This document shows, piece by piece, positions 1 through 64,000 of a stretch of DNA of 64,000 nt (position 1 is the first letter of the stretch; the number at the start of each line of letters is the position of its first letter). The DNA lies in assembly GCA_964035015.1 (NCBI GenBank), contig OZ035997.1:16103467-16167466 (forward strand), given 5' to 3'. Source of the stretch: Corallium rubrum (lineage: Eukaryota > Cnidaria > Anthozoa > Scleralcyonacea > Coralliidae). Made by a program: the position numbers and the translations under genes. Under the pieces are notes generated by a model. The model worked only from the letters and a program-made list of their open reading frames with translations. It had not been told where the DNA came from and searched no databases.

Positions 1-684
1 TTTGTGTTTGTGTTTTGTGTTTTGTGTTTTGTGTTTTGTGTTTTGTGTTTTGTGTTTTGTGTTTTGTGTTTTGTGTTTTGTGTTTTGTGTTTTGTGTTTT
101 GTGTTTTGTGTTTTGTGTTTTGTGTTTTGTGTTTTGTGTTTTGTGTTTTGTGTTTTGTGTTTTGTGTTTTGTGTTTTGTGTTTTGTGTTTTGTGTTTTGT
201 GTTTTGTGTTTTGTGTTTTGTGTTTTGTGTTTTGTGTTTTGTGTTTTGTGTTTTGTGTTTTGTGTTTTGTGTTTTGTGTTTTGTGTTTTGTGTTTTGTGT
301 TTTGTGTTTTTTTTTTTGTTTTTTGTGTTTTGTGTTTTGTGTTTTGTGTTTTGTGTTTTTTTTTTTGTGTTTTGTGTTTTGTGTTTTGTGTTTTGTGTTT
401 TGTGTTTTGTGTTTTGTGTTTTGTGTTTTGTGTTTTGTGTTTTGTGTTTTGTGTTTTGTGTTTTGTGTTTTGTGTTTTGTGTTTTGTGTTTTGTGTTTTG
501 TGTTTTGTGTTTTGTGTTTTGTGTTTTGTGTTTTGTGTTTTGTGTTTTGTGTTTTGTGTTTTGTGTTTTGTGTTTTGTGTTTTGTGTTTTGTGTTTTGTG
601 TTTTGTGTTTTGTGTTTTGTGTTTTGTGTTTTGTGTTTTGTGTTTTGTGTTTTGTGTTTTGTTTTGTTTTGTTTTGTTTTGTAT
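1..684. repeat. 7-bp satellite (TTTTGTG)n
   Basis: An almost perfect tandem array of the heptamer TTTTGTG with more than 90 copies, running off the left edge of the window. It is interrupted by poly-T expansions near 307-322 and 357-366 and decays to TTTTG units after about 655. Because seven is not a multiple of three, all forward frames stay open and encode the same Cys/Val/Leu/Phe heptapeptide; these ORFs are an artefact of the repeat. No gene is inferred. Confidence 0.97.
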
Positions 685-1578
685 ATGTATTGGGAAATAA
701 ATACTGTTACTTTTGCTGTTACCACAACATTCGAAGAATTGTAATTGGAATAGATTTGAAATATTACCATTTCATCTTTTTGTCTTGCTTTTTATCCATA
801 TCTTGGAGTTTTCAAGATGTTTATCTTCGGATTGTGCTTTATATTATTTTTATATCATTTTACAAAGTTTTGTCTTTATGACATTTGATGTCTACAACAT
901 CTCAGTGATGAATTTGTTCAGTATTTTGCTCCTTGTTTGTTTCAACAATTTAAACTAAGTTTAGTGTACTATAGAAATACACAGTCACATAGTATGACTG
1001 TCACCTCATGCCTCACTTCTTTCATTTTCAAATGCATGGCATGAAAGTGCCTTTGCAAGAGCACATATATATGTATATATTGTCCCCGAGCCCGGGCGTA
1101 GGGCAGAAGGCCCGGAGCCCGGTGAGGGTGCTAATCGCGACGCGCGTGGAGTCAATTCTACACGCGTGTAGAAAAAGCAAGGAGGGGATTTTGAGTGATT
1201 TGAATATTTATGTATATAGTCCTTGGTAGGACGTTCAAATTGCGCCGTAAACATTTGAGGGGACTGGTAACAATATGAAGCACCAGATCAGAATTATTGA
1301 TTGGCTCATTGGCTGACATCAACATTTAAAATAATTTAGCGATCACGATAGCAAAATAAACCGACTTTTAATATTGCGAAATCATTTATGGTTGACGAGA
1401 ATAAAGATAGTCGCTTTTTGGATCAGTCAGTACATCTCTTTCGAAGTAACAGAAAGAAAAACTGAGGAAAAACTGTTGATTGTGAGTAAAATGGAAATTA
1501 AAAGAGGGCCGCAAGAATAAACTCGAAGGTTTAAAACTTCCGCACTAAGACTAAGTCACTTAGTATTAAAAGGTAAGC
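685..1578. other. Non-coding stretch with a short GC-rich block
   Basis: No convincing exon is seen here. Positions about 1081-1160 form an isolated GC-rich block (inverted CCCGAGCCCGGGC / GGCCCGGAGCCCGG motifs and CGCGACGCGCGTG) inside AT-rich DNA, bordered by short TATA-rich runs. It resembles a fragment of a dispersed repeat, but no family was recognised. Confidence 0.5.
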
Positions 1579-1582
1579 TTAA

Positions 1583-2124
1583 AGGACATTCGCAATAAAA
1601 AATAAGTTTGTCTCATTTGAAAGAACTCGTCAAATAGTATAAGAAGACCTTTTACAATTTTTCCGTATTTGTTTTGGTTTTGGAAATATTTCGACCAAAG
1701 ACGGCGTGCTGTCCGCCATCTTCTTGTAATATTGGGTCTATGGGTCTAATTAACTAGGAAATTGGTGACGTCACAACCAGGGTAAACCTGATGAATCTAT
1801 TCCGTGGGTGACCAGATTTCCACGGAAGGCTTTTTAAATGTTGTGGGTCAATTTAAAATGGAAATAGCGCAATAAAAAATCTAGTTTCTAGCTCATAATG
1901 TCATAAGGTTGGCAAGATAAAAGTTTCACTTTACCCTGGTTATGTCGTCACATGCATAATTTTGCATATCGAAAATAATTCCAAGATGGCGGACAGCACG
2001 CTGTCTTTAGTCAAAATATGTCCAACAGCAAAACAGATACGGAAAAATTGTAAAAGAGGTCTTCTTATACCATTTGACGAGTTCTTTCAAATAAAATAAA
2101 CTTAATTTTTATTGCCAATACTCT
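1583..2124. mobile_element. MITE with about 150-bp inverted repeats and TTAA target duplication
   Basis: The left arm (1583-1725) and the right arm (1985-2124) are inverted copies. They share the segments around AGAACTCGTCAAAT, TTTTACAATTTTTCCGTAT and GCGTGCTGTCCGCCATCTT. The outer ends are flanked on both sides by TTAA (1579-1582 and 2125-2128), the target duplication typical of piggyBac-type elements. There is no internal transposase, so it is non-autonomous. A diverged fragment of the same family lies at about 51,810-51,905. Confidence 0.8.
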
Positions 2125-2128
2125 TTAA

Positions 2129-3024
2129 GTTTTTTATATTTTCTCGTCCACTGAAAATATATTTTCGAATGAAAGTTTCCCTTTTGTTACATCTTGAGAG
2201 ATATCAATTTTATTACGTTGAGGGATTTTGCTGTGTTTTGCTGAAGACGCTAACCTATGTTTTCCATATATTCTTGACCACTGTTGTCTATTTTTGAATG
2301 AAAATTTGCCGTTTGATTAATCAAAACAGTCTATTTATACTACCTTATTTTTGTTTTCTCTTATTTCTGATATTCAATCTCTTAAATAAATTCGCTAATT
2401 TGTTTTCTGTGGTGTTTTTCGACGTGTTTTCTAGTGTTTTTGACTTTGACGTTAAACTACATACTATTTTAATTATTGATATGAACAAATGATTTTCTCC
2501 GCTGTTTTTTCATATTTTTGACTGAAACCTTGCCTGTCACTTTTTCATGGCAATCTAATTGTACTGATTTGTTTTTAGTTCTATTATACTCTTGTAGCTT
2601 TCGAGCTAGTAATTTTAATACGTTGGTTTTTCTGTTATTGTGAAGCAGACAGAGAAGCCATTTAAACGCTTGCAAAATCTAGTAAACTAAATTTTCCTTT
2701 ATGTTCAACTTTGCAATTCATGTGATTATCGTTTGCTTTTTCCATGTCTGACTGAGAATGCCATGTAGTCGAACGTTGTTTTTTTTGCTTCATCTTGACA
2801 GTCCGATTTTACTGTACTACATTTACTTCCGTTCGATGACAGGAGCTATTGTAAGAACTGCATGAGACAAGGGGGGGGGGGGGGGGGGGTATATTTTAAG
2901 AAAACCTAATCGGATGCTTATTTGAAGAAAATTATATGCAAAAGCGGGCGAGGGGTTGTTGCGTTCATGTATTTCTAGTATTTGTTATAAAAATCCCAAT
3001 GCTTTTTCTGTTTTTTTATTATAG
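2129..3024. other. Upstream intronic or intergenic DNA
   Basis: No exon that could precede the TMEM145-like exon at 3025 was found. The stretch is AT-rich and has a run of about 19 G residues at 2871-2889. It is probably intron of the TMEM145-like gene, whose 5' exons would then lie left of the window. Confidence 0.45.
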
Positions 3025-6000
3025 AGGTCGAATTAGTTCAAGTGGGCAAGTTAAGCTGTCTGTATTTTCTACTTTGTATTGTATCACCTTCGTCATTCTT
3101 TTTGTTTATGAACAAGTGGTGAGTAGAAGTATCCTAATTCTTTGAAAGTTTTTATGGCGATAATGTAATACAGATAAGTTTTGTGGAAACACCACGTAAA
3201 ATATTTATTTGCTGAGCGCTTTCGACCTGTTGACTCAAGTGTTCATTGCTCAAGTGTCCTAATTAGGAACAAGCCGAAAAAATATTTTTACAGGTGCCAT
3301 GCCAGAAAAAACTTATTTATTTTAAGTTTTATTTATTTTACTTGGCAAGGGTTGATCTCGTGTCGTGTATATACAGCCGAAAAAGAATTGAAATAAATCA
3401 TTTTTAAGAACAAGTTAAAAAATCTCTTAGTTTCCCCCGGTTGTATGCGACTTTTTAAAGTTCGAAATTGTACGTATTATTTTGCCTGTAAATTATCTTA
3501 AGATATGATTATATAAGTTTTGACACTTAAAATGCTATTCATGCATCATCCTTCGTAAAGCTGGTAAAACGTATCTTTTTAAATAGCTTCTTGTTATATT
3601 AATATTACATCTGTTACATTTTTTCTGCGCAATTGCTGAATAAAAAAGTTATTTTAATAAATTATTGCATGATGTTGAAGTCGTCTAGTAGAGCAAATAT
3701 ATAAATGGCAATCTTTTTGTTTATATGGATTTACGACGTGCAACAGCTTAATACACTATAGGCTCTATGAAACCTGCGTAGCAAGCGTTTCTTAGTAGTC
3801 TGGGGTACGAAGATGGAGGAAACACTTGCGCCTTGCGAACAGCCCCGTTTTTTTTGAAAATCCCGTTCGCTCACGAACGGGGACTTCTGATCGGCGCGGC
3901 TTTAGTCATTCTGCCAATCAAGTGCAGTCAAACCGACAGAGCTTCACTGCCAACTGGTTTTAAAATTTGCTGTCGTAGCTGCATTCTTATCATGAGGTGT
4001 TCTAGTGACCGAACATTGCCATATTTGGTCAGAATAATAATTTGACTTGTAGTTCTCTTGCTGGTGAGTCATAGACGTAAATCTTAAGACGATACTCAGT
4101 CGTATCGTTCGCGTCTAGCTAGTGTTTTGAAATCGCAAATGACGAACTTTTAAATACATAAATAATAGCTCTCCTTGTGCGAGCGTGGCCGCAGTGTTTA
4201 ATATTATTTTTATTTTGTCGATGTTTCGAATCATTACATCATCCCGTCAGGCTTTGCGAAACTGATGCGTTGCTAAAACGCTATCTGATCAAATTGTTTA
4301 AAGTGAAGTGAAGTGAAGTGAAGTGAAGTGAAGTGAAGTGAAGTGAAGTGGAGTGGAGTGGAGTGGAGTGAAGTGTTCTTTCTTGGACATGCATGTTCAG
4401 TGTGTTCACAGACGTAGTTATTGTTCAGTAATTTCGCTGGCAGGTATCTTGATCTCATAATTACGCTCACAATCGCTGATTAAACATGATCGTGCTGTGT
4501 TGATATTTAACACCCGAAGGGTCTCGACATATGAACGCTGTGTGGAAATACCTTAAATACAGACAATATTGTTTTGTGTATTGCGAATTGTGTTTTCTAT
4601 CAGAGAATTAGATAGTGCTTTGACTATTTGCGGTGACGAATGACGATTAGACTTTTATCAGTAATCTTGCTGACAAAGTTTGCCCATGAAGACAGAATAG
4701 ACGAACTTATTACAGACACGAAAAAATGCCGTGTTGACATCAGTATATACCTACGAAGATATTGCATAGATGTGGGGCCACGTAAACTTTGTATGTTTTC
4801 GTAGCACGAAAAGAGACGGAAAAAAACACATTCAAAAAAAAATTCTGCTATTGGCATCAAACAACGAACCCTGCTTGTAAATAGTTTAGAAGCTTAGTTT
4901 TTGCATTTGTTGGTTTCTTGTTTTTACTCTTAATCTGCTAAGTTTCGAACAGTTCTTGTAAAAGCTTTCTAAATTGCTATTTGCCATCATGGTAAATACG
5001 TTTTCAAAGCAATTTTAAAGTTTGTCACCACGACAAAATCATTATTTTATTAACTGAATTGACCGTGACATATCCAGAATCACACTTTTTCTACGTACTA
5101 GCGCATCATGATTCGTAGAAATATAGTGCTTATAACTTTTTGAATTATTTTATCATGTTTACTTTAGATATTTGACCCTGGTAAAGTTCTCTACATTTAT
5201 GAAAGTCCAGCTGGAATTGGTATTTGTATTCTTAGAATCCTTGTACGTAGTATTTTTAATTTATTATATACATTTAGGCCGTGATTTAGGCAATCAATCA
5301 AATTAAAACTAATAATTTTAATTTAAGCGGGGTAATCATGCACGTCAGCTCGGAAAAACTGGTATCAATGTATAAGCTCTGTAATTTTCATGCTTTTTAA
5401 TTTGTACATTCTATATTAAGGTGAAGTAATACGAGCAACAAATTGCTGCAACATTGTTGCGTTGCAAGTTGAATAGCGTTGTTGCACATATTACCACCCA
5501 CCTCAAACATTGTCACGCAACAATGATTGTGTTGCAAGTTGAAACAGCATGTTGCAGCAAGTAGAACTGGAGTCTACTTTTTTCAACAATTCTTTTCAAC
5601 TTGCGACAAAACCATTGTTGCGTAAAGGCCTATCTACACGATATGATTATCGTATATGGTTGTCATCGTGATGTATGTGATTCACCACCAATTGTGTAAA
5701 CGACGTTTTTCGAGTCATGAACAAGAATCGTATCAACTGCACAAAATTGCAAACCCCAGAATGACAATCGTATACGACAATCGTATCATGTAGATAGGCC
5801 TTAACGATGTTTAAGGTGGGTAGTAATACGTGCAACAAAGTTGCGTTGCAAGTTTAAGAAAAATGTTGTCCGTATTACCTCACCTTTATGTACGTCATTA
5901 TTTCTCGTGAATAAGTCTTCGTATGTGTTTTCTTTCATTTGACTTTATTATGTGACATTATTTTTATGGAGAACACCTAATTATTGCTTTTAATCCGATA

Positions 6001-9000
6001 TTATATGAACATTCTCCGCGGTTACTTTGGATCCCGAGGCTCCAAGCGTCAATATTTTGATATACATCAATAACATTTGTAGTTGTAAATAGTCTGTTCT
6101 AGTTTTTGTTGGGTTTTGATACATGGTTGGCTTTCGTTAACTTAACCAGACATGACCTTCACATTTGCATGTAGCTGATAAGGACTTCAGAGAGTCCCCT
6201 TTGAGTTTTTTTAACAACTTAGAACATGAAGAGTTATTGTTTCCTGTCATCTAGAACTGACAAGTTACATCTAAACTCCTATAGGCTTGGGTATGGTTTT
6301 GTTACGCTACGTTTTTCACATTGAAACATTTTCCGAAGAAGACTGCTTTCTATTATCCATTTTTGTTCTTATATACTGGCTGGTAAGTCTTATCTTATAA
6401 CCGGTTCTTAAAAATATTAAAAATACAATATAATATTAAAATAAATACAAAATAATTTAATGCATTGTCGTTTCCAGGTTCAATTTTTCATGAAACTCGC
6501 GCCTTTGTACATGTATATAAGCCAAAGTTATAACATATTTGTCATGCTGTACAATGTTCAAAATCGTTGCGAGACAGTGTAACTAATTGACGGTGCCGAA
6601 AAAGATGGCGGCGGTGCATTTAACCACAATGCTTTGCGACCTCAAATCAGCTCGAATAACAACTAACCATTGTTTATCATGCTAAGATGGATTAAGTAAG
6701 CAAGAACTTCCTTTCTACGGTACGGTGCGGTATTTTTCGGTACGGTCAATTGCTGTAAAGTGGTTAAAATCGTTATTTGTAAGACTGTGCGACTTTCTGT
6801 GCAACTGTCAAAATTGTTGTCAGCCAAGTTGCTGCAATGTTTACAAATCGTAGAACTTGGCATGTACATTACTTTCAGTAGTAATTAATGGTACCGAAAA
6901 ATATGGCGGCGGTACATTTAGCCCCAATGCGCGCTTTGCGACCTCAAATCAGCTCAAATAACAACTAAACATTGTTTATCATGCTAAGATGGATTAAGTA
7001 AGCAAGAACTTCATTCCTACCAAAGGTGATCGTTTTAAAACCATATGTTCCAATAATTCTGCAAGAAACAATATTTACTGCACGTAAAGGATTGTGATTA
7101 AATGTACAAGTCGCCATCTTTTTGGTACGATCAATTGCAGCAACTTTTATCAACGTGACGCTAGTTCACCAAATTGCATCGTAATATTTTTGAATCTTCG
7201 ACTCCGAACGAATATTAATAATAATCAATGCTTCCAAGACTGAATATATGATTATTGGCTCTCGCCATAATCTAAGTAAGATCCCTGAAGATCCAATTAT
7301 TAGAATCGTGGGTGAATCTGTCGACATAGTTCACACCACAAAAAGTCTTGATGTTGTCATTGATGATAAATTAGGATGGGAGAATCAGATTGACAGCGTC
7401 AGCAAAAAAGTCTCACGAGGAATAGTTGCGATTAAATTAATCAAACCTTTTGTTCCACAATATACTCTGACTTTGATTATTGCTCTTTGGTATGGCAAAA
7501 TTGTAACTTGACTTTACAATCAAAACTTCAGAAACTTCAAAATAGGGCTGCAAGGGTAATCACTGGAGATAGTTGGGATATTCGTTCGAAAGATATTCTT
7601 AGTAAATTACATTGGCAACCTTTAAATCGATTAAGATTAGAACGAATGCTCTTGTTGATGCGTAAAATATTGAGAAATGAGGCTTCAAAAGCAATAAATG
7701 ACCATTTTCAATTGTCAGTAAATATAGCCAATATAATTTACGTAGCAATCATAATATGCTGATGTTGTCAAAACCAAGAACTAATGCCATGAAACGAAGT
7801 TTTAGCTACCATGCAGCTAAAACCTGGAACTACCTGCCAACTGATTCTGGTTGAAACTATACTTTTTACGAGCATTTTTTTTTTTGGCCGCCATGTTTGT
7901 GTCTATGGCGGCCAAAAAAAAATGCTCATAAATAGTGTAGTTTCAACCAGAATTTTCAGATTGTACATCAGATGCAATTAGACGTCACTTCTAAAGCTTA
8001 ACCAAGCTTTTTACGTTGAATTGCGTATACAAAGTTGTTTCGTCAGTTTGATATTGGTACCATTAAAATGTGACACATAGTTTCATAACCCGTTTATTGA
8101 TAAGTTTCGAACCTAAGACGAAAGAAGGCACACATGTGGTATAGCTACGAATTTACAATACATAAGATACACAAAAACAACAGACCAATAACCGGCTGAC
8201 CATACAACCACACAACTCGTACTTACACTATGATGTCTCAAATTTGTCTGCATATATAACAAAGTAGAGTTCAAGGACAATCCTCTCCGGAGGTAAATCC
8301 AGTCCAAAAATGGCGGCAAAACGAAAACTCACCTAAACCCCCCGCCAAGTATTTGGACTCAGGTTCCAAACGAAAAATGTTGCTGAGTTCGCAATTCTAA
8401 CTAAGATGAATATAAACGTACTAAATATTATTATCAAAACACTCCGGTCAGGCAAAACTTGAGAATTGCAACGCAATGCCATTTATTCTCTCTTGAACGA
8501 TTCGTCAACAGCGACAATGACAACCAGTCTTTGTACAGGGCGTTGAATAGTCGTGTAAGCTTGTCTTTTGTAACCTTTCGAACCGTCATCCGCCGGAAGG
8601 CATTTATACTGGACCTCGATCTTTCGAACTTTTCCATCAACACCTGGAAACGTTTTCGTCACACGTCCAAGCTTCCACTGTCCTCGAACGGCGTTTGAAT
8701 CTTGAATCATCACGACGTCTCCAATACATACGTTTCTACTACCCACATGCCATTTCTGTCTAATGAGGAGATTTGGAAAACAGTCGCGAATCCATCGTTT
8801 CCAGAATGAGTCAACTAATTTCTGAAGAAATTCGAAGCGCAATCTTTCATTTCTTGTCTCTCTGAAGGGTCCACTCGGAACTCTTGCAGACGCTCTACCG
8901 AGAATCATATGATTTGGACTGAGATATGCGTCATCACTAGGGCCTGTCGATGAGTACCGATAGGTCGTTCATTCACTAGGTTGGCCGCTTCAAAGCAGAC

Positions 9001-12000
9001 CGATTGTAATTCAGAGAACATGAGTATATGGTCTCCAATTGTTCCTTGATTGCAATCTTATATGGTCTCCAATTGTTCCCTTGATTGCAATCTTCACTGA
9101 TTTCACTAGCGATTCAGAACAACCACTTTGCCAAGGAGCGTCAGCCGCTGTAAATCGCCACTCCAAGCCATGCTCTGCTCCAAATTCCCGGAGTTGATCT
9201 TTATCTAAGCCTTCAACGATAGACTTCAACTCTTTGCTTGCTTCTCCAAGTTGTGATCCACAATCTAATAGTATCTGCTTTGGGTAACCTTGGACTGACA
9301 CGAATCTCCGCAGGACAATCAGGAAGCCTTGCGTGCTGTAATTAGTGGCGATATCGACATAGCTCTACTTGCCAAGCAATTAAAGATCAACCCATACGCC
9401 TTGCCACGCGAACGCTTATTTGTCTCACCCCTTGTCTGAAACGGACCAAAAAAGTATACTGTAGCACTCCACGCTGGCGCTGGCGTCACCCGTTCTTCTG
9501 GTAGTGTTCCCATAACTTGACTCTGGATACTCTTTTCCTTTTTTCTACAAGTAACGCATTTGTGCTTTATTGATTTGACCATTCTTCGTAGATCTATCCA
9601 GAATCGGGATCTAATCTTGCTTACAGTGACAGACACACCAGTGCATGTGTCCACGGTTGTGAACACGCTCAGCATAAAGACGCGAAACTGGATGATCATG
9701 CGGCACAATATCAATTCTTGTTCATCGTAGCTGAGTTCGGCAGTTTTCAAAACTCTCCCACCCACCACAATGATTCCATCATCCCTTTTTCTTGCACAAA
9801 GCCGTCTGAATTTTCCCTGCTCAAATGGTTGCTGTAGTGATTTTAGTGCCTCTTTGATCCAAAGAAGTTCAGCATTCTGTAGAGCAGGCGCTTCCACTGG
9901 ATTAGCTATGTTCCTCATTGATAGCTTTGGCTCTCTAGACGTGGCTGCTACGATGCGCGTTGTCACTCGCAGTAAACGATAGTAACTAGAGAGTTGTAGA
10001 GCATCTATGGCGTTAGATAGCGAATTTTCCTTTGGTGTATCAATGATCAATGCACTCTTCGTTTCCTCCGGCAGCTAATCGACCGAAGACTCGATCTCGA
10101 TCGGCCATTCAGACAGGAAGTTGGAGGAATTCTGGTCCCTTTTGACACAAATTGCTTTCAATTCTGATCTTGTGGGCTCCTTCCGCGAGTAGTCCAATCG
10201 GCAATGTTCAATTGGCCTTCGACCCAATACCAATCGCTAGGTGATGTTCCCTCCTGAATTTCACCCACTCGAACCTATAGTGTTTAAACTTCTTCATTTC
10301 TGATAAAACTTGAAACACGAGTGTATGAAGTAACATTTCAATCACACGTTGCAGTGAAATACGCAACAGACGTGAACTTATGTGCTATTTTGAATGTATA
10401 AGGAAATGTAGTAATTTTTAAGTTCATGATAATAGTCTGCAAAACCCTTGCACACGACCAACATTGTTCTCTACCTAATGAATTATTATAATTCATGTAT
10501 TATATTGTGATTTGTAATTCAAAACTATAACATGTTGATTTCCTAGGTTTCTTGTTGGACCAACCGTGGTTCTTTTTGCCGCATACGTTATTGAGGATTA
10601 CCAAAGGTGAACAAATTAATCAGGGCTTACACGGAGGCAAAACACATTTTTAAACGCTGCTTCTCATTATTTAAACTAAAATATCTTACATTATATGACT
10701 AATTTATAATTATATAATTTAAATCTGTTGAAGTACAAGCTGGTGTTGAATATTTGATTTTGATTTTAGAGAACAAATTGTTAATGGAGTTGAATGGGGA
10801 ATTTCACTAGTTGCTCATGCTATTTTCTTGGTAAGATTTTTCAGAATATTTTGTTTAGTTCTTTTTGTCTAAAGTCTTGTATTATCTTAGGGTGAGTGTT
10901 ATTATCTGTCGTTAGCCAGAATAGAATTCCAAAGACCTTTCGAACGAAAAGAGAGTTAAACTAAAAAATGAAATCAAAATCTATCCAAGTATGCACTGTG
11001 TTCTGTCTGAAATAATCTTGAGAAAGTCTTTGGGGAATTTTACGCGGCTTATTATATTTAATACTGTCTTATTTCACACTTTCCTTTGTTTCTCTTTTGT
11101 GTCACATTGTTTTATTTATAAGGCCGTCGCATATTTTTTCACTGTTTTCATTTGTTGCTTTTTGTTTTTGCTTTTTGTTTTTTTTTCGCATTCTTTTTCT
11201 AAACTCCAGTAAAACAATTTTGGCAAATCTTTGACAAAACCTGGCTTGCTAAATTATTATTTTGGGTCGTCTACCAGATCTTGGTATTCCATGCATTTAA
11301 CTATTTTTCAGATATGATCTTTATTTTTTACTTTAAGATTCTCACGCGACCAGCAGCCGCCAACGTAAATTTTCCTTTTCATATGAGAACTTGTCAGGTA
11401 TGACCATTATCTTTTTTAATTATGAATATTATTTGACTTTTATCCAACTTCAAACTAACAAAAAGGGAACCTTACTCAACCTGACTAAGCCTGATAGTAT
11501 ACTACGTCAGTATTAGCTAAAATCATGTGATTGGATTTGGGTTAGCATTGGAAATTTTGTGGTACATGTACTTAGGATACCAATATCGAAACTGAGCAGC
11601 AGTTTGTATGAATTGCCTTAAAAAGTAGAACAATTTTGACCTATCTGTGAGATTTGATATGTAGTGTTGTACCAAGTGAGTCACGGACCTAATTACTAAA
11701 TATTACGATATTTGTTCTTCACTGTTGGTGTAAATATAACTTTGGCCCTTTTGAATATTGCATATTGCTTTGAAAAACGCGTTTAGAGTACCATGGTAAA
11801 TGGCAATGTTGCATGGAAAGCTCACGTAAGAAAAAAACCCCCACTTTTCTGATTATATCTGATAAAACACGTATACTGCAAATGTTTTGAATAGCTTCAA
11901 GAAATACCCATTTGGTAAGTTTATTGGCGTAGTAATTTTGAAAAACCAATGTTGTCTAAGCCGAGATAATCAAAGCTAAATTAAGTTTATGTAACTCAGG

Positions 12001-13594
12001 AGGATTCTTTATCAGACGGACATGGTACTGATTCCCTTTGTGTTTTGATGAATTATATATTCCTTTAGTCTATTCGTTTTTATTCACACTGTTAATATTT
12101 TAATTTATAGATTGGTGTCGGCACGCCCAGTGATAATAACGATACATCCAACTATGCTTATGCACCTTCAGAAAATTTTATTGGTGCGTTTACAACACAA
12201 TCGTTTTCAATGTTTCAGACGTCTGGCCCACAGGTAAAACTAAGTTTATAGCGACTCTCACTAAGAGAGAGAGAGAGCCTACCCAAGAAGCACGTAAGGC
12301 AAGGACGGATGCCCCGATGCCACTAGGTGCCACAGATACATTGCGGAGTTTACTTTGAAAGATATAGTGATTTTTTAAATGTTAATTTAGAAAATGGCAC
12401 TGTGTATTGTATCCTATGATAAGTTCGGGGTGGGAGTGGGGAGTGGGGTTCAGGAGTGGACTTGTGGGACGTTCTTCTTAGAAACATTTTGGGATTGTAT
12501 AACAGAAAACCTTCTTTATATACAAGCATGATATTAATTATGATTATATTGATATTATTAATTTATGGACAATTATTTGGTGAAAATATGGGGAGTTACG
12601 GCTACCTCAGTTCTTGCTACGTCTCTGGTATAGTAGATGAAGAGAATTTTTTATCTGTTCTGATCTTACAGTACTACAGCCAACAGAAAATATATTTGCT
12701 GAGCGGAATTCGGATTCGCACTTTCGTAAATGTTATTTTGTCCTGTTTTTTCCAGCTGATCTATTATTTTGTGGACTGGGGAGAATGCGCTTGTTTGTTC
12801 CAACAATGTGCATGCTTGTTTGTTATACAGTAGTGTACGAAATAGTCACTCGAGGATATCCGTGCAGTTATACTTATTTGTGTGTACTTAGCGTTTTGAA
12901 TGACTATCTGTCTCTGAAGCGCTTTACTTGCATGTCCAAACAGGAGTGGAAATTTTTATGGTTCAGCCTATGATAGACCTCCTATTGTTTTGATATGTAG
13001 TAGAAGCTTTCTCATGTCAACGTGCCTCGTATTGAAAGCCTGAGGGGTCCTATAGGCCCTTTTAATAAGTGCAGAGCGTCTTTTGAATTCTGGAAATTTT
13101 GGAAATATATGCAAAAGCTAAGACAATAAACGAAATTGAAAATAATTCAAAAGAAAGACTGAAAAGAAATTGACGTCAAAGGGTGTAAATTACGTAGTCT
13201 ATAAAAAATGAACACCTTATAGACCATTGTAATAAGTTAAAAGGGTCTATAAGGTGTTCTTTTTTGAGAAATATGTTGCTAAAAACAGCATTAAATCTTA
13301 CTTGTATTGTGAGACAACGAGCTCAGCCAGAGAATAATGATATTAAAATGTTCTCTGGCCATGTTGAAAGTTTGTTTGGACAAATGCTCATACTAACTAA
13401 ATTGTTATATCCTACAGAGGCCAGAGCCACAAGGTGGTCCGAGTGGCGCATATTCTAGTATTGCTAAAAATGGAATGGAATATCCTATGACGACCATATC
13501 AGCAGGTCGTCTTGAAAACTCAACACAACCTCCTGGAAGTGAAGGTTATCCTCCTCCAAGTTACTCTGAATCAACTGGTTATAGTAACTCCTGA
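3025..13594 (+). CDS. TMEM145/GPR180-family seven-transmembrane protein, 3' eight exons (partial)
   Basis: Eight exons with GT/AG junctions and matching phases: 3025-3118, 5168-5242, 6285-6382, 10547-10606, 10770-10830, 11338-11397, 12111-12233 and 13418-13594 (TGA). The product contains successive hydrophobic helices, among them VFSTLYCITFVILFVYEQV (exon 1), FDPGKVLYIYESPAGIGICI (exon 2), AWVWFCYATFFTLKHFPKK (exon 3) and WFLVGPTVVLFAAYVIEDY (spanning exons 3 and 4). FPFHMRTCQIG follows the last helix. This order fits the membrane domain of the GPR180/TMEM145 (intimal thickness-related receptor, GpcrRhopsn4) family, whose members have an N-terminal lumenal domain and seven helices. That lumenal part is not in the window. 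The C-terminal tail is long, polar and rich in Pro, Gly and Ser. Family assignment is by recalled motif pattern; the orthologue is uncertain. Introns hold the LINE, the BEL/Pao remnant and several MITEs. Confidence 0.85.
4299..4372. repeat. Pentanucleotide microsatellite (AGTGA/AGTGG)n
   Basis: About fourteen tandem copies of AGTGA, the last ones changed to AGTGG, inside intron 1 of the TMEM145-like gene. Confidence 0.95.
5416..5888. mobile_element. Foldback MITE with a second MITE nested inside
   Basis: The ends are inverted copies: AAGGTGAAGTAATACG on the left and the complement of AAAGGTGAGGTAATACGG on the right. Near both ends lie repeated GTTGCAAGTTG/CAACATTGTTGC motifs. A second, independent inverted repeat lies inside at 5625-5802 (ends AAGGCCTATCTACA and TGTAGATAGGCCTT). 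It interrupts a GTTGCGTAA...ACGATG stretch of the outer element, so the inner one is younger. It lies in intron 2 of the TMEM145-like gene. Confidence 0.75.
6583..7160. repeat. Tandemly duplicated MITE-like segment
   Basis: Positions about 6583-6715 and 6885-7015 are diverged direct copies sharing GATGGCGGCGGT, CTTTGCGACCTCAAATCAGC and ATGCTAAGATGGATTAAGTA. The second copy ends near 7110-7140 with CGCCATCTTTTTGGTACGATC, the inverse of the start of each copy. This suggests two overlapping copies of one inverted-repeat element, the first missing its end. Small ORFs here are incidental. Confidence 0.65.
7228..7845 (+). pseudogene. Non-LTR retrotransposon (LINE) reverse transcriptase 3' remnant
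   Basis: Two overlapping frames encode the C-terminal end of a LINE reverse transcriptase. The first has KTEYMIIGSR and SLDVVIDDKLGWENQIDSVS (7228-7500). The second has LQKLQNRAARVITG, then KLHWQPLNRLRLERM and, after another break, AAKTWNYLPTD. The linking segment that normally reads like YFDYCSPVWD is deleted, and at least two frame changes are present. The RAARVITG motif is typical of CR1/Jockey-type and related LINEs in invertebrates; the clade was not resolved. It is 5' truncated and dead, within intron 3 of the TMEM145-like gene. Confidence 0.85.
7844..7953. mobile_element. Perfect-hairpin MITE, 110 bp
   Basis: ATTCTGGTTGAAACTATA at the left is matched by its complement at the right. 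The arms run through poly-T/poly-A into GGCCGCCAT/ATGGCGGCC around a very short loop near 7895. It directly follows the LINE remnant and probably interrupts it. Confidence 0.85.
8430..10270 (-). pseudogene. BEL/Pao retrotransposon pol 3' half, degraded
   Basis: Read on the minus strand, the order is RNase H end (YWVEGQLNIADWTTRG near 10,220), an integrase zinc-binding segment (CVTCRKK near 9550), the integrase core (GYPKQILLDCGSQL and TAADAPWQSGCSESLVKSVK, 9011-9301), and the C-terminal domain usual for BEL/Pao (VGDVVMIQDSNAVRGQWKLG-like, 8483-8908). Several frameshifts separate these pieces. The first catalytic Asp of the integrase core, expected just before FFGPF, is replaced by Tyr. No LTRs, gag or protease were recognised. 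It lies in intron 3 of the TMEM145-like gene, opposite to it. Confidence 0.88.
13203..13266. repeat. Short hairpin in the last TMEM145-like intron
   Basis: AAAAAATGAACACCTTATAGACC is followed after 17 bp by its near-exact complement. A simple stem-loop, either a tiny foldback element or intronic structure. No function assigned. Confidence 0.7.
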
Positions 13595-13697
13595 TGAAAC
13601 AAGCAAAGTGAGCCCAACTTAAGCTATATCTAACGCAGAGCGTTACGCATGCATCACATCGTCATGTTTAAATATTTTTTTAAAGAATTACATCACC

Positions 13698-13703
13698 AAT
13701 AAA
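13698..13703 (+). terminator. Polyadenylation signal AATAAA of the TMEM145-like gene
   Basis: A canonical AATAAA lies about 104 bp after the TGA stop of the last exon. It is the first such hexamer downstream on this strand and is correctly placed for 3' end formation. Confidence 0.55.
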
Positions 13704-15552
13704 TTCACTGAAAGTAGCATTTAGTACAGCCATTCTTTGGCTTTGCTGTTTCGCTTTCCATCTCAGATTACTTAATATTTCTTTTAAAATCTCTAGGATT
13801 GTACAAAAATTACAATAGACGGTCTTCAAAAAATTTTCTTTAGTACGAAAAAATCAGTTCTTCTGCACGTGTTGTCTAAAATGGAACAATCAACGAAGCT
13901 AAAGAGACTTATTGTACTACGAATTGTCAAAAATCAATTACATCTCCTAGCTAGTACTCCTAATTTTAATTTTAAATTTTTGGGAGCACTGAGTATTTTA
14001 ATAGATCTTATTCAAAAATTGCCGTCGAATTAAAATTATTTTATATATATATATACAAAGTAGTCCTTATAACTCGTTTTCATGTGGGAAATTGAAAATA
14101 ATTTTTAATTTAAAACGAGGTCATAAGGGCTAATTTGTATGCAAAAAAAACAACATTCTAATTAGGCGGCCATTTTTGAATACGGTCTAAAAGATCAAAG
14201 AAATACAAAATAGTTGTTTAATATTTTCAATCGATTTTGCCATTTCCTCCGTTTTCTACCTTTTCCTTTTTTATTTCATTTGGAATGACTGTAAACTTGT
14301 TGAAACGTAGAAATGTATGTAGAATATTAAGAACATTTTTTGTTGCTAAACAATTGAAGAATTTTTGTCAAAATATTTTCCGAAAGTAATCGAACCTACC
14401 ACCTTATGTTCGTTCATGGTGAGACGCTGATTCATTGAGGTGCTGCAGATTTTTTTGCGATAGTCATTCGTGATTTTTCTTTGAATGTATCAAACTCTGA
14501 ACAGTTTTGAGTCAAACGTCACACAATGTCCGACATTTCGGAGACCATGTTTGTGTTAGGTTGCATATTTCAATCTGTGGTCATGTTCTTAAGGGTACGA
14601 ATGACATTACAATAATGGGTTGCCATAAGTGAGGAATGTTCACTCATCCCATGTTTTACAGGTATGCATATTGTACCTGTGCTATACCGAATTTGTCATG
14701 AAGTACATACAGACTTGTATCCATGCAATGGGACACTGTATCCAATGGGATATTGTTTCCAACGTATTTAGTAGCATCAATAACCTTAGGTTATTTAGGT
14801 TCTTAACCTTTCAGCGGGCAATTTGTTAGGAGTGTTCCCCACTTGACGAGTAACATCGTCTGGCGTTAGACAAAGTACAAAATAGAACACGTGACTCGTT
14901 TCTTAAGAAAAGAATTGCTTGCTGCTGGTCCAACAACTATTTCATAATGCAATATATGTGTTGTTCCTTATGTATAAGAAACATATAATCAAATTTAAGA
15001 AGTAAAACTACATTTGAAGCAAATAGGCTTCGCAGGTTCTTATATTATGGGGGTTTCAGTTTCTCAAATATTTTCTTTGCTCTCAAGCTTCTCATACGCA
15101 AGTGTTTACTGTGTAGCATAGTACAATATGCATGTTGGCAAAGAATTATGGGAAGAGTGGATGATCCTCCTTGAGCCGCCACATTCATTAATGAATCGCT
15201 CTGTTAAACGGCGAAACTTTGAAGTTGTCCTCTAGATCGACTCTTTTGACATCATGTGCAAAAAGTCTATATACTGTAGACGTACACGAGATTTTTAAGA
15301 ACTAATCGCAATCTTGCCCGTTCCTCTCGTGTCTATCATTTGAACTCTCAAAAAAATCTCAAAAGTTCGAGCGTCTCATCAACGATCAATAGGTTACAGG
15401 TTTGATTTTTTAAGAGGAAACAATTACATAAATTAGCCTCATAGTGCGTGTGCGTAATGTTTAGATGAATTTGTTATTACTAAGCAGAAACGTACATCAG
15501 TCATGAATCCTCCAAAACTTTTAATTTATTTACAATTTATTTACATTTAATC

Positions 15553-15716
15553 ATTGTCAGTTTGCTGTACAAGCTGTGTTAGTTAGTAATACTCAGAAAA
15601 ACTCTGAGCTCTAAGCGGGACTCGAACCCACAACCTTCTGAATGCTAACCAGACGCTCTAACCATGGAGCCACTAGAACTCAGATAAACAAACTTGTACA
15701 GCAAACAACTGACAAT
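15553..15716. mobile_element. Foldback element with a tRNA-like core
   Basis: Outer arms ATTGTCAGTTTGCTGTACAAG and the complement (CTTGTACAGCAAACAACTGACAAT) enclose a tRNA-like sequence on the minus strand. It looks like a MITE that has captured, or evolved around, a tRNA-related SINE head. Confidence 0.75.
15608..15679 (-). ncRNA. tRNA-like sequence, complete cloverleaf, anticodon AGC position
   Basis: The minus strand folds by inspection into four arms: 7-bp acceptor GTTCTAG/TTAGAGC (with wobble pairs), D stem GCTC/GAGC, anticodon stem TCTGG/TCAGA with 7-nt loop TTAGCAT (AGC), and T stem GTGGG/CCCGC with loop TTCGAGT. A- and B-box promoters (GGTTCGAGTCC) are present. The sequence is unlike ordinary tRNA-Ala and sits within inverted repeats, so it is more likely a repeat-borne tRNA-like gene than a housekeeping tRNA. 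Confidence 0.6.
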
Positions 15717-16001
15717 TATTACTAACATCAAGCTGCAATTTCTGAAACTAATTATTTACATTTGTTTAATCTTTTTCGGATATTTCGTACTGAAAGAAAT
15801 CGATTTTTTTTTTACTTAAAATTGTTAATTAAGTAATGAAATGTTTTTCAGAGTCAAAGCTCTTTCTTGTTCTTTAATTTTTTCTAGAATCTGTATTTAC
15901 GTTTATCTTTTATTTTATTTTATTTGAAAGTACAATGATTATAAATATATTTATTTGTTAGGCAACGAACAATTAAAAAATCGACATCTAAAAGTATAAG
16001 C

Positions 16002-16120
16002 TAAACAATTAGACAACAATCCCAAGTTGTCTACGAGCTGATAGTCGAAGAAGCGCAGCCGAGTTGACTATCGCTTATAGAACACTTATAGATAACTAGG
16101 ACGGGTTGTCTAATTGTTTT
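16002..16120. mobile_element. Foldback MITE, AAACAATTAGACAAC family
   Basis: Ends AAACAATTAGACAAC and GTTGTCTAATTGTTT are inverted. A shorter relative with the same ends is at 57,549-57,628. Confidence 0.75.
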
Positions 16121-17003
16121 AGTACAAACCAACTATAGTCAGACAAACTATTATTTTAACGAAACAAAGTGAAACCCCAGCAAAACGCGAGTTTTCTGCC
16201 ATTATTTTGCATTTAAAACGTGACTCTTTGTCTACTGGTGCTCATGCAGTCTATCACCAATAGACGGCATGAGTAGCTCCGCCAACCTGCATGCACAATG
16301 CAGGATTTGTAATAGTTGGTTTATTTATTTAACTTAATTTATACTTAATTTATTTATCTAAATGTAATTTCCTTTATTGAGTGTACAATAATACATACAC
16401 GTGTAGAATTCGATCATAATTCTAAAGTGATAAAGCGTGCATGTTTATAATAGTTTGGTTCATAAGATGTGATGATGTAAAGATATGTGATGTAAAGCGT
16501 GTTTGGTTTACGTGAAGTTCATTGAGCTGAGAAAGTTTTTTGCTTCCTTTGAGTGAAATGGAATGAAACTCCATCTATATGTATTCTATTCATCTAAAAC
16601 TGTTTTGATGTCGCTGGCGTGCTTTCTCGATAGAATTTAAGTTTGTAATAAATTCCTTGAATTTGTTTGCATGCTGACAAATTGTAGTATATAAAAGTGA
16701 GAATTAGTACTAACACCCAGTCTTATTTATTGCTCACTTTTTGACTTGTTGACTGAGCTTTTTTGCTTTGATGAAGGTCAGAACTAGCCAATAGCAAGAA
16801 AGCTATGCAATATAATAAACGTTGTGTTACCACCGACAAAATGTTGCTTTTACTACAGCTTGCAATTAATATAGGCCGATTTATGCATGCTGTTGGTGGA
16901 CAAATACATTTTATTGTATGAGAAAAGTTTTAGTTCATATGAACAGCTCAGTTTTGTTGTTTAGTAATATAAACAGCTATACGCATTCTTGGGTTTAGTA
17001 TAG

Positions 17004-17109
17004 GTAATCATATGATAGCGAATACAATTAAGGGTTTACACTAAATTCACTATTCAAATATCACGAGTAGTGTAAATCCTTAATTGTACTAGCAAAATCA
17101 TATGATTAC
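17004..17109. mobile_element. Foldback MITE, 106 bp
   Basis: GTAATCATATGATAGC...TACAATTAAGG..TTTACACT is mirrored by AGTGTAAATCCTTAATTGTA...TCATATGATTAC. No coding content. Confidence 0.75.
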
Positions 17110-18174
17110 TCATTATATGCATGACAAAATTACGACACGTACGCGTCGTACTCACTCACGCCTTTGAAATTTAAAAACACCTTGTTTCATTACTTGACAA
17201 CTGACGAGGAACATTTTCATTCTGGGTGTTCTCTGTACTCATTTCAAAATATTTACATGGAATTTTTAGTTCATAGTGTACCACAAGTCGTTGGAAATGT
17301 GAAAACTTTCTATTGCAGAATTGACCACCATTTTGAATTTTATTGTCAACATTACAATTAATAAAATAATTGTACTCCTCTCAACCAATCAGAATGTAGT
17401 AATTTTGTCATGCGTATAATAATTGATGTCATTCATTTCTCAATGTTCTTCACGTTAACTAAGCCTTACATCAAAATTTCTGATTTCCTTAGTTCAGTAG
17501 AATATTTAGAAGAGTCGCCATATCTTATAACCATGACTGTTGTTTTTATTCGCACGCAGTTGTACTATAGCACGTGTAAATATTTCAAATAACAAATGAA
17601 TGTAATAATTATTTATCTAATTTAAAATTATTATTCCGTAATTTTTAAATATTTTCGTTTCTCTGATGTGTGTTAATATAGTTTATTCTGAAAGGATACT
17701 CTTAAACTACCCCTAACCCCAAAAATTTGTTTTGGTTTAGATTGAAAGCACCCCAAAATTATGAAGAATGTTAGCGAAAGTTGGCGACATTGATTTTTGA
17801 TCTTTAAAGCGGCACAGAGTGGCTCCCTAGCTACTACTCCACAATGTGGAGTTCACATGTGTCAATTTATGGTCGTCATTTCTACCTTTAATTTAAGAGG
17901 TGTTTATATAGAAAGGACCAGTCCTTCTGGAAGGCTTAGCTTCAGTACGACGGCATTTTTCCAGCCCTTCATGCGTACAATAACTCTTTTTAGCCAAGCC
18001 TCCTAAGAGGACCAGCCCTTTTGAGCGTCGTTTTAACACATAGAAAAGTTTCAGCTCTCTTAGGTTTTTTAACAGGGCTACTTAAAAAATGGATCGATCT
18101 ACACTTTTTTTTAAATCTGTCTATTGATTACTATAACAAAATGTTTTAATAATGTAATAAAATTATTTTTAAAA

Positions 18175-18719
18175 TAAATTCGATTAAATGTAAACTTGCA
18201 GCCATTTTGAAACGTGCATGCCATTGTCATAACAACTTTTAAAATATTTTATTTATTAACAAAATTTCTGAAAATTATTTTTCGCATATATTTCGGAAAA
18301 GGATGAAACGGGACCACGGACTTGTTTACATGCATCACGAACAAAACTAAATGTTATGCATAGTTAAACAGTCTGACAATCAAAAACTTACCAAATAAAT
18401 AGCAACAGTTGTTGCTATGGCAACAATGACGTTTTAAATATCGGCCTATTGATTACTCGTACTTCAAGAAAAGTTTTAATGAGAAAAAAATTGGGGGTCA
18501 CCAAAGTTTTTCTCAAATTAAATTAGTTTGAAGGGTAATTGGCAGCCATTTTGAAACGTCACTGTTGCTATAGCAACAACTGTTGCTATTTATTTGGTAA
18601 CAGTTTTTGATTGTCAGACTTTTTAACTATGCATAACATTTAGTTTATTCTTTTTCCGAATTATTTCTGCACGTGTTTTGGACTCAAACTTGTTAAACAA
18701 GAAACTGTATGGAGCCACC
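18175..18719. mobile_element. Partial MITE of the GGTGGCTCCATACAG family
   Basis: The right end AAACTGTATGGAGCCACC and the internal motifs (GCAGCCATTTTGAAACG, TTGTTGCTATGGCAACA, ACTATGCATAACATTTAG) match the full copy at 24,903-25,530. The left terminal repeat is missing or too diverged to place exactly, so the left boundary is approximate. Confidence 0.65.
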
Positions 18720-18988
18720 TTTTAAAAGGAACAGTTCCTTAAATATAATCAAATAATCAGCATACATGAAGTACTGTCATCGCATTCTCTTTGTTATGCA
18801 GTTCGACCAGATCAGTGCTGAGTTCGTGAGTATAAACTAAAGAAGATCGTCGATTGGGTTTATCCAAAATTATCCAATAATCTAAAACCTGTTCTAATTG
18901 GAGTATCGAATAATCAAGTATTGCTGAATGGCTGAGAACAGAGAAGTGCAAAAATTGTAGAGATCCATAAACTGAGTAACTGACTAAA

Positions 18989-21900
18989 ATGGCCAACGTT
19001 TCTTCACTTTCTCGAATAAGTTACTCAGAGAAATACTATGATGAAATCTACGAGTACAGGTAGCGTAAGACCTACTTTATGCAGATTTTCTGTTTTCAGT
19101 CAGTAGAGTATCATTCGTCTTATCCACTGCGCCATTTCGCCATTTGCAAAGTTTTCGTCGCAGGGAAGAATCTGCGATGTCTTCAGACCGGATATGCATA
19201 AAAGAGAACTTATTTTTGCGCTGATGCTTATGGGATAGCAACAGCAGGAAATTAGCACCATCTTTGAAAAAATTGTCAAATGCCCTGATTTTGACTGATC
19301 ATTAACTTTAAACTAATCACATTTGTTTGCCATTTTGGTGTTTGCACACAGCCAGAAGCTTAGGTCTAGTATAAAAATACCCCGGGGAAAGTTGTACAGA
19401 CTCTACTTTTATCTGAACATTGCTGAACAGTTCACATTTTAAAATTAGCATTTTATTATAAGTACAAGCCAATTTCTAGTAAGAAATGTAATTTTAAATT
19501 TATAGATACCTTTTATAGTATACATTAAATATTTAAACTATTTCATGATCAAATCCAATGGGAAACAGATATGTACTGTACCAGTCCAAACAGGGAGAGG
19601 AGTGCAATTCAATTGCACACCCACCTACCCCACCCCATCACCTTTTAATACTACAGGGAGAAAATGCAATTCAATTGCACACCCAACTACATGCTTAAAA
19701 ATCTTGCAAGTTACAGCAATGTTGCCTGAACAATGCGGTAACAACTTGTTGACATATGTGAACAACATTGATCATCAAGTTGTTACAGCTTGATGAAACA
19801 ACAACCATTGTTCACGCGTGTTGTAACCACTGAAGAATGTGTTGATACATCAACCATGTTCACCATTGTTGTAACGTTCTTCGTTGTTATTTCATCATGC
19901 TGTTACAACATGTTGTATCATGTCCAAACAATGTTGTTGGCTACAGTGCCGTTGGAAAAACTTGTTCATGATTGTTGATTTATCCGTGAACAAGTTGTTT
20001 GAACCATAAGTGAACAACTTGTTCACGGTGAGCAGCACAACATTGTTCACAGTGAGCAGCACAACATACTTCATGTCTGTTGACAACCGTGAACAAGTTG
20101 TGCATTTTTACGCATGTACTACACCCTCATCACCTTTTGGTGCTAAGCAAAAGGAATGAGGACCAGAATATAGGAATAAGATTATATATCTAATTTGACA
20201 ATACCTTTATGAGTTATACGATTCAATAGGAATTTCCATAGGGAATTAAGTTCATATAGGAATTCATTTAGAATTCCAATAGGAATTCCTATAATATACA
20301 ATATTTTCATGACTAGGGAGTTGGTTGAAAAGGAGCCATGCAGAGAAGATCTCCATATCATTTCTCACTGCATCTGGGTAAAAACAAAAACTAGGTCTTT
20401 TGGCTTAATCCACCCAAAGATGAATTAGGAACTGGACAATCTAAAAGGACTGTGCTCTGTTTAACGGTATCAAAAATGGCACTTTAAAAATAGCACTTTA
20501 AAAAAACATCACTTGCTTTGGCACAAATGATCTAGGTAGATAATAAAGCTGCCTGATTTTGTACAGAAAATCCTATTGAATTAGAATAAGGTTACAAAAT
20601 GTAACATAAAGCCTCTGAATGTAATAGTCAGAAGGATAGTTTATGTCAGTCAAAAATTTGGTCTTGAAGAATTGTCTAGTTAGGGCTGGAGCTAGGGTGG
20701 GGTGTGGGTGTGTGACCCCCCCCACCCCCCCAAGAATTGCTTTATTTGTTCTATAGTCGGCATACAAGAGGTTTCAGTCAGCAGTCTGCACCCGCCAGCG
20801 GCCAGACTCGGTGAGTACGAGCACTGACGAGTGATGATTATGTAGCCTGTGCACAGCCTGAAATATCCCTGTAATACAGGGATATTTCAGGCTGTGCACA
20901 GGCTATGATTATGTGGCAGTCGGCAAAATTGAGCGTACAACCCCCCCTGCAAAATTTTCTGAGGACGGCCCTGTGTCTAGTACATAGACAAGTAAATACT
21001 GAGTGATTAAAAATCAGGCTAGAATTCTGGTATACACTGTACTTTATTTATACAAGGTATATGTTAACTTATTTTTAATTTTTAAACACATGGCAGGCAC
21101 GTCATCTTGCCAAGTGATCTTGCAGGAGCACTTCCATCTGATCATCTTATGACAGAAACAGAATGGAGAAATCTTGGTGTGCAACAATCACCAGGTTGGG
21201 TTCATTATATGATTCATTCTCCAGGTAAGCTTTATTAATGGTGCATATTCATAGTCAGGGCTGTATCCAGGAGGGACGGACGAACGAACAAATGAATGAA
21301 CGAAGGAGTGAACCGAAGGAGTGAATCAACAAAAGAACGAGCGAACAAACTCTACTGCACTGCGTAGCTATTAAAAGGGCACCGCGATGACAGGTTAAAT
21401 CATTTGCGCCTACTGATGTGTAAAAATATCATGTATAAATCATATATGATTCAAAATGGTAGCACCCATGATAAAAAATAGGTTTTGTGCGTAATTCTCT
21501 TTGGAAAAAAAAACAACCATTTTTTCCAATGCATTTTGAAAATACAGTAGACGACATTACGGACATTTTGACGTCCACATGACGGGGACCTTTTAACGCC
21601 ACATGGCCGGCGCACAATTTGAACTTAAAAGATTCTGAAATAATTTTGTTCCAGGAAGGAAAAACATGAAATACAGTACAAGACAAGTACTTCAAATAGT
21701 TTTTAATTTCCTTCCTTTACACCACTCTCTCACAGGGCTGGTCCCTTTTATACCGGAACCTAGTGTTTAAACAACTGGAACTGACAAGTTTGTTTAGATG
21801 GTTGAGTTTGAATTTGACAGCGGATTTGAAAGATTTTAAGCATTTTATTATTCGTTTCTATGCATTTACGGGGAAACTTGCTGTACAGACTGCATGAATT

Positions 21901-22676
21901 ATTGAAAATTTTAATCGATTATTCCTCGTTCTGTGAGTGAACATTTTCACTAGTTTCATGAAAAATCTGTCCATAACTTTATCAAATATCTTGTTTACAG
22001 AAAAACAAACAAACAATCAAACAAACAAACAAACAAACAAACAAACAAACGGACAGACAGACAGACAGACGGACAGACAGACAGACAGACAACACAAACA
22101 AACAAACAAACAAACAAACAAACAAACAAACAAACAAACAAACAAACAAACAAACAAACAAACAAACAAACAAACCTGTTGATAACATATACTACCATTT
22201 GCGTTCAAGCTTGAAGCGTGAACTATTTCGCACGTTTGTTTACGTTTGAAAAGGTACGTTTGAGTAATTAACTTACCTCGTTTTGACCAATGAAATGCAT
22301 TTGTTCACGTGAAATTCACGTGTGAAAAAAACACATGCATTTCATTTGTCGAAATGAGGTAAGCGGTTAATTAGTCAAACGTAGTTTTTCAAACGTAAAC
22401 AAACGTGCGAAATAGTTCATGCTTCAAGCTTGAACGCAAATGGTAGTATAACAAGCTTTAATGTTTCTGCTATTTCGGGGGTCACTGCATTCTTGAAGGG
22501 ATCGTTACTTTCGGAACATTACGAATTACGATATGTAACTATAGTGTATTTATAGTTCGTAATTGTTCGTTTATTTAATATGTGACTTTATTTATTCATC
22601 TGCTCTAGAACGGCATGTACTGCTATTTAGAAGACCAATTACTTCTCATCCTGAAGGACAGATATTTTTGAGCTAG
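18989..22676 (+). CDS. CKS1: Cyclin-dependent kinase regulatory subunit CKS1/CKS2
   Basis: Three exons, 18989-19059, 21097-21224 and 22609-22676, join in phase (AG|G and G|AA) to a complete protein of 88 aa. Exon 1 encodes [15 protein letters not shown], exon 2 [18 protein letters not shown] and [20 protein letters not shown], exon 3 [10 protein letters not shown] and a short tail. This is the canonical CKS fold: a four-stranded protein that binds CDK catalytic subunits and phosphorylated partners in the nucleus and cytoplasm to promote cell-cycle transitions. The signature [11 protein letters not shown] and the CDK-binding HxLLFRRP segment are intact. Length and both intron positions look normal for the family. 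The start is the first in-frame ATG. It could be the CKS1 or CKS2 orthologue, since non-vertebrates usually have one gene. Introns carry repeats only. Confidence 0.97.
19060..21096. other. CKS1 intron 1
   Basis: Contains no exon. At 19,090-19,140 the minus strand has a tRNA A-box-like fragment (TGGCGCAGTGGATAAGAC) without a B box. Positions 19,585-19,695 hold a short direct duplication containing GTGCAATTCAATTGCACACC. Positions 19,720-20,105 are rich in inverted TTGTTCAC/GTGAACAA words. Positions 20,228-20,302 hold repeated AGGAATTCC words. Confidence 0.6.
20843..20905. mobile_element. 63-bp palindrome with 8-bp target duplication
   Basis: TAGCCTGTGCACAGCCTGAA and its complement flank a minimal loop, giving a near-perfect palindrome. 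It is bounded by direct repeats TGATTATG at 20835-20842 and 20906-20913. An 8-bp duplication suggests hAT-type mobilisation of a minimal MITE (inference). Confidence 0.8.
22003..22175. repeat. Compound microsatellite (CAAA)n(CAGA)n(CAAA)n
   Basis: A long CAAA array with a central GACA/CAGA segment in CKS1 intron 2. The Lys/Gln/Thr/Asn-rich and Cys/Leu/Phe/Val-rich ORFs on the two strands are repeat artefacts. Confidence 0.97.
22190..22448. mobile_element. Foldback MITE, TA target duplication
   Basis: Long inverted arms begin TACTACCATTTGCGTTCAAG and end with its complement, with TA on both sides (22188-22189 and 22449-22450). The arms pair over roughly 100 bp (also CGTTTGTTTACGTTTGAAAA). TA flanks indicate Tc1/mariner-type mobilisation. 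It lies in CKS1 intron 2. Confidence 0.85.
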
Positions 22677-23077
22677 AACAAATACAGAATGTGATGACGA
22701 AATTCCGGGAAACATACATGGATATCGGCTCAAGACTGATTGATGTTTATATTTGAAATAGCCTTTGTAGAGGGCTACTATATTGTAGAAATTTATTAGG
22801 CAGTTGTAATAATGAATGAAAGCACACTTTGAATAGAACTTCATCACGTAGTATATATATACTCGTTTATAAAATAACATTTAAGAATCGTGCTTGGTGT
22901 AAGTGTAAGACGTAAGTGTAAGCAAAGTTTATATATATGTAACTTGGGCAAAACTTGGGCAAAACCTTGCTGACGTACGTGCTTGCCTATTAGAAGTAAG
23001 AAGAATTTACATTCTGATCAAGAGCTATATTGTTATATACTGTTGCTGGCTAGTTTTTCGCTGGTTGTAGCTTAGCC

Positions 23078-23321
23078 CATAGAGAGCATATAAATACTAG
23101 AGGGGGCATTGGCGGGAAAATTTGGTAACCATATGGGAGCCGCCATTACCTATGATATTTCAGTCAATTGGTTGGCAAATGTACTAGACCCAGTCCTTTG
23201 CCAACCAACGCGCCTAATGTTTGCCTCCAAAAATATCCAAGATGGCAGCGTTCCGTTGGTTACCCATGGTTGACTGAAATTAGGATAGGATGCCCCCTCC
23301 AGTATTTATATGATCTCTATG
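23078..23321. mobile_element. MITE with 30-bp terminal inverted repeats
   Basis: CATAGAGAGCATATAAATAC at the left pairs with GTATTTATATGATCTCTATG at the right, both continuing through GGGGGCAT/ATGCCCCC. Inner arms also pair around TTGGTTGGCAAA. No ORF of note. Confidence 0.85.
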
Positions 23322-24902
23322 ACTTACCTACCTTTGGTTCATTTATGGTTACGTTGCGTTTATACAGAAATGAGTTTTTTTCCACGACGGCAGTAAGTGC
23401 CATAAGTGTTGCCTGATTGAGCCACAATTAAATTTCAGCGTAACTACACTTTAAACCCAGTGAAATTGAGCGAAAACCCAGCTACAATATATATAACAAA
23501 ACACTTAATGCCTGGTCCCTCGGAAAACCACTGAGTTAGTTATGTTTTCTCAAGAGTCTCGCGATGTTTCCCGAGATCAGACATGATTACTGTATGTGTA
23601 TATTAAATACACAGATCGCGAATCTCAGTAAAGGCACTCGCACTTTGTATTATGGTATACCTAACTTGAGTAAAACTTGCGTTCTTGCTAACTTACTTAA
23701 AGTTGTTATTATTTTGTATTGTTTTGCACGATATACATGTAGCAATGTATAAGCTGAGGTGGCCCTTTACACGAGCCCAGGTCAGCTCGCCAACCCGGTT
23801 GGCTGCTTTTTCTCCCCAACTGAGTTGGGAATGTTTTTCTGTCAGAACAGAGCTCTGGTGTCAAGACATGTGGTCGATTATTATTCACTAAACAACATGG
23901 CAAACAACACGGCTAATGATGTTGAAAAACGTCGTAAGCAAATTTCGATTGTTTCAGTTGCCTTGTATTCTCGCCAGCTATTCGTTCGCGTAAGCGAGAA
24001 AACAAGGCAACGATATCTGAATTAAGTCGACATTTTTGTAGTACATCTCAGTTTTGTAGTCTTTCTGAGACAGACTGTCAAATATTCGATCTTATCGCTA
24101 GACCACTGCCATGATTCATGAAAGTTGAGAATTATTTACTTTGCGAGCGCTCGGACTTGCCATGTTTACACAGGAGCTAGTCTGATTTGACAACTAACAA
24201 AATTGGCGCCAAAGACACGTTCGTAAGCGCCTGGGTACGAGATTGGACACAAATTATCATATTGCCGACAACGAAGAACACGAAAAAAGTGTAAGTTGGT
24301 CGAGGCGTAGCCGAGAATTTTCGAGTGCTCTCCAACTTCCCAAATGCATCTATAACTCAATGGAGCATGTCAAACCATGAACCGTTTCTTTTATAACAGA
24401 GAATCAGACACAAAACAACGGAAAACAATATTTATTTCACTGATTGAAAATGAGTTGTTTCTCATTACGCTTGAAATTACCGTGCTCCATCGAGTTATGG
24501 AGCACGCACGGTAGTCAATCAGAAACACCGTTATATTACATCGTATGTTATATATTTAAAAGCACTTAGTATCTTTTCTCGATCTGCATGGTACACAAGA
24601 ACTCGGTCAATGAAATTCAATGTCTTTTCAGGATTTTCAAGGACTGCGAAACTGTTGTCATTTGATGTTGAAGGGAGTACTGGTTGTTGTTTCAAAACAA
24701 TATTAAAAAATAAACACATTCTTCAAATTCCTTCTCCAGTTTTTGAAAAACCGTACGAAGGCAAATTAAAATACATAATTAAGCTGGAATCCCTGACCTG
24801 TCTACTCCCCACCCACTGTTCCCGTTTAGTGTTTAGGAACTAATCAAATACGCCAAGCTCTTGAAAATCCAACTTTACTAATCTTGGAAGTTAATCATTT
24901 AA

Positions 24903-25530
24903 GGTGGCTCCATACAGTTTCTAGAAAAATGGAAAATACAAGTTTGAGAGTCCAAAACACGTGCATAAACAATTCGGGAAAAGAATAAAACTAAATGTTA
25001 CCCATAGTTAAACATTCTGACAATCAAAACCTGTTTTCAATGACGTTTCAAAATGGCTGCCAATTACGCTTCAAATTAATTTAATTCGAAAGAAACTTTG
25101 GTGACCCCCCATTTTTTTTTCATTAAAACTTTTCTTGAAGTATACGTATGAGTAATCAATAGGCCGATTTTAAAAAATTCTGTAGATCCAATTTTTTTAA
25201 AATTAACAGACATGATTTTTTCGAGAAATAAATTATTCCTTCTACAGAATTTTTTTAAAATCGGCCCATTGATTACTCATACTTCAAAAAAAGTTTTCAT
25301 GAAAAAAAAAATTGGGGGTCACCAAAGTTTTTTTTCGAATTAAATTAGTTTGAAGGGTCATTGTTGCCATAGCAACAACTGTTGCTATTTATTTCGTAAC
25401 AGTTTTTGATTGTCATACTGTTTAACTATACATAACATTTAGTTTTATTCTTTTCCCGAATTGTTTATGCACGTGTTTTGGACTCTCAAAGTTGTATTTT
25501 CCATTTTTCAAGAAACTGTATGGAGCCACC
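24903..25530. mobile_element. MITE, GGTGGCTCCATACAG family, full copy
   Basis: The ends GGTGGCTCCATACAGTTTCT and its complement are followed inward by about 100 bp of inverted repeat (GTCCAAAACACGTGCATAAA and complement). Inside is a further inverted pair around AATCAATAGGCCGATTTTAA. The flanks are TAA on both sides, a 3-bp duplication compatible with PIF/Harbinger-type insertion (inference). A partial relative lies at 18,175-18,719. Confidence 0.82.
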
Positions 25531-25877
25531 TAAAACAGACCAGTGGTTCTAGTGTAGCGTCCAGCACAATGGGGACTTGTACTTAGTTTGTAGTCGAATG
25601 TACTGTAGTCGTGATTGTATAATTGACGTGTGATTATGTAAATAGCGTGAGCACTGTTGTGATACGGCAGTTGTTGTTGAGTTGTCGTCCAGTAAAGTAC
25701 ACCTTTTACAATCTGCCGTTGTGTCCTTTCTATCCCGGCTTGGGCGGCAATCAACACACTCAGGTTAACAACGAAACCTGCCTGAACATCGGCAAAACGT
25801 TACACTAGTTTCAGTTGAATTTATTTCTGGTCTTCTTCAGGTCGCTTTGACGAGCAGTCGCGTGTAGCTATATAATT

Positions 25878-26069
25878 GAGGTTCAGATCACACTTTCACT
25901 ACCGCTACCATAAATATAATTAAGCATGTCAAATATTGTTTTTACGTTCAGTAATGGTCGCAGGTCTCAAACCTGGATTAAAACCAACTACGACAACAGG
26001 ACGAAAAAAACGAACATTACACCAGCTTAACCACATTTACGGTAGCAGTGGAAGTGTGATCTGAACCTC
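25878..26069. mobile_element. Foldback MITE, 192 bp
   Basis: GAGGTTCAGATCACACTTTC with CTACCGCTACC at the left is mirrored by GGTAGCAGTGGAAGTGTGAT and CTGAACCTC at the right. No coding content. It lies just upstream of the 204-aa gene. Confidence 0.85.
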
Positions 26070-26215
26070 GCTAACTTGTGCTACAAATTAATAAGTCGCG
26101 CGCGCTTTAATTGGCTGGTTCGACTCCGAAACTACTAGTACGTCACAATGAGTTAATTAAACATTCGTAACTTGGATGAATCTAAAATTGGGCTTGTGTT
26201 ATTTTATTTACTAAG

Positions 26216-28116
26216 ATGCAATTTCAGGGCAGAAAACTCCAACGGTGGAGAAGAGCACGAACTACGGCGTTAAATGATTTCGTGGTTAAGGATCTTAAAG
26301 AAGCTGCTATTGGCACAAAAGGAAGATATTCTCCAACAAGATCTGCAGATCCTCAGCCTGTCGGTTTGGTATTTCAAAAACCATTAGCCAATCATGTAAG
26401 AATAACTAGCTCAGTATTCCTAGAAAAAGCGCTAGTGATCTGCATCATGAGTGCAGTGTGTATAAAAGGTCTGTTCTATGGAAGGTATATAAAATGCAGC
26501 GAGTTATCGGTGCTGTAGTTATTGGGTACATCCTGGATTTCCTTACGTGAAGCTCATCGCCTGTTTTTAAGACAACGTTTCCATTGACTTATTTCTCCAA
26601 ATTTCATCAACACCGTCTGTGACAGATCACTGCATGTCTGTGCTATAGGTATTCAAACAAGGTATTGTCTGAAAAAAAAATGGTCACTTACGAACTGAGT
26701 GTTATTTGCCCGACAGCCTGAGTATTAATAGTTGGTTTGTACCAAGGAATGAATATACATTCTGAGTCTTCGTCGTGGGGTGAATACATCACCACACTCC
26801 TAGACTAAATTAAAAACAAGAAAGCGTAAGGTAAACGTATTCCCCAAATTTCTAATCCTATAACCGTATAATAGTTTACTGGTAACTGGCAAATGACATG
26901 CAGGGAACACACGTACGGTGTACATGTACAGGGATTACATATGAGCAAGAGCATACAGGTGACAGCGTAACTCGCGACTTGTCGAGCAGTCGAAATGACA
27001 TTTCTTTTCAGATGTCCTATACAAAAGACCAATTACTGTACTACACAAGGATTTTAGAAAACATAAAACTCTTTTCCGTTCAAGAGGAGTCTTGACTGTT
27101 GTCAATTCTTGGGCAAAAACATTAACAAAACCTTTTCGGAATGCAATTCTTTGACAAAACGTACTTCACTCCATTTTTTCCACTCATGCATTTCCACTAT
27201 TTCCGCCATTGCCTATTAAGAGGAATCAGGATGGGACTTAGACCATTACAACAATGACAAATCCGTATGACATAGACAACAAATAAATATATAGACAGTG
27301 CAATATAAATAATTTTTTGTACAAGCTGTATATAGAAAGGGTATATGTTAAGAACGTTTTTGTGAATGCTATATTGAAGTTAGAGATTTTTGTATCTACT
27401 GCGCATGCGCTAGTAGATACATTGCTGTCGTGCGTGTAAGTTAAGTTAAGTTAAGTTAAGTTAAGTTAAGTTAAGTTAAGTTAAGTTAAGTTAAGTTAAG
27501 TTAAGTTAAGTTAAGTTAAGTTAAGCTAAGTTAAGTTAAGTTAACAATAGAATAACTTCGGAGCCAATGAGAATGCAGGGTTAAACGACAATGTACCGAA
27601 TGTTAGCGGATGGGCACAACTTACCGAGTGATAGCGGAATACTGTAGATCTAGTCGTTTTCCGAAGTGATTTTAAATTATAGATGGCCAAGATGTCTTAG
27701 CTATAAGTTTATAGGATCTGACATGTCAACTGTACACTTGTAACATTAGTTAAAAGGCTATTCAGATTTCAGAAAGATCTTGATTCGAAGCCAAACAAGC
27801 ACTCGCTCTGTCTTTTCGTCCATGGAAAGCTTGTCGCTTGAGCGAGAAAGTCGAGGCGCGTGGTTTTATTTACGCGATGCTGAACTACTAAATTGAGAAT
27901 GTTGTTACAACTTGTACCGTAGCGCAGTAGATACATGCACGCTGAGCGTGCCTATCTATTTCTTAAAAATGCTCTCTACTAGCTAGACTGATATATATTT
28001 ACAATAATTTAAAGATGTGATAAGCAGGACCATATTATTAACCTTTCCACTAAATATAATTCCGCTTTCCAGATTAATCTCTTTCATGACCATCGGGTTT
28101 ATATGCAAATATCCAC

Positions 28117-28151
<35 letters not shown>

Positions 28152-28604
28152 CTACAGACGGTACCGTTTCGGCCTTTCGGGCCTCATCAGTGTAGTGCTG
28201 ATGAGCAGGATGAAGGTAACTGCTTATGAGTCACCTTTGATGCCTCACAAAATGTGGGACATCAAAACCATGCCAGGGCGCTCAAACTGCAAGCAGTGAG
28301 CGTGCGCACAATGCGTAAGCGGCAATGGCTCATCCTGTAGAGCGCTCAATATGACCTAACGGTCATAGAGCGATATCTAACTACAGACGGTACCGTTTCG
28401 GCCTTTCGGGCCTCATCAGTGTAGTGCTGATGAGCAGGATGAAGGTAACTGCTTATGAGTCACCTTTGATGCCTCACAAAATGTGGGACATCAAAACCAT
28501 GCCAGGGCGCTCAAACTGCAAGCAGTGAGCGTGCGCACAATGCGTAAGCGGCAATGGCTCATCCTGTAGAGCACTCAATATGACCTAACGGTCATAGAGC
28601 GATA

Positions 28605-28644
<40 letters not shown>

Positions 28645-31600
28645 GTGGTATTACATTATTTCTATTTTTTGACTGATCAGTGTTCCCTCTTCATTTTTTA
28701 TTACTCTTGTTGCAATATAGGCATATGCTATTTGGAATCCTGAGCCAGGCCGAAGAAAAACCCAAAGCAGATTTCCAATGCTTGCATCCCACATGAGTAT
28801 GAAATTATTCCATAGTTTTCTTTTAATGCTATCATTTATGCACATATTGCTTCCAATTTACCACTGTAGAAGTCTATTAATGTTCTAATAATGCTTTAGA
28901 AATGACAAATTTCAGCTGCGGAGAGCCATTAAAAGAATGTCCATGGGATCGTGAAGGTAACCAAGACCTATCAAATTAAACTTTTTATGTGTCGAATATA
29001 ATACAAATTTAGGTCTGCCTAGGTTATTGCATTCGATCTCTCGTTCAAACGTTGTATTTAATGTGGTTGAATAATGGGGCCGTCAGCACTTCAAGGCCAT
29101 GTCCACACTAATCCGTTTTCAAACGAAAACGGTTAAGACTTTCGTCCACACTAATCCGACGTCTTCGGTGACCCAAAATGGAACGTTTCGAAAACGGTCT
29201 CCAGAGTGGACACATCCGAAGACACCTATTTTCTGCACTGGGCGGACGGCGAAATCGAAGTTTTTCGAAAACGCTGACGTCACGACGATTATGTGATTTG
29301 GGTTCCAGTCACCCACGGCCTTTGTTCAGGGTCGTTTCAGCGTTTTAATGTGGATGGCAAAAACGATTCGAAAACGATAGTGTGGACGGAAAACTTTTGA
29401 TACGTTTTCGATACGCGAGGTCTCCATTTTCGTTTGAAAACGGATTAGTGTGGACCATTGAACTCTAAGTAAACTGGAACGATAACTCGATGGCGTATCA
29501 TGAAGCCAAAAATGGCGGACATGGGGGCCGCCATGCACGTCAATCCCAGTCCCTTTTACTTTATAGCCGAGAGAAAATGAAGCTGAATTTGGTGAACTGG
29601 GTTGCAAAAACAGCTTGAAATCAAACAAAAACTGAACTTGTTAACCACTTTTAGGCTTAAATCAAATTCCAATATACCGTAGAGTGGTGAACACTGACAT
29701 GACGAGTAAAAACAAGGAAAACAGCAAAAATATAAGCTCTCAAATGAAAGTCAACAATACGCAACCAAAATTGCCATTGGTTTGGACAAATATAAAGAAA
29801 ATACATATGAAACCCAGGTTTAAAATGAAGAGGTTGTTTATAAAAACAGTTGGCTTTTAAATTTCTCAATTTTCAGTAGGAAAAAACCCAACAAAATGCA
29901 CTTTACCGTGTGTTATTACAGCTCTGGAATTACTCTTCGTATCGAAAAATGTCAGATTTAGCATTTCCACAACTGAAACTTGAGTAAAGCTATAATTTAG
30001 CATTATCTTATTACTAATTCTTGGCAAGACAACCTTCAAACGTTTGAGATAACAAAGAAAAATAAGAGAAACCTGCATTTTCCGTACGAGTTTCGGAGTC
30101 GAATTTTGCTTTTGTTCGGCAGATATTTCGTCATTCAATCCATTTTCGTGTGTAGAAATTGTTCAGGTACAAGGCCAATAAGCTCAATACATACTATCTT
30201 CTTCGTTATCATCTAAGTAGATAACCCCCCCCCCCCCCCCATATACCGACGGAAGTAGTTAATATTCAGCGTGACTCACGCATGACTCACGCATGACTCA
30301 CGCCTGTGACATGATTGGGCAAGATTGGAATAATTATAGTATACATGAAGCTATATAAGCTCGGACATTACGATGTCAGCATTACACCTGGTCTGGTCAG
30401 CTAAGTTTGTTGGAGGAATCTACACTTGTTCGAGACTTTCGAGAGAGATTTTGTTGAAAGCATTAGAACTGAGACATGAATACTCGACGATCTAGAAACC
30501 GTAAATATGAAGCCTGGGGAAATAAAGTACATGTCGACGAAGTGTCCGTTGTCGAATACCAAAAGCTGTTTCCATTGATAGAGACCATATACACAGACGC
30601 CATCGCCACTGAAATCGAGAAATTATGCGAAGAAAACTGTTGTGGTTGTAAGATTGATCACCCCAGTCAGCGCCAGCATGATTGCCTCATGATGACCGAG
30701 GAAGAAAGATGGGAATTGTACTGCAAAGATGCCATTGCATTTGTAAACGATAAACGATTGATTTGGGACGAGTTTATTGAAGCGACAAGAGTACTGAAGA
30801 TCAGGTGTCATAAAGACGCTCTTGAACGTTTAAGACATTTAGAAAACACGTCAGAGTCCATATTGTATGCACTGTGGCAATTGTATAGTAATGCGGAGAA
30901 TCCAGAAATGAAATGTATTCTAGGATATCTTTCTTATTGGAGAGAAACTAATAAATGATTTTCTTGTATAAATGTTGTGTTTTGTCTTATTATGGCTAAT
31001 AATTGTAGATTTCAAAGCAAACCTTCGTTTATTCGTAGGAAGATAGAATGAAGAATCACTTCGAGAAATCGTGAAAAGAACGATTTTAAGTGTCGATATA
31101 TAAAGGCAAAGCAGTTTATTACTTTGAAAGCTACGCTTTCTGTTACTAAGTGTGATATTTGCATATTTATCCTCAGTGCCACGTGCAGGAGACAAAAGAA
31201 AAAACTCATTAGGGGTCATTAAGAGGATTAAGCGCTTAGGCAAGTCTAGGCGATGTCATTAGCAGTGTTACCATAGCGTCCTTCATTCGTCTCAGGCTCC
31301 TTTGGGACCCTCTACTATTACTCAGACCCCCGTGTAATACGTCATACACTGTTAAAAAAATTTCTGTTTTTTTACAGTAAAAAGTACTGGCAGCTTGGAC
31401 GCCAGAGAAAGTACTGTAAATTAACAGAAACTGTTAATTAAAAAATTACTGTATTTTTACAGTAAAATTACTGTTTATTTGTAAACAGACAAAATACTGT
31501 AATTCTACAGAACAGAAACTGTTCTTTCATAAGTTTCTGTAATTTCACAGAAAACATTGTTGTAGCAAAAACACCGCTCTTCAAAAGAGCGCTACTCTAC

Positions 31601-34600
31601 AAAAATCCTGTAGAATGTTTAGTGCATTTAATTATAAACAAACACATCACAGACAAATCTCGCATCAAGTTTAATAAAAACATATAAAACATAGGTTTTA
31701 TTAAAGCATTTATTATAACAGGGTTTATTATAAAAATAACATTTGCCCCTATATATATATATATATATATATATATTCGAATCAATACTTTAAAGCAAAT
31801 AAAACCATTCGAATCAATACTTTAAAGCAAATAAAACCATTGAGTCAGTAAATTGATATTTAACCATCACCACAGTACTGATGTTCTAAAATCACATGTG
31901 ACCAGATGGGAATTGCATTTGACCACATGTTATTTTGGAAGACCACATTGAATTTTTCAAGGGTGCACACTGTACCATCACAAATCGATGTTTTATCTTT
32001 TTTGTGATAACATGTAATTTCACATAATTGTAGCTGATGGGAGACAATCGCAATTAATCATTGTGGATGATGTGATGAAACCAAAAAGCATAGTACCAAA
32101 CATTTATATGTATCACTCAAATTAGCTTTATTTAAAACGTTTAAAATATTAATTGTGTCATTTGTCATAGGAATTGGGTTACAAACATGCCATTTGCGAA
32201 TAATTTTGCACTCTAGTTGACAAGAACAAAAACACCAGATCGAGGCTTTGTGCAAAGTTATGATGTTTTTATATTAAGCTTGATATGAAGCCTCGATCCT
32301 GTGTTCATGTTCTTGTCAACTGCAGCACAATTCGGAAAAGGCCTATTGCTTAGCTTTTTTCAGAATCCCTGTTTCCTCAGCTTTATAAAATGTTTTAAAT
32401 TCTGGTTTCAGTCCAGAAGATAATTCGGTCTCACAAAAACACATATAGCTTTCAACAACATTACAAAGTATAAAATATAAAATTGTTCTACTAACTTAAA
32501 CTTAAAAGCAACCTGTACTTGTATGCTTCATTCACTTTCAAAATCTTTCAAACAATTAACCAACAACACTCCATCCACTTTCAAAATCTTTCAAACAATT
32601 AACCAATGATAAAACTTTTGGGTTAACTTTGTGAGATTTTCCTTTGGTTTTTGTAGATTTGCTACCCTTTTCTGGATTAAGTTTCACAAAACACCTACAA
32701 AAAAACCCTCAAATTAACAAAAAAGAAATAAATTACAAATCAGTTTACAGTATGTGTCCCTTTGAGCATTGCTATATGTATAAAATAATCAAATCAAGTG
32801 GTTAGAATAGAACTGTATACCGTATGGCATAAATACCACTATTTACTACAATAACATACCTTTGAATAAACTCTAGAGTGGCTGCCGAACATTCTGGATA
32901 CTGTATGTTAAGACAGTAGGCTAATATGCTGCAAAAAGCACCATTACTGCCTCCAACATTGAGGTCAAAGATTTGTTAACAACAGCATGGTCAATTATAA
33001 TGGCAAATCTCTCAGTTACAAGTTTTTCACCTACAAAAATACAAAATACCACAATTAGCTGTTTTCTGGGGTTTTTCCACAATGTAATACAAGCAGACAT
33101 TTTTATTATTTTACTCTGGCAAATTCCAGACAACTGTATCAATAGTTGTTGTTAACTACACTACCTGCCCGTCTGTCTAGTTAAAAACTCATTCACTAAT
33201 TACCTAATAATTCGTGAGTTTTTAGCCTATTAAATCATTGATAATATGTCATGTGAAGCGACTTTATACCTGATAAAACACTCCTCATTAGTATTCTTTT
33301 TATAAAATCTTCTACTTAGTATTCTTTATATAGAGAATACTAATAAAGCCGTGTTTGAAGCTGTTCAATAAACTTGCAGTGCATGTTTTATTAGGTCTAA
33401 AACCACTTACTGTAAACCTAATAAAACACTCCTGCTCCTTTATTAAACAGTACTTATCCCTTTGACTACTGAAACAGTCACTCAAACGTATGGCAGACGA
33501 TTTGACTTGTCAAGGGAGAGCTCCAGTAGTGAAAGGCTTAAAAACTACCCCATTAAGCATTTGAACAATGTTACTTTTACAAGAGAGATCTCCAGTAATG
33601 AAAGTCCCCCCACACTCCATTTATTTGTCCTATTGGAAAGAACGTTGAAAATGGTTTTCGGTTCTTGATCTAATTTTCAAGATATTTCAATTTGTTATTC
33701 AAATGTCTGTAATCTACATCACACATGCATAAAGGACTTATCAAGAAATCATTTAAAAGTTAACTTTGTTGTTATAGGAGCCATGCCAGTCCAGTATAGA
33801 AAACTCTAATTGGCCTGGCTAGCCAGGCGCTCTACCAACTTAGGCTACTGAGCTACAGCTCAAGTTGGGAGCAGGTCTTGAAATTATGGTACTTATTTCA
33901 AGACCTAGAACACCGGACTAACAAACCGGAGTTTGTTGGGTTTGAGTCGCACCCAGGACAATTAGAGTTTTCTATACTGGACTGGCCAATATAGACCTAA
34001 TACCATATTATCATTCACCTGAGTTCACTGTCTCGTAATAATTGAATGCAAAGATATCCAGATAACATTCTGTCAAAGCTCATTATGCATGTGTGACATA
34101 GATTACAGACACTCGAATGACAAACAAATCAAAATATCTTAAAAACCAGGCAGAGACAAACATGTAGAAAAGGGTTACATTATCATTTTAATAATCTGAT
34201 TACTAAAATGTGCAAATCTCTGAGTAGTGACATTTATGGGCAGCATCGTATGAACGCGCAAACTGATTAGTAATTTACTGTTTTCATAACAAGATAAAAT
34301 TTGTATTTTCAAACCAACATATAATTGTGATTTTTTTCACAGAATGATCAACAAGTAATGTATGAGATGAAACAGTGAAAAGTGATAAACTGCCAATAGT
34401 GTGATGTTTTATGCTGACGTTTCGAGTGAAGGCCCTTCATCAGAGCCTTCGCTCAAAACGTCAGCATAAAACATCACACTATTGGCAGTTTATCACTTTT
34501 CGCTGTTTCATCTTGTATTTTAAACTGCTCACGCAGCACTAAAACTTTTTGAACAAGTAATGTAGTTTGATATTCTTACCAAATAGAGCAATAAAAGGAC

Positions 34601-37600
34601 AGTCTGGACAATTCACCAAGGCATCATTAACTGTTTCACTTTCCTAAAAAATAAAAAATATAACTCAATGACAAGTTAATACACCCTATTGTTTTTGTAT
34701 CTCTAATAGTCTCAGAATAAACATAAGCACTTCGCTCACACTCACCGCACATCGTAAGACTTTTTCACTCATGCAAGAAAGTATTACTGTCGTGGCAATA
34801 GAAGCGTTCCTAAAATAATTGTGCAGTTGTATTCCTCACGTTGAACAATTCATTTGATGAAAATATCGCTAAACTTCCTGTTCTGAATTCTGTTTTGAAT
34901 TTGATTGGTGTTTCGCAAATAATCCTTTCTCTTATTGGTTATTCAAAAACCAGGAACCAATCAAATTCAAAACAGAAAGTTTAGCAATAATAAACAGGAA
35001 GTTCATCAAATCAATTGATCAATTTGAACAAATGAATTGCACAATTATTTTAGGAACGCTTCTATTGCCACGACAGTAAACACATTAGATATTTGTCTTA
35101 CATGCCACAAACGAGAAATGTGACTGCAAATGGGAGCTATCCCCTTAACCCTTTAATGCCCAGAAGAAGTTCTCCTACGGGCGAGTAAAATCATCTGGAA
35201 TTAGCCAGAGTAAAATCTGTAAAGTCCAGTTGGGCATTAAAGGGTTAAACAATCGACCATAAATGAAATTTTGCTATGATACATGTAGGTCTCAAACTCA
35301 CTAGGCTTAAACAAAAACAAATATTACTTACATCAAAAAATCTTATCATATTATCCTCTTCTTCATCAAAATAGGCAAGAAGTAGAAGACAGACACCAGC
35401 CATTATAGCAGCTTTACTCTCTTGCAATGCCATGGTATCTTCAATGAGTTTGATTGACTGTTTCACTTTCTTTTTGGACACTTCCTGCTTCATGTAATCA
35501 TAAATTACACTTGACTTCTGCTCAACAGTTTTTTGAAAGACAGCTTGAAGCTGAAACCCCATTAGCTCTTCAAAATGCTGCAGCAAATAATCTTTACAAA
35601 ATAGAAATGGCCACAACTCTTTAATTTCGTTAATTGTAGGTGGCATAGGTTTCTGTCTGTTGATAAGTAGTCGTTGGGAGGTATATGTTTGCTTCATAAG
35701 AAGTTTGACCTTGGGTTTATCTACAACATCTTTTGGATGCTCTCTAATTAGCCACTGCTGTTTCTCTTTCTGCGTTTCGTCATTTTCATTTTCAGGAAAG
35801 GCATCTGGTTGCCAGTTGACACATCCATAAGAATCGCTAACAGGTTTCTTCATTTTGGCAGGTGGCTCAGAATTTCCATCATCTGCAGCCAATTTTGCAA
35901 GAATGGAGCTTGATTTGGATTTCTTCCTACTAAGATTGAATAATCTTTCCTCCAATTGTTTACGGAGAGATTCATACCCTGTACCAACAACAGTATCCCC
36001 TACAATGTCACAAAATGACTCTTTGTACTTAGTTACAACCATATTTGCAATTTTTGACAAGTTTTCCCTTCCAGGTAGAGTTGAGTGGTTTCTTATACTA
36101 TCACATAAGATTCGCACCATTTCGCATCGATCACGTGGCTTTGGTCTAACTTTTCGTTCACACGCATCAATTAGAGATTGCGGCATTTTAGACCATGGAA
36201 TTTCAAATTGCTGAACCCAGTATCCATGCTGCAACTTATCAGTTTTCTTGGTACTGCTACATGTATCTGGACTTGTTGTTGGAGTATCCATGTCACTCAA
36301 AGTTGATGGAGTACTACAGCGTGAAGAACATGGGGAGTCGAAGCTGTCTCCACCATAGGCATAGGTTGCTTCGCTGGAGCTGTCAGTGGAAAGGTGTGGT
36401 GACTTATTGGTTTGGGCATCGTTATCTTAAATAAAGAATCATCATATTACCACTTAAGTGTGGTTCTGTAACAACTATCTTCAATTTTTTCAATATAGTA
36501 ACCCTACTTTATCATTGGTTTACCCATTTTTGAAATAGCTCCAGTTTTAGATGACACTACTTTTGAGTTTTGACAAATAAAAAAGTCTAAATTTGATTAC
36601 ATTCAGTCCAAACAGTCCATTAAGTCCAAACAGTACATTCTATTTTTGTACATGGTGGAATATAAATTAGTTTAGTATATATTAGAACTTTATGAAGTAC
36701 TTGAACTGGATCTCATTTCAAAGTTGCATAATCAATGAAGTTAATAGATGAGGTTTACAGTAAAATATAGCAAGGGCCCTGCAATAACATTTTCATTTAA
36801 GTAATTATAGTATTAATTGAAATTACTTAAAATTGTCGAAGCCAAACAAACTCGATCAGATGATTATGATGATTAAGAACACTTCACCTAGTTTGAGTTT
36901 TCCTGTAATAGCACAAAGAAACCCCATGGCACACAACTCACAAGTGGTTGTCAAAAATAATTATCTGAGCAAAAATGCATTTGCTAAAATACATAACCAT
37001 TATTGTGGGATAATCTAGTCCATACAAGATAAAGTTGTAAACATTATAAAAATAATTTTAATGTAATTTCAATTTCTGTTTTGTCATTAAAGATTGAGTG
37101 TCAAGGTACAGTAATGCATTGCACACTTGTGTTATTGTTTACAATCCAGTATTAGTCTAGTGCTAGGGCTTATTTAACAACAAATAACCATAAAAATATT
37201 TTGCACGGTTTACTTGTCATATAAATATGTATCGTAAAAATAAACATACTTAACATGTTGAAAATATCCAAGGGATTATAAAATAAACTTCTCAGTTACT
37301 TGGTCTATAAAATGAGCCCACAAAGCATTGGCTTGACACCCATCCTCTAAAATCCCAATTTTTCCAATATGAGCAGTCTGTAGTTTTGCACCAAACAAAA
37401 CAGTCAAACAATATTAAAATATCAAATGAAGGCAATGAAAACACATTCCAAGTTGAAATCTTCCCATGTGTAACAAAAATTATTTTAGAAAATCCTTTGT
37501 TTTCTGGCGCACTTTTGCTTGCATAAAGACAGAAAGTATATCTGACTATTTTCAAAATTTCTATTGTTAGAGAAATGTCATTGCAGTTCCTTTATAATAT

Positions 37601-40600
37601 ATTGTGCAGTACATGTTTTACACCTTAGTAATAATTTAACAAAGTAGCTAAATTAATGTTGAGTATTACTGCACAATAATTATATTTTCACTTAAGTTTT
37701 GGAAAGTAACATACAATATGTTGTTTTACATTTTAATAGACTGAAACAAACCTTTAACACTTCGCTGTAATTTCCGGATCTGTATAGGTTTCAGAATACC
37801 AGCAAGATCTGCTTCTTCTAACAATGTTAGATCGTCAAGGTCTGATACCCCAATATCAATTAACTTTTCCAATGTGTTTTTTAACACATTATCTCTTAAA
37901 TTAGGAAATAAATTTTGAAGAAAATCTTCAACTTTTTCCATTGCTTTCCAATAGGTTTTCCTGGAAAAATATGAACATGAGACATAATCTAATATATCAA
38001 ACAAAGATCCCCATTTTAGCTATGTATTTAAATATTTAGAGATTTCTTAATTGTCATTATACTTTTATTATACATCCACACTTGCATATTTAAGCACAAT
38101 TATCTCTTTATTATTTCTGGTGTAGGAGGGTAAAGGACTGTAAGACTTTAAAGCAGTAAAATCAAAGCACTCATAGATTGGTTGAGCAACATTCAATAAC
38201 TGGTAAAAACCCATTTCCGGCTTAAATTCTGCTTCTACTTTTTTCATTAGAAAGCAGACCTGACAAGTTTGTGTATGCTGAAAAAGCATCACAATTTTTC
38301 CGAAAATAATCCCAGCTTGGGTGGATTCAATTGCAACATAATCATCTTTTTTATACTTGCTACCACGAACAATACCGCTAAGGGATGTAACCACATATTC
38401 TGGTGACTGAGAAATATTGTGGTTCTCAAATGCATCCTTAACACAATCACTATACAGCTCTACATTAAATGGAATTGAATCTTGGAAATACACACTACTT
38501 TCAAAAAGTGACCCATTGCTGTAATATGCTTGCAAAAGTTGGTGATGTTCAACAAAAGTGTGACAAATGTTAATGAAATTCTGGCTATAACGAGCACATT
38601 TCTTAAAGTATGAATGCTTACTTTCAAAGCGAAGTGTCCATACTCTCATCAAGGGTCCAAATTGCAATATATGCCTTGGATAATGAGCAAGATAATGATG
38701 TTTGGGTCTTAAAGGTGTTTCAGGAAATAGACTTGCACGAAGATCTAAATATTCTTCTATTTTGACTCTTAAATAGGCAACCTGGCCCATTGTTATCTTG
38801 GGAGCACATACAAGTTCAACAATTTCTCTTAGCAAAAGTATTGCTCCCCACACTTCATCACTAGTATCTTGTATTTTTGAACAAATTAAAAGTGGGAGAA
38901 GCCGAAGGAGACACCAGTTTTGAACTGCATGCCCACCTAATCTCTTCCCTTTGTCATTTAAAATGTTTGGTTTATCATTAGCATCACTTCCTTTGTACTT
39001 AAACTTGATTATTTCTTGGTTGAAACAAGAATACGTAAACCACTTTTTTACCTTAACAAAATGGTTAAGAAACAATACCAAATCATATTGCACTACACCT
39101 TCAAAAAGATCATGGCCAAGGCAAGGGGGTAAACCAGGATTGCACACATGATAATAGCGTAGCTCGTTAAAAATAGAGTTGAATTTTACACCTTGATAAT
39201 GGGTTAATTCTGTATTGTTTTCAGCAATCTCACATGCATCATTGTAACTCCTAGGTGTTCGTTCAGGATAAATATCCAATACTGAGCCAGATTTAATTTC
39301 ATCAGATGTTACTACACAAAATCGACACACATGTGAACAGCTACTAAAATTCTCTGTAAAACCACCTATACAATGGCTGCCCAAGTTATCACCCATAAAC
39401 ATTGCTACAGTTCCTTGAACATGCTCATCGCCGACACATACACCTGTTTCTTCAATCTCTTTGAGATCATTGACAAGTTCTCGGAATACAATATGCTGAC
39501 CAAAGTATTCAAAATCAACTTCTCTTACAAGCAGAACAAGCTGCATTGGATCAACCTTCGAGCGATTTTCAGGGTGAATATTACCTAAGGTGACATAAAC
39601 TGCTAAAACCTTGTGCTTTTTTTTTGCTGACCCTAATGGATTGACAACCTCAAAAGAATCTTGGTAGAGCAAAAGTTTTAAAGCATTGGGTACTGTTTGA
39701 AATAACAAATTACTTTTTATCACACTGCCATCACTAATGTCCTGTAGAATTCCTTCTTGAGAAGCGTAAGGGTTATGAAACTGCTCTTTCACACTGGCAT
39801 CTTTTAAAAAAGCTTCAATTGTCTTAGTTATAGGGACATATTGACAACATCTTTTAACATTTTCCTTATCAAAACCCAGACATATCGCAACTGGTGCCAC
39901 ATACCTGAAGTTGTCACGGTAGTATTGTTTTCGCCTATAATCTGTACTTAATGGACCTCTTTGATTATGTATGTCATTAAACATGTCATTACTTAAAATT
40001 TCTTCAGTTATTTCAGTGATTACACTTTCAGAAACAGAGTTTTCCTTCAATTTTCTGCTGACACACTTTTTTAAATAATTTTGAGAGACACATTATGCAT
40101 TGTCTGCATCTCTTCAATCACCATTTGTATCGTACTGGCAGGCATATGGTATTTTGAATTAAGTTTTAAATAAAATAAGGCTAAATTTTTGAGAAACAAC
40201 TCTCTGTCAGTTTCAACATTATCACTATCATCATTTATATCCATATCCCAACCATCAAAATTCAAATCATCCAAATTATTGCCAGATGACATGTCTGTTC
40301 CTTGAGCATTATTATCGAAGTAATTACGATCACCACCTACTACCAAATCTGGTAAAACATTTCTAGTAGTGGTTTCCTTATGGCGCCTACTTAAATGAGA
40401 AGAAAACGAGGACTTGACACGGTATTTTAAACCACATCCTTGAAAAGGGCATGTAATTTCATTGCCTTGCGTTATGTGACTCTTTAAATGTTGAAGTAAA
40501 TCGTCTACGTTTTGAATAAGTTTGGCACAAAAATCAAATGGGCATTGCATGCTAACAACAGTCTCGCCTAGATTTACTAAAGTCTTTTGCCTGTTCGAGT

Positions 40601-43600
40601 GATTTATATGGTCCCGTGTCACATGAGATTTGAAGGCAGTGTAAGTACGAAAAAACCTCTTACAATCCTGGAAAGCACAGGGAAATTTAACATTTGCTTC
40701 GTTTGAATGCATCGCATAATGTCGAACATATGTTCGTAAAGACCCAGTTCTGTGTATACAGGATTTACATGAATACATAATAGAAAGTATTTACCTTATA
40801 AAACTAACATACAAAAGATAATTAACATAATATGTACCTAAACTTATGAATCCTATTGCCACAAATAAACAATATGCCACTGATGCCACTTTTCCAAAGA
40901 CAAAGACTCCAAAGACAGACTCCAACCAAAGATAAAGGTTCCTCGTGGTCGTGGTCAAATGAAAATGGCGGTTGAAATTGAGTCCCATGAAACATTGCGG
41001 CCGCATGAAAGCTATCCCACCATGCCTCGAAGTCAGACTGAGGAACAAACTTCAAATCGGCAAATGCTTCGAAATCAGTCCATAGACATAGTATATTATC
41101 ATCATTTAGACATCATTATCGAATTTGCTGATTAAATTTTGTAACATTTAAGTAAAAACCTGTTTTAAGACATCTGGTGACCAAAATTAATTACGAACTA
41201 CCACGATATAGTCAATAGTGTCCAGTGTCCAGTAATACAGTATCATTTATTATAGTCTATACAGTTAACGTTACTGCTAATATTCACACAAAAACAAAAC
41301 CTGTTCCTGATAGAAGGTAATAATTACGGGAACCACTGAGTATTTTTATTAAATACAAAGCAACGGTAAATCCGAATATTGTACGTTTCGACTAAGTTTT
41401 AATTTAGTGGTCTTCCTGCGTTTCGACCAAGCATTTAATTAATAGTAATAAATGTATGTTTACAATATTCGGAGTTGCAATTTGTGTTTACAAGGTAACA
41501 CTAACAGAGTTTCAATTAACAGTAGTTTACTGTAAAATTGATTTACAATAAACTTACTGTTAAAAATTACTGTACACTCTGCTGTAAAAAAACATATTTT
41601 ACTGTAAAACAACTTTACAGTATCGTTACTGTTAAATTTTACAGTACTTTTTTCTGTAAAAAAACAGAAATTTTTAACAGTGTAACCGATAGCTCTCCGA
41701 TTAATTCCCGAAGTTCCAAATGTTTGACAAACGGTGTCTTTCATGTGTGGGGTCTCTGGAGTATACACCTCCTATTTTAAGTCTTTAGGCATTATGAGAA
41801 TATTTCGTTTGTATTCTTTCAATGACTTGGTGGCTCTTAAAAGCTTGTAATTTTTAAAATGTGATTTGTTTAAAGAAACATGTTTTTATAATAAGACTAA
41901 ATAACGAAATAAAGTTTCAAAAATATATAATTTCATATTTACCATCACACAAAGCTCCTAATATTTACAAACAACGCAAAAGTTAAAATCCATAAGTATC
42001 GGAATTATTTACAATCACTCGCTATCTATTACGGTTGTATATCCAATATATGTTAAATATCTCACAGTGTACATAAAAATCCATTACCTGTCAGTAGGAC
42101 AAAGTGAATAAATCAAAATTGATTACTAATACTTAGATTGAGGAGATGTCTTTGGGAGTCCAAAACCGTTGTGTGAACACGGAACGGTTTGCCGTACTCG
42201 TAAGTCAAACGAGAAGTCGCGCGAGTATGAGGAATCGAATCGAGAAACTGTAAGAACGTAAGATACAGACGAAATATTATTTGTCTATGGAATGGTTGAG
42301 TGCAATGTTGCCAATATTTGTCTAAGTCCATGTACACTAATGATGTTAATGGCTCATTAGCAATTTAAACAAAAGAACGAGTCTGGGCGAGTCTGAGCGA
42401 CGTCAGAGCTTAGACAAAGAAATCCTAATTAATATGCTTATTCACGGCGTCGGTTTTCTCGGCGTATCATTTGCTTACTATTTGCTGTTGGAGTAAGACC
42501 GCAGAGATGGAGGGTTTATATGAAAAATTGTTTTCAATGTTCGAAGCTATTTACAATGAAACTTTGTGGGAAGAATATTCGAAGCTTTGTCGTGAAAAGT
42601 GCAATGGTTGTAGGACCAACCATCCTAGTCAGAAACAACATAGTTGCCTAACAGATGATGAGCAACGGAGATGGTGCTACGAAGAGACCAGGACAAACGT
42701 CGACGAACGAATCTGGATAGAGTTCAACGAAGCGGGAGAGGCGTTGAAATTACGAAATCAAAGAGACTCTCAAAAAACTTCAGAGACAATTGTCGAGCCG
42801 AAGGAAATTGACGACTCGCCAAATATTCTTTCTATATCTGTTCTGTTTAGCTGTCCATTAAAGTATCTGTACGAAGTGAAAGACACTGGTGTAAAATTTA
42901 CGAGTATGATAAAGAATCCTCGGGAGGCTTACGAGGAGTACCTTCTTGAAAAGTCTAGAAACTTAACGACGAAAAGCAATCTGAACTAATGCTATATGTG
43001 TTGTGAGAACATTATCGAGTTAATCCAAAGTTAAATTATGTTTTAAATTTAAAAAAAAATTTACTTGGACTATATAGTGTGTAAGAAAGATGTGTAATTT
43101 TATACGTGTGTAATTTTATCTGAAGAAAAATTCATAAAGACATACGAGCAATATTATAATAGTTCTTTGTAGTTTATTTTCATATTTATAACAAATTACA
43201 GTGTGCATATTGACAGCTAATTATTTACATAAACTGTCCTGCGTTTACGATTTCTTCTAGCGCACCCACTTCTTAGAGATATCGTTTGTTTCTCTGTTGT
43301 CAAAGCACTGCTCGCTCTTTATAGGGAATTTTGATATTTTCCGTTTTTTGCGTTGTTTATTATTTACGGACTCCCCATGCTGTTCTCTTAGATAATTATT
43401 GAAGTTTGTTGCCATTTCCTCTTGTCTCGTTATAATGCTTTTCAAAGTTTTCTCCATATTTAGTTCTGTGCTGTCTGCGATAGTTTCTTTACTCTGTAAA
43501 GGAACACATATTCCAATTTTACTCCATTTTAGCCATTTAGCGCGTTCTTTGATATCCATGTGATGTACTTGATCAAGATGATTTGCTAGCCTTGTAAGAT

Positions 43601-46600
43601 TAGTGCTTCCGCAACCGAAGACAGGACAGTTTCTACGTGTGCGACCCATGTTTAGTTGTTTACTCGAGCAATGACAGAAAGCATTTGACATTTTTTGGCA
43701 TGTTAGGTGCTTTTATTAGGCCCTTTTAGGCCCTACTTGGCCTTTTCTGGCCCGTTTAGGCCTTTTGGCCCGTTCAAAGATACCCCCTCCCCCCATCACC
43801 CTCGGGGCACCCCCAAAGATACTACCAATACCCCTGGGGTGCCCCCAAAGATATCCCCATCACCCCTGTTCCAAAGGAATATCAGAAAGACATATACATT
43901 ATTTGTAAATACTTTATTGAACTTCAGCATAGTACAGAAGATAATGTTTCAACGATTCAACAGTAACTTTAATTCTTATATTTGGTTTCATTCCAGTACT
44001 ATGGCGTTTAGATTGATTGTAGCAGTACACTAGTTTTTTTTGTAATACTGGTTTCTTTCGTTTGATGAAATCTAAACATATATTCAAAATACACCGTCCT
44101 ATATAGCCTTTAATAAACCATTATCAGTATGTCTCAATGTCGCTTTTCTCAGGTATTGAGCACTTATTTTTATACCCTGGGTTGATATACATAATGTGTA
44201 TCAGTCGGAAATATTCCGGATCTTACTCGGATTTCATCGGGACATGTCGGCGTGAGATCGACAAACAGGTAAGAATACGGCTCTTTGGTTGCCATCTGGT
44301 AGGCTTGCTGGAAAAACTTTGTGTTGTCTGGATACAACTGTTTAGCAAGATGAGTCACTTGACTTGCATCACGAACATTTTTTGTTAGGACAAAATAACT
44401 AGCGTTGAGAGAGATGGTGCGATGGTCTTTGCTTTGATGAAATAAGTTTTGCACAATATAAATCACGCTGAGATTACCATGGTGCGATTTCTTCGTGAAC
44501 AGTTTGGCAATAATCGTATCTTTTTCTCCCATCATATCATCAATGATAAATAGATTTCTTATTTGGGGATTAATACTATCCAATATAGATTCGGATAAAC
44601 CTTGCACAAACTGAATCCCAGGAATAAGAAGTTCCATTTTAGCAAACGTGTCTTGGTACTCAGAATAAAAATAAATTATATTTTCTGGGACAGGGTCGAT
44701 CATGATTTTGGCGTTGGCTAACAATTCCTTGACAAATGTTGTCTTCCCAGTCTTGGTCCCCCCTGAGACCAAGAGCCCAAACGGATGTGTTAATTGTATG
44801 GAGTATGTCTTTTTGTTGTCTTGGTAATTCGATGCGGTTCCATCAAATGGCGAATGCTGAAATGTAGAATCAGTAGACATCGTTTGTATTGGCCGATCTC
44901 CCCCATGCAGGACCTTTATGTGGCGTTGTAAATTAAATTGTCTTGAAAAGCTCTTTCCGCAAATATTACAAGCGCTAGGCATGTTCACACAACAACTCTC
45001 AAATTACTTGTGAAAATGTCCAGGAGAAAAGTACGATTATATCCTTGAGTTTCTTCTCTAATGCATGTGGGATATCAAAACGAACCAATGCACAGCTGAA
45101 CGTCACTTGGACGTTACTTAGACGCCGCCTCTAAAGGATTAACCCATGAGTAAATGAGTAACTCACGAGTTACTCATGATTAAATGAGTAACTCACGAGT
45201 TACTCATGAGTAAATGAGTAACTCACGAGTTACTCATGAGTAAATGAGTAACTCACGAGTTACTCATGAGTAAATGAGTAACTCACGAGTTACTCATGAG
45301 TAAATGAGTAACTCACGAGTTACTCATGAGTAAATGAGTAACTCACGAGTTACTCATGAGTAAATGAGTAACTCACGAGTTACTCATGATTAAATGAGTA
45401 ACTCACGAGTTACTCATGATTAAATGAGTAACTCACGAGTTACTCATGAGTAAATGAGTAACTCATGAGTTACTCATTTACTCATTTACTCATGAGTTGC
45501 TCATTTACTCATGAGTAACTCACGAGTTGCTCATTTACTCATGAGTAACTCATGAGTTACTCATTTACTCATGAGTAACTCGTGAGTTACTCATTTACTC
45601 ATGAGTAACTCGTGAGTTACTCATTTACTCATGAGTAACTCGTGAGTTACTCATTTACTCATGAGTAACTCGTGAGTTACTCATTTAATCATGAGTAACT
45701 CGTGAGTTACTCATTTACTCATGGGTTAATCCTTTAGAGGCGGCGTCTAAGTAACGTCCAAGTGACGTTCAGCTGTGCATTGGTTCGTTTTGATATCCCA
45801 CATGCATTAGAGAAGAAACTCAAGGATATAATCGTACTTTTCTCCTGGACATTTTCACAAGTAATTTGAGAGTTGTTGTGTGAACATGCCTAGCGCTTGT
45901 AATATTTGCGGAAAGAGCTTTTCAAGACAATTTAATTTACAACGCCACATAAAGGTCCTGCATGGGGGAGATCGGCCAATACAAACGATGTCTACTGATT
46001 CTACATTTCAGCATTCGCCATTTGATGGAACCGCATCGAATTACCAAGACAACAAAAAGACATACTCCATACAATTAACACATCCGTTTGGGCTCTTGGT
46101 CTCAGGGGGACCAAGACTGGGAAGACAACATTTGTCAAGGAATTGTTAGCCAACGCCAAAATCATGATCGACCCTGTCCCAGAAAATATAATTTATTTTT
46201 ATTCTGAGTACCAAGACACGTTTGCTAAAATGGAACTTCTTATTCCTGGGATTCAGTTTGTGCAAGGTTTATCCGAATCTATATTGGATAGTATTAATCC
46301 CCAAATAAGAAATCTATTTATCATTGATGATATGATGGGAGAAAAAGATACGATTATTGCCAAACTGTTCACGAAGAAATCGCACCATGGTAATCTCAGC
46401 GTGATTTATATTGTGCAAAACTTATTTCATCAAAGCAAAGACCATCGCACCATCTCTCTCAACGCTAGTTATTTTGTCCTAACAAAAAATGTTCGTGATG
46501 CAAGTCAAGTGACTCATCTTGCTAAACAGTTGTATCCAGACAACATAAAGTTTTTCCAGCACGCCTACCAGATGGCAACCAAAGAGCCGTATTCTTACCT

Positions 46601-49600
46601 GTTTGTCGATCGACATGTCCCGATGAAATCCGAGTAAGATCCGGAATATTTCCGACTGATACACATTATGTATATCAACCCAGGGTATAAAAATAAGTGC
46701 TCAATACCTGAGAAAAGCGACATTGAGACATACTGATAATGGTTTATTAAAGGCTATATAGGACGGTGTATTTTGAATATATGTTTAGATTTCATCAAAC
46801 GAAAGAAACCAGTATTACAAAAAAACTAGTGTACTGCTACAATCAATCTAAACGCCATAGTACTGGAATGAAACCAAATATAAGAATTAAAGTTACTGTT
46901 GAATCGTTGAAACATTATCTTCTGTACTATGCTGAAGTTCAATAAAGTATTTACAAATAATGTATATGTCTTTCTGATATTCCTTTGGTACAGGGGTGAT
47001 GGGGATATCTTTGGGGGCACCCCAGGGGTATTGGTAGTATCTTTGGGGGTGCCCCGAGGGTGATGGGGGGAGGGGGTATCTTTGAACGGGCCAAAAGGCC
47101 TAAACGGGCCAGAAAAGGCCAAGTAGGGCCTAAAAGGGCCTAATAAAAGCACCTAACATGCCAAAAAATGTCAAATGCTTTCTGTCATTGCTCGAGTAAA
47201 CAACTAAACATGGGTCGCACACATAGAAACTGTCCTGTCTTCGGTTGCGGAAGCACTAATCTTACAAGGCTAGCAAATCATCTTGATCAAGTACATCACA
47301 TGGATATCAAAGAACGCGCTAAATGGCTAAAATGGAGTAAAATTGGAATATGTGTTCCTTTACAGAGTAAAGAAACTATCGCAGACAGCACAGAACTAAA
47401 TATGGAGAAAACTTTGAAAAGCATTATAACGAGACAAGAGGAAATGGCAACAAACTTCAATAATTATCTAAGAGAACAGCATGGGGAGTCCGTAAATAAT
47501 AAACAACGCAAAAAACGGAAAATATCAAAATTCCCTATAAAGAGCGAGCAGTGCTTTGACAACAGAGAAACAAACGATATCTCTAAGAAGTGGGTGCGCT
47601 AGAAGAAATCGTAAACGCAGGACAGTTTATGTAAATAATTAGCTGTCAATATGCACACTGTAATTTGTTATAAATATGAAAATAAACTACAAAGAACTAT
47701 TATAATATTGCTCGTATGTCTTTATGAATTTTTCTTCAGATAAAATTACACACGTATAAAATTACACATCTTTCTTACACACTATATAGTCCAAGTAATT
47801 TTTTTTTTTTAAACTTAAAACATAATTTAACTTTGGATTAACTCGATAATGTTCTCACAACACATATAGCATTAGTTCAGATTGCTTTTCGTCGTTAAGT
47901 TTCTAGACTTTTCAAGAAGGTACTCCTCGTAAGCCTCCCGAGGATTCTTTATCATACTCGTAAATTTTACACCAGTGTCTTTCACTTCGTACAGATACTT
48001 TAATGGACAGCTAAACAGAACAGATATAGAAAGAATATTTGGCGAGTCGTCAATTTCCTTCGGCTCGACAATTGTCTCTGAAGTTTTTTGAGAGTCTCTT
48101 TGATTTCGTAATTTCAACGCCTCTCCCGCTTCGTTGAACTCTATCCAGATTCGTTCGTCGACGTTTGTCCTGGTCTCTTCGTAGCACCATCTCCGTTGCT
48201 CATCATCTGTTAGGCAACTATGTTGTTTCTGACTAGGATGGTTGGTCCTACAACCATTGCACTTTTCACGACAAAGCTTCGAATATTCTTCCCACAAAGT
48301 TTCATTGTAAATAGCTTCGAACATTGAAAACAATTTTTCATATAAACCCTCCATCTCTGCGGTCTTACTCCAACAGCAAATAGTAAGCAAATGATACGCC
48401 GAGAAAACCGACGCCGTGAATAAGCATATTAATTAGGATTTCTTTGTCTAAGCTCTGACGTCGCTCAGACTCGCCCAGACTCGTTCTTTTGTTTAAATTG
48501 CTAATGAGCCATTAACATCATTAGTGTACATGGACTTAGACAAATATTGGCAACATTGCACTCAACCATTCCATAGACAAATAATAATATTTCGTCTGTA
48601 TCTTACGTTCTTACAGTTTCTCGATTCGATTCCTCATACTCGCGCGACTTCTCGTTTGACTTACGAGTACGGCAAACCGTTCCGTGTTCACACAACGGTT
48701 TTGGACTCCCAAAGACATCTCCTCAATCTAAGTATTAGTAATCAATTTTGATTTATTCACTTTGTCCTACTGACAGGTAATGGATTTTTATGTACACTGT
48801 GAGATATTTAACATATATTGGATATACAACCGTAATAGATAGCGAGTGATTGTAAATAATTCCGATACTTATGGATTTTAACTTTTGCGTTGTTTGTAAA
48901 TATTAGGAGCTTTGTGTGATGGTAAATATGAAATTATATATTTTTGAAACTTTATTTCGTTATTTAGTCTTATTATAAAAACATGTTTCTTTAAACAAAT
49001 CACATTTTAAAAATTACAAGCTTTTAAGAGCCACCAAGTCATTGAAAGAATACAAACGAAATATTCTCATAATGCCTAAAGACTTAAAATAGGAGGTGTA
49101 TACTCCAGAGACCCCACACATGAAAGACACCGTTTGTCAAACATTTGGAACTTCGGGAATTAATCGGAGAGCTATCGGTTATGACGTATTACACGGGGGT
49201 CTGAGTAATAGTAGAGGGTCCCAAAGGAGCCTGAGACGAATGAAGGACGCTATGGTAACACTGCTAATGACATCGCCTAGACTTGCCTAAGCGCTTAATC
49301 CTCTTAATGACCCCTAATGAGTTTTTTCTTTTGTCTCCTGCACGTGGCACTGAGGATAAATATGCAAATATCACACTTAGTAACAGAAAGCGTAGCAACG
49401 CTTTCAAAGTAATAAACTGCTTTGCCTTTATATATCGACACTTAAAATCGTTCTTTTCACGATTTCTCGAAGTGATTCTTCATTCTATCTTCCTACGAAT
49501 AAACGAAGGTTTGCTTTGAAATCTACAATTATTAGCCATAATAAGACAAAACACAACATTTATACAAGAAAATCATTTATTAGTTTCTCTCCAATAAGAA

Positions 49601-51923
49601 AGATATCCTAGAATACATTTCATTTCTGGATTCTCCGCATTACTATACAATTGCCACAGTGCATACAATATGGACTCTGACGTGTTTTCTAAATGTCTTA
49701 AACGTTCAAGAGCGTCTTTATGACACCTGATCTTCAGTACTCTTGTCGCTTCAATAAACTCGTCCCAAATCAATCGTTTATCGTTTACAAATGCAATGGC
49801 ATCTTTGCAGTACAATTCCCATCTTTCTTCCTCGGTCATCATGAGGCAATCATGCTGGCGCTGACTGGGGTGATCAATCTTACAACCACAACAGTTTTCT
49901 TCGCATAATTTCTCGATTTCAGTGGCGATGGCGTCTGTGTATATGGTCTCTATCAATGGAAACAGCTTTTGGTATTCGACAACGGACACTTCGTCGACAT
50001 GTACTTTATTTCCCCAGGCTTCATATTTACGGTTTCTAGATCGTCGAGTATTCATGTCTCAGTTCTAATGCTTTCAACAAAATCTCTCTCGAAAGTCTCG
50101 AACAAGTGTAGATTCCTCCAACAAACTTAGCTGACCAGACCAGGTGTAATGCTGACATCGTAATGTCCGAGCTTATATAGCTTCATGTATACTATAATTA
50201 TTCCAATCTTGCCCAATCATGTCACAGGCGTGAGTCATGCGTGAGTCATGCGTGAGTCACGCTGAATATTAACTACTTCCGTCGGTATATGGGGGGGGGG
50301 GGGTTATCTACTCATCTATAAAAAAACTTTAAGCCTAAAAAATGGTTGTTTTTTGCAGCGAGTTTTCAGTTTTTCATTGTACGTGCCCCTCATAGGTTCT
50401 GTTGACGTCAGACGTGCAATGGCGACCCCCAGCGGCCGGAAGTTTGACTTCACCCAATCATAGGGCCTTTCTTATGGAGTTAGCGTTCCAGTTTATTTAG
50501 AGTTCAATGGTGTGGACCAACTTACAATAAGGCAACAACGAAAGAGTCAAACATGACAAGTTATGAAATATCGCTTATTATTATATAGATGCGAGTGTTT
50601 TATTAGAAAACATGCAGTGTCGTATTTTCCATATCCTCACTAGCGAAGATATCGATGACGTCATTAAGAATTTTACCTCTTTTTGCATTGAATCTATATA
50701 ATAAAAAGAAAATTACACGCTGGCTTGAAGATATGAATTTTATCTTCTCGTGGTAAAAACGATATATAAAATCCATATCTTCGCACCACCGTGTAATATC
50801 CTTTATGTATATTCATAGTACTTGAAGATTAATTTCGGGTTGGCAAGGTTTCTGAGTGGTTTAAATCACCTAACCCAATTAAAAACCCTAAGCCTAATCA
50901 CTAACCGAGCATGGCAACGAATTGGTAATTGTAATCTGATTGGTTGCTTATAGCCAATCAGAAAACACGTTCATATTAGGTACTGTGGGTCTTTGCCGTT
51001 CATTCATGATACAAAACCGGAAGGCGAAAAATGTTGCAGTATATACTACATGTAGATACATGCACTGCACTAAAACACCATAATTCTACAATATATTACC
51101 CATTTATAATAATTTATTATATAAAATAGAGTGTTTTATTGATGTTTCCGCCACTAATAAAAACGATAATCTCACATGTGTGATTATTTATGATAATCTC
51201 ACATGTGTCGATTATCATGAAACACATTAGAGTATACTTCTCTATTTTTGTGGGGCAATAGGCTTATTTTTTTATATAGTAAACAGAACAATACATGGAT
51301 GCGCGGGAATACGAGTGAGCAAAGCGAACGAGTGAGATATCCTGGTCAACACGAGAAATAAATGTTATTATTCTCTATATAAGATTCACTCTGAATGACT
51401 TTCCCTCGAAACGTCATGCATACTTCGTAATTAAAATAAAATAGCTTCTTAAACATACTCATTAATTATATATACCGTTTTCTTTATACTGGAAGTAAAA
51501 CCCCCGCAGATTCATTACAGTTTGGAATCAACTTCGCGGTCTAGCTACCGACATCCTTCTGTTCATCCAGAATGGATTCGGCCTCCGAAATCGTTAAAGA
51601 AAGGAATATCAGAAGAATACGCAGCACAAGGGATAGGTAAATATATGATCGCATAGATATCAATGCTAGACAGCGTATCGTGTCCATATATGATTCAGCT
51701 CTGAAGACGTCCTGAGTCTTAAGGACAAAAACTCAGCTAATAAAAATGTTCAAATATACATAATATATCTGTAAACTTTCTATCTAAATTGAAATATCTC
51801 GAAAACGAAGAAAAATACGGAAAAGATGCAAAAGGTCTTCTTTACAATTTCACAAGTTCTTTCAAATTAGACAAACTTAATTTATATTTCAAAGTCTCTT
51901 TAACGCTTTCATTCATCTCTTTC

Positions 51924-51956
<33 letters not shown>

Positions 51957-52832
51957 GGGGGACGTATCGGAAAGCTGTGAATGAATGGGTTAACGTCACA
52001 TTAGTTATATATACATTTCACATAAAGAGTTCTGTATTTTCTTTCATTCTTTAGAATAATTCCTGTCAAATGTTTTTCTCAAAACTGCACATTTCTTTGT
52101 TGTTTGTTGACAGTGCCCAATCTTTTGCCTCGAATCAACAATAAGCCGAACAATTGTTACAGCAACTTTTTAGAGAGCTTGGTAAGTTTTTATGGAGATC
52201 GCGTGCCACTGCTATAAGGAAAATTGCGTCCCATCATATTAGGATCCCCTCTCGTTGTATACCTATAGCTGTTAGAGCTTGGAACTGTGATCAAATGAAG
52301 TAAACAAGCACAATTTTCATTGGATCGTTGAATCGATACATATAAAAATATTCTATATCTTTTATAATTCTATATCACACTAAAGTTTATAAAATAAAAT
52401 AGCGTACACTGTCTAGTAAAGCTCGCTGGCTAATCAACGTAACTTTGACAAATGGCATTAGTATGTTATAAACTATAACGCCTTGCTTTGACCAGTGTTA
52501 TATATTCTTTCTCAATAACAAAACGAGACTTGATTGGTCACAGGTTAAAAGAACAATAGATTGACTTCGTCACGTACATATAGTAAGCTACATTTTATGT
52601 CGGATTTATTTTCACATTTAATCAGTTGATGATCCAGAAATATCAAAATATTGCTTCTTGGAATTATTTCTTCAGTTGGACTGAGTATTTTATATATATT
52701 AGGTTTCTTAATAATTTTCGTTTTCACCTTTTTTTTCAGAAATCATCTGGACCATCTGGTCTACGCGCTCTGGGCGAGTGTTCTGCTAAAACAATGGGAA
52801 AATCGATCGTGCAACAACTAATAGAAACATAA
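26216..52832 (+). CDS. Six-exon gene, unrecognised protein of about 204 aa
   Basis: Exons 26216-26395, 28721-28796, 28900-28956, 51496-51636, 52114-52181 and 52740-52832 (TAA) join with consistent phases (0, 1, 1, 1, 0) and GT/AG borders. The first exon starts at an in-frame ATG (MQFQGRKLQRWRRARTTALN); an upstream exon spliced at the CAG before 26228 is the alternative. The product is basic and low in hydrophobic runs, with no signal peptide or membrane segment. Distinctive segments are YAIWNPEPGRRKTQSRFP, CGEPLKECPWDRE, HPSVHPEWIRPPKSLKKG and LRALGECSAKTMGKSIVQQ. I do not recognise a family. Phase agreement across five introns, despite a 22.5 kb third intron filled with nested transposons, is the main evidence that it is real. 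The acceptor for exon 4 (after GGAAG, 51495) is weak but is the only one that keeps phase. Confidence 0.8.
27437..27544. repeat. Pentanucleotide microsatellite (TTAAG)n
   Basis: About 21 tandem TTAAG units with one TAAGC variant, in intron 1 of the 204-aa gene. Confidence 0.97.
28151..28196 (-). ncRNA. Hammerhead ribozyme, type I, copy 1
   Basis: On the minus strand: stem I ACTACA, core CTGATGA, stem-loop II GGCC-CGAAA-GGCC, core GAAA, short stem III CGG-TA-CCG, cleavage triplet GTC, and stem I partner TGTAGT. All conserved core residues are present. Predicted cleavage is between 28157 and 28156. Stem III has only a 2-nt loop, a feature of metazoan retrozyme hammerheads that often work better as dimers. 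Confidence 0.93.
28380..28425 (-). ncRNA. Hammerhead ribozyme, type I, copy 2
   Basis: Identical to copy 1 at every core and stem position, exactly 229 bp away. Cleavage at both sites would release one unit-length RNA with 2',3'-cyclic phosphate and 5'-OH ends that can be circularised (known for retrozymes). Confidence 0.93.
29098..29455. mobile_element. MITE with GTCCACACTAATCCGTTTTC ends
   Basis: The left end GTCCACACTAATCCGTTTTC and right end GAAAACGGATTAGTGTGGAC are inverted. Internal copies of the same motif (CGTCCACACTAATCCGACG) form subterminal repeats. It abuts the left end of the larger repeat into which the Polinton is inserted. Confidence 0.85.
30210..30215. repeat. 6-bp target site duplication CATCTA, left
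   Basis: Direct repeat of the hexamer at 50313-50318, flanking the AGT/ACT ends of the Polinton-type element. Confidence 0.9.
30262..30306. repeat. Subterminal ACTCACGC repeats of the Polinton-type element, left end
   Basis: Three near-tandem copies of ATGACTCACGC-like units lie next to the terminal poly-C tract; the mirror copies are at about 50,222-50,266. The ACTCACG word recurs in the central repeats, so both ends of each arm carry the same motif. A protein-binding role is an inference. Confidence 0.75.
30476..30958 (+). CDS. HPSQ-motif Cys/His protein, 160 aa, left arm
   Basis: Intact ORF from ATG to TGA, nearest to the outer end of the left arm and pointing inward. It is basic at the N-terminus (MNTRRSRNRK). 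Residues 52-70 or so hold the motif LCEENCCGCKIDHPSQRQHD, a Cys-x3-Cys-x2-Cys...His...His-x-Cys pattern that could bind zinc. The same motif occurs in the 172-aa protein of this arm (LCREKCNGC..HPSQ..HSC), so the two are paralogues. No enzyme domain was recognised and the function is unknown. The copy in the right arm (49573-50055) is identical in amino acids, which argues for recent duplication or selection. Confidence 0.8.
   Translation: MNTRRSRNRKYEAWGNKVHVDEVSVVEYQKLFPLIETIYTDAIATEIEKLCEENCCGCKIDHPSQRQHDCLMMTEEERWELYCKDAIAFVNDKRLIWDEFIEATRVLKIRCHKDALERLRHLENTSESILYALWQLYSNAENPEMKCILGYLSYWRETNK
31561..32555. other. CACTA element, region 3' of the SAMD3-like gene
   Basis: No gene is seen. 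It contains (TA)n at about 31,751-31,776, a direct duplication of ATTCGAATCAATACTTTAAA at about 31,777-31,835, and a hairpin at 32,217-32,322 (TTGACAAGAACA...GATCGAGGC and complement). Confidence 0.55.
32556..37960 (-). CDS. SAMD3-like accessory protein of the CACTA element, spliced, probably frameshifted
   Basis: Minus-strand exons: 37960-37752 (ATG at 37941), 36425-35332, 34643-34580, 33030-32860 and 32694-32556 (TAA), with GT/AG borders and agreeing phases. The first exon encodes a SAM-like domain (TLEKLIDIGVSDLDDLTLLE, then ILKPIQIRKL). The second encodes the region WVQQFEIPWSKMPQSLID and the helical C-terminal part. This SAM plus C-terminal-helical layout is common in SAMD3-like proteins carried by animal CACTA elements, where the role is unknown. 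In exon 4 an in-frame TAG at 32921-32923 follows LFAAY, while the sequence continues in another frame (AYCLNIQYPE) to a good donor, so one small indel breaks it. A 44-bp tandem duplication at 32,531-32,607 has also altered the last residues. Confidence 0.72.
33786..33985. mobile_element. Foldback element with split tRNA-like halves
   Basis: Arms CCAGTCCAGTATAGAAAACT...AATTG and the complement bound it. Inside, the minus strand has an A-box-like half (TAGCTCAGTAGCC, GGTAGAGCGCC) and the plus strand has a B-box-like half (GGGTTTGAGTCGC). A short inverted pair AGGTCTTGAAAT/ATTTCAAGACCT lies in the middle. It lies in an intron of the SAMD3-like gene. Confidence 0.7.
34365..34513. mobile_element. 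Foldback element with a hammerhead-like core
   Basis: Arms AGATGAAACAGTGAAAAGTG and complement extend through GATGTTTTATGCTGACGTTT on both sides. On the minus strand 34443-34420 reads CTGATGA...GAAA followed by CGTCAGC, a hammerhead core without a demonstrable stem I or III partner. Such motifs are known in Penelope-like terminal repeats and retrozymes, so this is probably a derived fragment. Confidence 0.6.
34785..35078. mobile_element. Foldback MITE, TACTGTCGTGGCAATAGAAG ends
   Basis: Left arm TACTGTCGTGGCAATAGAAG with CGTTCCTAAAATAATTGTGC is mirrored at the right end. Inner arms also pair around AACTTCCTGTT/AACAGGAAGTT and CAAATTTGATTGGT-like words. Confidence 0.85.
35145..35248. mobile_element. 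Short MITE, TTAACCCTTTAATGCCCA ends
   Basis: A 104-bp segment bounded by TTAACCCTTTAATGCCCA and TGGGCATTAAAGGGTTAA. It lies just downstream of the second SAMD3-like exon, in its intron. Confidence 0.85.
38068..40778 (-). CDS. CACTA-like transposase with N-terminal zinc fingers (two frames)
   Basis: The upstream frame (40778-40071, 235 aa from ATG) has four C2H2-type fingers in about 130 residues (for example YSCKSCIHRTGSLRTYVRH and CPFQGCGLKYR..FSSHLSRRH), then an acidic Asn/Asp linker. The next frame (40076-38068, about 660 aa) is the catalytic part, with MGDNLGSHCIGGF, SHVCRFCVV, GHDLFEGVVQYDL and PKHHYLAHYPRHIL, motifs shared with animal EnSpm/CACTA transposases. The two frames meet within about 30 bp without a good splice site, so an indel, a very short intron or programmed frameshifting must link them; the second frame has no ATG at its start. 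The enzyme would cut at the CACTG ends in the nucleus. Apart from the frame break, no stop interrupts either part, suggesting a young element. Confidence 0.85.
40779..41504. other. CACTA element, upstream region of the transposase
   Basis: Probably promoter and leader. An open stretch at 41055-40840 (minus) ending near a GTACAT donor could be a 5' exon (VPQSDFEAWWDSFHAA), but nothing confirms it. Confidence 0.4.
42113..42337 (-). CDS. Possible small ORF, 74 aa, left arm
   Basis: ORF MYMDLDKYWQHCTQPFHR... lies upstream of, and divergent from, the 172-aa gene. The right-arm copy (48524-48751) differs by one extra ATA codon, a 3-bp change that keeps frame. That is weak support for coding; the stretch may equally be promoter DNA. 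No domain was recognised. Confidence 0.3.
   Translation of the reverse strand: MYMDLDKYWQHCTQPFHRQIIFRLYLTFLQFLDSIPHTRATSRLTYEYGKPFRVHTTVLDSQRHLLNLSISNQF
42471..42989 (+). CDS. HPSQ-motif Cys/His protein, 172 aa, left arm
   Basis: Intact ORF. A start at the internal Met of MEGLYEKLFSMFEAIYN (42508) is as likely as the upstream ATG. It contains LCREKCNGCRTNHPSQKQHS followed by C, the same Cys/His arrangement as the 160-aa protein, and then an acidic helical region (ERIWIEFNEAGEALKLRNQR). The C-terminal half is unrelated to its paralogue. Unknown function. The predicted right-arm copy (48390-47872) is identical in amino acids. It lies tail to tail with the 144-aa zinc-finger gene. Confidence 0.78.
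   Translation: MLTICCWSKTAEMEGLYEKLFSMFEAIYNETLWEEYSKLCREKCNGCRTNHPSQKQHSCLTDDEQRRWCYEETRTNVDERIWIEFNEAGEALKLRNQRDSQKTSETIVEPKEIDDSPNILSISVLFSCPLKYLYEVKDTGVKFTSMIKNPREAYEEYLLEKSRNLTTKSNLN
43257..43691 (-). CDS. C2H2 zinc-finger protein, 144 aa, left arm
   Basis: Intact ORF. Residues about 22-42 form a single Cys2His2-like finger (NCPVFGCGSTNLTRLANHL, then QVHHM), followed by ERAKWLKWSKIG and a Lys/Arg-rich C-terminus (KQRKKRKISKFP) that could be a nuclear localisation signal. It may bind DNA such as the repeated ACTCACG words, but this is only inferred. The right-arm copy (47168-47602) differs by one residue (R19H). Confidence 0.75.
   Translation of the reverse strand: MSNAFCHCSSKQLNMGRTRRNCPVFGCGSTNLTRLANHLDQVHHMDIKERAKWLKWSKIGICVPLQSKETIADSTELNMEKTLKSIITRQEEMATNFNNYLREQHGESVNNKQRKKRKISKFPIKSEQCFDNRETNDISKKWVR
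43707..44169. other. Region between the zinc-finger and ATPase genes, left arm
   Basis: Contains a run of AGGCCCTTTT/GGCCCGTTT words, then CACCC-rich sequence with repeated CCCCCAAAGATA and GATACCCCC words. Both flanking genes are on the minus strand, so this is leader and promoter DNA of the zinc-finger gene... and trailer of the ATPase lies at its far end. An ORF across it on the plus strand (108 aa) is a by-product of the repeats. Confidence 0.5.
44170..44988 (-). CDS. A32-like DNA-packaging ATPase with N-terminal C2H2 finger, 272 aa, left arm (intact)
   Basis: Residues 7-28 are a classical C2H2 finger (CNICGKSFSRQFNLQRHIKV). The ATPase follows: Walker A GGTKTGKT at about 76-83, YFYSEYQDTF near 106-115, Walker B NLFIIDDMM at 145-153, then FTKKSHHGNLSVIYIVQNLF at 164-183 with the polar sensor residues. 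This order and the SHH.NLSVI..QNLFHQ segment match the FtsK/HerA-type packaging ATPases of Polintons and related viruses, which pump DNA into capsids. A zinc finger fused to the ATPase is unusual. This copy is intact, unlike its right-arm twin. It is transcribed away from the central palindrome, from which its start lies about 450 bp distant. Confidence 0.87.
   Translation of the reverse strand: MNMPSACNICGKSFSRQFNLQRHIKVLHGGDRPIQTMSTDSTFQHSPFDGTASNYQDNKKTYSIQLTHPFGLLVSGGTKTGKTTFVKELLANAKIMIDPVPENIIYFYSEYQDTFAKMELLIPGIQFVQGLSESILDSINPQIRNLFIIDDMMGEKDTIIAKLFTKKSHHGNLSVIYIVQNLFHQSKDHRTISLNASYFVLTKNVRDASQVTHLAKQLYPDNTKFFQQAYQMATKEPYSYLFVDLTPTCPDEIRVRSGIFPTDTHYVYQPRV
45145..45735. repeat. Central palindrome of 30-bp repeats
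   Basis: About ten copies of a 30-bp unit (GAGTAACTCACGAGTTACTC followed by ATGAGTAAAT) run toward the centre at about 45,434, and about eight copies run back in opposite orientation. Each unit is itself a near palindrome (GAGTAACTC/GAGTTACTC). The two sets face each other around a short variable middle (45,465-45,535). The outer limits are the unique sequence GACGCCGCCTCTAAAGGATT at 45,121 and its complement ending at 45,747. It probably acts as an origin, terminus or protein-binding array (inference). Confidence 0.92.
45880..46637 (+). pseudogene. A32-like ATPase, right arm, broken copy
   Basis: Inverted copy of the left-arm ATPase. A G run just before the Walker A coding sequence (about 46,106-46,111) is one base shorter than in the left arm, shifting the frame and ending the first part at 46,149. 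The rest stays open from 46,143. Near 46,609-46,612 a deletion of about 7 bp removes part of the C-terminal region and causes an early stop. The zinc finger and the central ATPase motifs are otherwise conserved. Only the left arm therefore can make the full protein. Confidence 0.9.
47168..47602 (+). CDS. C2H2 zinc-finger protein, 144 aa, right arm
   Basis: Inverted twin of the left-arm gene, intact, with one amino-acid difference (His for Arg at residue 19). Same single finger and basic tail. It lies downstream of the broken ATPase copy and converges with the 172-aa gene. Confidence 0.75.
   Translation: MSNAFCHCSSKQLNMGRTHRNCPVFGCGSTNLTRLANHLDQVHHMDIKERAKWLKWSKIGICVPLQSKETIADSTELNMEKTLKSIITRQEEMATNFNNYLREQHGESVNNKQRKKRKISKFPIKSEQCFDNRETNDISKKWVR
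47872..48390 (-). CDS. HPSQ-motif Cys/His protein, 172 aa, right arm
   Basis: Inverted twin of 42471-42989 with identical predicted amino-acid sequence. It contains the LCREKC..C....HPSQ..H.C motif. Same start uncertainty (internal Met 37 bp downstream). Confidence 0.78.
   Translation of the reverse strand: MLTICCWSKTAEMEGLYEKLFSMFEAIYNETLWEEYSKLCREKCNGCRTNHPSQKQHSCLTDDEQRRWCYEETRTNVDERIWIEFNEAGEALKLRNQRDSQKTSETIVEPKEIDDSPNILSISVLFSCPLKYLYEVKDTGVKFTSMIKNPREAYEEYLLEKSRNLTTKSNLN
48524..48751 (+). CDS. Possible small ORF, 75 aa, right arm
   Basis: Twin of 42113-42337 with one extra codon (ATA). Coding status is uncertain. Confidence 0.3.
   Translation: MYMDLDKYWQHCTQPFHRQIIIFRLYLTFLQFLDSIPHTRATSRLTYEYGKPFRVHTTVLDSQRHLLNLSISNQF
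49573..50055 (-). CDS. HPSQ-motif Cys/His protein, 160 aa, right arm
   Basis: Inverted twin of 30476-30958, with identical predicted amino-acid sequence. It is the outermost gene of the right arm, pointing inward. Between it and the 172-aa gene (48,752-49,572) lies non-coding DNA that includes the empty CACTA insertion site near 49,180. Confidence 0.8.
   Translation of the reverse strand: MNTRRSRNRKYEAWGNKVHVDEVSVVEYQKLFPLIETIYTDAIATEIEKLCEENCCGCKIDHPSQRQHDCLMMTEEERWELYCKDAIAFVNDKRLIWDEFIEATRVLKIRCHKDALERLRHLENTSESILYALWQLYSNAENPEMKCILGYLSYWRETNK
50313..50318. repeat. 6-bp target site duplication CATCTA, right
   Basis: Matches 30210-30215 exactly; it continues into the host repeat sequence (TAAAAAAACTTTAAGCC). 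Confidence 0.9.
50526..51495. other. Intron 3 of the 204-aa gene, right part
   Basis: No exon. Weak inverted words (CGAAGATAT...ATATCTTCG near 50,645-50,785, ATAATCTCACATGTG near 51,168-51,206) suggest old MITE debris. Confidence 0.5.
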
Positions 52833-53594
52833 AGAAATTTCCGATACTTTTGTATCTATAGACTGCATTAATCTTCAAAAGAAATGTACATTTACATCAG
52901 ATGTACAATCCAGTCACTACAAAAATGACAAAAACAATGAACTTAACTTATATGTATGGCACAAACATTAAAGTCTGGCATAGGTACTGAAGTGTGATAC
53001 AGTATAGGTACTGAAGTCTGCATAGGTCACGATTACAAAATCTATTTACAAATTCCTTTAACTCTCACCCAAAATGAAAGCTTCGCAAACAATTTAAAGT
53101 GAAACGTTTTGTGGAGAAAAATTAACTTGAAATTCTTATATAACACCAATACTAGCTAATTAACATACTGATACATATGTATGTACGCTCAAATTTTATA
53201 TATCCTATGAAACAGTACTCTGTCGTGTGTCGTACATGTTCAATAATTTAAGATTAGGTATTTTGTGTCACGTGATACCCTGTTATGTCATGGCAACGCC
53301 AAGCCATACTTTATTAGACGCGCATTAATTTAATTAAAGCATGGATAATATAAAGCACGGTTGCCGAATTGTTAAAATTATGAAGCCATATCGAAGGATA
53401 CCAAAGATCAAACAGCTTGGAATATTGCCATTTCTTAAAGTAAATTTCTAGTTTAAATTAAGGATTAAGGATTCTTTGTATATGTTGCGGGGTTGTCATA
53501 TACAATGTATGCACTATTTCGCAAGCGCAAACTTCAGTGAACTCAAATTGAATATCAACAAATCTTGCACGCATTTACTATCTTATCATGGTCA
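52833..53594. other. Convergent intergenic region
   Basis: Separates the 3' ends of the 204-aa gene (+) and the PTPMT1-like gene (-). It contains a short direct duplication of TAGGTACTGAAGT (52,981-53,020). No other feature was seen. Confidence 0.55.
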
Positions 53595-56500
53595 TTATTT
53601 GGTTTCAGTACAACTTGGATTAATTTGTATATCTTGATAAAAGTTATGAATGGCCTTTACTTGATTTGTTGCTAATAGAGTTTGCTCTCGTTTGGTTTTT
53701 AATACATTAATCGCTTGCTCAGGAGTCATCTGCGATACCTAAAAATTAAAGAGAACATATTTATTCTACGATATCACATCAAGAGCAAAACCCATGCAAG
53801 TTCTCAAAACACGTTAAGATCTTTCGAGTCTGAAATAATTATAGCGTTGTGCTAGTTGTCGTGTAGTCATTCGGAGACTATATTAGTATCAACCAACTAC
53901 AGTAGTGATCTATTACAAATCCGGCTTTCTGACTGGCCAAGCTACTAGTCGTGTATTGGCGATAGACCACTAGTAGCGTTATCCAATGATAAATCTTCTT
54001 ATATGTATTACAAGTCAGAAGTCACGACATATTCACGCTGCAAGCAAAACCTGGAAACTAGGCCAAACATGGCGTCCGCTAAAGTTTATATACCAGTGAT
54101 GAAATCATGAAAACATTGGCCCAAAAGTAATGAAAAATTGTTCAGTTTGACATTTTCGAATAAGAAAATGAATTCGCTTATATGGAGTATATCTAGACCA
54201 AATTTGAAGCATTGTAATTACAATCTCGTTTTTTGTGAGCGATTGTTTATCATGTGCCATCGAGCTCTCTACATTTTGAATGGGGAGACTTCTGCAAACA
54301 AAAAGGTAAAACTATCTGAAAATTTGGAACAATGTTTGACAAGACTTACTTACGTTAAAGAAAACTTGTTTATGGTTGATACTAATCTAATTATGAATAT
54401 CAAAGCCCAACATATTATTTTCATAAGAGCCATTGAGTCGGACACGAGAGTAAAATCATAATATTTAATAAAGTTCTAACGTTTCGTTGTTATTATCACA
54501 ACATCTTCAGAGAATAATTTACATGAGTGTAATGAGACTAAATATATAATTACAGAGTTGTCATAAAATATGCATGCAATAACCAATCAGAGAGTGTTAC
54601 TATAAATAAAATTACAAGCAGAAGTGACAGACAAAAAGGAAATAAAATTATAAAAGGAAGAGTGGCGCAGAACCAATATTACCATTTAGAGAAGGTTTAA
54701 GTTTGCGAATAAGTAAGCTTTCTCGGAGAAGAAGTTCAGACTCAAAAGAACAAGAAGAAATGATTTTAAAATCATCAAATGAGACAGGGTGACCAGTGTC
54801 ATGGTGATGAGAGAGAATGTTAGTGGGAGAAGGGTTAGTGCGTTTCTTTCCAGTGAGGGGTGAGATTCCCATGTGCTCCGAAACACGTGTATGTAAGTGT
54901 CGGATTGTTTCTCCGACATACGAAGCTCCGCAGCTTCGACACATAAAACGATAAACGACACGTGATCTTAGACGAAAAGGAATCTTGTCTTTGAAAGAAA
55001 AGAAATGGAAAAGCCTAACCGAAGGACGAGCAATATACCTAATGTCGGTATGAGGATAAGCAGATGAGAAAAGTTTTCTCATTTGGGTTCGGATTTGAAG
55101 GAAATGTTGTCCAGTAAATGGTAAAGAAAAGTAAACAATGCGTTTAGGAACCGTAGGTATTTTAGTTGATTTTGAAAAGAACTTGTCAAGAAAAGTGGCA
55201 ATGCAGCTATCAAGAAATTTTTCTGGGTAACCATTGCTAATGAAAATGCGTCTGAGCTTTTCTAGTTCGACATGAAAAATGGCATACGTAGAACAAATAT
55301 TAAAACAACGGTTGAGTAATGAAAAAATCAGACCTCTTTTATAGGAGAACGGAATAAAAGAATCAAAAGAAGTCAATAGGCCTGTAAAAGTGGGTTTGCG
55401 GTAAACACTCGTTGAAAAGCAACCACCGGAACGGTTGACATTAACATCTGAGAACGGTAAAGATTTGTTGACTTCCAATTCATGCGTAAATTTTATTTTC
55501 GGATGCTTAGAGTTTAAATAGTTAAGAAACGGAAGAACGTGATCACGAGAACGAAATAAAATGAAACAGTCATCAACATAACGGCGATAAAACAATGGTT
55601 TGAATTCAGATGGACAGTCGTTAAGCCAAATACATTCGTGATGGGAAAGAAAAATATTGGCGAAGAGAGGTCCCAGGGGAGAACCCATGGCAACGCCATC
55701 TACCTGTTGATAGACTTCACCGTTGAATAGAAAATGGCAATTTTTTACCGCTAAATTTAGAAGTTTGCGAAATTCGAAAATAGAAAAGCCGTGAAATTTA
55801 GTGGAACCAGTAAAAACCTTTTGAATTATAATGTCGATGGTTTCGTTTAATGGGATGTTAGTAAAAAGAGAGGTTATATCAAAGCTAGCCATGAAAAGCT
55901 CGTTAGTGTTGAAACTTAAGTCGAGTAATTCTTTAACAAAGGAAAAGGAATCAAAAACCGAGAACGCATTGTTAGAAAATGGTCGAAGTAAAGAAACTAA
56001 AAACTTAGCTAAGTTGAAAGAGTGAGAGCGAACAGAAGAAAGGATAGGTCTAAGTAGAACATTAAGCTTATGTATCTTAGGAAGACCATATAAAATACCT
56101 GGCCGAGAACCAGTAGGACTGAGATCTCGATAATGGCCGTCTGAGATAACACCGTTCTTGTTAAACAACGCTGAAGTCTATCAACAGGTAGATGGCGTTG
56201 CCATGGGTTCTCCCCTGGGACCTCTCTTCGCCAATATTTTTCTTTCCCATCACGAATGTATTTGGCTTAACGACTGTCCATCTGAATTCAAACCATTGTT
56301 TTATCGCCGTCATGTTGATGACTGTTTCATTTTATTTCGTTCTCGTGATCACGTTCTTCCGTTTCTTAACTATTTAAACTCTAAGCATCCGAAAATAAAA
56401 TTTACGCATGAATTGGAAGTCAACAAATCTTTACCGTTCTTAGATGTTAATGTCAACCGTTCCGGTGGTTGCTTTTCAACGAGTGTTTACCGCAAACCCA

Positions 56501-59500
56501 CTTTTACAGGCCTATTGACTTCTTTTGATTCTTTTATTCCGTTCTCCTATAAAAGAGGTCTGATTTTTTCATTACTCAACCGTTGTTTTAATATTTGTTC
56601 TACGTATGCCATTTTTCATGTCGAACTAGAAAAGCTCAGACGCATTTTCATTAGCAATGGTTACCCAGAAAAATTTCTTGATAGCTGCATTGCCACTTTT
56701 CTTGACAAGTTCTTTTCAAAATCAACTAAAATACCTACGGTTCCTAAACGCATTGTTTACTTTTCTTTACCATTTACTGGACAACATTTCCTTCAAATCC
56801 GAACCCAAATGAGAAAACTTTTCTCATCTGCTTATCCTCATATCGACATTAGGTATATTGCTCGTCCTTCGGTTAGGCTTTTCCATTTCTTTTCTTTCAA
56901 AGACAAGATTCCTTTTCGTCTAAGATCACGTGTCGTTTATCGTTTAATGTGTCGAAGCTGCGGAGCTTCGTATGTCGGAGAAACAATCCGACACTTACAT
57001 ACACGTGTTTCGGAGCACATGGGAATCTCACCCCTCACTGGAAAGAAACGCACTAACCCTTCTCCCACTAACATTCTCTCTCATCACCATGACACTGGTC
57101 ACCCTGTCTCATTTGATGATTTTAAAATCATTTCTTCTTGTTCTTTTGAGTCTGAACTTCTTCTCCGAGAAAGCTTACTTATTCGCAAACTTAAACCTTC
57201 TCTAAATGGTAATATTGGTTCTGCGCCACTCTTCCTTTTATAATTTTATTTCCTTTTTGTCTGTCACTTCTGCTTATAATTTTATTTATAGTAACACTCT
57301 CTGATTGGTTATTGCATGCATATTTTATGACAACTCTGTAATTATATATTTAGTCTCATTACACTCATGTAAATTATTCTCTGAAGATGTTGTGATAATA
57401 ACAACGAAACGTTAGAACTTTATTAAATATTATGATTTTACTCTCGTGTCCAACTCAATGGCTCTTATGAAAATAATATGCTGGGCTTTGATATTCATAA
57501 TTAGATTACGCTTCCCGCCTGGTCAATCAATAACTGATGGTTGATACTAAAACAATTAGACAACTCGCCCTCGTTTTCTATAAGCAAATTCAGCTCTAGA
57601 AAACTCGGTCTCGTTGTCTAATTGTTAACTATAATCGCTTTCAACTTGGTAACCCATGTTGTTCACACGAGATTGGGGGGCAACATCTCTAGCTAGCAAT
57701 CGTTTACTGGCGTCTGCTACTTGGGTCCGTTACTGGATGGACTAGGCTACAGAGAGGTTTCCACCTTCCAAGTCAGGTTCAGTGTATGGCTGCATGGTTT
57801 TCTGGGCGTATTCCTTTAGCAATTTAGTGCTTAGGGCTCCGACTATGCGGGGTAGTCGGGCATTGCATGCGATTTTGCTGTTTTGTCAATGATATCCTCA
57901 TTGTGGGATTGTAGCCCTGCCGTAGAATTTGAGTAGCCTGGGTTTATGCTACCCTCTAGGCAACCCCGTGCGTAATTGCTTTGTCCGTCTGTGTTTCGCG
58001 CGAAGGTCAGTGGTACGAGGCGCACGGAGTACGTGCTTTACAAAGCACTTCTTGTTATTTTATTCAATTTATAAATATTTTCGTTAAGTTGTTGCGTTTA
58101 CAGCTGACAAAAGAACTCAGAGAACTAAAAAAAAACAACAACTCGCTGCAAGATGCGAGCTACAATCTTGGACAAAATTGTTGAGAAAATTTTGGAATTT
58201 CACTTAGTGTTAATATTTAAACATAAAAATACGATAATAACTTTAAGTATCCCCCCCCCCCTCCCCCAAATCAATGTTGGGTGACTCCTCTACCAAAATA
58301 TTCAACATTGATAAGGGGGGAGGGGGGGGGGGGGGGCAAAAAAATCAAAATAAACCTAAAATATGCAGTATTTTTCATATTTTTCAATTTTTCTCAAGTC
58401 TTTTTGTCCAAGATTGTCTGAGAATGGTTTTTATAAAATTATTAAATTTGTTAATGTATACGGGGTTAAATGATGGTATGGGTAAAGACTAGTGCCCAGG
58501 GTTTCTTGTCATTTCATTTATTATGCAATTGGACAGCCAATTAACCAATTAAACCAATTAAACACTATGACGTAGATCATTTGTAAGCAAAATTTACTGG
58601 GAAGATGGTCTTCAAAGGCTTACTTCCAGAGAAAACAAAGGCGTATATTTTATTTTGTGTGAGAGATCTAAAAGAAAAGCCCTCGAAAGTATCCACTGAT
58701 CTTGGTGTTTCACTTGCTACAATATATCGAATTAAGAAAAGTGGTTTGTCCTCATTGAAATCCGTCAAAAAGAAAGGCGGTCCTGGGCGACCTCGAAAAA
58801 TTAGCGTGCGCATGGAGAGACAGATCATTCGCCAAGTGTAGGTTTTGCGTAAAGATAATCCAAACTTTTGTTCTGGCCGCCTTTTGGAGGCGTGTGGGAT
58901 ACATATATAGAACGTGAGCAACCGAACAGTGCGTAGGCGATTGAATGAACATGGCTATGGATATATGCAGACGAGAAAAAAGGGAGTTCTTACTGGTAAA
59001 GACCTAATAAAGCGATATATATTTGCAAAAGAACTAAAAAAACCCAGACCAACCAATTTTTGGACTTCGCAAATAAACTTTTATTTAGATGGAGTTAGTT
59101 TTTATTATAAATGGAATCCAGCAGGCCAGGCTAGAGCACCTCAAGGACGTATATGGAGAACAAAAAAGGAAGGTTTAGCGGAAGGATGTACAGCGAAAGG
59201 GAGTAAGGAAGGTAGCGGTGGAAAAGTGGTTAAGCTATTTGTAAGCATTTCCTACAACAAAGAGTCATTGCATGCGACCCATACGAAAAACTTGATGGAC
59301 CATATTTTGAAGGATATGTACGGCGAACTTTTCCGGGTCTTTTCCAAAAAGCGGAAAAAGGAAGATCAATGCTTTGGCTTCAGGATGAGGATCCAAGCCA
59401 AAACTCAGCAGCTGTAAAGAAGGTGCTTAAAAGCATTAAAGTGGAATTGTTTTCCATTCCCGCTCGAAGTCCAGATCTCAATCCTATTGAAAATCTGTTT

Positions 59501-62474
59501 CATTTAGTAAGAAAAGAACTAACAAATCAAGCTTTAGAGCAAAATATTACACAAGAAAGTTACGAAGAATTCAAGCATCGCATCATTTCAACATTTCTTA
59601 ATTTTCCTTCTAACACAATTGACAACATTATTGACTCAATGAACAAGAGAATTGATTTAATAATACCTAGTAAAGGAAATAGAATAAAGTATTAATGAAT
59701 TATGCTGTTCATGCTGTATACTAACTAGTACATTAACAGAATTTGAATTAAGAATTAATTTAAATTATGTAAATTTATGTACATGTTGGCTAGGGTGGTT
59801 TACAGGCAACATGGCAAGTTCCGCTTTGTAAAGCGTGCACGCGTAGGTCTTATATTTTTACTGTTTCGAACAACTTGTCAAGCCAGTAAATGGTTTTATA
59901 GCAAAGAAAACCTATTTCACAGTACACAAACAATTATACTTAACAAATAATTTTAATATTTATATGTTGGCGTAAATAAAACACGGTTTACAACGGTTTA
60001 CACCGCTTTATTAAAAAAACCTTTGATGATCATACATTTTTGTAGAATGGTTGAAGTGGTGTAAACCGTGAATTTTTTAAGCTTTTTCCTCCCGGATTGT
60101 GGTATATGTAAAGCAATTGACGTGTTAACCATTGTTTAACCGTGGGTTTACGATGTTTTATCAACGTATTAACTGAGAAAATGACATAACAAAACGCAGT
60201 ACATCATGCTATTATACTGTCGTTGTATAAAGCTATTACTATGTCACTCACGAATACACAAGGTCGCCGAAGCATTTAGAGCACGGCTGGATACGACGCT
60301 GTCTAGCCTCGGGAATTTGAAATTTGAAGTCGAATACTTTCCATCTGACAGCCATCGTCTCGGTTTCACGCTCGTCTATAATGCCATTCTTGATGTACAG
60401 CAAACGACGCTTTGTTGTACAGAAAATCGGAGTATCCTTTACTAACTGTATATCGTGCGAGAAGTGGGTCTTCGGGGCAGGTAAATGAACGGGTTCGCCT
60501 TCAAGCATTAACAGCAAGTCGTGCCATGGTATACAGTAAGTGAAGCAGACCAGCGAAAATCATTAAGAAATATACATTCTTTATCTTGCACGCCAACCCA
60601 GGCAAAGCTCCCAGAAGCAGGATTGCAGAACGTGTCGAAAAGGAGCGTGAGTGGTTTTAAAATAAAAGTCTTGCCACAATTGGCGGGTCCTGTAATCATT
60701 ATGTTTTTGTATTTTCCACGGCCCTTCTCCAGTGCGGTTTTTATTGCTTCACCGAACTCATATTCACTATAATGTTATTGCTTTGTAATATTTCCCCAGC
60801 GGACCTTCGCCATTCGCCATTGCATCCAAGTGCACATTCTTTACTATTGGCCTCTTGCAATAAATCAACCCGAGATTTACTGGCGCGTTCAATTTTCCCC
60901 CGTACTTCTTTCATATCCCATGATGTTTCAATCAGCTCACAAACTACTTTTTGTGATCTACCAATCACAAACTCTGCGAGATCGTCTTTACCTTCCAGTT
61001 TCTGCTCGTACGCTAATGCTTGAAGTTCAGTTAAAGTTCTTATGTTCTTATTTAATACCACGTCCGATACTTGACAGGCGGTCAATCTTTTCTTTTTTGT
61101 ACTTCTTGACGTGGCAGATTGTTTACTTTTCCCCCGTTTCTTTCTCCCTTCCTTCAATTTAGCACTGGCTTTGTTTGTTCCTGGCTCTCCAGTATTTGCT
61201 AGGTCTGGATGACCTTCACTTTGTATGTAGCTGTCGTCGCTCTTCGTTACATAGCGCCACGCACTGTAATAATTGTGATGTCTACCGGAATAGTTGACTG
61301 TGATTCCATATCTGTCCTTTAAGTATTTCTTTGAACTAGACCATCGTTGAACTTTATCAAGCTTTACGGCAGCGTGATAATGTGTGCCTTTTACTTGATG
61401 GTTTTCCTCACTGCAACACCATTGAACGATTTTGGCACTTGTGTGGTCAAAAGACTTTATTAATGCCTCGGCGAATTCAAGTCGACTTGGAAATTTTGTC
61501 TTACTAGCTTGGCTATAAGTTACTAAATATACACATCTTGACTGGCTGGGCAATAAGTCAGCATTTGATTCGGCCTCACTCGCAGATGACTCATTATCTG
61601 TCGTGTTATACTGAAGTAAATACTTCATGTATTGCACACTTGGAAATGTTATTCATACGTAAACAAAAGTATCAAATTCAAGCCAGGGACATAAATAACC
61701 CTATTCAACCCTTTACATCCCCACATACCGCAATATTTTATCATTCTACTACAGACTGACTTTACTGATTACTGATGTGTTATTTCACAAATAACTCACA
61801 TAATCATGCACACACATACCAAAACACTGAGTAAATATGTAAACTTACTCACAGACAATCTTGGACAAAATTGTTGAGAAAATTTTGGAATTTCACTTAG
61901 TGTTAATATTTAAACATAAAAATACGATAATAACTTTAAGTATCCCCCCCCCCCCCCCCTCCCCCAAATCAATGTTGGGTGACTCCTCTACCAAAATATT
62001 CAACATTGATAAGGGGGGAGGGCAAAAAAATCAAAATAAACCTAAAATATGCAGTATTTTTCATATTTTTCAATTTTTCTCAAGTCTTTTTGTCCAAGAT
62101 TGTAGCTTCTACTGGACAAGAGATTTGACCCAAGCTGCGTTAATTAGACGTCAAGCGCTGTGTAAAAAATATATCCAGGTGCACATAACACGTTGTAACC
62201 ATGTGTAGTTAATGATGATTAAGTTGCAAAGTACATTTAATGTTTATGGTAATTGTACATTGAATAATGTCAAGGAACAAACCTCCATCAGATAACAAGC
62301 AACTAAAGTTGCACTTCGTCCTCTACCAGCTTTACAGTGTACATATACACAAGAATCTGAATTGTCAAATTCTTTAATGAAATCAACTCCTTTATGAAGT
62401 TTTTCAAGATTTGGAGCATTATTGAAGTCCGGTGTAGCCAGCCGCAAATGCTTTACTCCAAGCATATTCCATTC
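53595..62474 (-). CDS. PTPMT1: PTPMT1-like mitochondrial dual-specificity phosphatase, last two exons (partial)
   Basis: Exon 62474-62283 (192 nt) and terminal exon 53738-53595 (144 nt, TAA) are both phase 0 with AG/GT borders. The first encodes [19 protein letters not shown] and the active site [20 protein letters not shown], the HCx5R signature of dual-specificity phosphatases. The second encodes [15 protein letters not shown]...AIHNFY, the usual C-terminal helices. PTPMT1 removes the phosphate of phosphatidylglycerophosphate in the mitochondrial inner membrane during cardiolipin synthesis. The LGV.HLRL.T.D.....L..L..GV.F pattern before the active site favours PTPMT1 over other DUSPs. Upstream exons, including the mitochondrial targeting part, are not in the window. 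The 8.5 kb intron holds the Penelope pair and the Tc1/Rep composite. Confidence 0.88.
54648..56168 (-). CDS. Penelope-like element reverse transcriptase with GIY-YIG endonuclease, 5' truncated
   Basis: Open for 506 codons. RT motifs: [13 protein letters not shown] near the start, [39 protein letters not shown] and the catalytic [14 protein letters not shown] linker follows, then a GIY-YIG-type nuclease with the [20 protein letters not shown] signature and a final [20 protein letters not shown]. This is the canonical Penelope-like order. The N-terminal part is missing, since the frame starts shortly before RPG at the inverted junction. Catalytic YVDD is intact. The element copies by target-primed reverse transcription. 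Confidence 0.95.
   Translation of the reverse strand: MFNKNGVISDGHYRDLSPTGSRPGILYGLPKIHKLNVLLRPILSSVRSHSFNLAKFLVSLLRPFSNNAFSVFDSFSFVKELLDLSFNTNELFMASFDITSLFTNIPLNETIDIIIQKVFTGSTKFHGFSIFEFRKLLNLAVKNCHFLFNGEVYQQVDGVAMGSPLGPLFANIFLSHHECIWLNDCPSEFKPLFYRRYVDDCFILFRSRDHVLPFLNYLNSKHPKIKFTHELEVNKSLPFSDVNVNRSGGCFSTSVYRKPTFTGLLTSFDSFIPFSYKRGLIFSLLNRCFNICSTYAIFHVELEKLRRIFISNGYPEKFLDSCIATFLDKFFSKSTKIPTVPKRIVYFSLPFTGQHFLQIRTQMRKLFSSAYPHTDIRYIARPSVRLFHFFSFKDKIPFRLRSRVVYRFMCRSCGASYVGETIRHLHTRVSEHMGISPLTGKKRTNPSPTNILSHHHDTGHPVSFDDFKIISSCSFESELLLRESLLIRKLKPSLNGNIGSAPLFLL
56158..57243 (+). pseudogene. Second Penelope-like copy, more truncated, YVDD changed
   Basis: Begins within the RT palm ([20 protein letters not shown]) and runs to the same C-terminus as the left copy, with very few amino-acid changes. 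One of them changes the catalytic YVDD box to HVDD ([10 protein letters not shown]). The first RT motifs are absent, so it cannot be active. The first codons before EVYQQ come from the junction. Confidence 0.93.
57549..57628. mobile_element. Short foldback fragment, AAACAATTAGACAAC family
   Basis: Ends AAAACAATTAGACAAC and GTTGTCTAATTGTT are inverted. Related to 16,002-16,120. It abuts the right target duplication of the Penelope pair. Confidence 0.65.
57629..58162. other. PTPMT1-like intron between mobile elements
   Basis: No exon or repeat with clear boundaries was recognised in about 530 bp. Confidence 0.5.
58163..58416. repeat. Terminal direct repeat, left (MITE-like)
   Basis: 254 bp with 15-bp inverted ends and central poly-C and poly-G runs separated by TCAATGTTGGGTGACTCC. 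Near-identical to 61856-62102. Confidence 0.9.
58605..59695 (+). pseudogene. Tc1/mariner (IS630 superfamily) transposase, broken
   Basis: Starts [16 protein letters not shown] with a helix-turn-helix ([19 protein letters not shown]), then a GRPRK AT-hook-like motif, a second HTH ([13 protein letters not shown]) and the catalytic domain: first Asp in [12 protein letters not shown], second in LQDEDPSQN, and the Glu in LNPIENLF with 34 residues between the last two (DD34E). Two stops (58839-58841 after IRQV, and near 58909) and a frameshift before 59,369 disrupt it. The family cuts and pastes at TA sites, which agrees with the TA flanks of the composite. Confidence 0.9.
59696..60247. other. Spacer between the transposase and the Rep remnant
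   Basis: Contains repeated CGGTTTACA words at 59,990-60,012 (ACGGTTTACAACGGTTTACA) and inverted GTGTAAACCG at about 60,060, with GGGTTTACG at 60,145. They could be iterons of the Rep gene's origin, but this is only a suggestion. Confidence 0.4.
60248..61637 (-). pseudogene. HUH-endonuclease Rep with SF3 helicase, broken
   Basis: The first frame (61637-60741, 298 aa) has the three HUH motifs in order: VYLVTYSQA, the double-His THYHAAVKL, and a Tyr motif [12 protein letters not shown]; then a Lys/Arg-rich linker ([10 protein letters not shown]). Two further frames hold a superfamily 3 helicase: Walker A GPANCGKT (60699-60508), Walker [11 protein letters not shown], and then [10 protein letters not shown] and a C-terminal zinc-like CSKC (60517-60248). 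At least two frameshifts separate the parts. HUH plus SF3 helicase is the architecture of rolling-circle or rolling-hairpin initiators (CRESS-type or parvovirus-like Rep proteins and their cellular relatives). No capsid gene lies nearby. Whether it is an endogenised viral gene or part of a transposon cannot be settled here. Confidence 0.85.
61856..62102. repeat. Terminal direct repeat, right (MITE-like)
   Basis: 247 bp, same orientation as the left copy, with a longer poly-C and a shorter poly-G run. Followed by TA. Confidence 0.9.
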
Positions 62475-63147
62475 CTATACCGGGAAGAAAATGGAATAAG
62501 GGTTAAGAAACACGACAGAAGTAACGGTTGGACAACCAAGTTATGACAGTTGGAATTTAACCGATCTTCCCATAATGGGAATTACTGTAATACAATGATT
62601 ATCTCTACTCAAGCACGTGTATTGTAACTACTTTTTTCTAGAGGCAAGACGCCTGGTCAGGCGTTTACTTGGGCTACTGATATCCGGAGTTAGTTTGAGA
62701 TGCAATTGAAGTATGCTTCGGGACGTGTTGTAGCACTCTTCGTATTCTCTGGATATATAACAGATTTAATTATTTGTAGTGGATTGGATCACCGGATAAT
62801 AAGTTACTTACCATTTAGCTTCGTAAAACATACATCGCAGAGTCAAAGAACACCTTGACCAAAGGCAAAGATGTTCAAAGCGGCAAGCGTGACAAAATCA
62901 TGTACCCGAAGTAAATCGCGCAAAATATGCAAATTGGCGACGCAAAAAAAACAAAACAAACAGAAACGGAAACGCAACTGAGATTAACCTAGACAAGGCC
63001 TATACCCTATATGGTAACCTATATGGTAACCCGAGAAATAGGAAACACAGCTGGTACCTGTATTAGCATTGTAGGCTCAGAATCTGACAATCACAGCCGC
63101 GAATACAACTACATGTATAAAAGTGCAAATATCGAGAATTCTCACCA

Positions 63148-63280
63148 AGTTTCTGACCAATCATTTTGAAAGGTTCAGACAAAATATATAAAAATTAGTA
63201 TACTACAAAGTTATTACTTTGTAGTATACCAAATTATTATATATTTTCTCTGAACCCTTCATAATGATTGGTCGGAAACT
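63148..63280. mobile_element. Palindromic MITE, 133 bp
   Basis: AGTTTCTGACCAATCATTTT and complement form long arms through TATAAAAATTAGTATACTAC around a TTATTA-type loop near 63,213. Nearly all of it is base-paired. Confidence 0.85.
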
Positions 63281-63440
63281 GGCTGTTCATCTAATTAAAC
63301 TACATGTTCTAAGCATTAACAGTGAAGGAAAATTTCATGCATGTATATAAGAAACATACTGTAACATAATGAACATATGGGACCACTTTAAGAGCAAACT
63401 GGAACCACGCAGTTGCAAAAATACAACACCAAGGTTATTC

Positions 63441-63507
63441 AGTTGGAATCAAACCCGCGACGCTGCAATGCAAATGCAGCGCTGCGACCACTGGGCCACG
63501 GAGGGCA
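63441..63507 (-). ncRNA. tRNA-like sequence (SINE head or tRNA relic)
   Basis: The minus strand has an A-box-like TGGCCCAGTGGTCGCAGC and a B-box-like GGGTTTGATTCC, 30 bp apart. A hairpin GCTGCA/TGCAGC in between has the loop of an anticodon arm (TGC). The acceptor ends do not pair convincingly, so this is tRNA-derived rather than a functional tRNA. Confidence 0.6.
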
Positions 63508-64000
63508 TTGCCGAGAGTAATTAATCACGAATTCTGTTTAGTAAATATTGTATACTACGCGAGCCCTGATTGGTCAATTGCCGTGTTTGGATCAGAGTAT
63601 CCAACACGGAAAATTTCCGCCAAAACGATTTTTTGAAAATGTCGGACAGTACTGTATATCATATTCACTTGTGATTATTTTATAAAAGAAATATCAAATG
63701 GGTTTTCCGTGTTTGGAGACTCTTATCCAAACAATTGGGAAATTGCTCGACTTGATAGTTGCCGAATATAAACATTTTGAGACCAAACTGGGAGCAGTAG
63801 CGAAAACAAAACACTGAAGCTTCCAGCTGCAATAACACCACAATTACCTCCATTTTGATTGTTCTCAAGAGAAGATTCGATTTCTAAATTCTAAAATCAG
63901 CATGCACATTTCTCCCATAAACAATAAAGTTGCACTTTGTTAGTAATCTCGGTGTTCGGAACGAACTGCTCAAGAAATATGTTCCCACATTCGGACAATC

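Follow-up and report, generated by a model that had tools for sequence, protein, structure and literature searches.

Polintons are regarded as integrated viruses. Among protein-primed linear replicons, palindromes built from one end are found in defective adenovirus DNA (left-end inverted duplications) and among the derivatives of yeast killer plasmids (hairpins and dimers), and the element described here may resemble them in this; to our knowledge, these palindromes are known as by-products and not as a family of transposons in a genome. Fold-back transposons share with our element a build that is mostly inverted repeat, but they lack its Polinton ends and genes. In vertebrate Mavericks the duplications are of 6 bp, the ends are (AGT)2 or (AG)3 and the terminal repeats measure 46-1447 bp, and no Maverick virions have been observed (PMC8097293). 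The snap-back genomes of AAV carry either parent end and are packaged, and end joining is proposed for them in that report (PMC8235507).

We analysed a window of 64,000 nt from Corallium rubrum (contig OZ035997.1), in which an insertion occupies positions 30216-50312 (20,097 bp). Its inverted ends are AGTAGATAACC at 30216 and GGTTATCTACT at 50312, with the AGT-type motif AGTAGA, and it is flanked by an exact duplication of CATCTA, 6 bases and not longer. The AGT...ACT ends and the CATCTA duplication (30210-30215/50313-50318) claimed in a preliminary description of this DNA were therefore borne out, and the insertion is of Polinton/Maverick type. When the window was compared with itself, the left and right halves of the insertion were inverted copies of each other over their full length. 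Precisely, the interval is made up of two inverted arms of 4.59 kb, a satellite centre of 0.58 kb and a nested transposon (Table 1). The arms, 4591 bp on the left and 4586 bp on the right, differ by 6 substitutions and 8 indels over 4576 aligned positions, with 0 substitutions and 2 gaps in the outer 1128 aligned bp and 6 substitutions and 6 gaps in the inner 3448 aligned bp, a partition that is uninformative (Fisher p 0.35). The nested transposon, which is half of the interval, was found in the left arm only, and the right arm retains its uninterrupted target; the insertion of this transposon postdates the palindrome. The palindromic element proper thus measures about 9.8 kb and the remainder of the 20 kb is the nested CACTA-like transposon. 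The preliminary description was right about the inverted arms and the palindrome but not about their extent: its arm length of about 4.88 kb requires half of the central satellite to be counted in, and the palindrome, which it extended to the entire element of about 20 kb, leaves out the 10,336 bp of the nested transposon.

Table 1. Features of the insertion and its flanks (positions in the window)
Feature	Positions	Strand	Length
Target-site duplication CATCTA, left (6 bp)	30210..30215	none	
Left arm, outer part, element end AGTAGATAACC	30216..31346	+	
ORF A, left copy, CxGCxxDHPSQxxHDCLM family	30476..30958	+	160 aa
Nested later insertion, CACTG...CAGTG ends, outside the palindrome	31347..41682	none	10,336 bp
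ORF of nested insertion, putative transposase	38068..39984	-	638 aa
Left arm, inner part	41685..45144	+	
ORF B, left copy	42507..42989	+	160 aa
ORF C, left copy	43257..43691	-	144 aa
C2H2 finger + A32/FtsK-like packaging ATPase, left copy, open frame	44170..44982	-	270 aa
Central satellite, 11 units of 30 bp, one orientation	45145..45474	+	
Central satellite, about 8 units, reverse orientation	45475..45726	-	
Right arm, mirror image of left arm	45727..50312	-	
ATPase, right copy, frame disrupted by indels	45886..46637	+	
ORF C, right copy	47168..47602	+	
ORF B, right copy	47872..48354	-	
ORF A, right copy	49573..50055	-	
Target-site duplication CATCTA, right (6 bp)	50313..50318	none	

Each arm carries, from the end to the centre, ORF A, ORF B, ORF C and an A32-like ATPase fused to a C2H2 finger, of which the first two are directed inward and the last two outward from the centre. 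ORF A and ORF B are paralogues (42% over 103 aa). The predicted structure of ORF A is all-helical (mean pLDDT 84), and no convincing match was obtained when this predicted fold was compared with known structures; the N-terminus of ORF C is zinc-finger-like, as judged by eye. An A32/FtsK-like packaging ATPase is present in the palindrome: the left copy matched Pox_A32 with an E value of 4e-4, just under Pfam's cut-off, and close homologues, e.g. P0010 (87%), carry PF04665. Relatives obtained by protein search were 266 for the ATPase, 41 for the ORF A/B alignment and 84 for ORF C. Both arms have the same gene set, as had been described, but not in equally intact form, the ATPase being open on the left and broken on the right; open copies of it occur elsewhere.

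The Pfam scan took the four genes of the left arm, the nested insert's three larger ORFs and 12 pieces of the right arm, and so covered part of the 41 stop-to-stop pieces. In the scanned ORFs no protein-primed polymerase B, RVE-type integrase or cysteine protease was recognised, in agreement with what had been claimed, nor was a polymerase together with an integrase inside the same insertion, a combination named beforehand as evidence against the description. A jelly-roll capsid likewise gave no Pfam match in the scanned ORFs, a result to be read with the fast divergence of capsid proteins in mind, since Pfam alone cannot exclude them. According to published descriptions (PMC8097293, PMC6431247, PMC4028283), Polintons/Mavericks share with our element the 6-bp duplication, the AGT-type ends, the inverted terminal repeats and the packaging ATPase; the element differs from them in being a palindrome with no recognised polymerase, integrase or protease and in having its entire content doubled head to head. 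Its terminal repeats of 4.6 kb are about three times as long as the longest (1447 bp) given for vertebrate Mavericks (PMC8097293).

To look at other copies, the whole genome (474,352,983 bases in 312 contigs) was searched with the right arm as query, and at least 52 matches were obtained (31 of 2208 candidates scored), mostly as inverted pairs flanking a centre. We examined the DNA of 13 paired sites and 7 further sites. Twelve of the 13 paired palindromes had a perfect 6-bp duplication, each differing from that of the window and from one another, whereas pairing ends from different copies as a control gave none (0/144); the end motif for this comparison was written after seeing the ends. The other copies, ends and target duplications for which a search had been proposed do therefore exist in this genome. 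In the 12 copies with both ends, these read ...TAT(C/T)ACTACT or ...TTATCTACT next to the duplications. AGTAGA ends were found in the window, C20 and C8_7.08, while the other 10 of the 12 copies have (AGT)2, reading ACTACT at the outer end. The thirteenth paired site, C1_82.6, had no recognisable right end. Among the further sites, both arms were found in the usual order in C270, C8 at 6.07 Mb and C25, and an ATPase pair in C28, where the sequence examined stops before the centre; C8 at 11.2 Mb and C1 at 71.4 Mb have one arm only, and at these two sites no 6-bp duplication was found. At many sites, then, 6-bp duplications bound the palindrome as one unit.

Over the inner 3771 bp most copies are 95-98% identical to the window. 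Most of them have a different outer module, without ORF A, and in the 12 copies with both ends the outer ends match each other within the copy. The outer 0.8 kb, i.e. the end with ORF A, gave 40 near-full matches, including the two of the window. Besides the window, these form 10 end-out pairs spanning 4.2-9.6 kb, one of which is the C20 palindrome, and two pairs spanning 12.8 and 37 kb; some may be further palindromes.

In the centre of the window element, the 30-bp tandem units of the satellite reverse direction near 45475, and one 330-nt half of the satellite gave a folding energy of -103 kcal/mol versus a mean of -36 for shuffled sequences (z -17). Satellite-like sequence was present in the centres checked of other copies, with mixed orientations in 14 of 15 stretches beside arms (one of these adjoining a one-armed copy). 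The clean satellite turn of the window is not general across copies.

A different turn was found in C258 (53572-63618), in which the arms are inside out, with the outer modules meeting in the middle and satellites near both extremes. Its ends are short, both derive from the same side and both read GGGTTATCTACT outward, and it is flanked by a perfect 6-bp duplication, AACCCC. Its end pieces, 711 bp long and 717 columns when aligned, consist of end, outer-module and satellite sequence and are 99.0% identical to each other. We read C258 as a copy from which most of one arm was lost before it became palindromic again at a different point; it gives the strongest individual indication that palindromes form repeatedly, and is one case alone.

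The ATPase appears to be under purifying selection: mean pN/pS was 0.13 over 18 full-length open frames (window included, with both arms of some copies), and the main group differed from the window by 15-17 synonymous and 4-6 non-synonymous changes. For ORF B, excluding C20, pN/pS was 0-0.48 (0.12-0.28 in the main group), and few copies had ORF C open over its full length. Within a copy, the left and right arms evolve together. In a 1.9-kb arm fragment, the arms of one copy showed 0-8 differences per about 1900 sites, versus a median difference of 0.90% between arms of different copies. In the tree of these fragments the arms were sisters in 13 of 13 copies, with weak support for C22 (0.17) and the window (0.75), and the partner arm was strictly the nearest for 24 of 26 arms. 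The differences within copies summed to 37, the minimum in 10,000 random pairings being 129, and 42 copy-private changes were in both arms versus 29 in one arm.

We also searched the genome for the ATPase, scoring the best 142 of 1749 candidates; 130 of these 142 had no internal stops. Among the matches listed, 117 loci (81-100% identity) form a first group, with at least 40 divergent pairs (80 loci) whose members lie 446-2678 bp apart, and with no convergent and no tandem pair within 6 kb. The 37 unpaired loci of this group, again among the matches listed, include known palindromes with a broken second ATPase, e.g. the window; the two ATPases of C258, convergent at a distance of 6.7 kb, are also counted here. 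The second group of matches listed comprises 25 loci at 77-79%, of which 2 pairs are divergent, 1 pair is convergent and 19 loci stand singly, and for 9 of these 19 the matches listed contain a DNA_pol_B_2 match 3.0-3.6 kb away. No ATPase of the first group was within 8 kb of a polymerase in the 33 of 199 polymerase matches compared. Such relatives of the second group, lying beside protein-primed polymerase genes, are likely the helper. Four inverted pairs of polymerases, facing each other 6.3-7.8 kb apart among the matches listed, may be further palindromes from the polymerase-bearing part of the parent. No whole parent with ORF A, ORF B and ORF C was seen.

On this basis we classify the element as a member of a non-autonomous Polinton family of new architecture, which consists entirely of inverted repeat and apparently depends on a helper. 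Among the listed literature, in which most subscription journals are not covered, no title or start of abstract described palindromic Polintons. The reading that we consider the most credible, and rather probable, is that of a helper-dependent palindromic family which arose by snap-back during protein-primed replication and was probably re-formed. The palindromic, helper-dependent class retaining its ATPase that the preliminary description proposed stands as regards the palindromic copies with 6-bp duplications and the selected ATPase, while its helper dependence is probable. A displaced single strand ending in or near a self-complementary stretch would fold back and prime its own copying; the self-complementary satellite would be a plausible turn for the window type, and C258 would have used another. 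The snap-back product would have two identical protein-primed ends and could be inserted by the integrase of the helper. The 6-bp duplications show that an integrase-like activity joined both ends of the palindrome to the target, and polymerase and integrase may be supplied in trans by the relatives of the same genome having a polymerase beside a related ATPase. The AAV snap-back genomes are the closest documented parallel: they are self-complementary (PMC8235507), with one parent end and genes on both arms, but AAV is a parvovirus, whereas our family has a presumed protein-primed parent, is inserted and is multicopy.

Both arms share the copy-private changes and the outer modules match on the two arms, which suggests that a single arm regularly gives rise to both and that a one-arm (hairpin) stage probably recurs during the spread of the family. 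Tentatively, and with less than even confidence, we propose that this virus-like lineage may replicate as a single arm, protein-capped at its end and closed by a hairpin turn; the palindrome found inserted would be its dimer, re-made from one arm during spread, so that changes and new outer modules become two-sided. A hairpin stage explains the shared private changes directly, arm-to-arm gene conversion also does, and one genome cannot separate them. If the family is real and mobile but chromosomal gene conversion homogenises the arms once they have been inserted, as it does in other large palindromes, both the sister arms and the private changes that they share would be accounted for equally well with no hairpin stage; long arms separated by less than about 1 kb are good conversion partners. 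We nevertheless regard this main rival as somewhat unlikely: the nested insert and the ATPase breaks of the window are one-armed, which means that conversion has not passed these points after they arose, and palindromes that turn elsewhere, such as C258, are left unexplained. Still more improbable, in our view, is an origin from ordinary internal deletions, with terminal inverted repeats that expanded until they covered the element, as in the fold-back type, and with no link to protein priming. Mavericks do have long terminal repeats, of 46-1447 bp in vertebrates (PMC8097293), and the end-out pairs of the outer 0.8 kb other than the window and C20, nine in number and known from their ends only, span 4.2-8.3 kb; however, such growth gives no account of repeats covering whole genes on both sides or of the turn of the window in a self-complementary satellite.

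Compatible with the snap-back reading is a packaged satellite, in which the diverged ATPase, and perhaps the satellite repeat, would steer capsids of the helper to the palindrome. The ATPase is selected, with no internal stops in 130 of the best 142, though polymerase and integrase are missing, and its 77-79% relatives adjoin a polymerase; yet no capsid gene was recognised by Pfam and the ATPase could serve other roles, which leaves this idea possible but on the doubtful side. As for an arm folded over by the assembler, several differences between the arms are homopolymer indels, typical of sequencing error. Such an artefact is very unlikely, to the point of being hardly credible, because the symmetry stops exactly at the ends of the element, the flanks differ around an exact duplication, the nested insert is in one arm and 12 other sites, each with a duplication of its own, show the same arrangement.

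Under the snap-back reading, this high-copy fold-back family would be a genomic record of possible Polinton DNA replication and of parasites on Polintons, and its concerted arms offer a sequence-based test of a hairpin replication stage versus gene conversion. More speculatively, transcripts crossing the centre would make kilobase hairpins, possibly feeding RNA silencing of the helper.

The nested insertion is probably a CACTA/EnSpm-type element, a type to which we take its CACTG...CAGTG ends to belong. Its 638-aa ORF had no Pfam match and is probably a transposase. Its inverted ends are CACTGTTAAA...TTTAACAGTG, and it is flanked by a TA duplication at 31345-31346 and 41683-41684.

In the genome to which the window belongs, genes for a protein-primed polymerase of the DNA_pol_B_2 type, a helper candidate for the palindromic family, were also found as inverted pairs, at 17.72 Mb of contig C1, 2.81 Mb of C20, 0.67 Mb of C25 and 8.48 Mb of C49, with a spacing of 6.3-7.8 kb inside the pairs. 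These pairs are perhaps palindromes bearing the polymerase.

Relatives of the packaging ATPase carried by each arm of the palindrome were present on other contigs. Two contigs, of 39,955 and 40,130 bp, judging from the identical lengths of the source contigs, seemingly contain two copies each (proteins P0065/P0092 and P0069/P0086), which are 90-91% alike inside one contig and 95-96% alike across the two; possibly, they represent an older locus elsewhere, either duplicated or palindromic. A further contig, within a bacterial bin (L014:1-3352), encodes a Polinton-type ATPase (40%), a homologue of the TATA-binding protein (E 6.6e-38) and another gene akin to the C-terminus of the database protein P0060. 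We considered it as likely a viral or mobile-element contig misplaced in that bin.

The left arm of the palindromic element hosts a nested transposon of 10.3 kb with ORFs of 638, 348 and 235 aa and a piece that weakly resembles a SAM domain. Its coordinates and those of the retroelement pieces, a tRNA gene and repeats of the window are listed below.

Minor features of the window
Feature	Position	Strand	Details
Nested transposon	31347-41682		Ends CACTG/CAGTG; duplication TA
Penelope-like inverted pair	54383-55725 and 56166-57508		Identity 99.4%; gap 440 bp; RVT_1 match; GIY-YIG weak
BEL/Pao-like remnants	8483-8908 and 9319-9918		DUF5641 match; Integrase_H2C2 weak
tRNA-Ala (AGC)	15606-15679	minus	
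TTTTGTG repeat	1-682		
Fold-back	24898-25535		82%
TAAGT repeat	27437-27544		
Tandem duplication	28144-28609		229 bp
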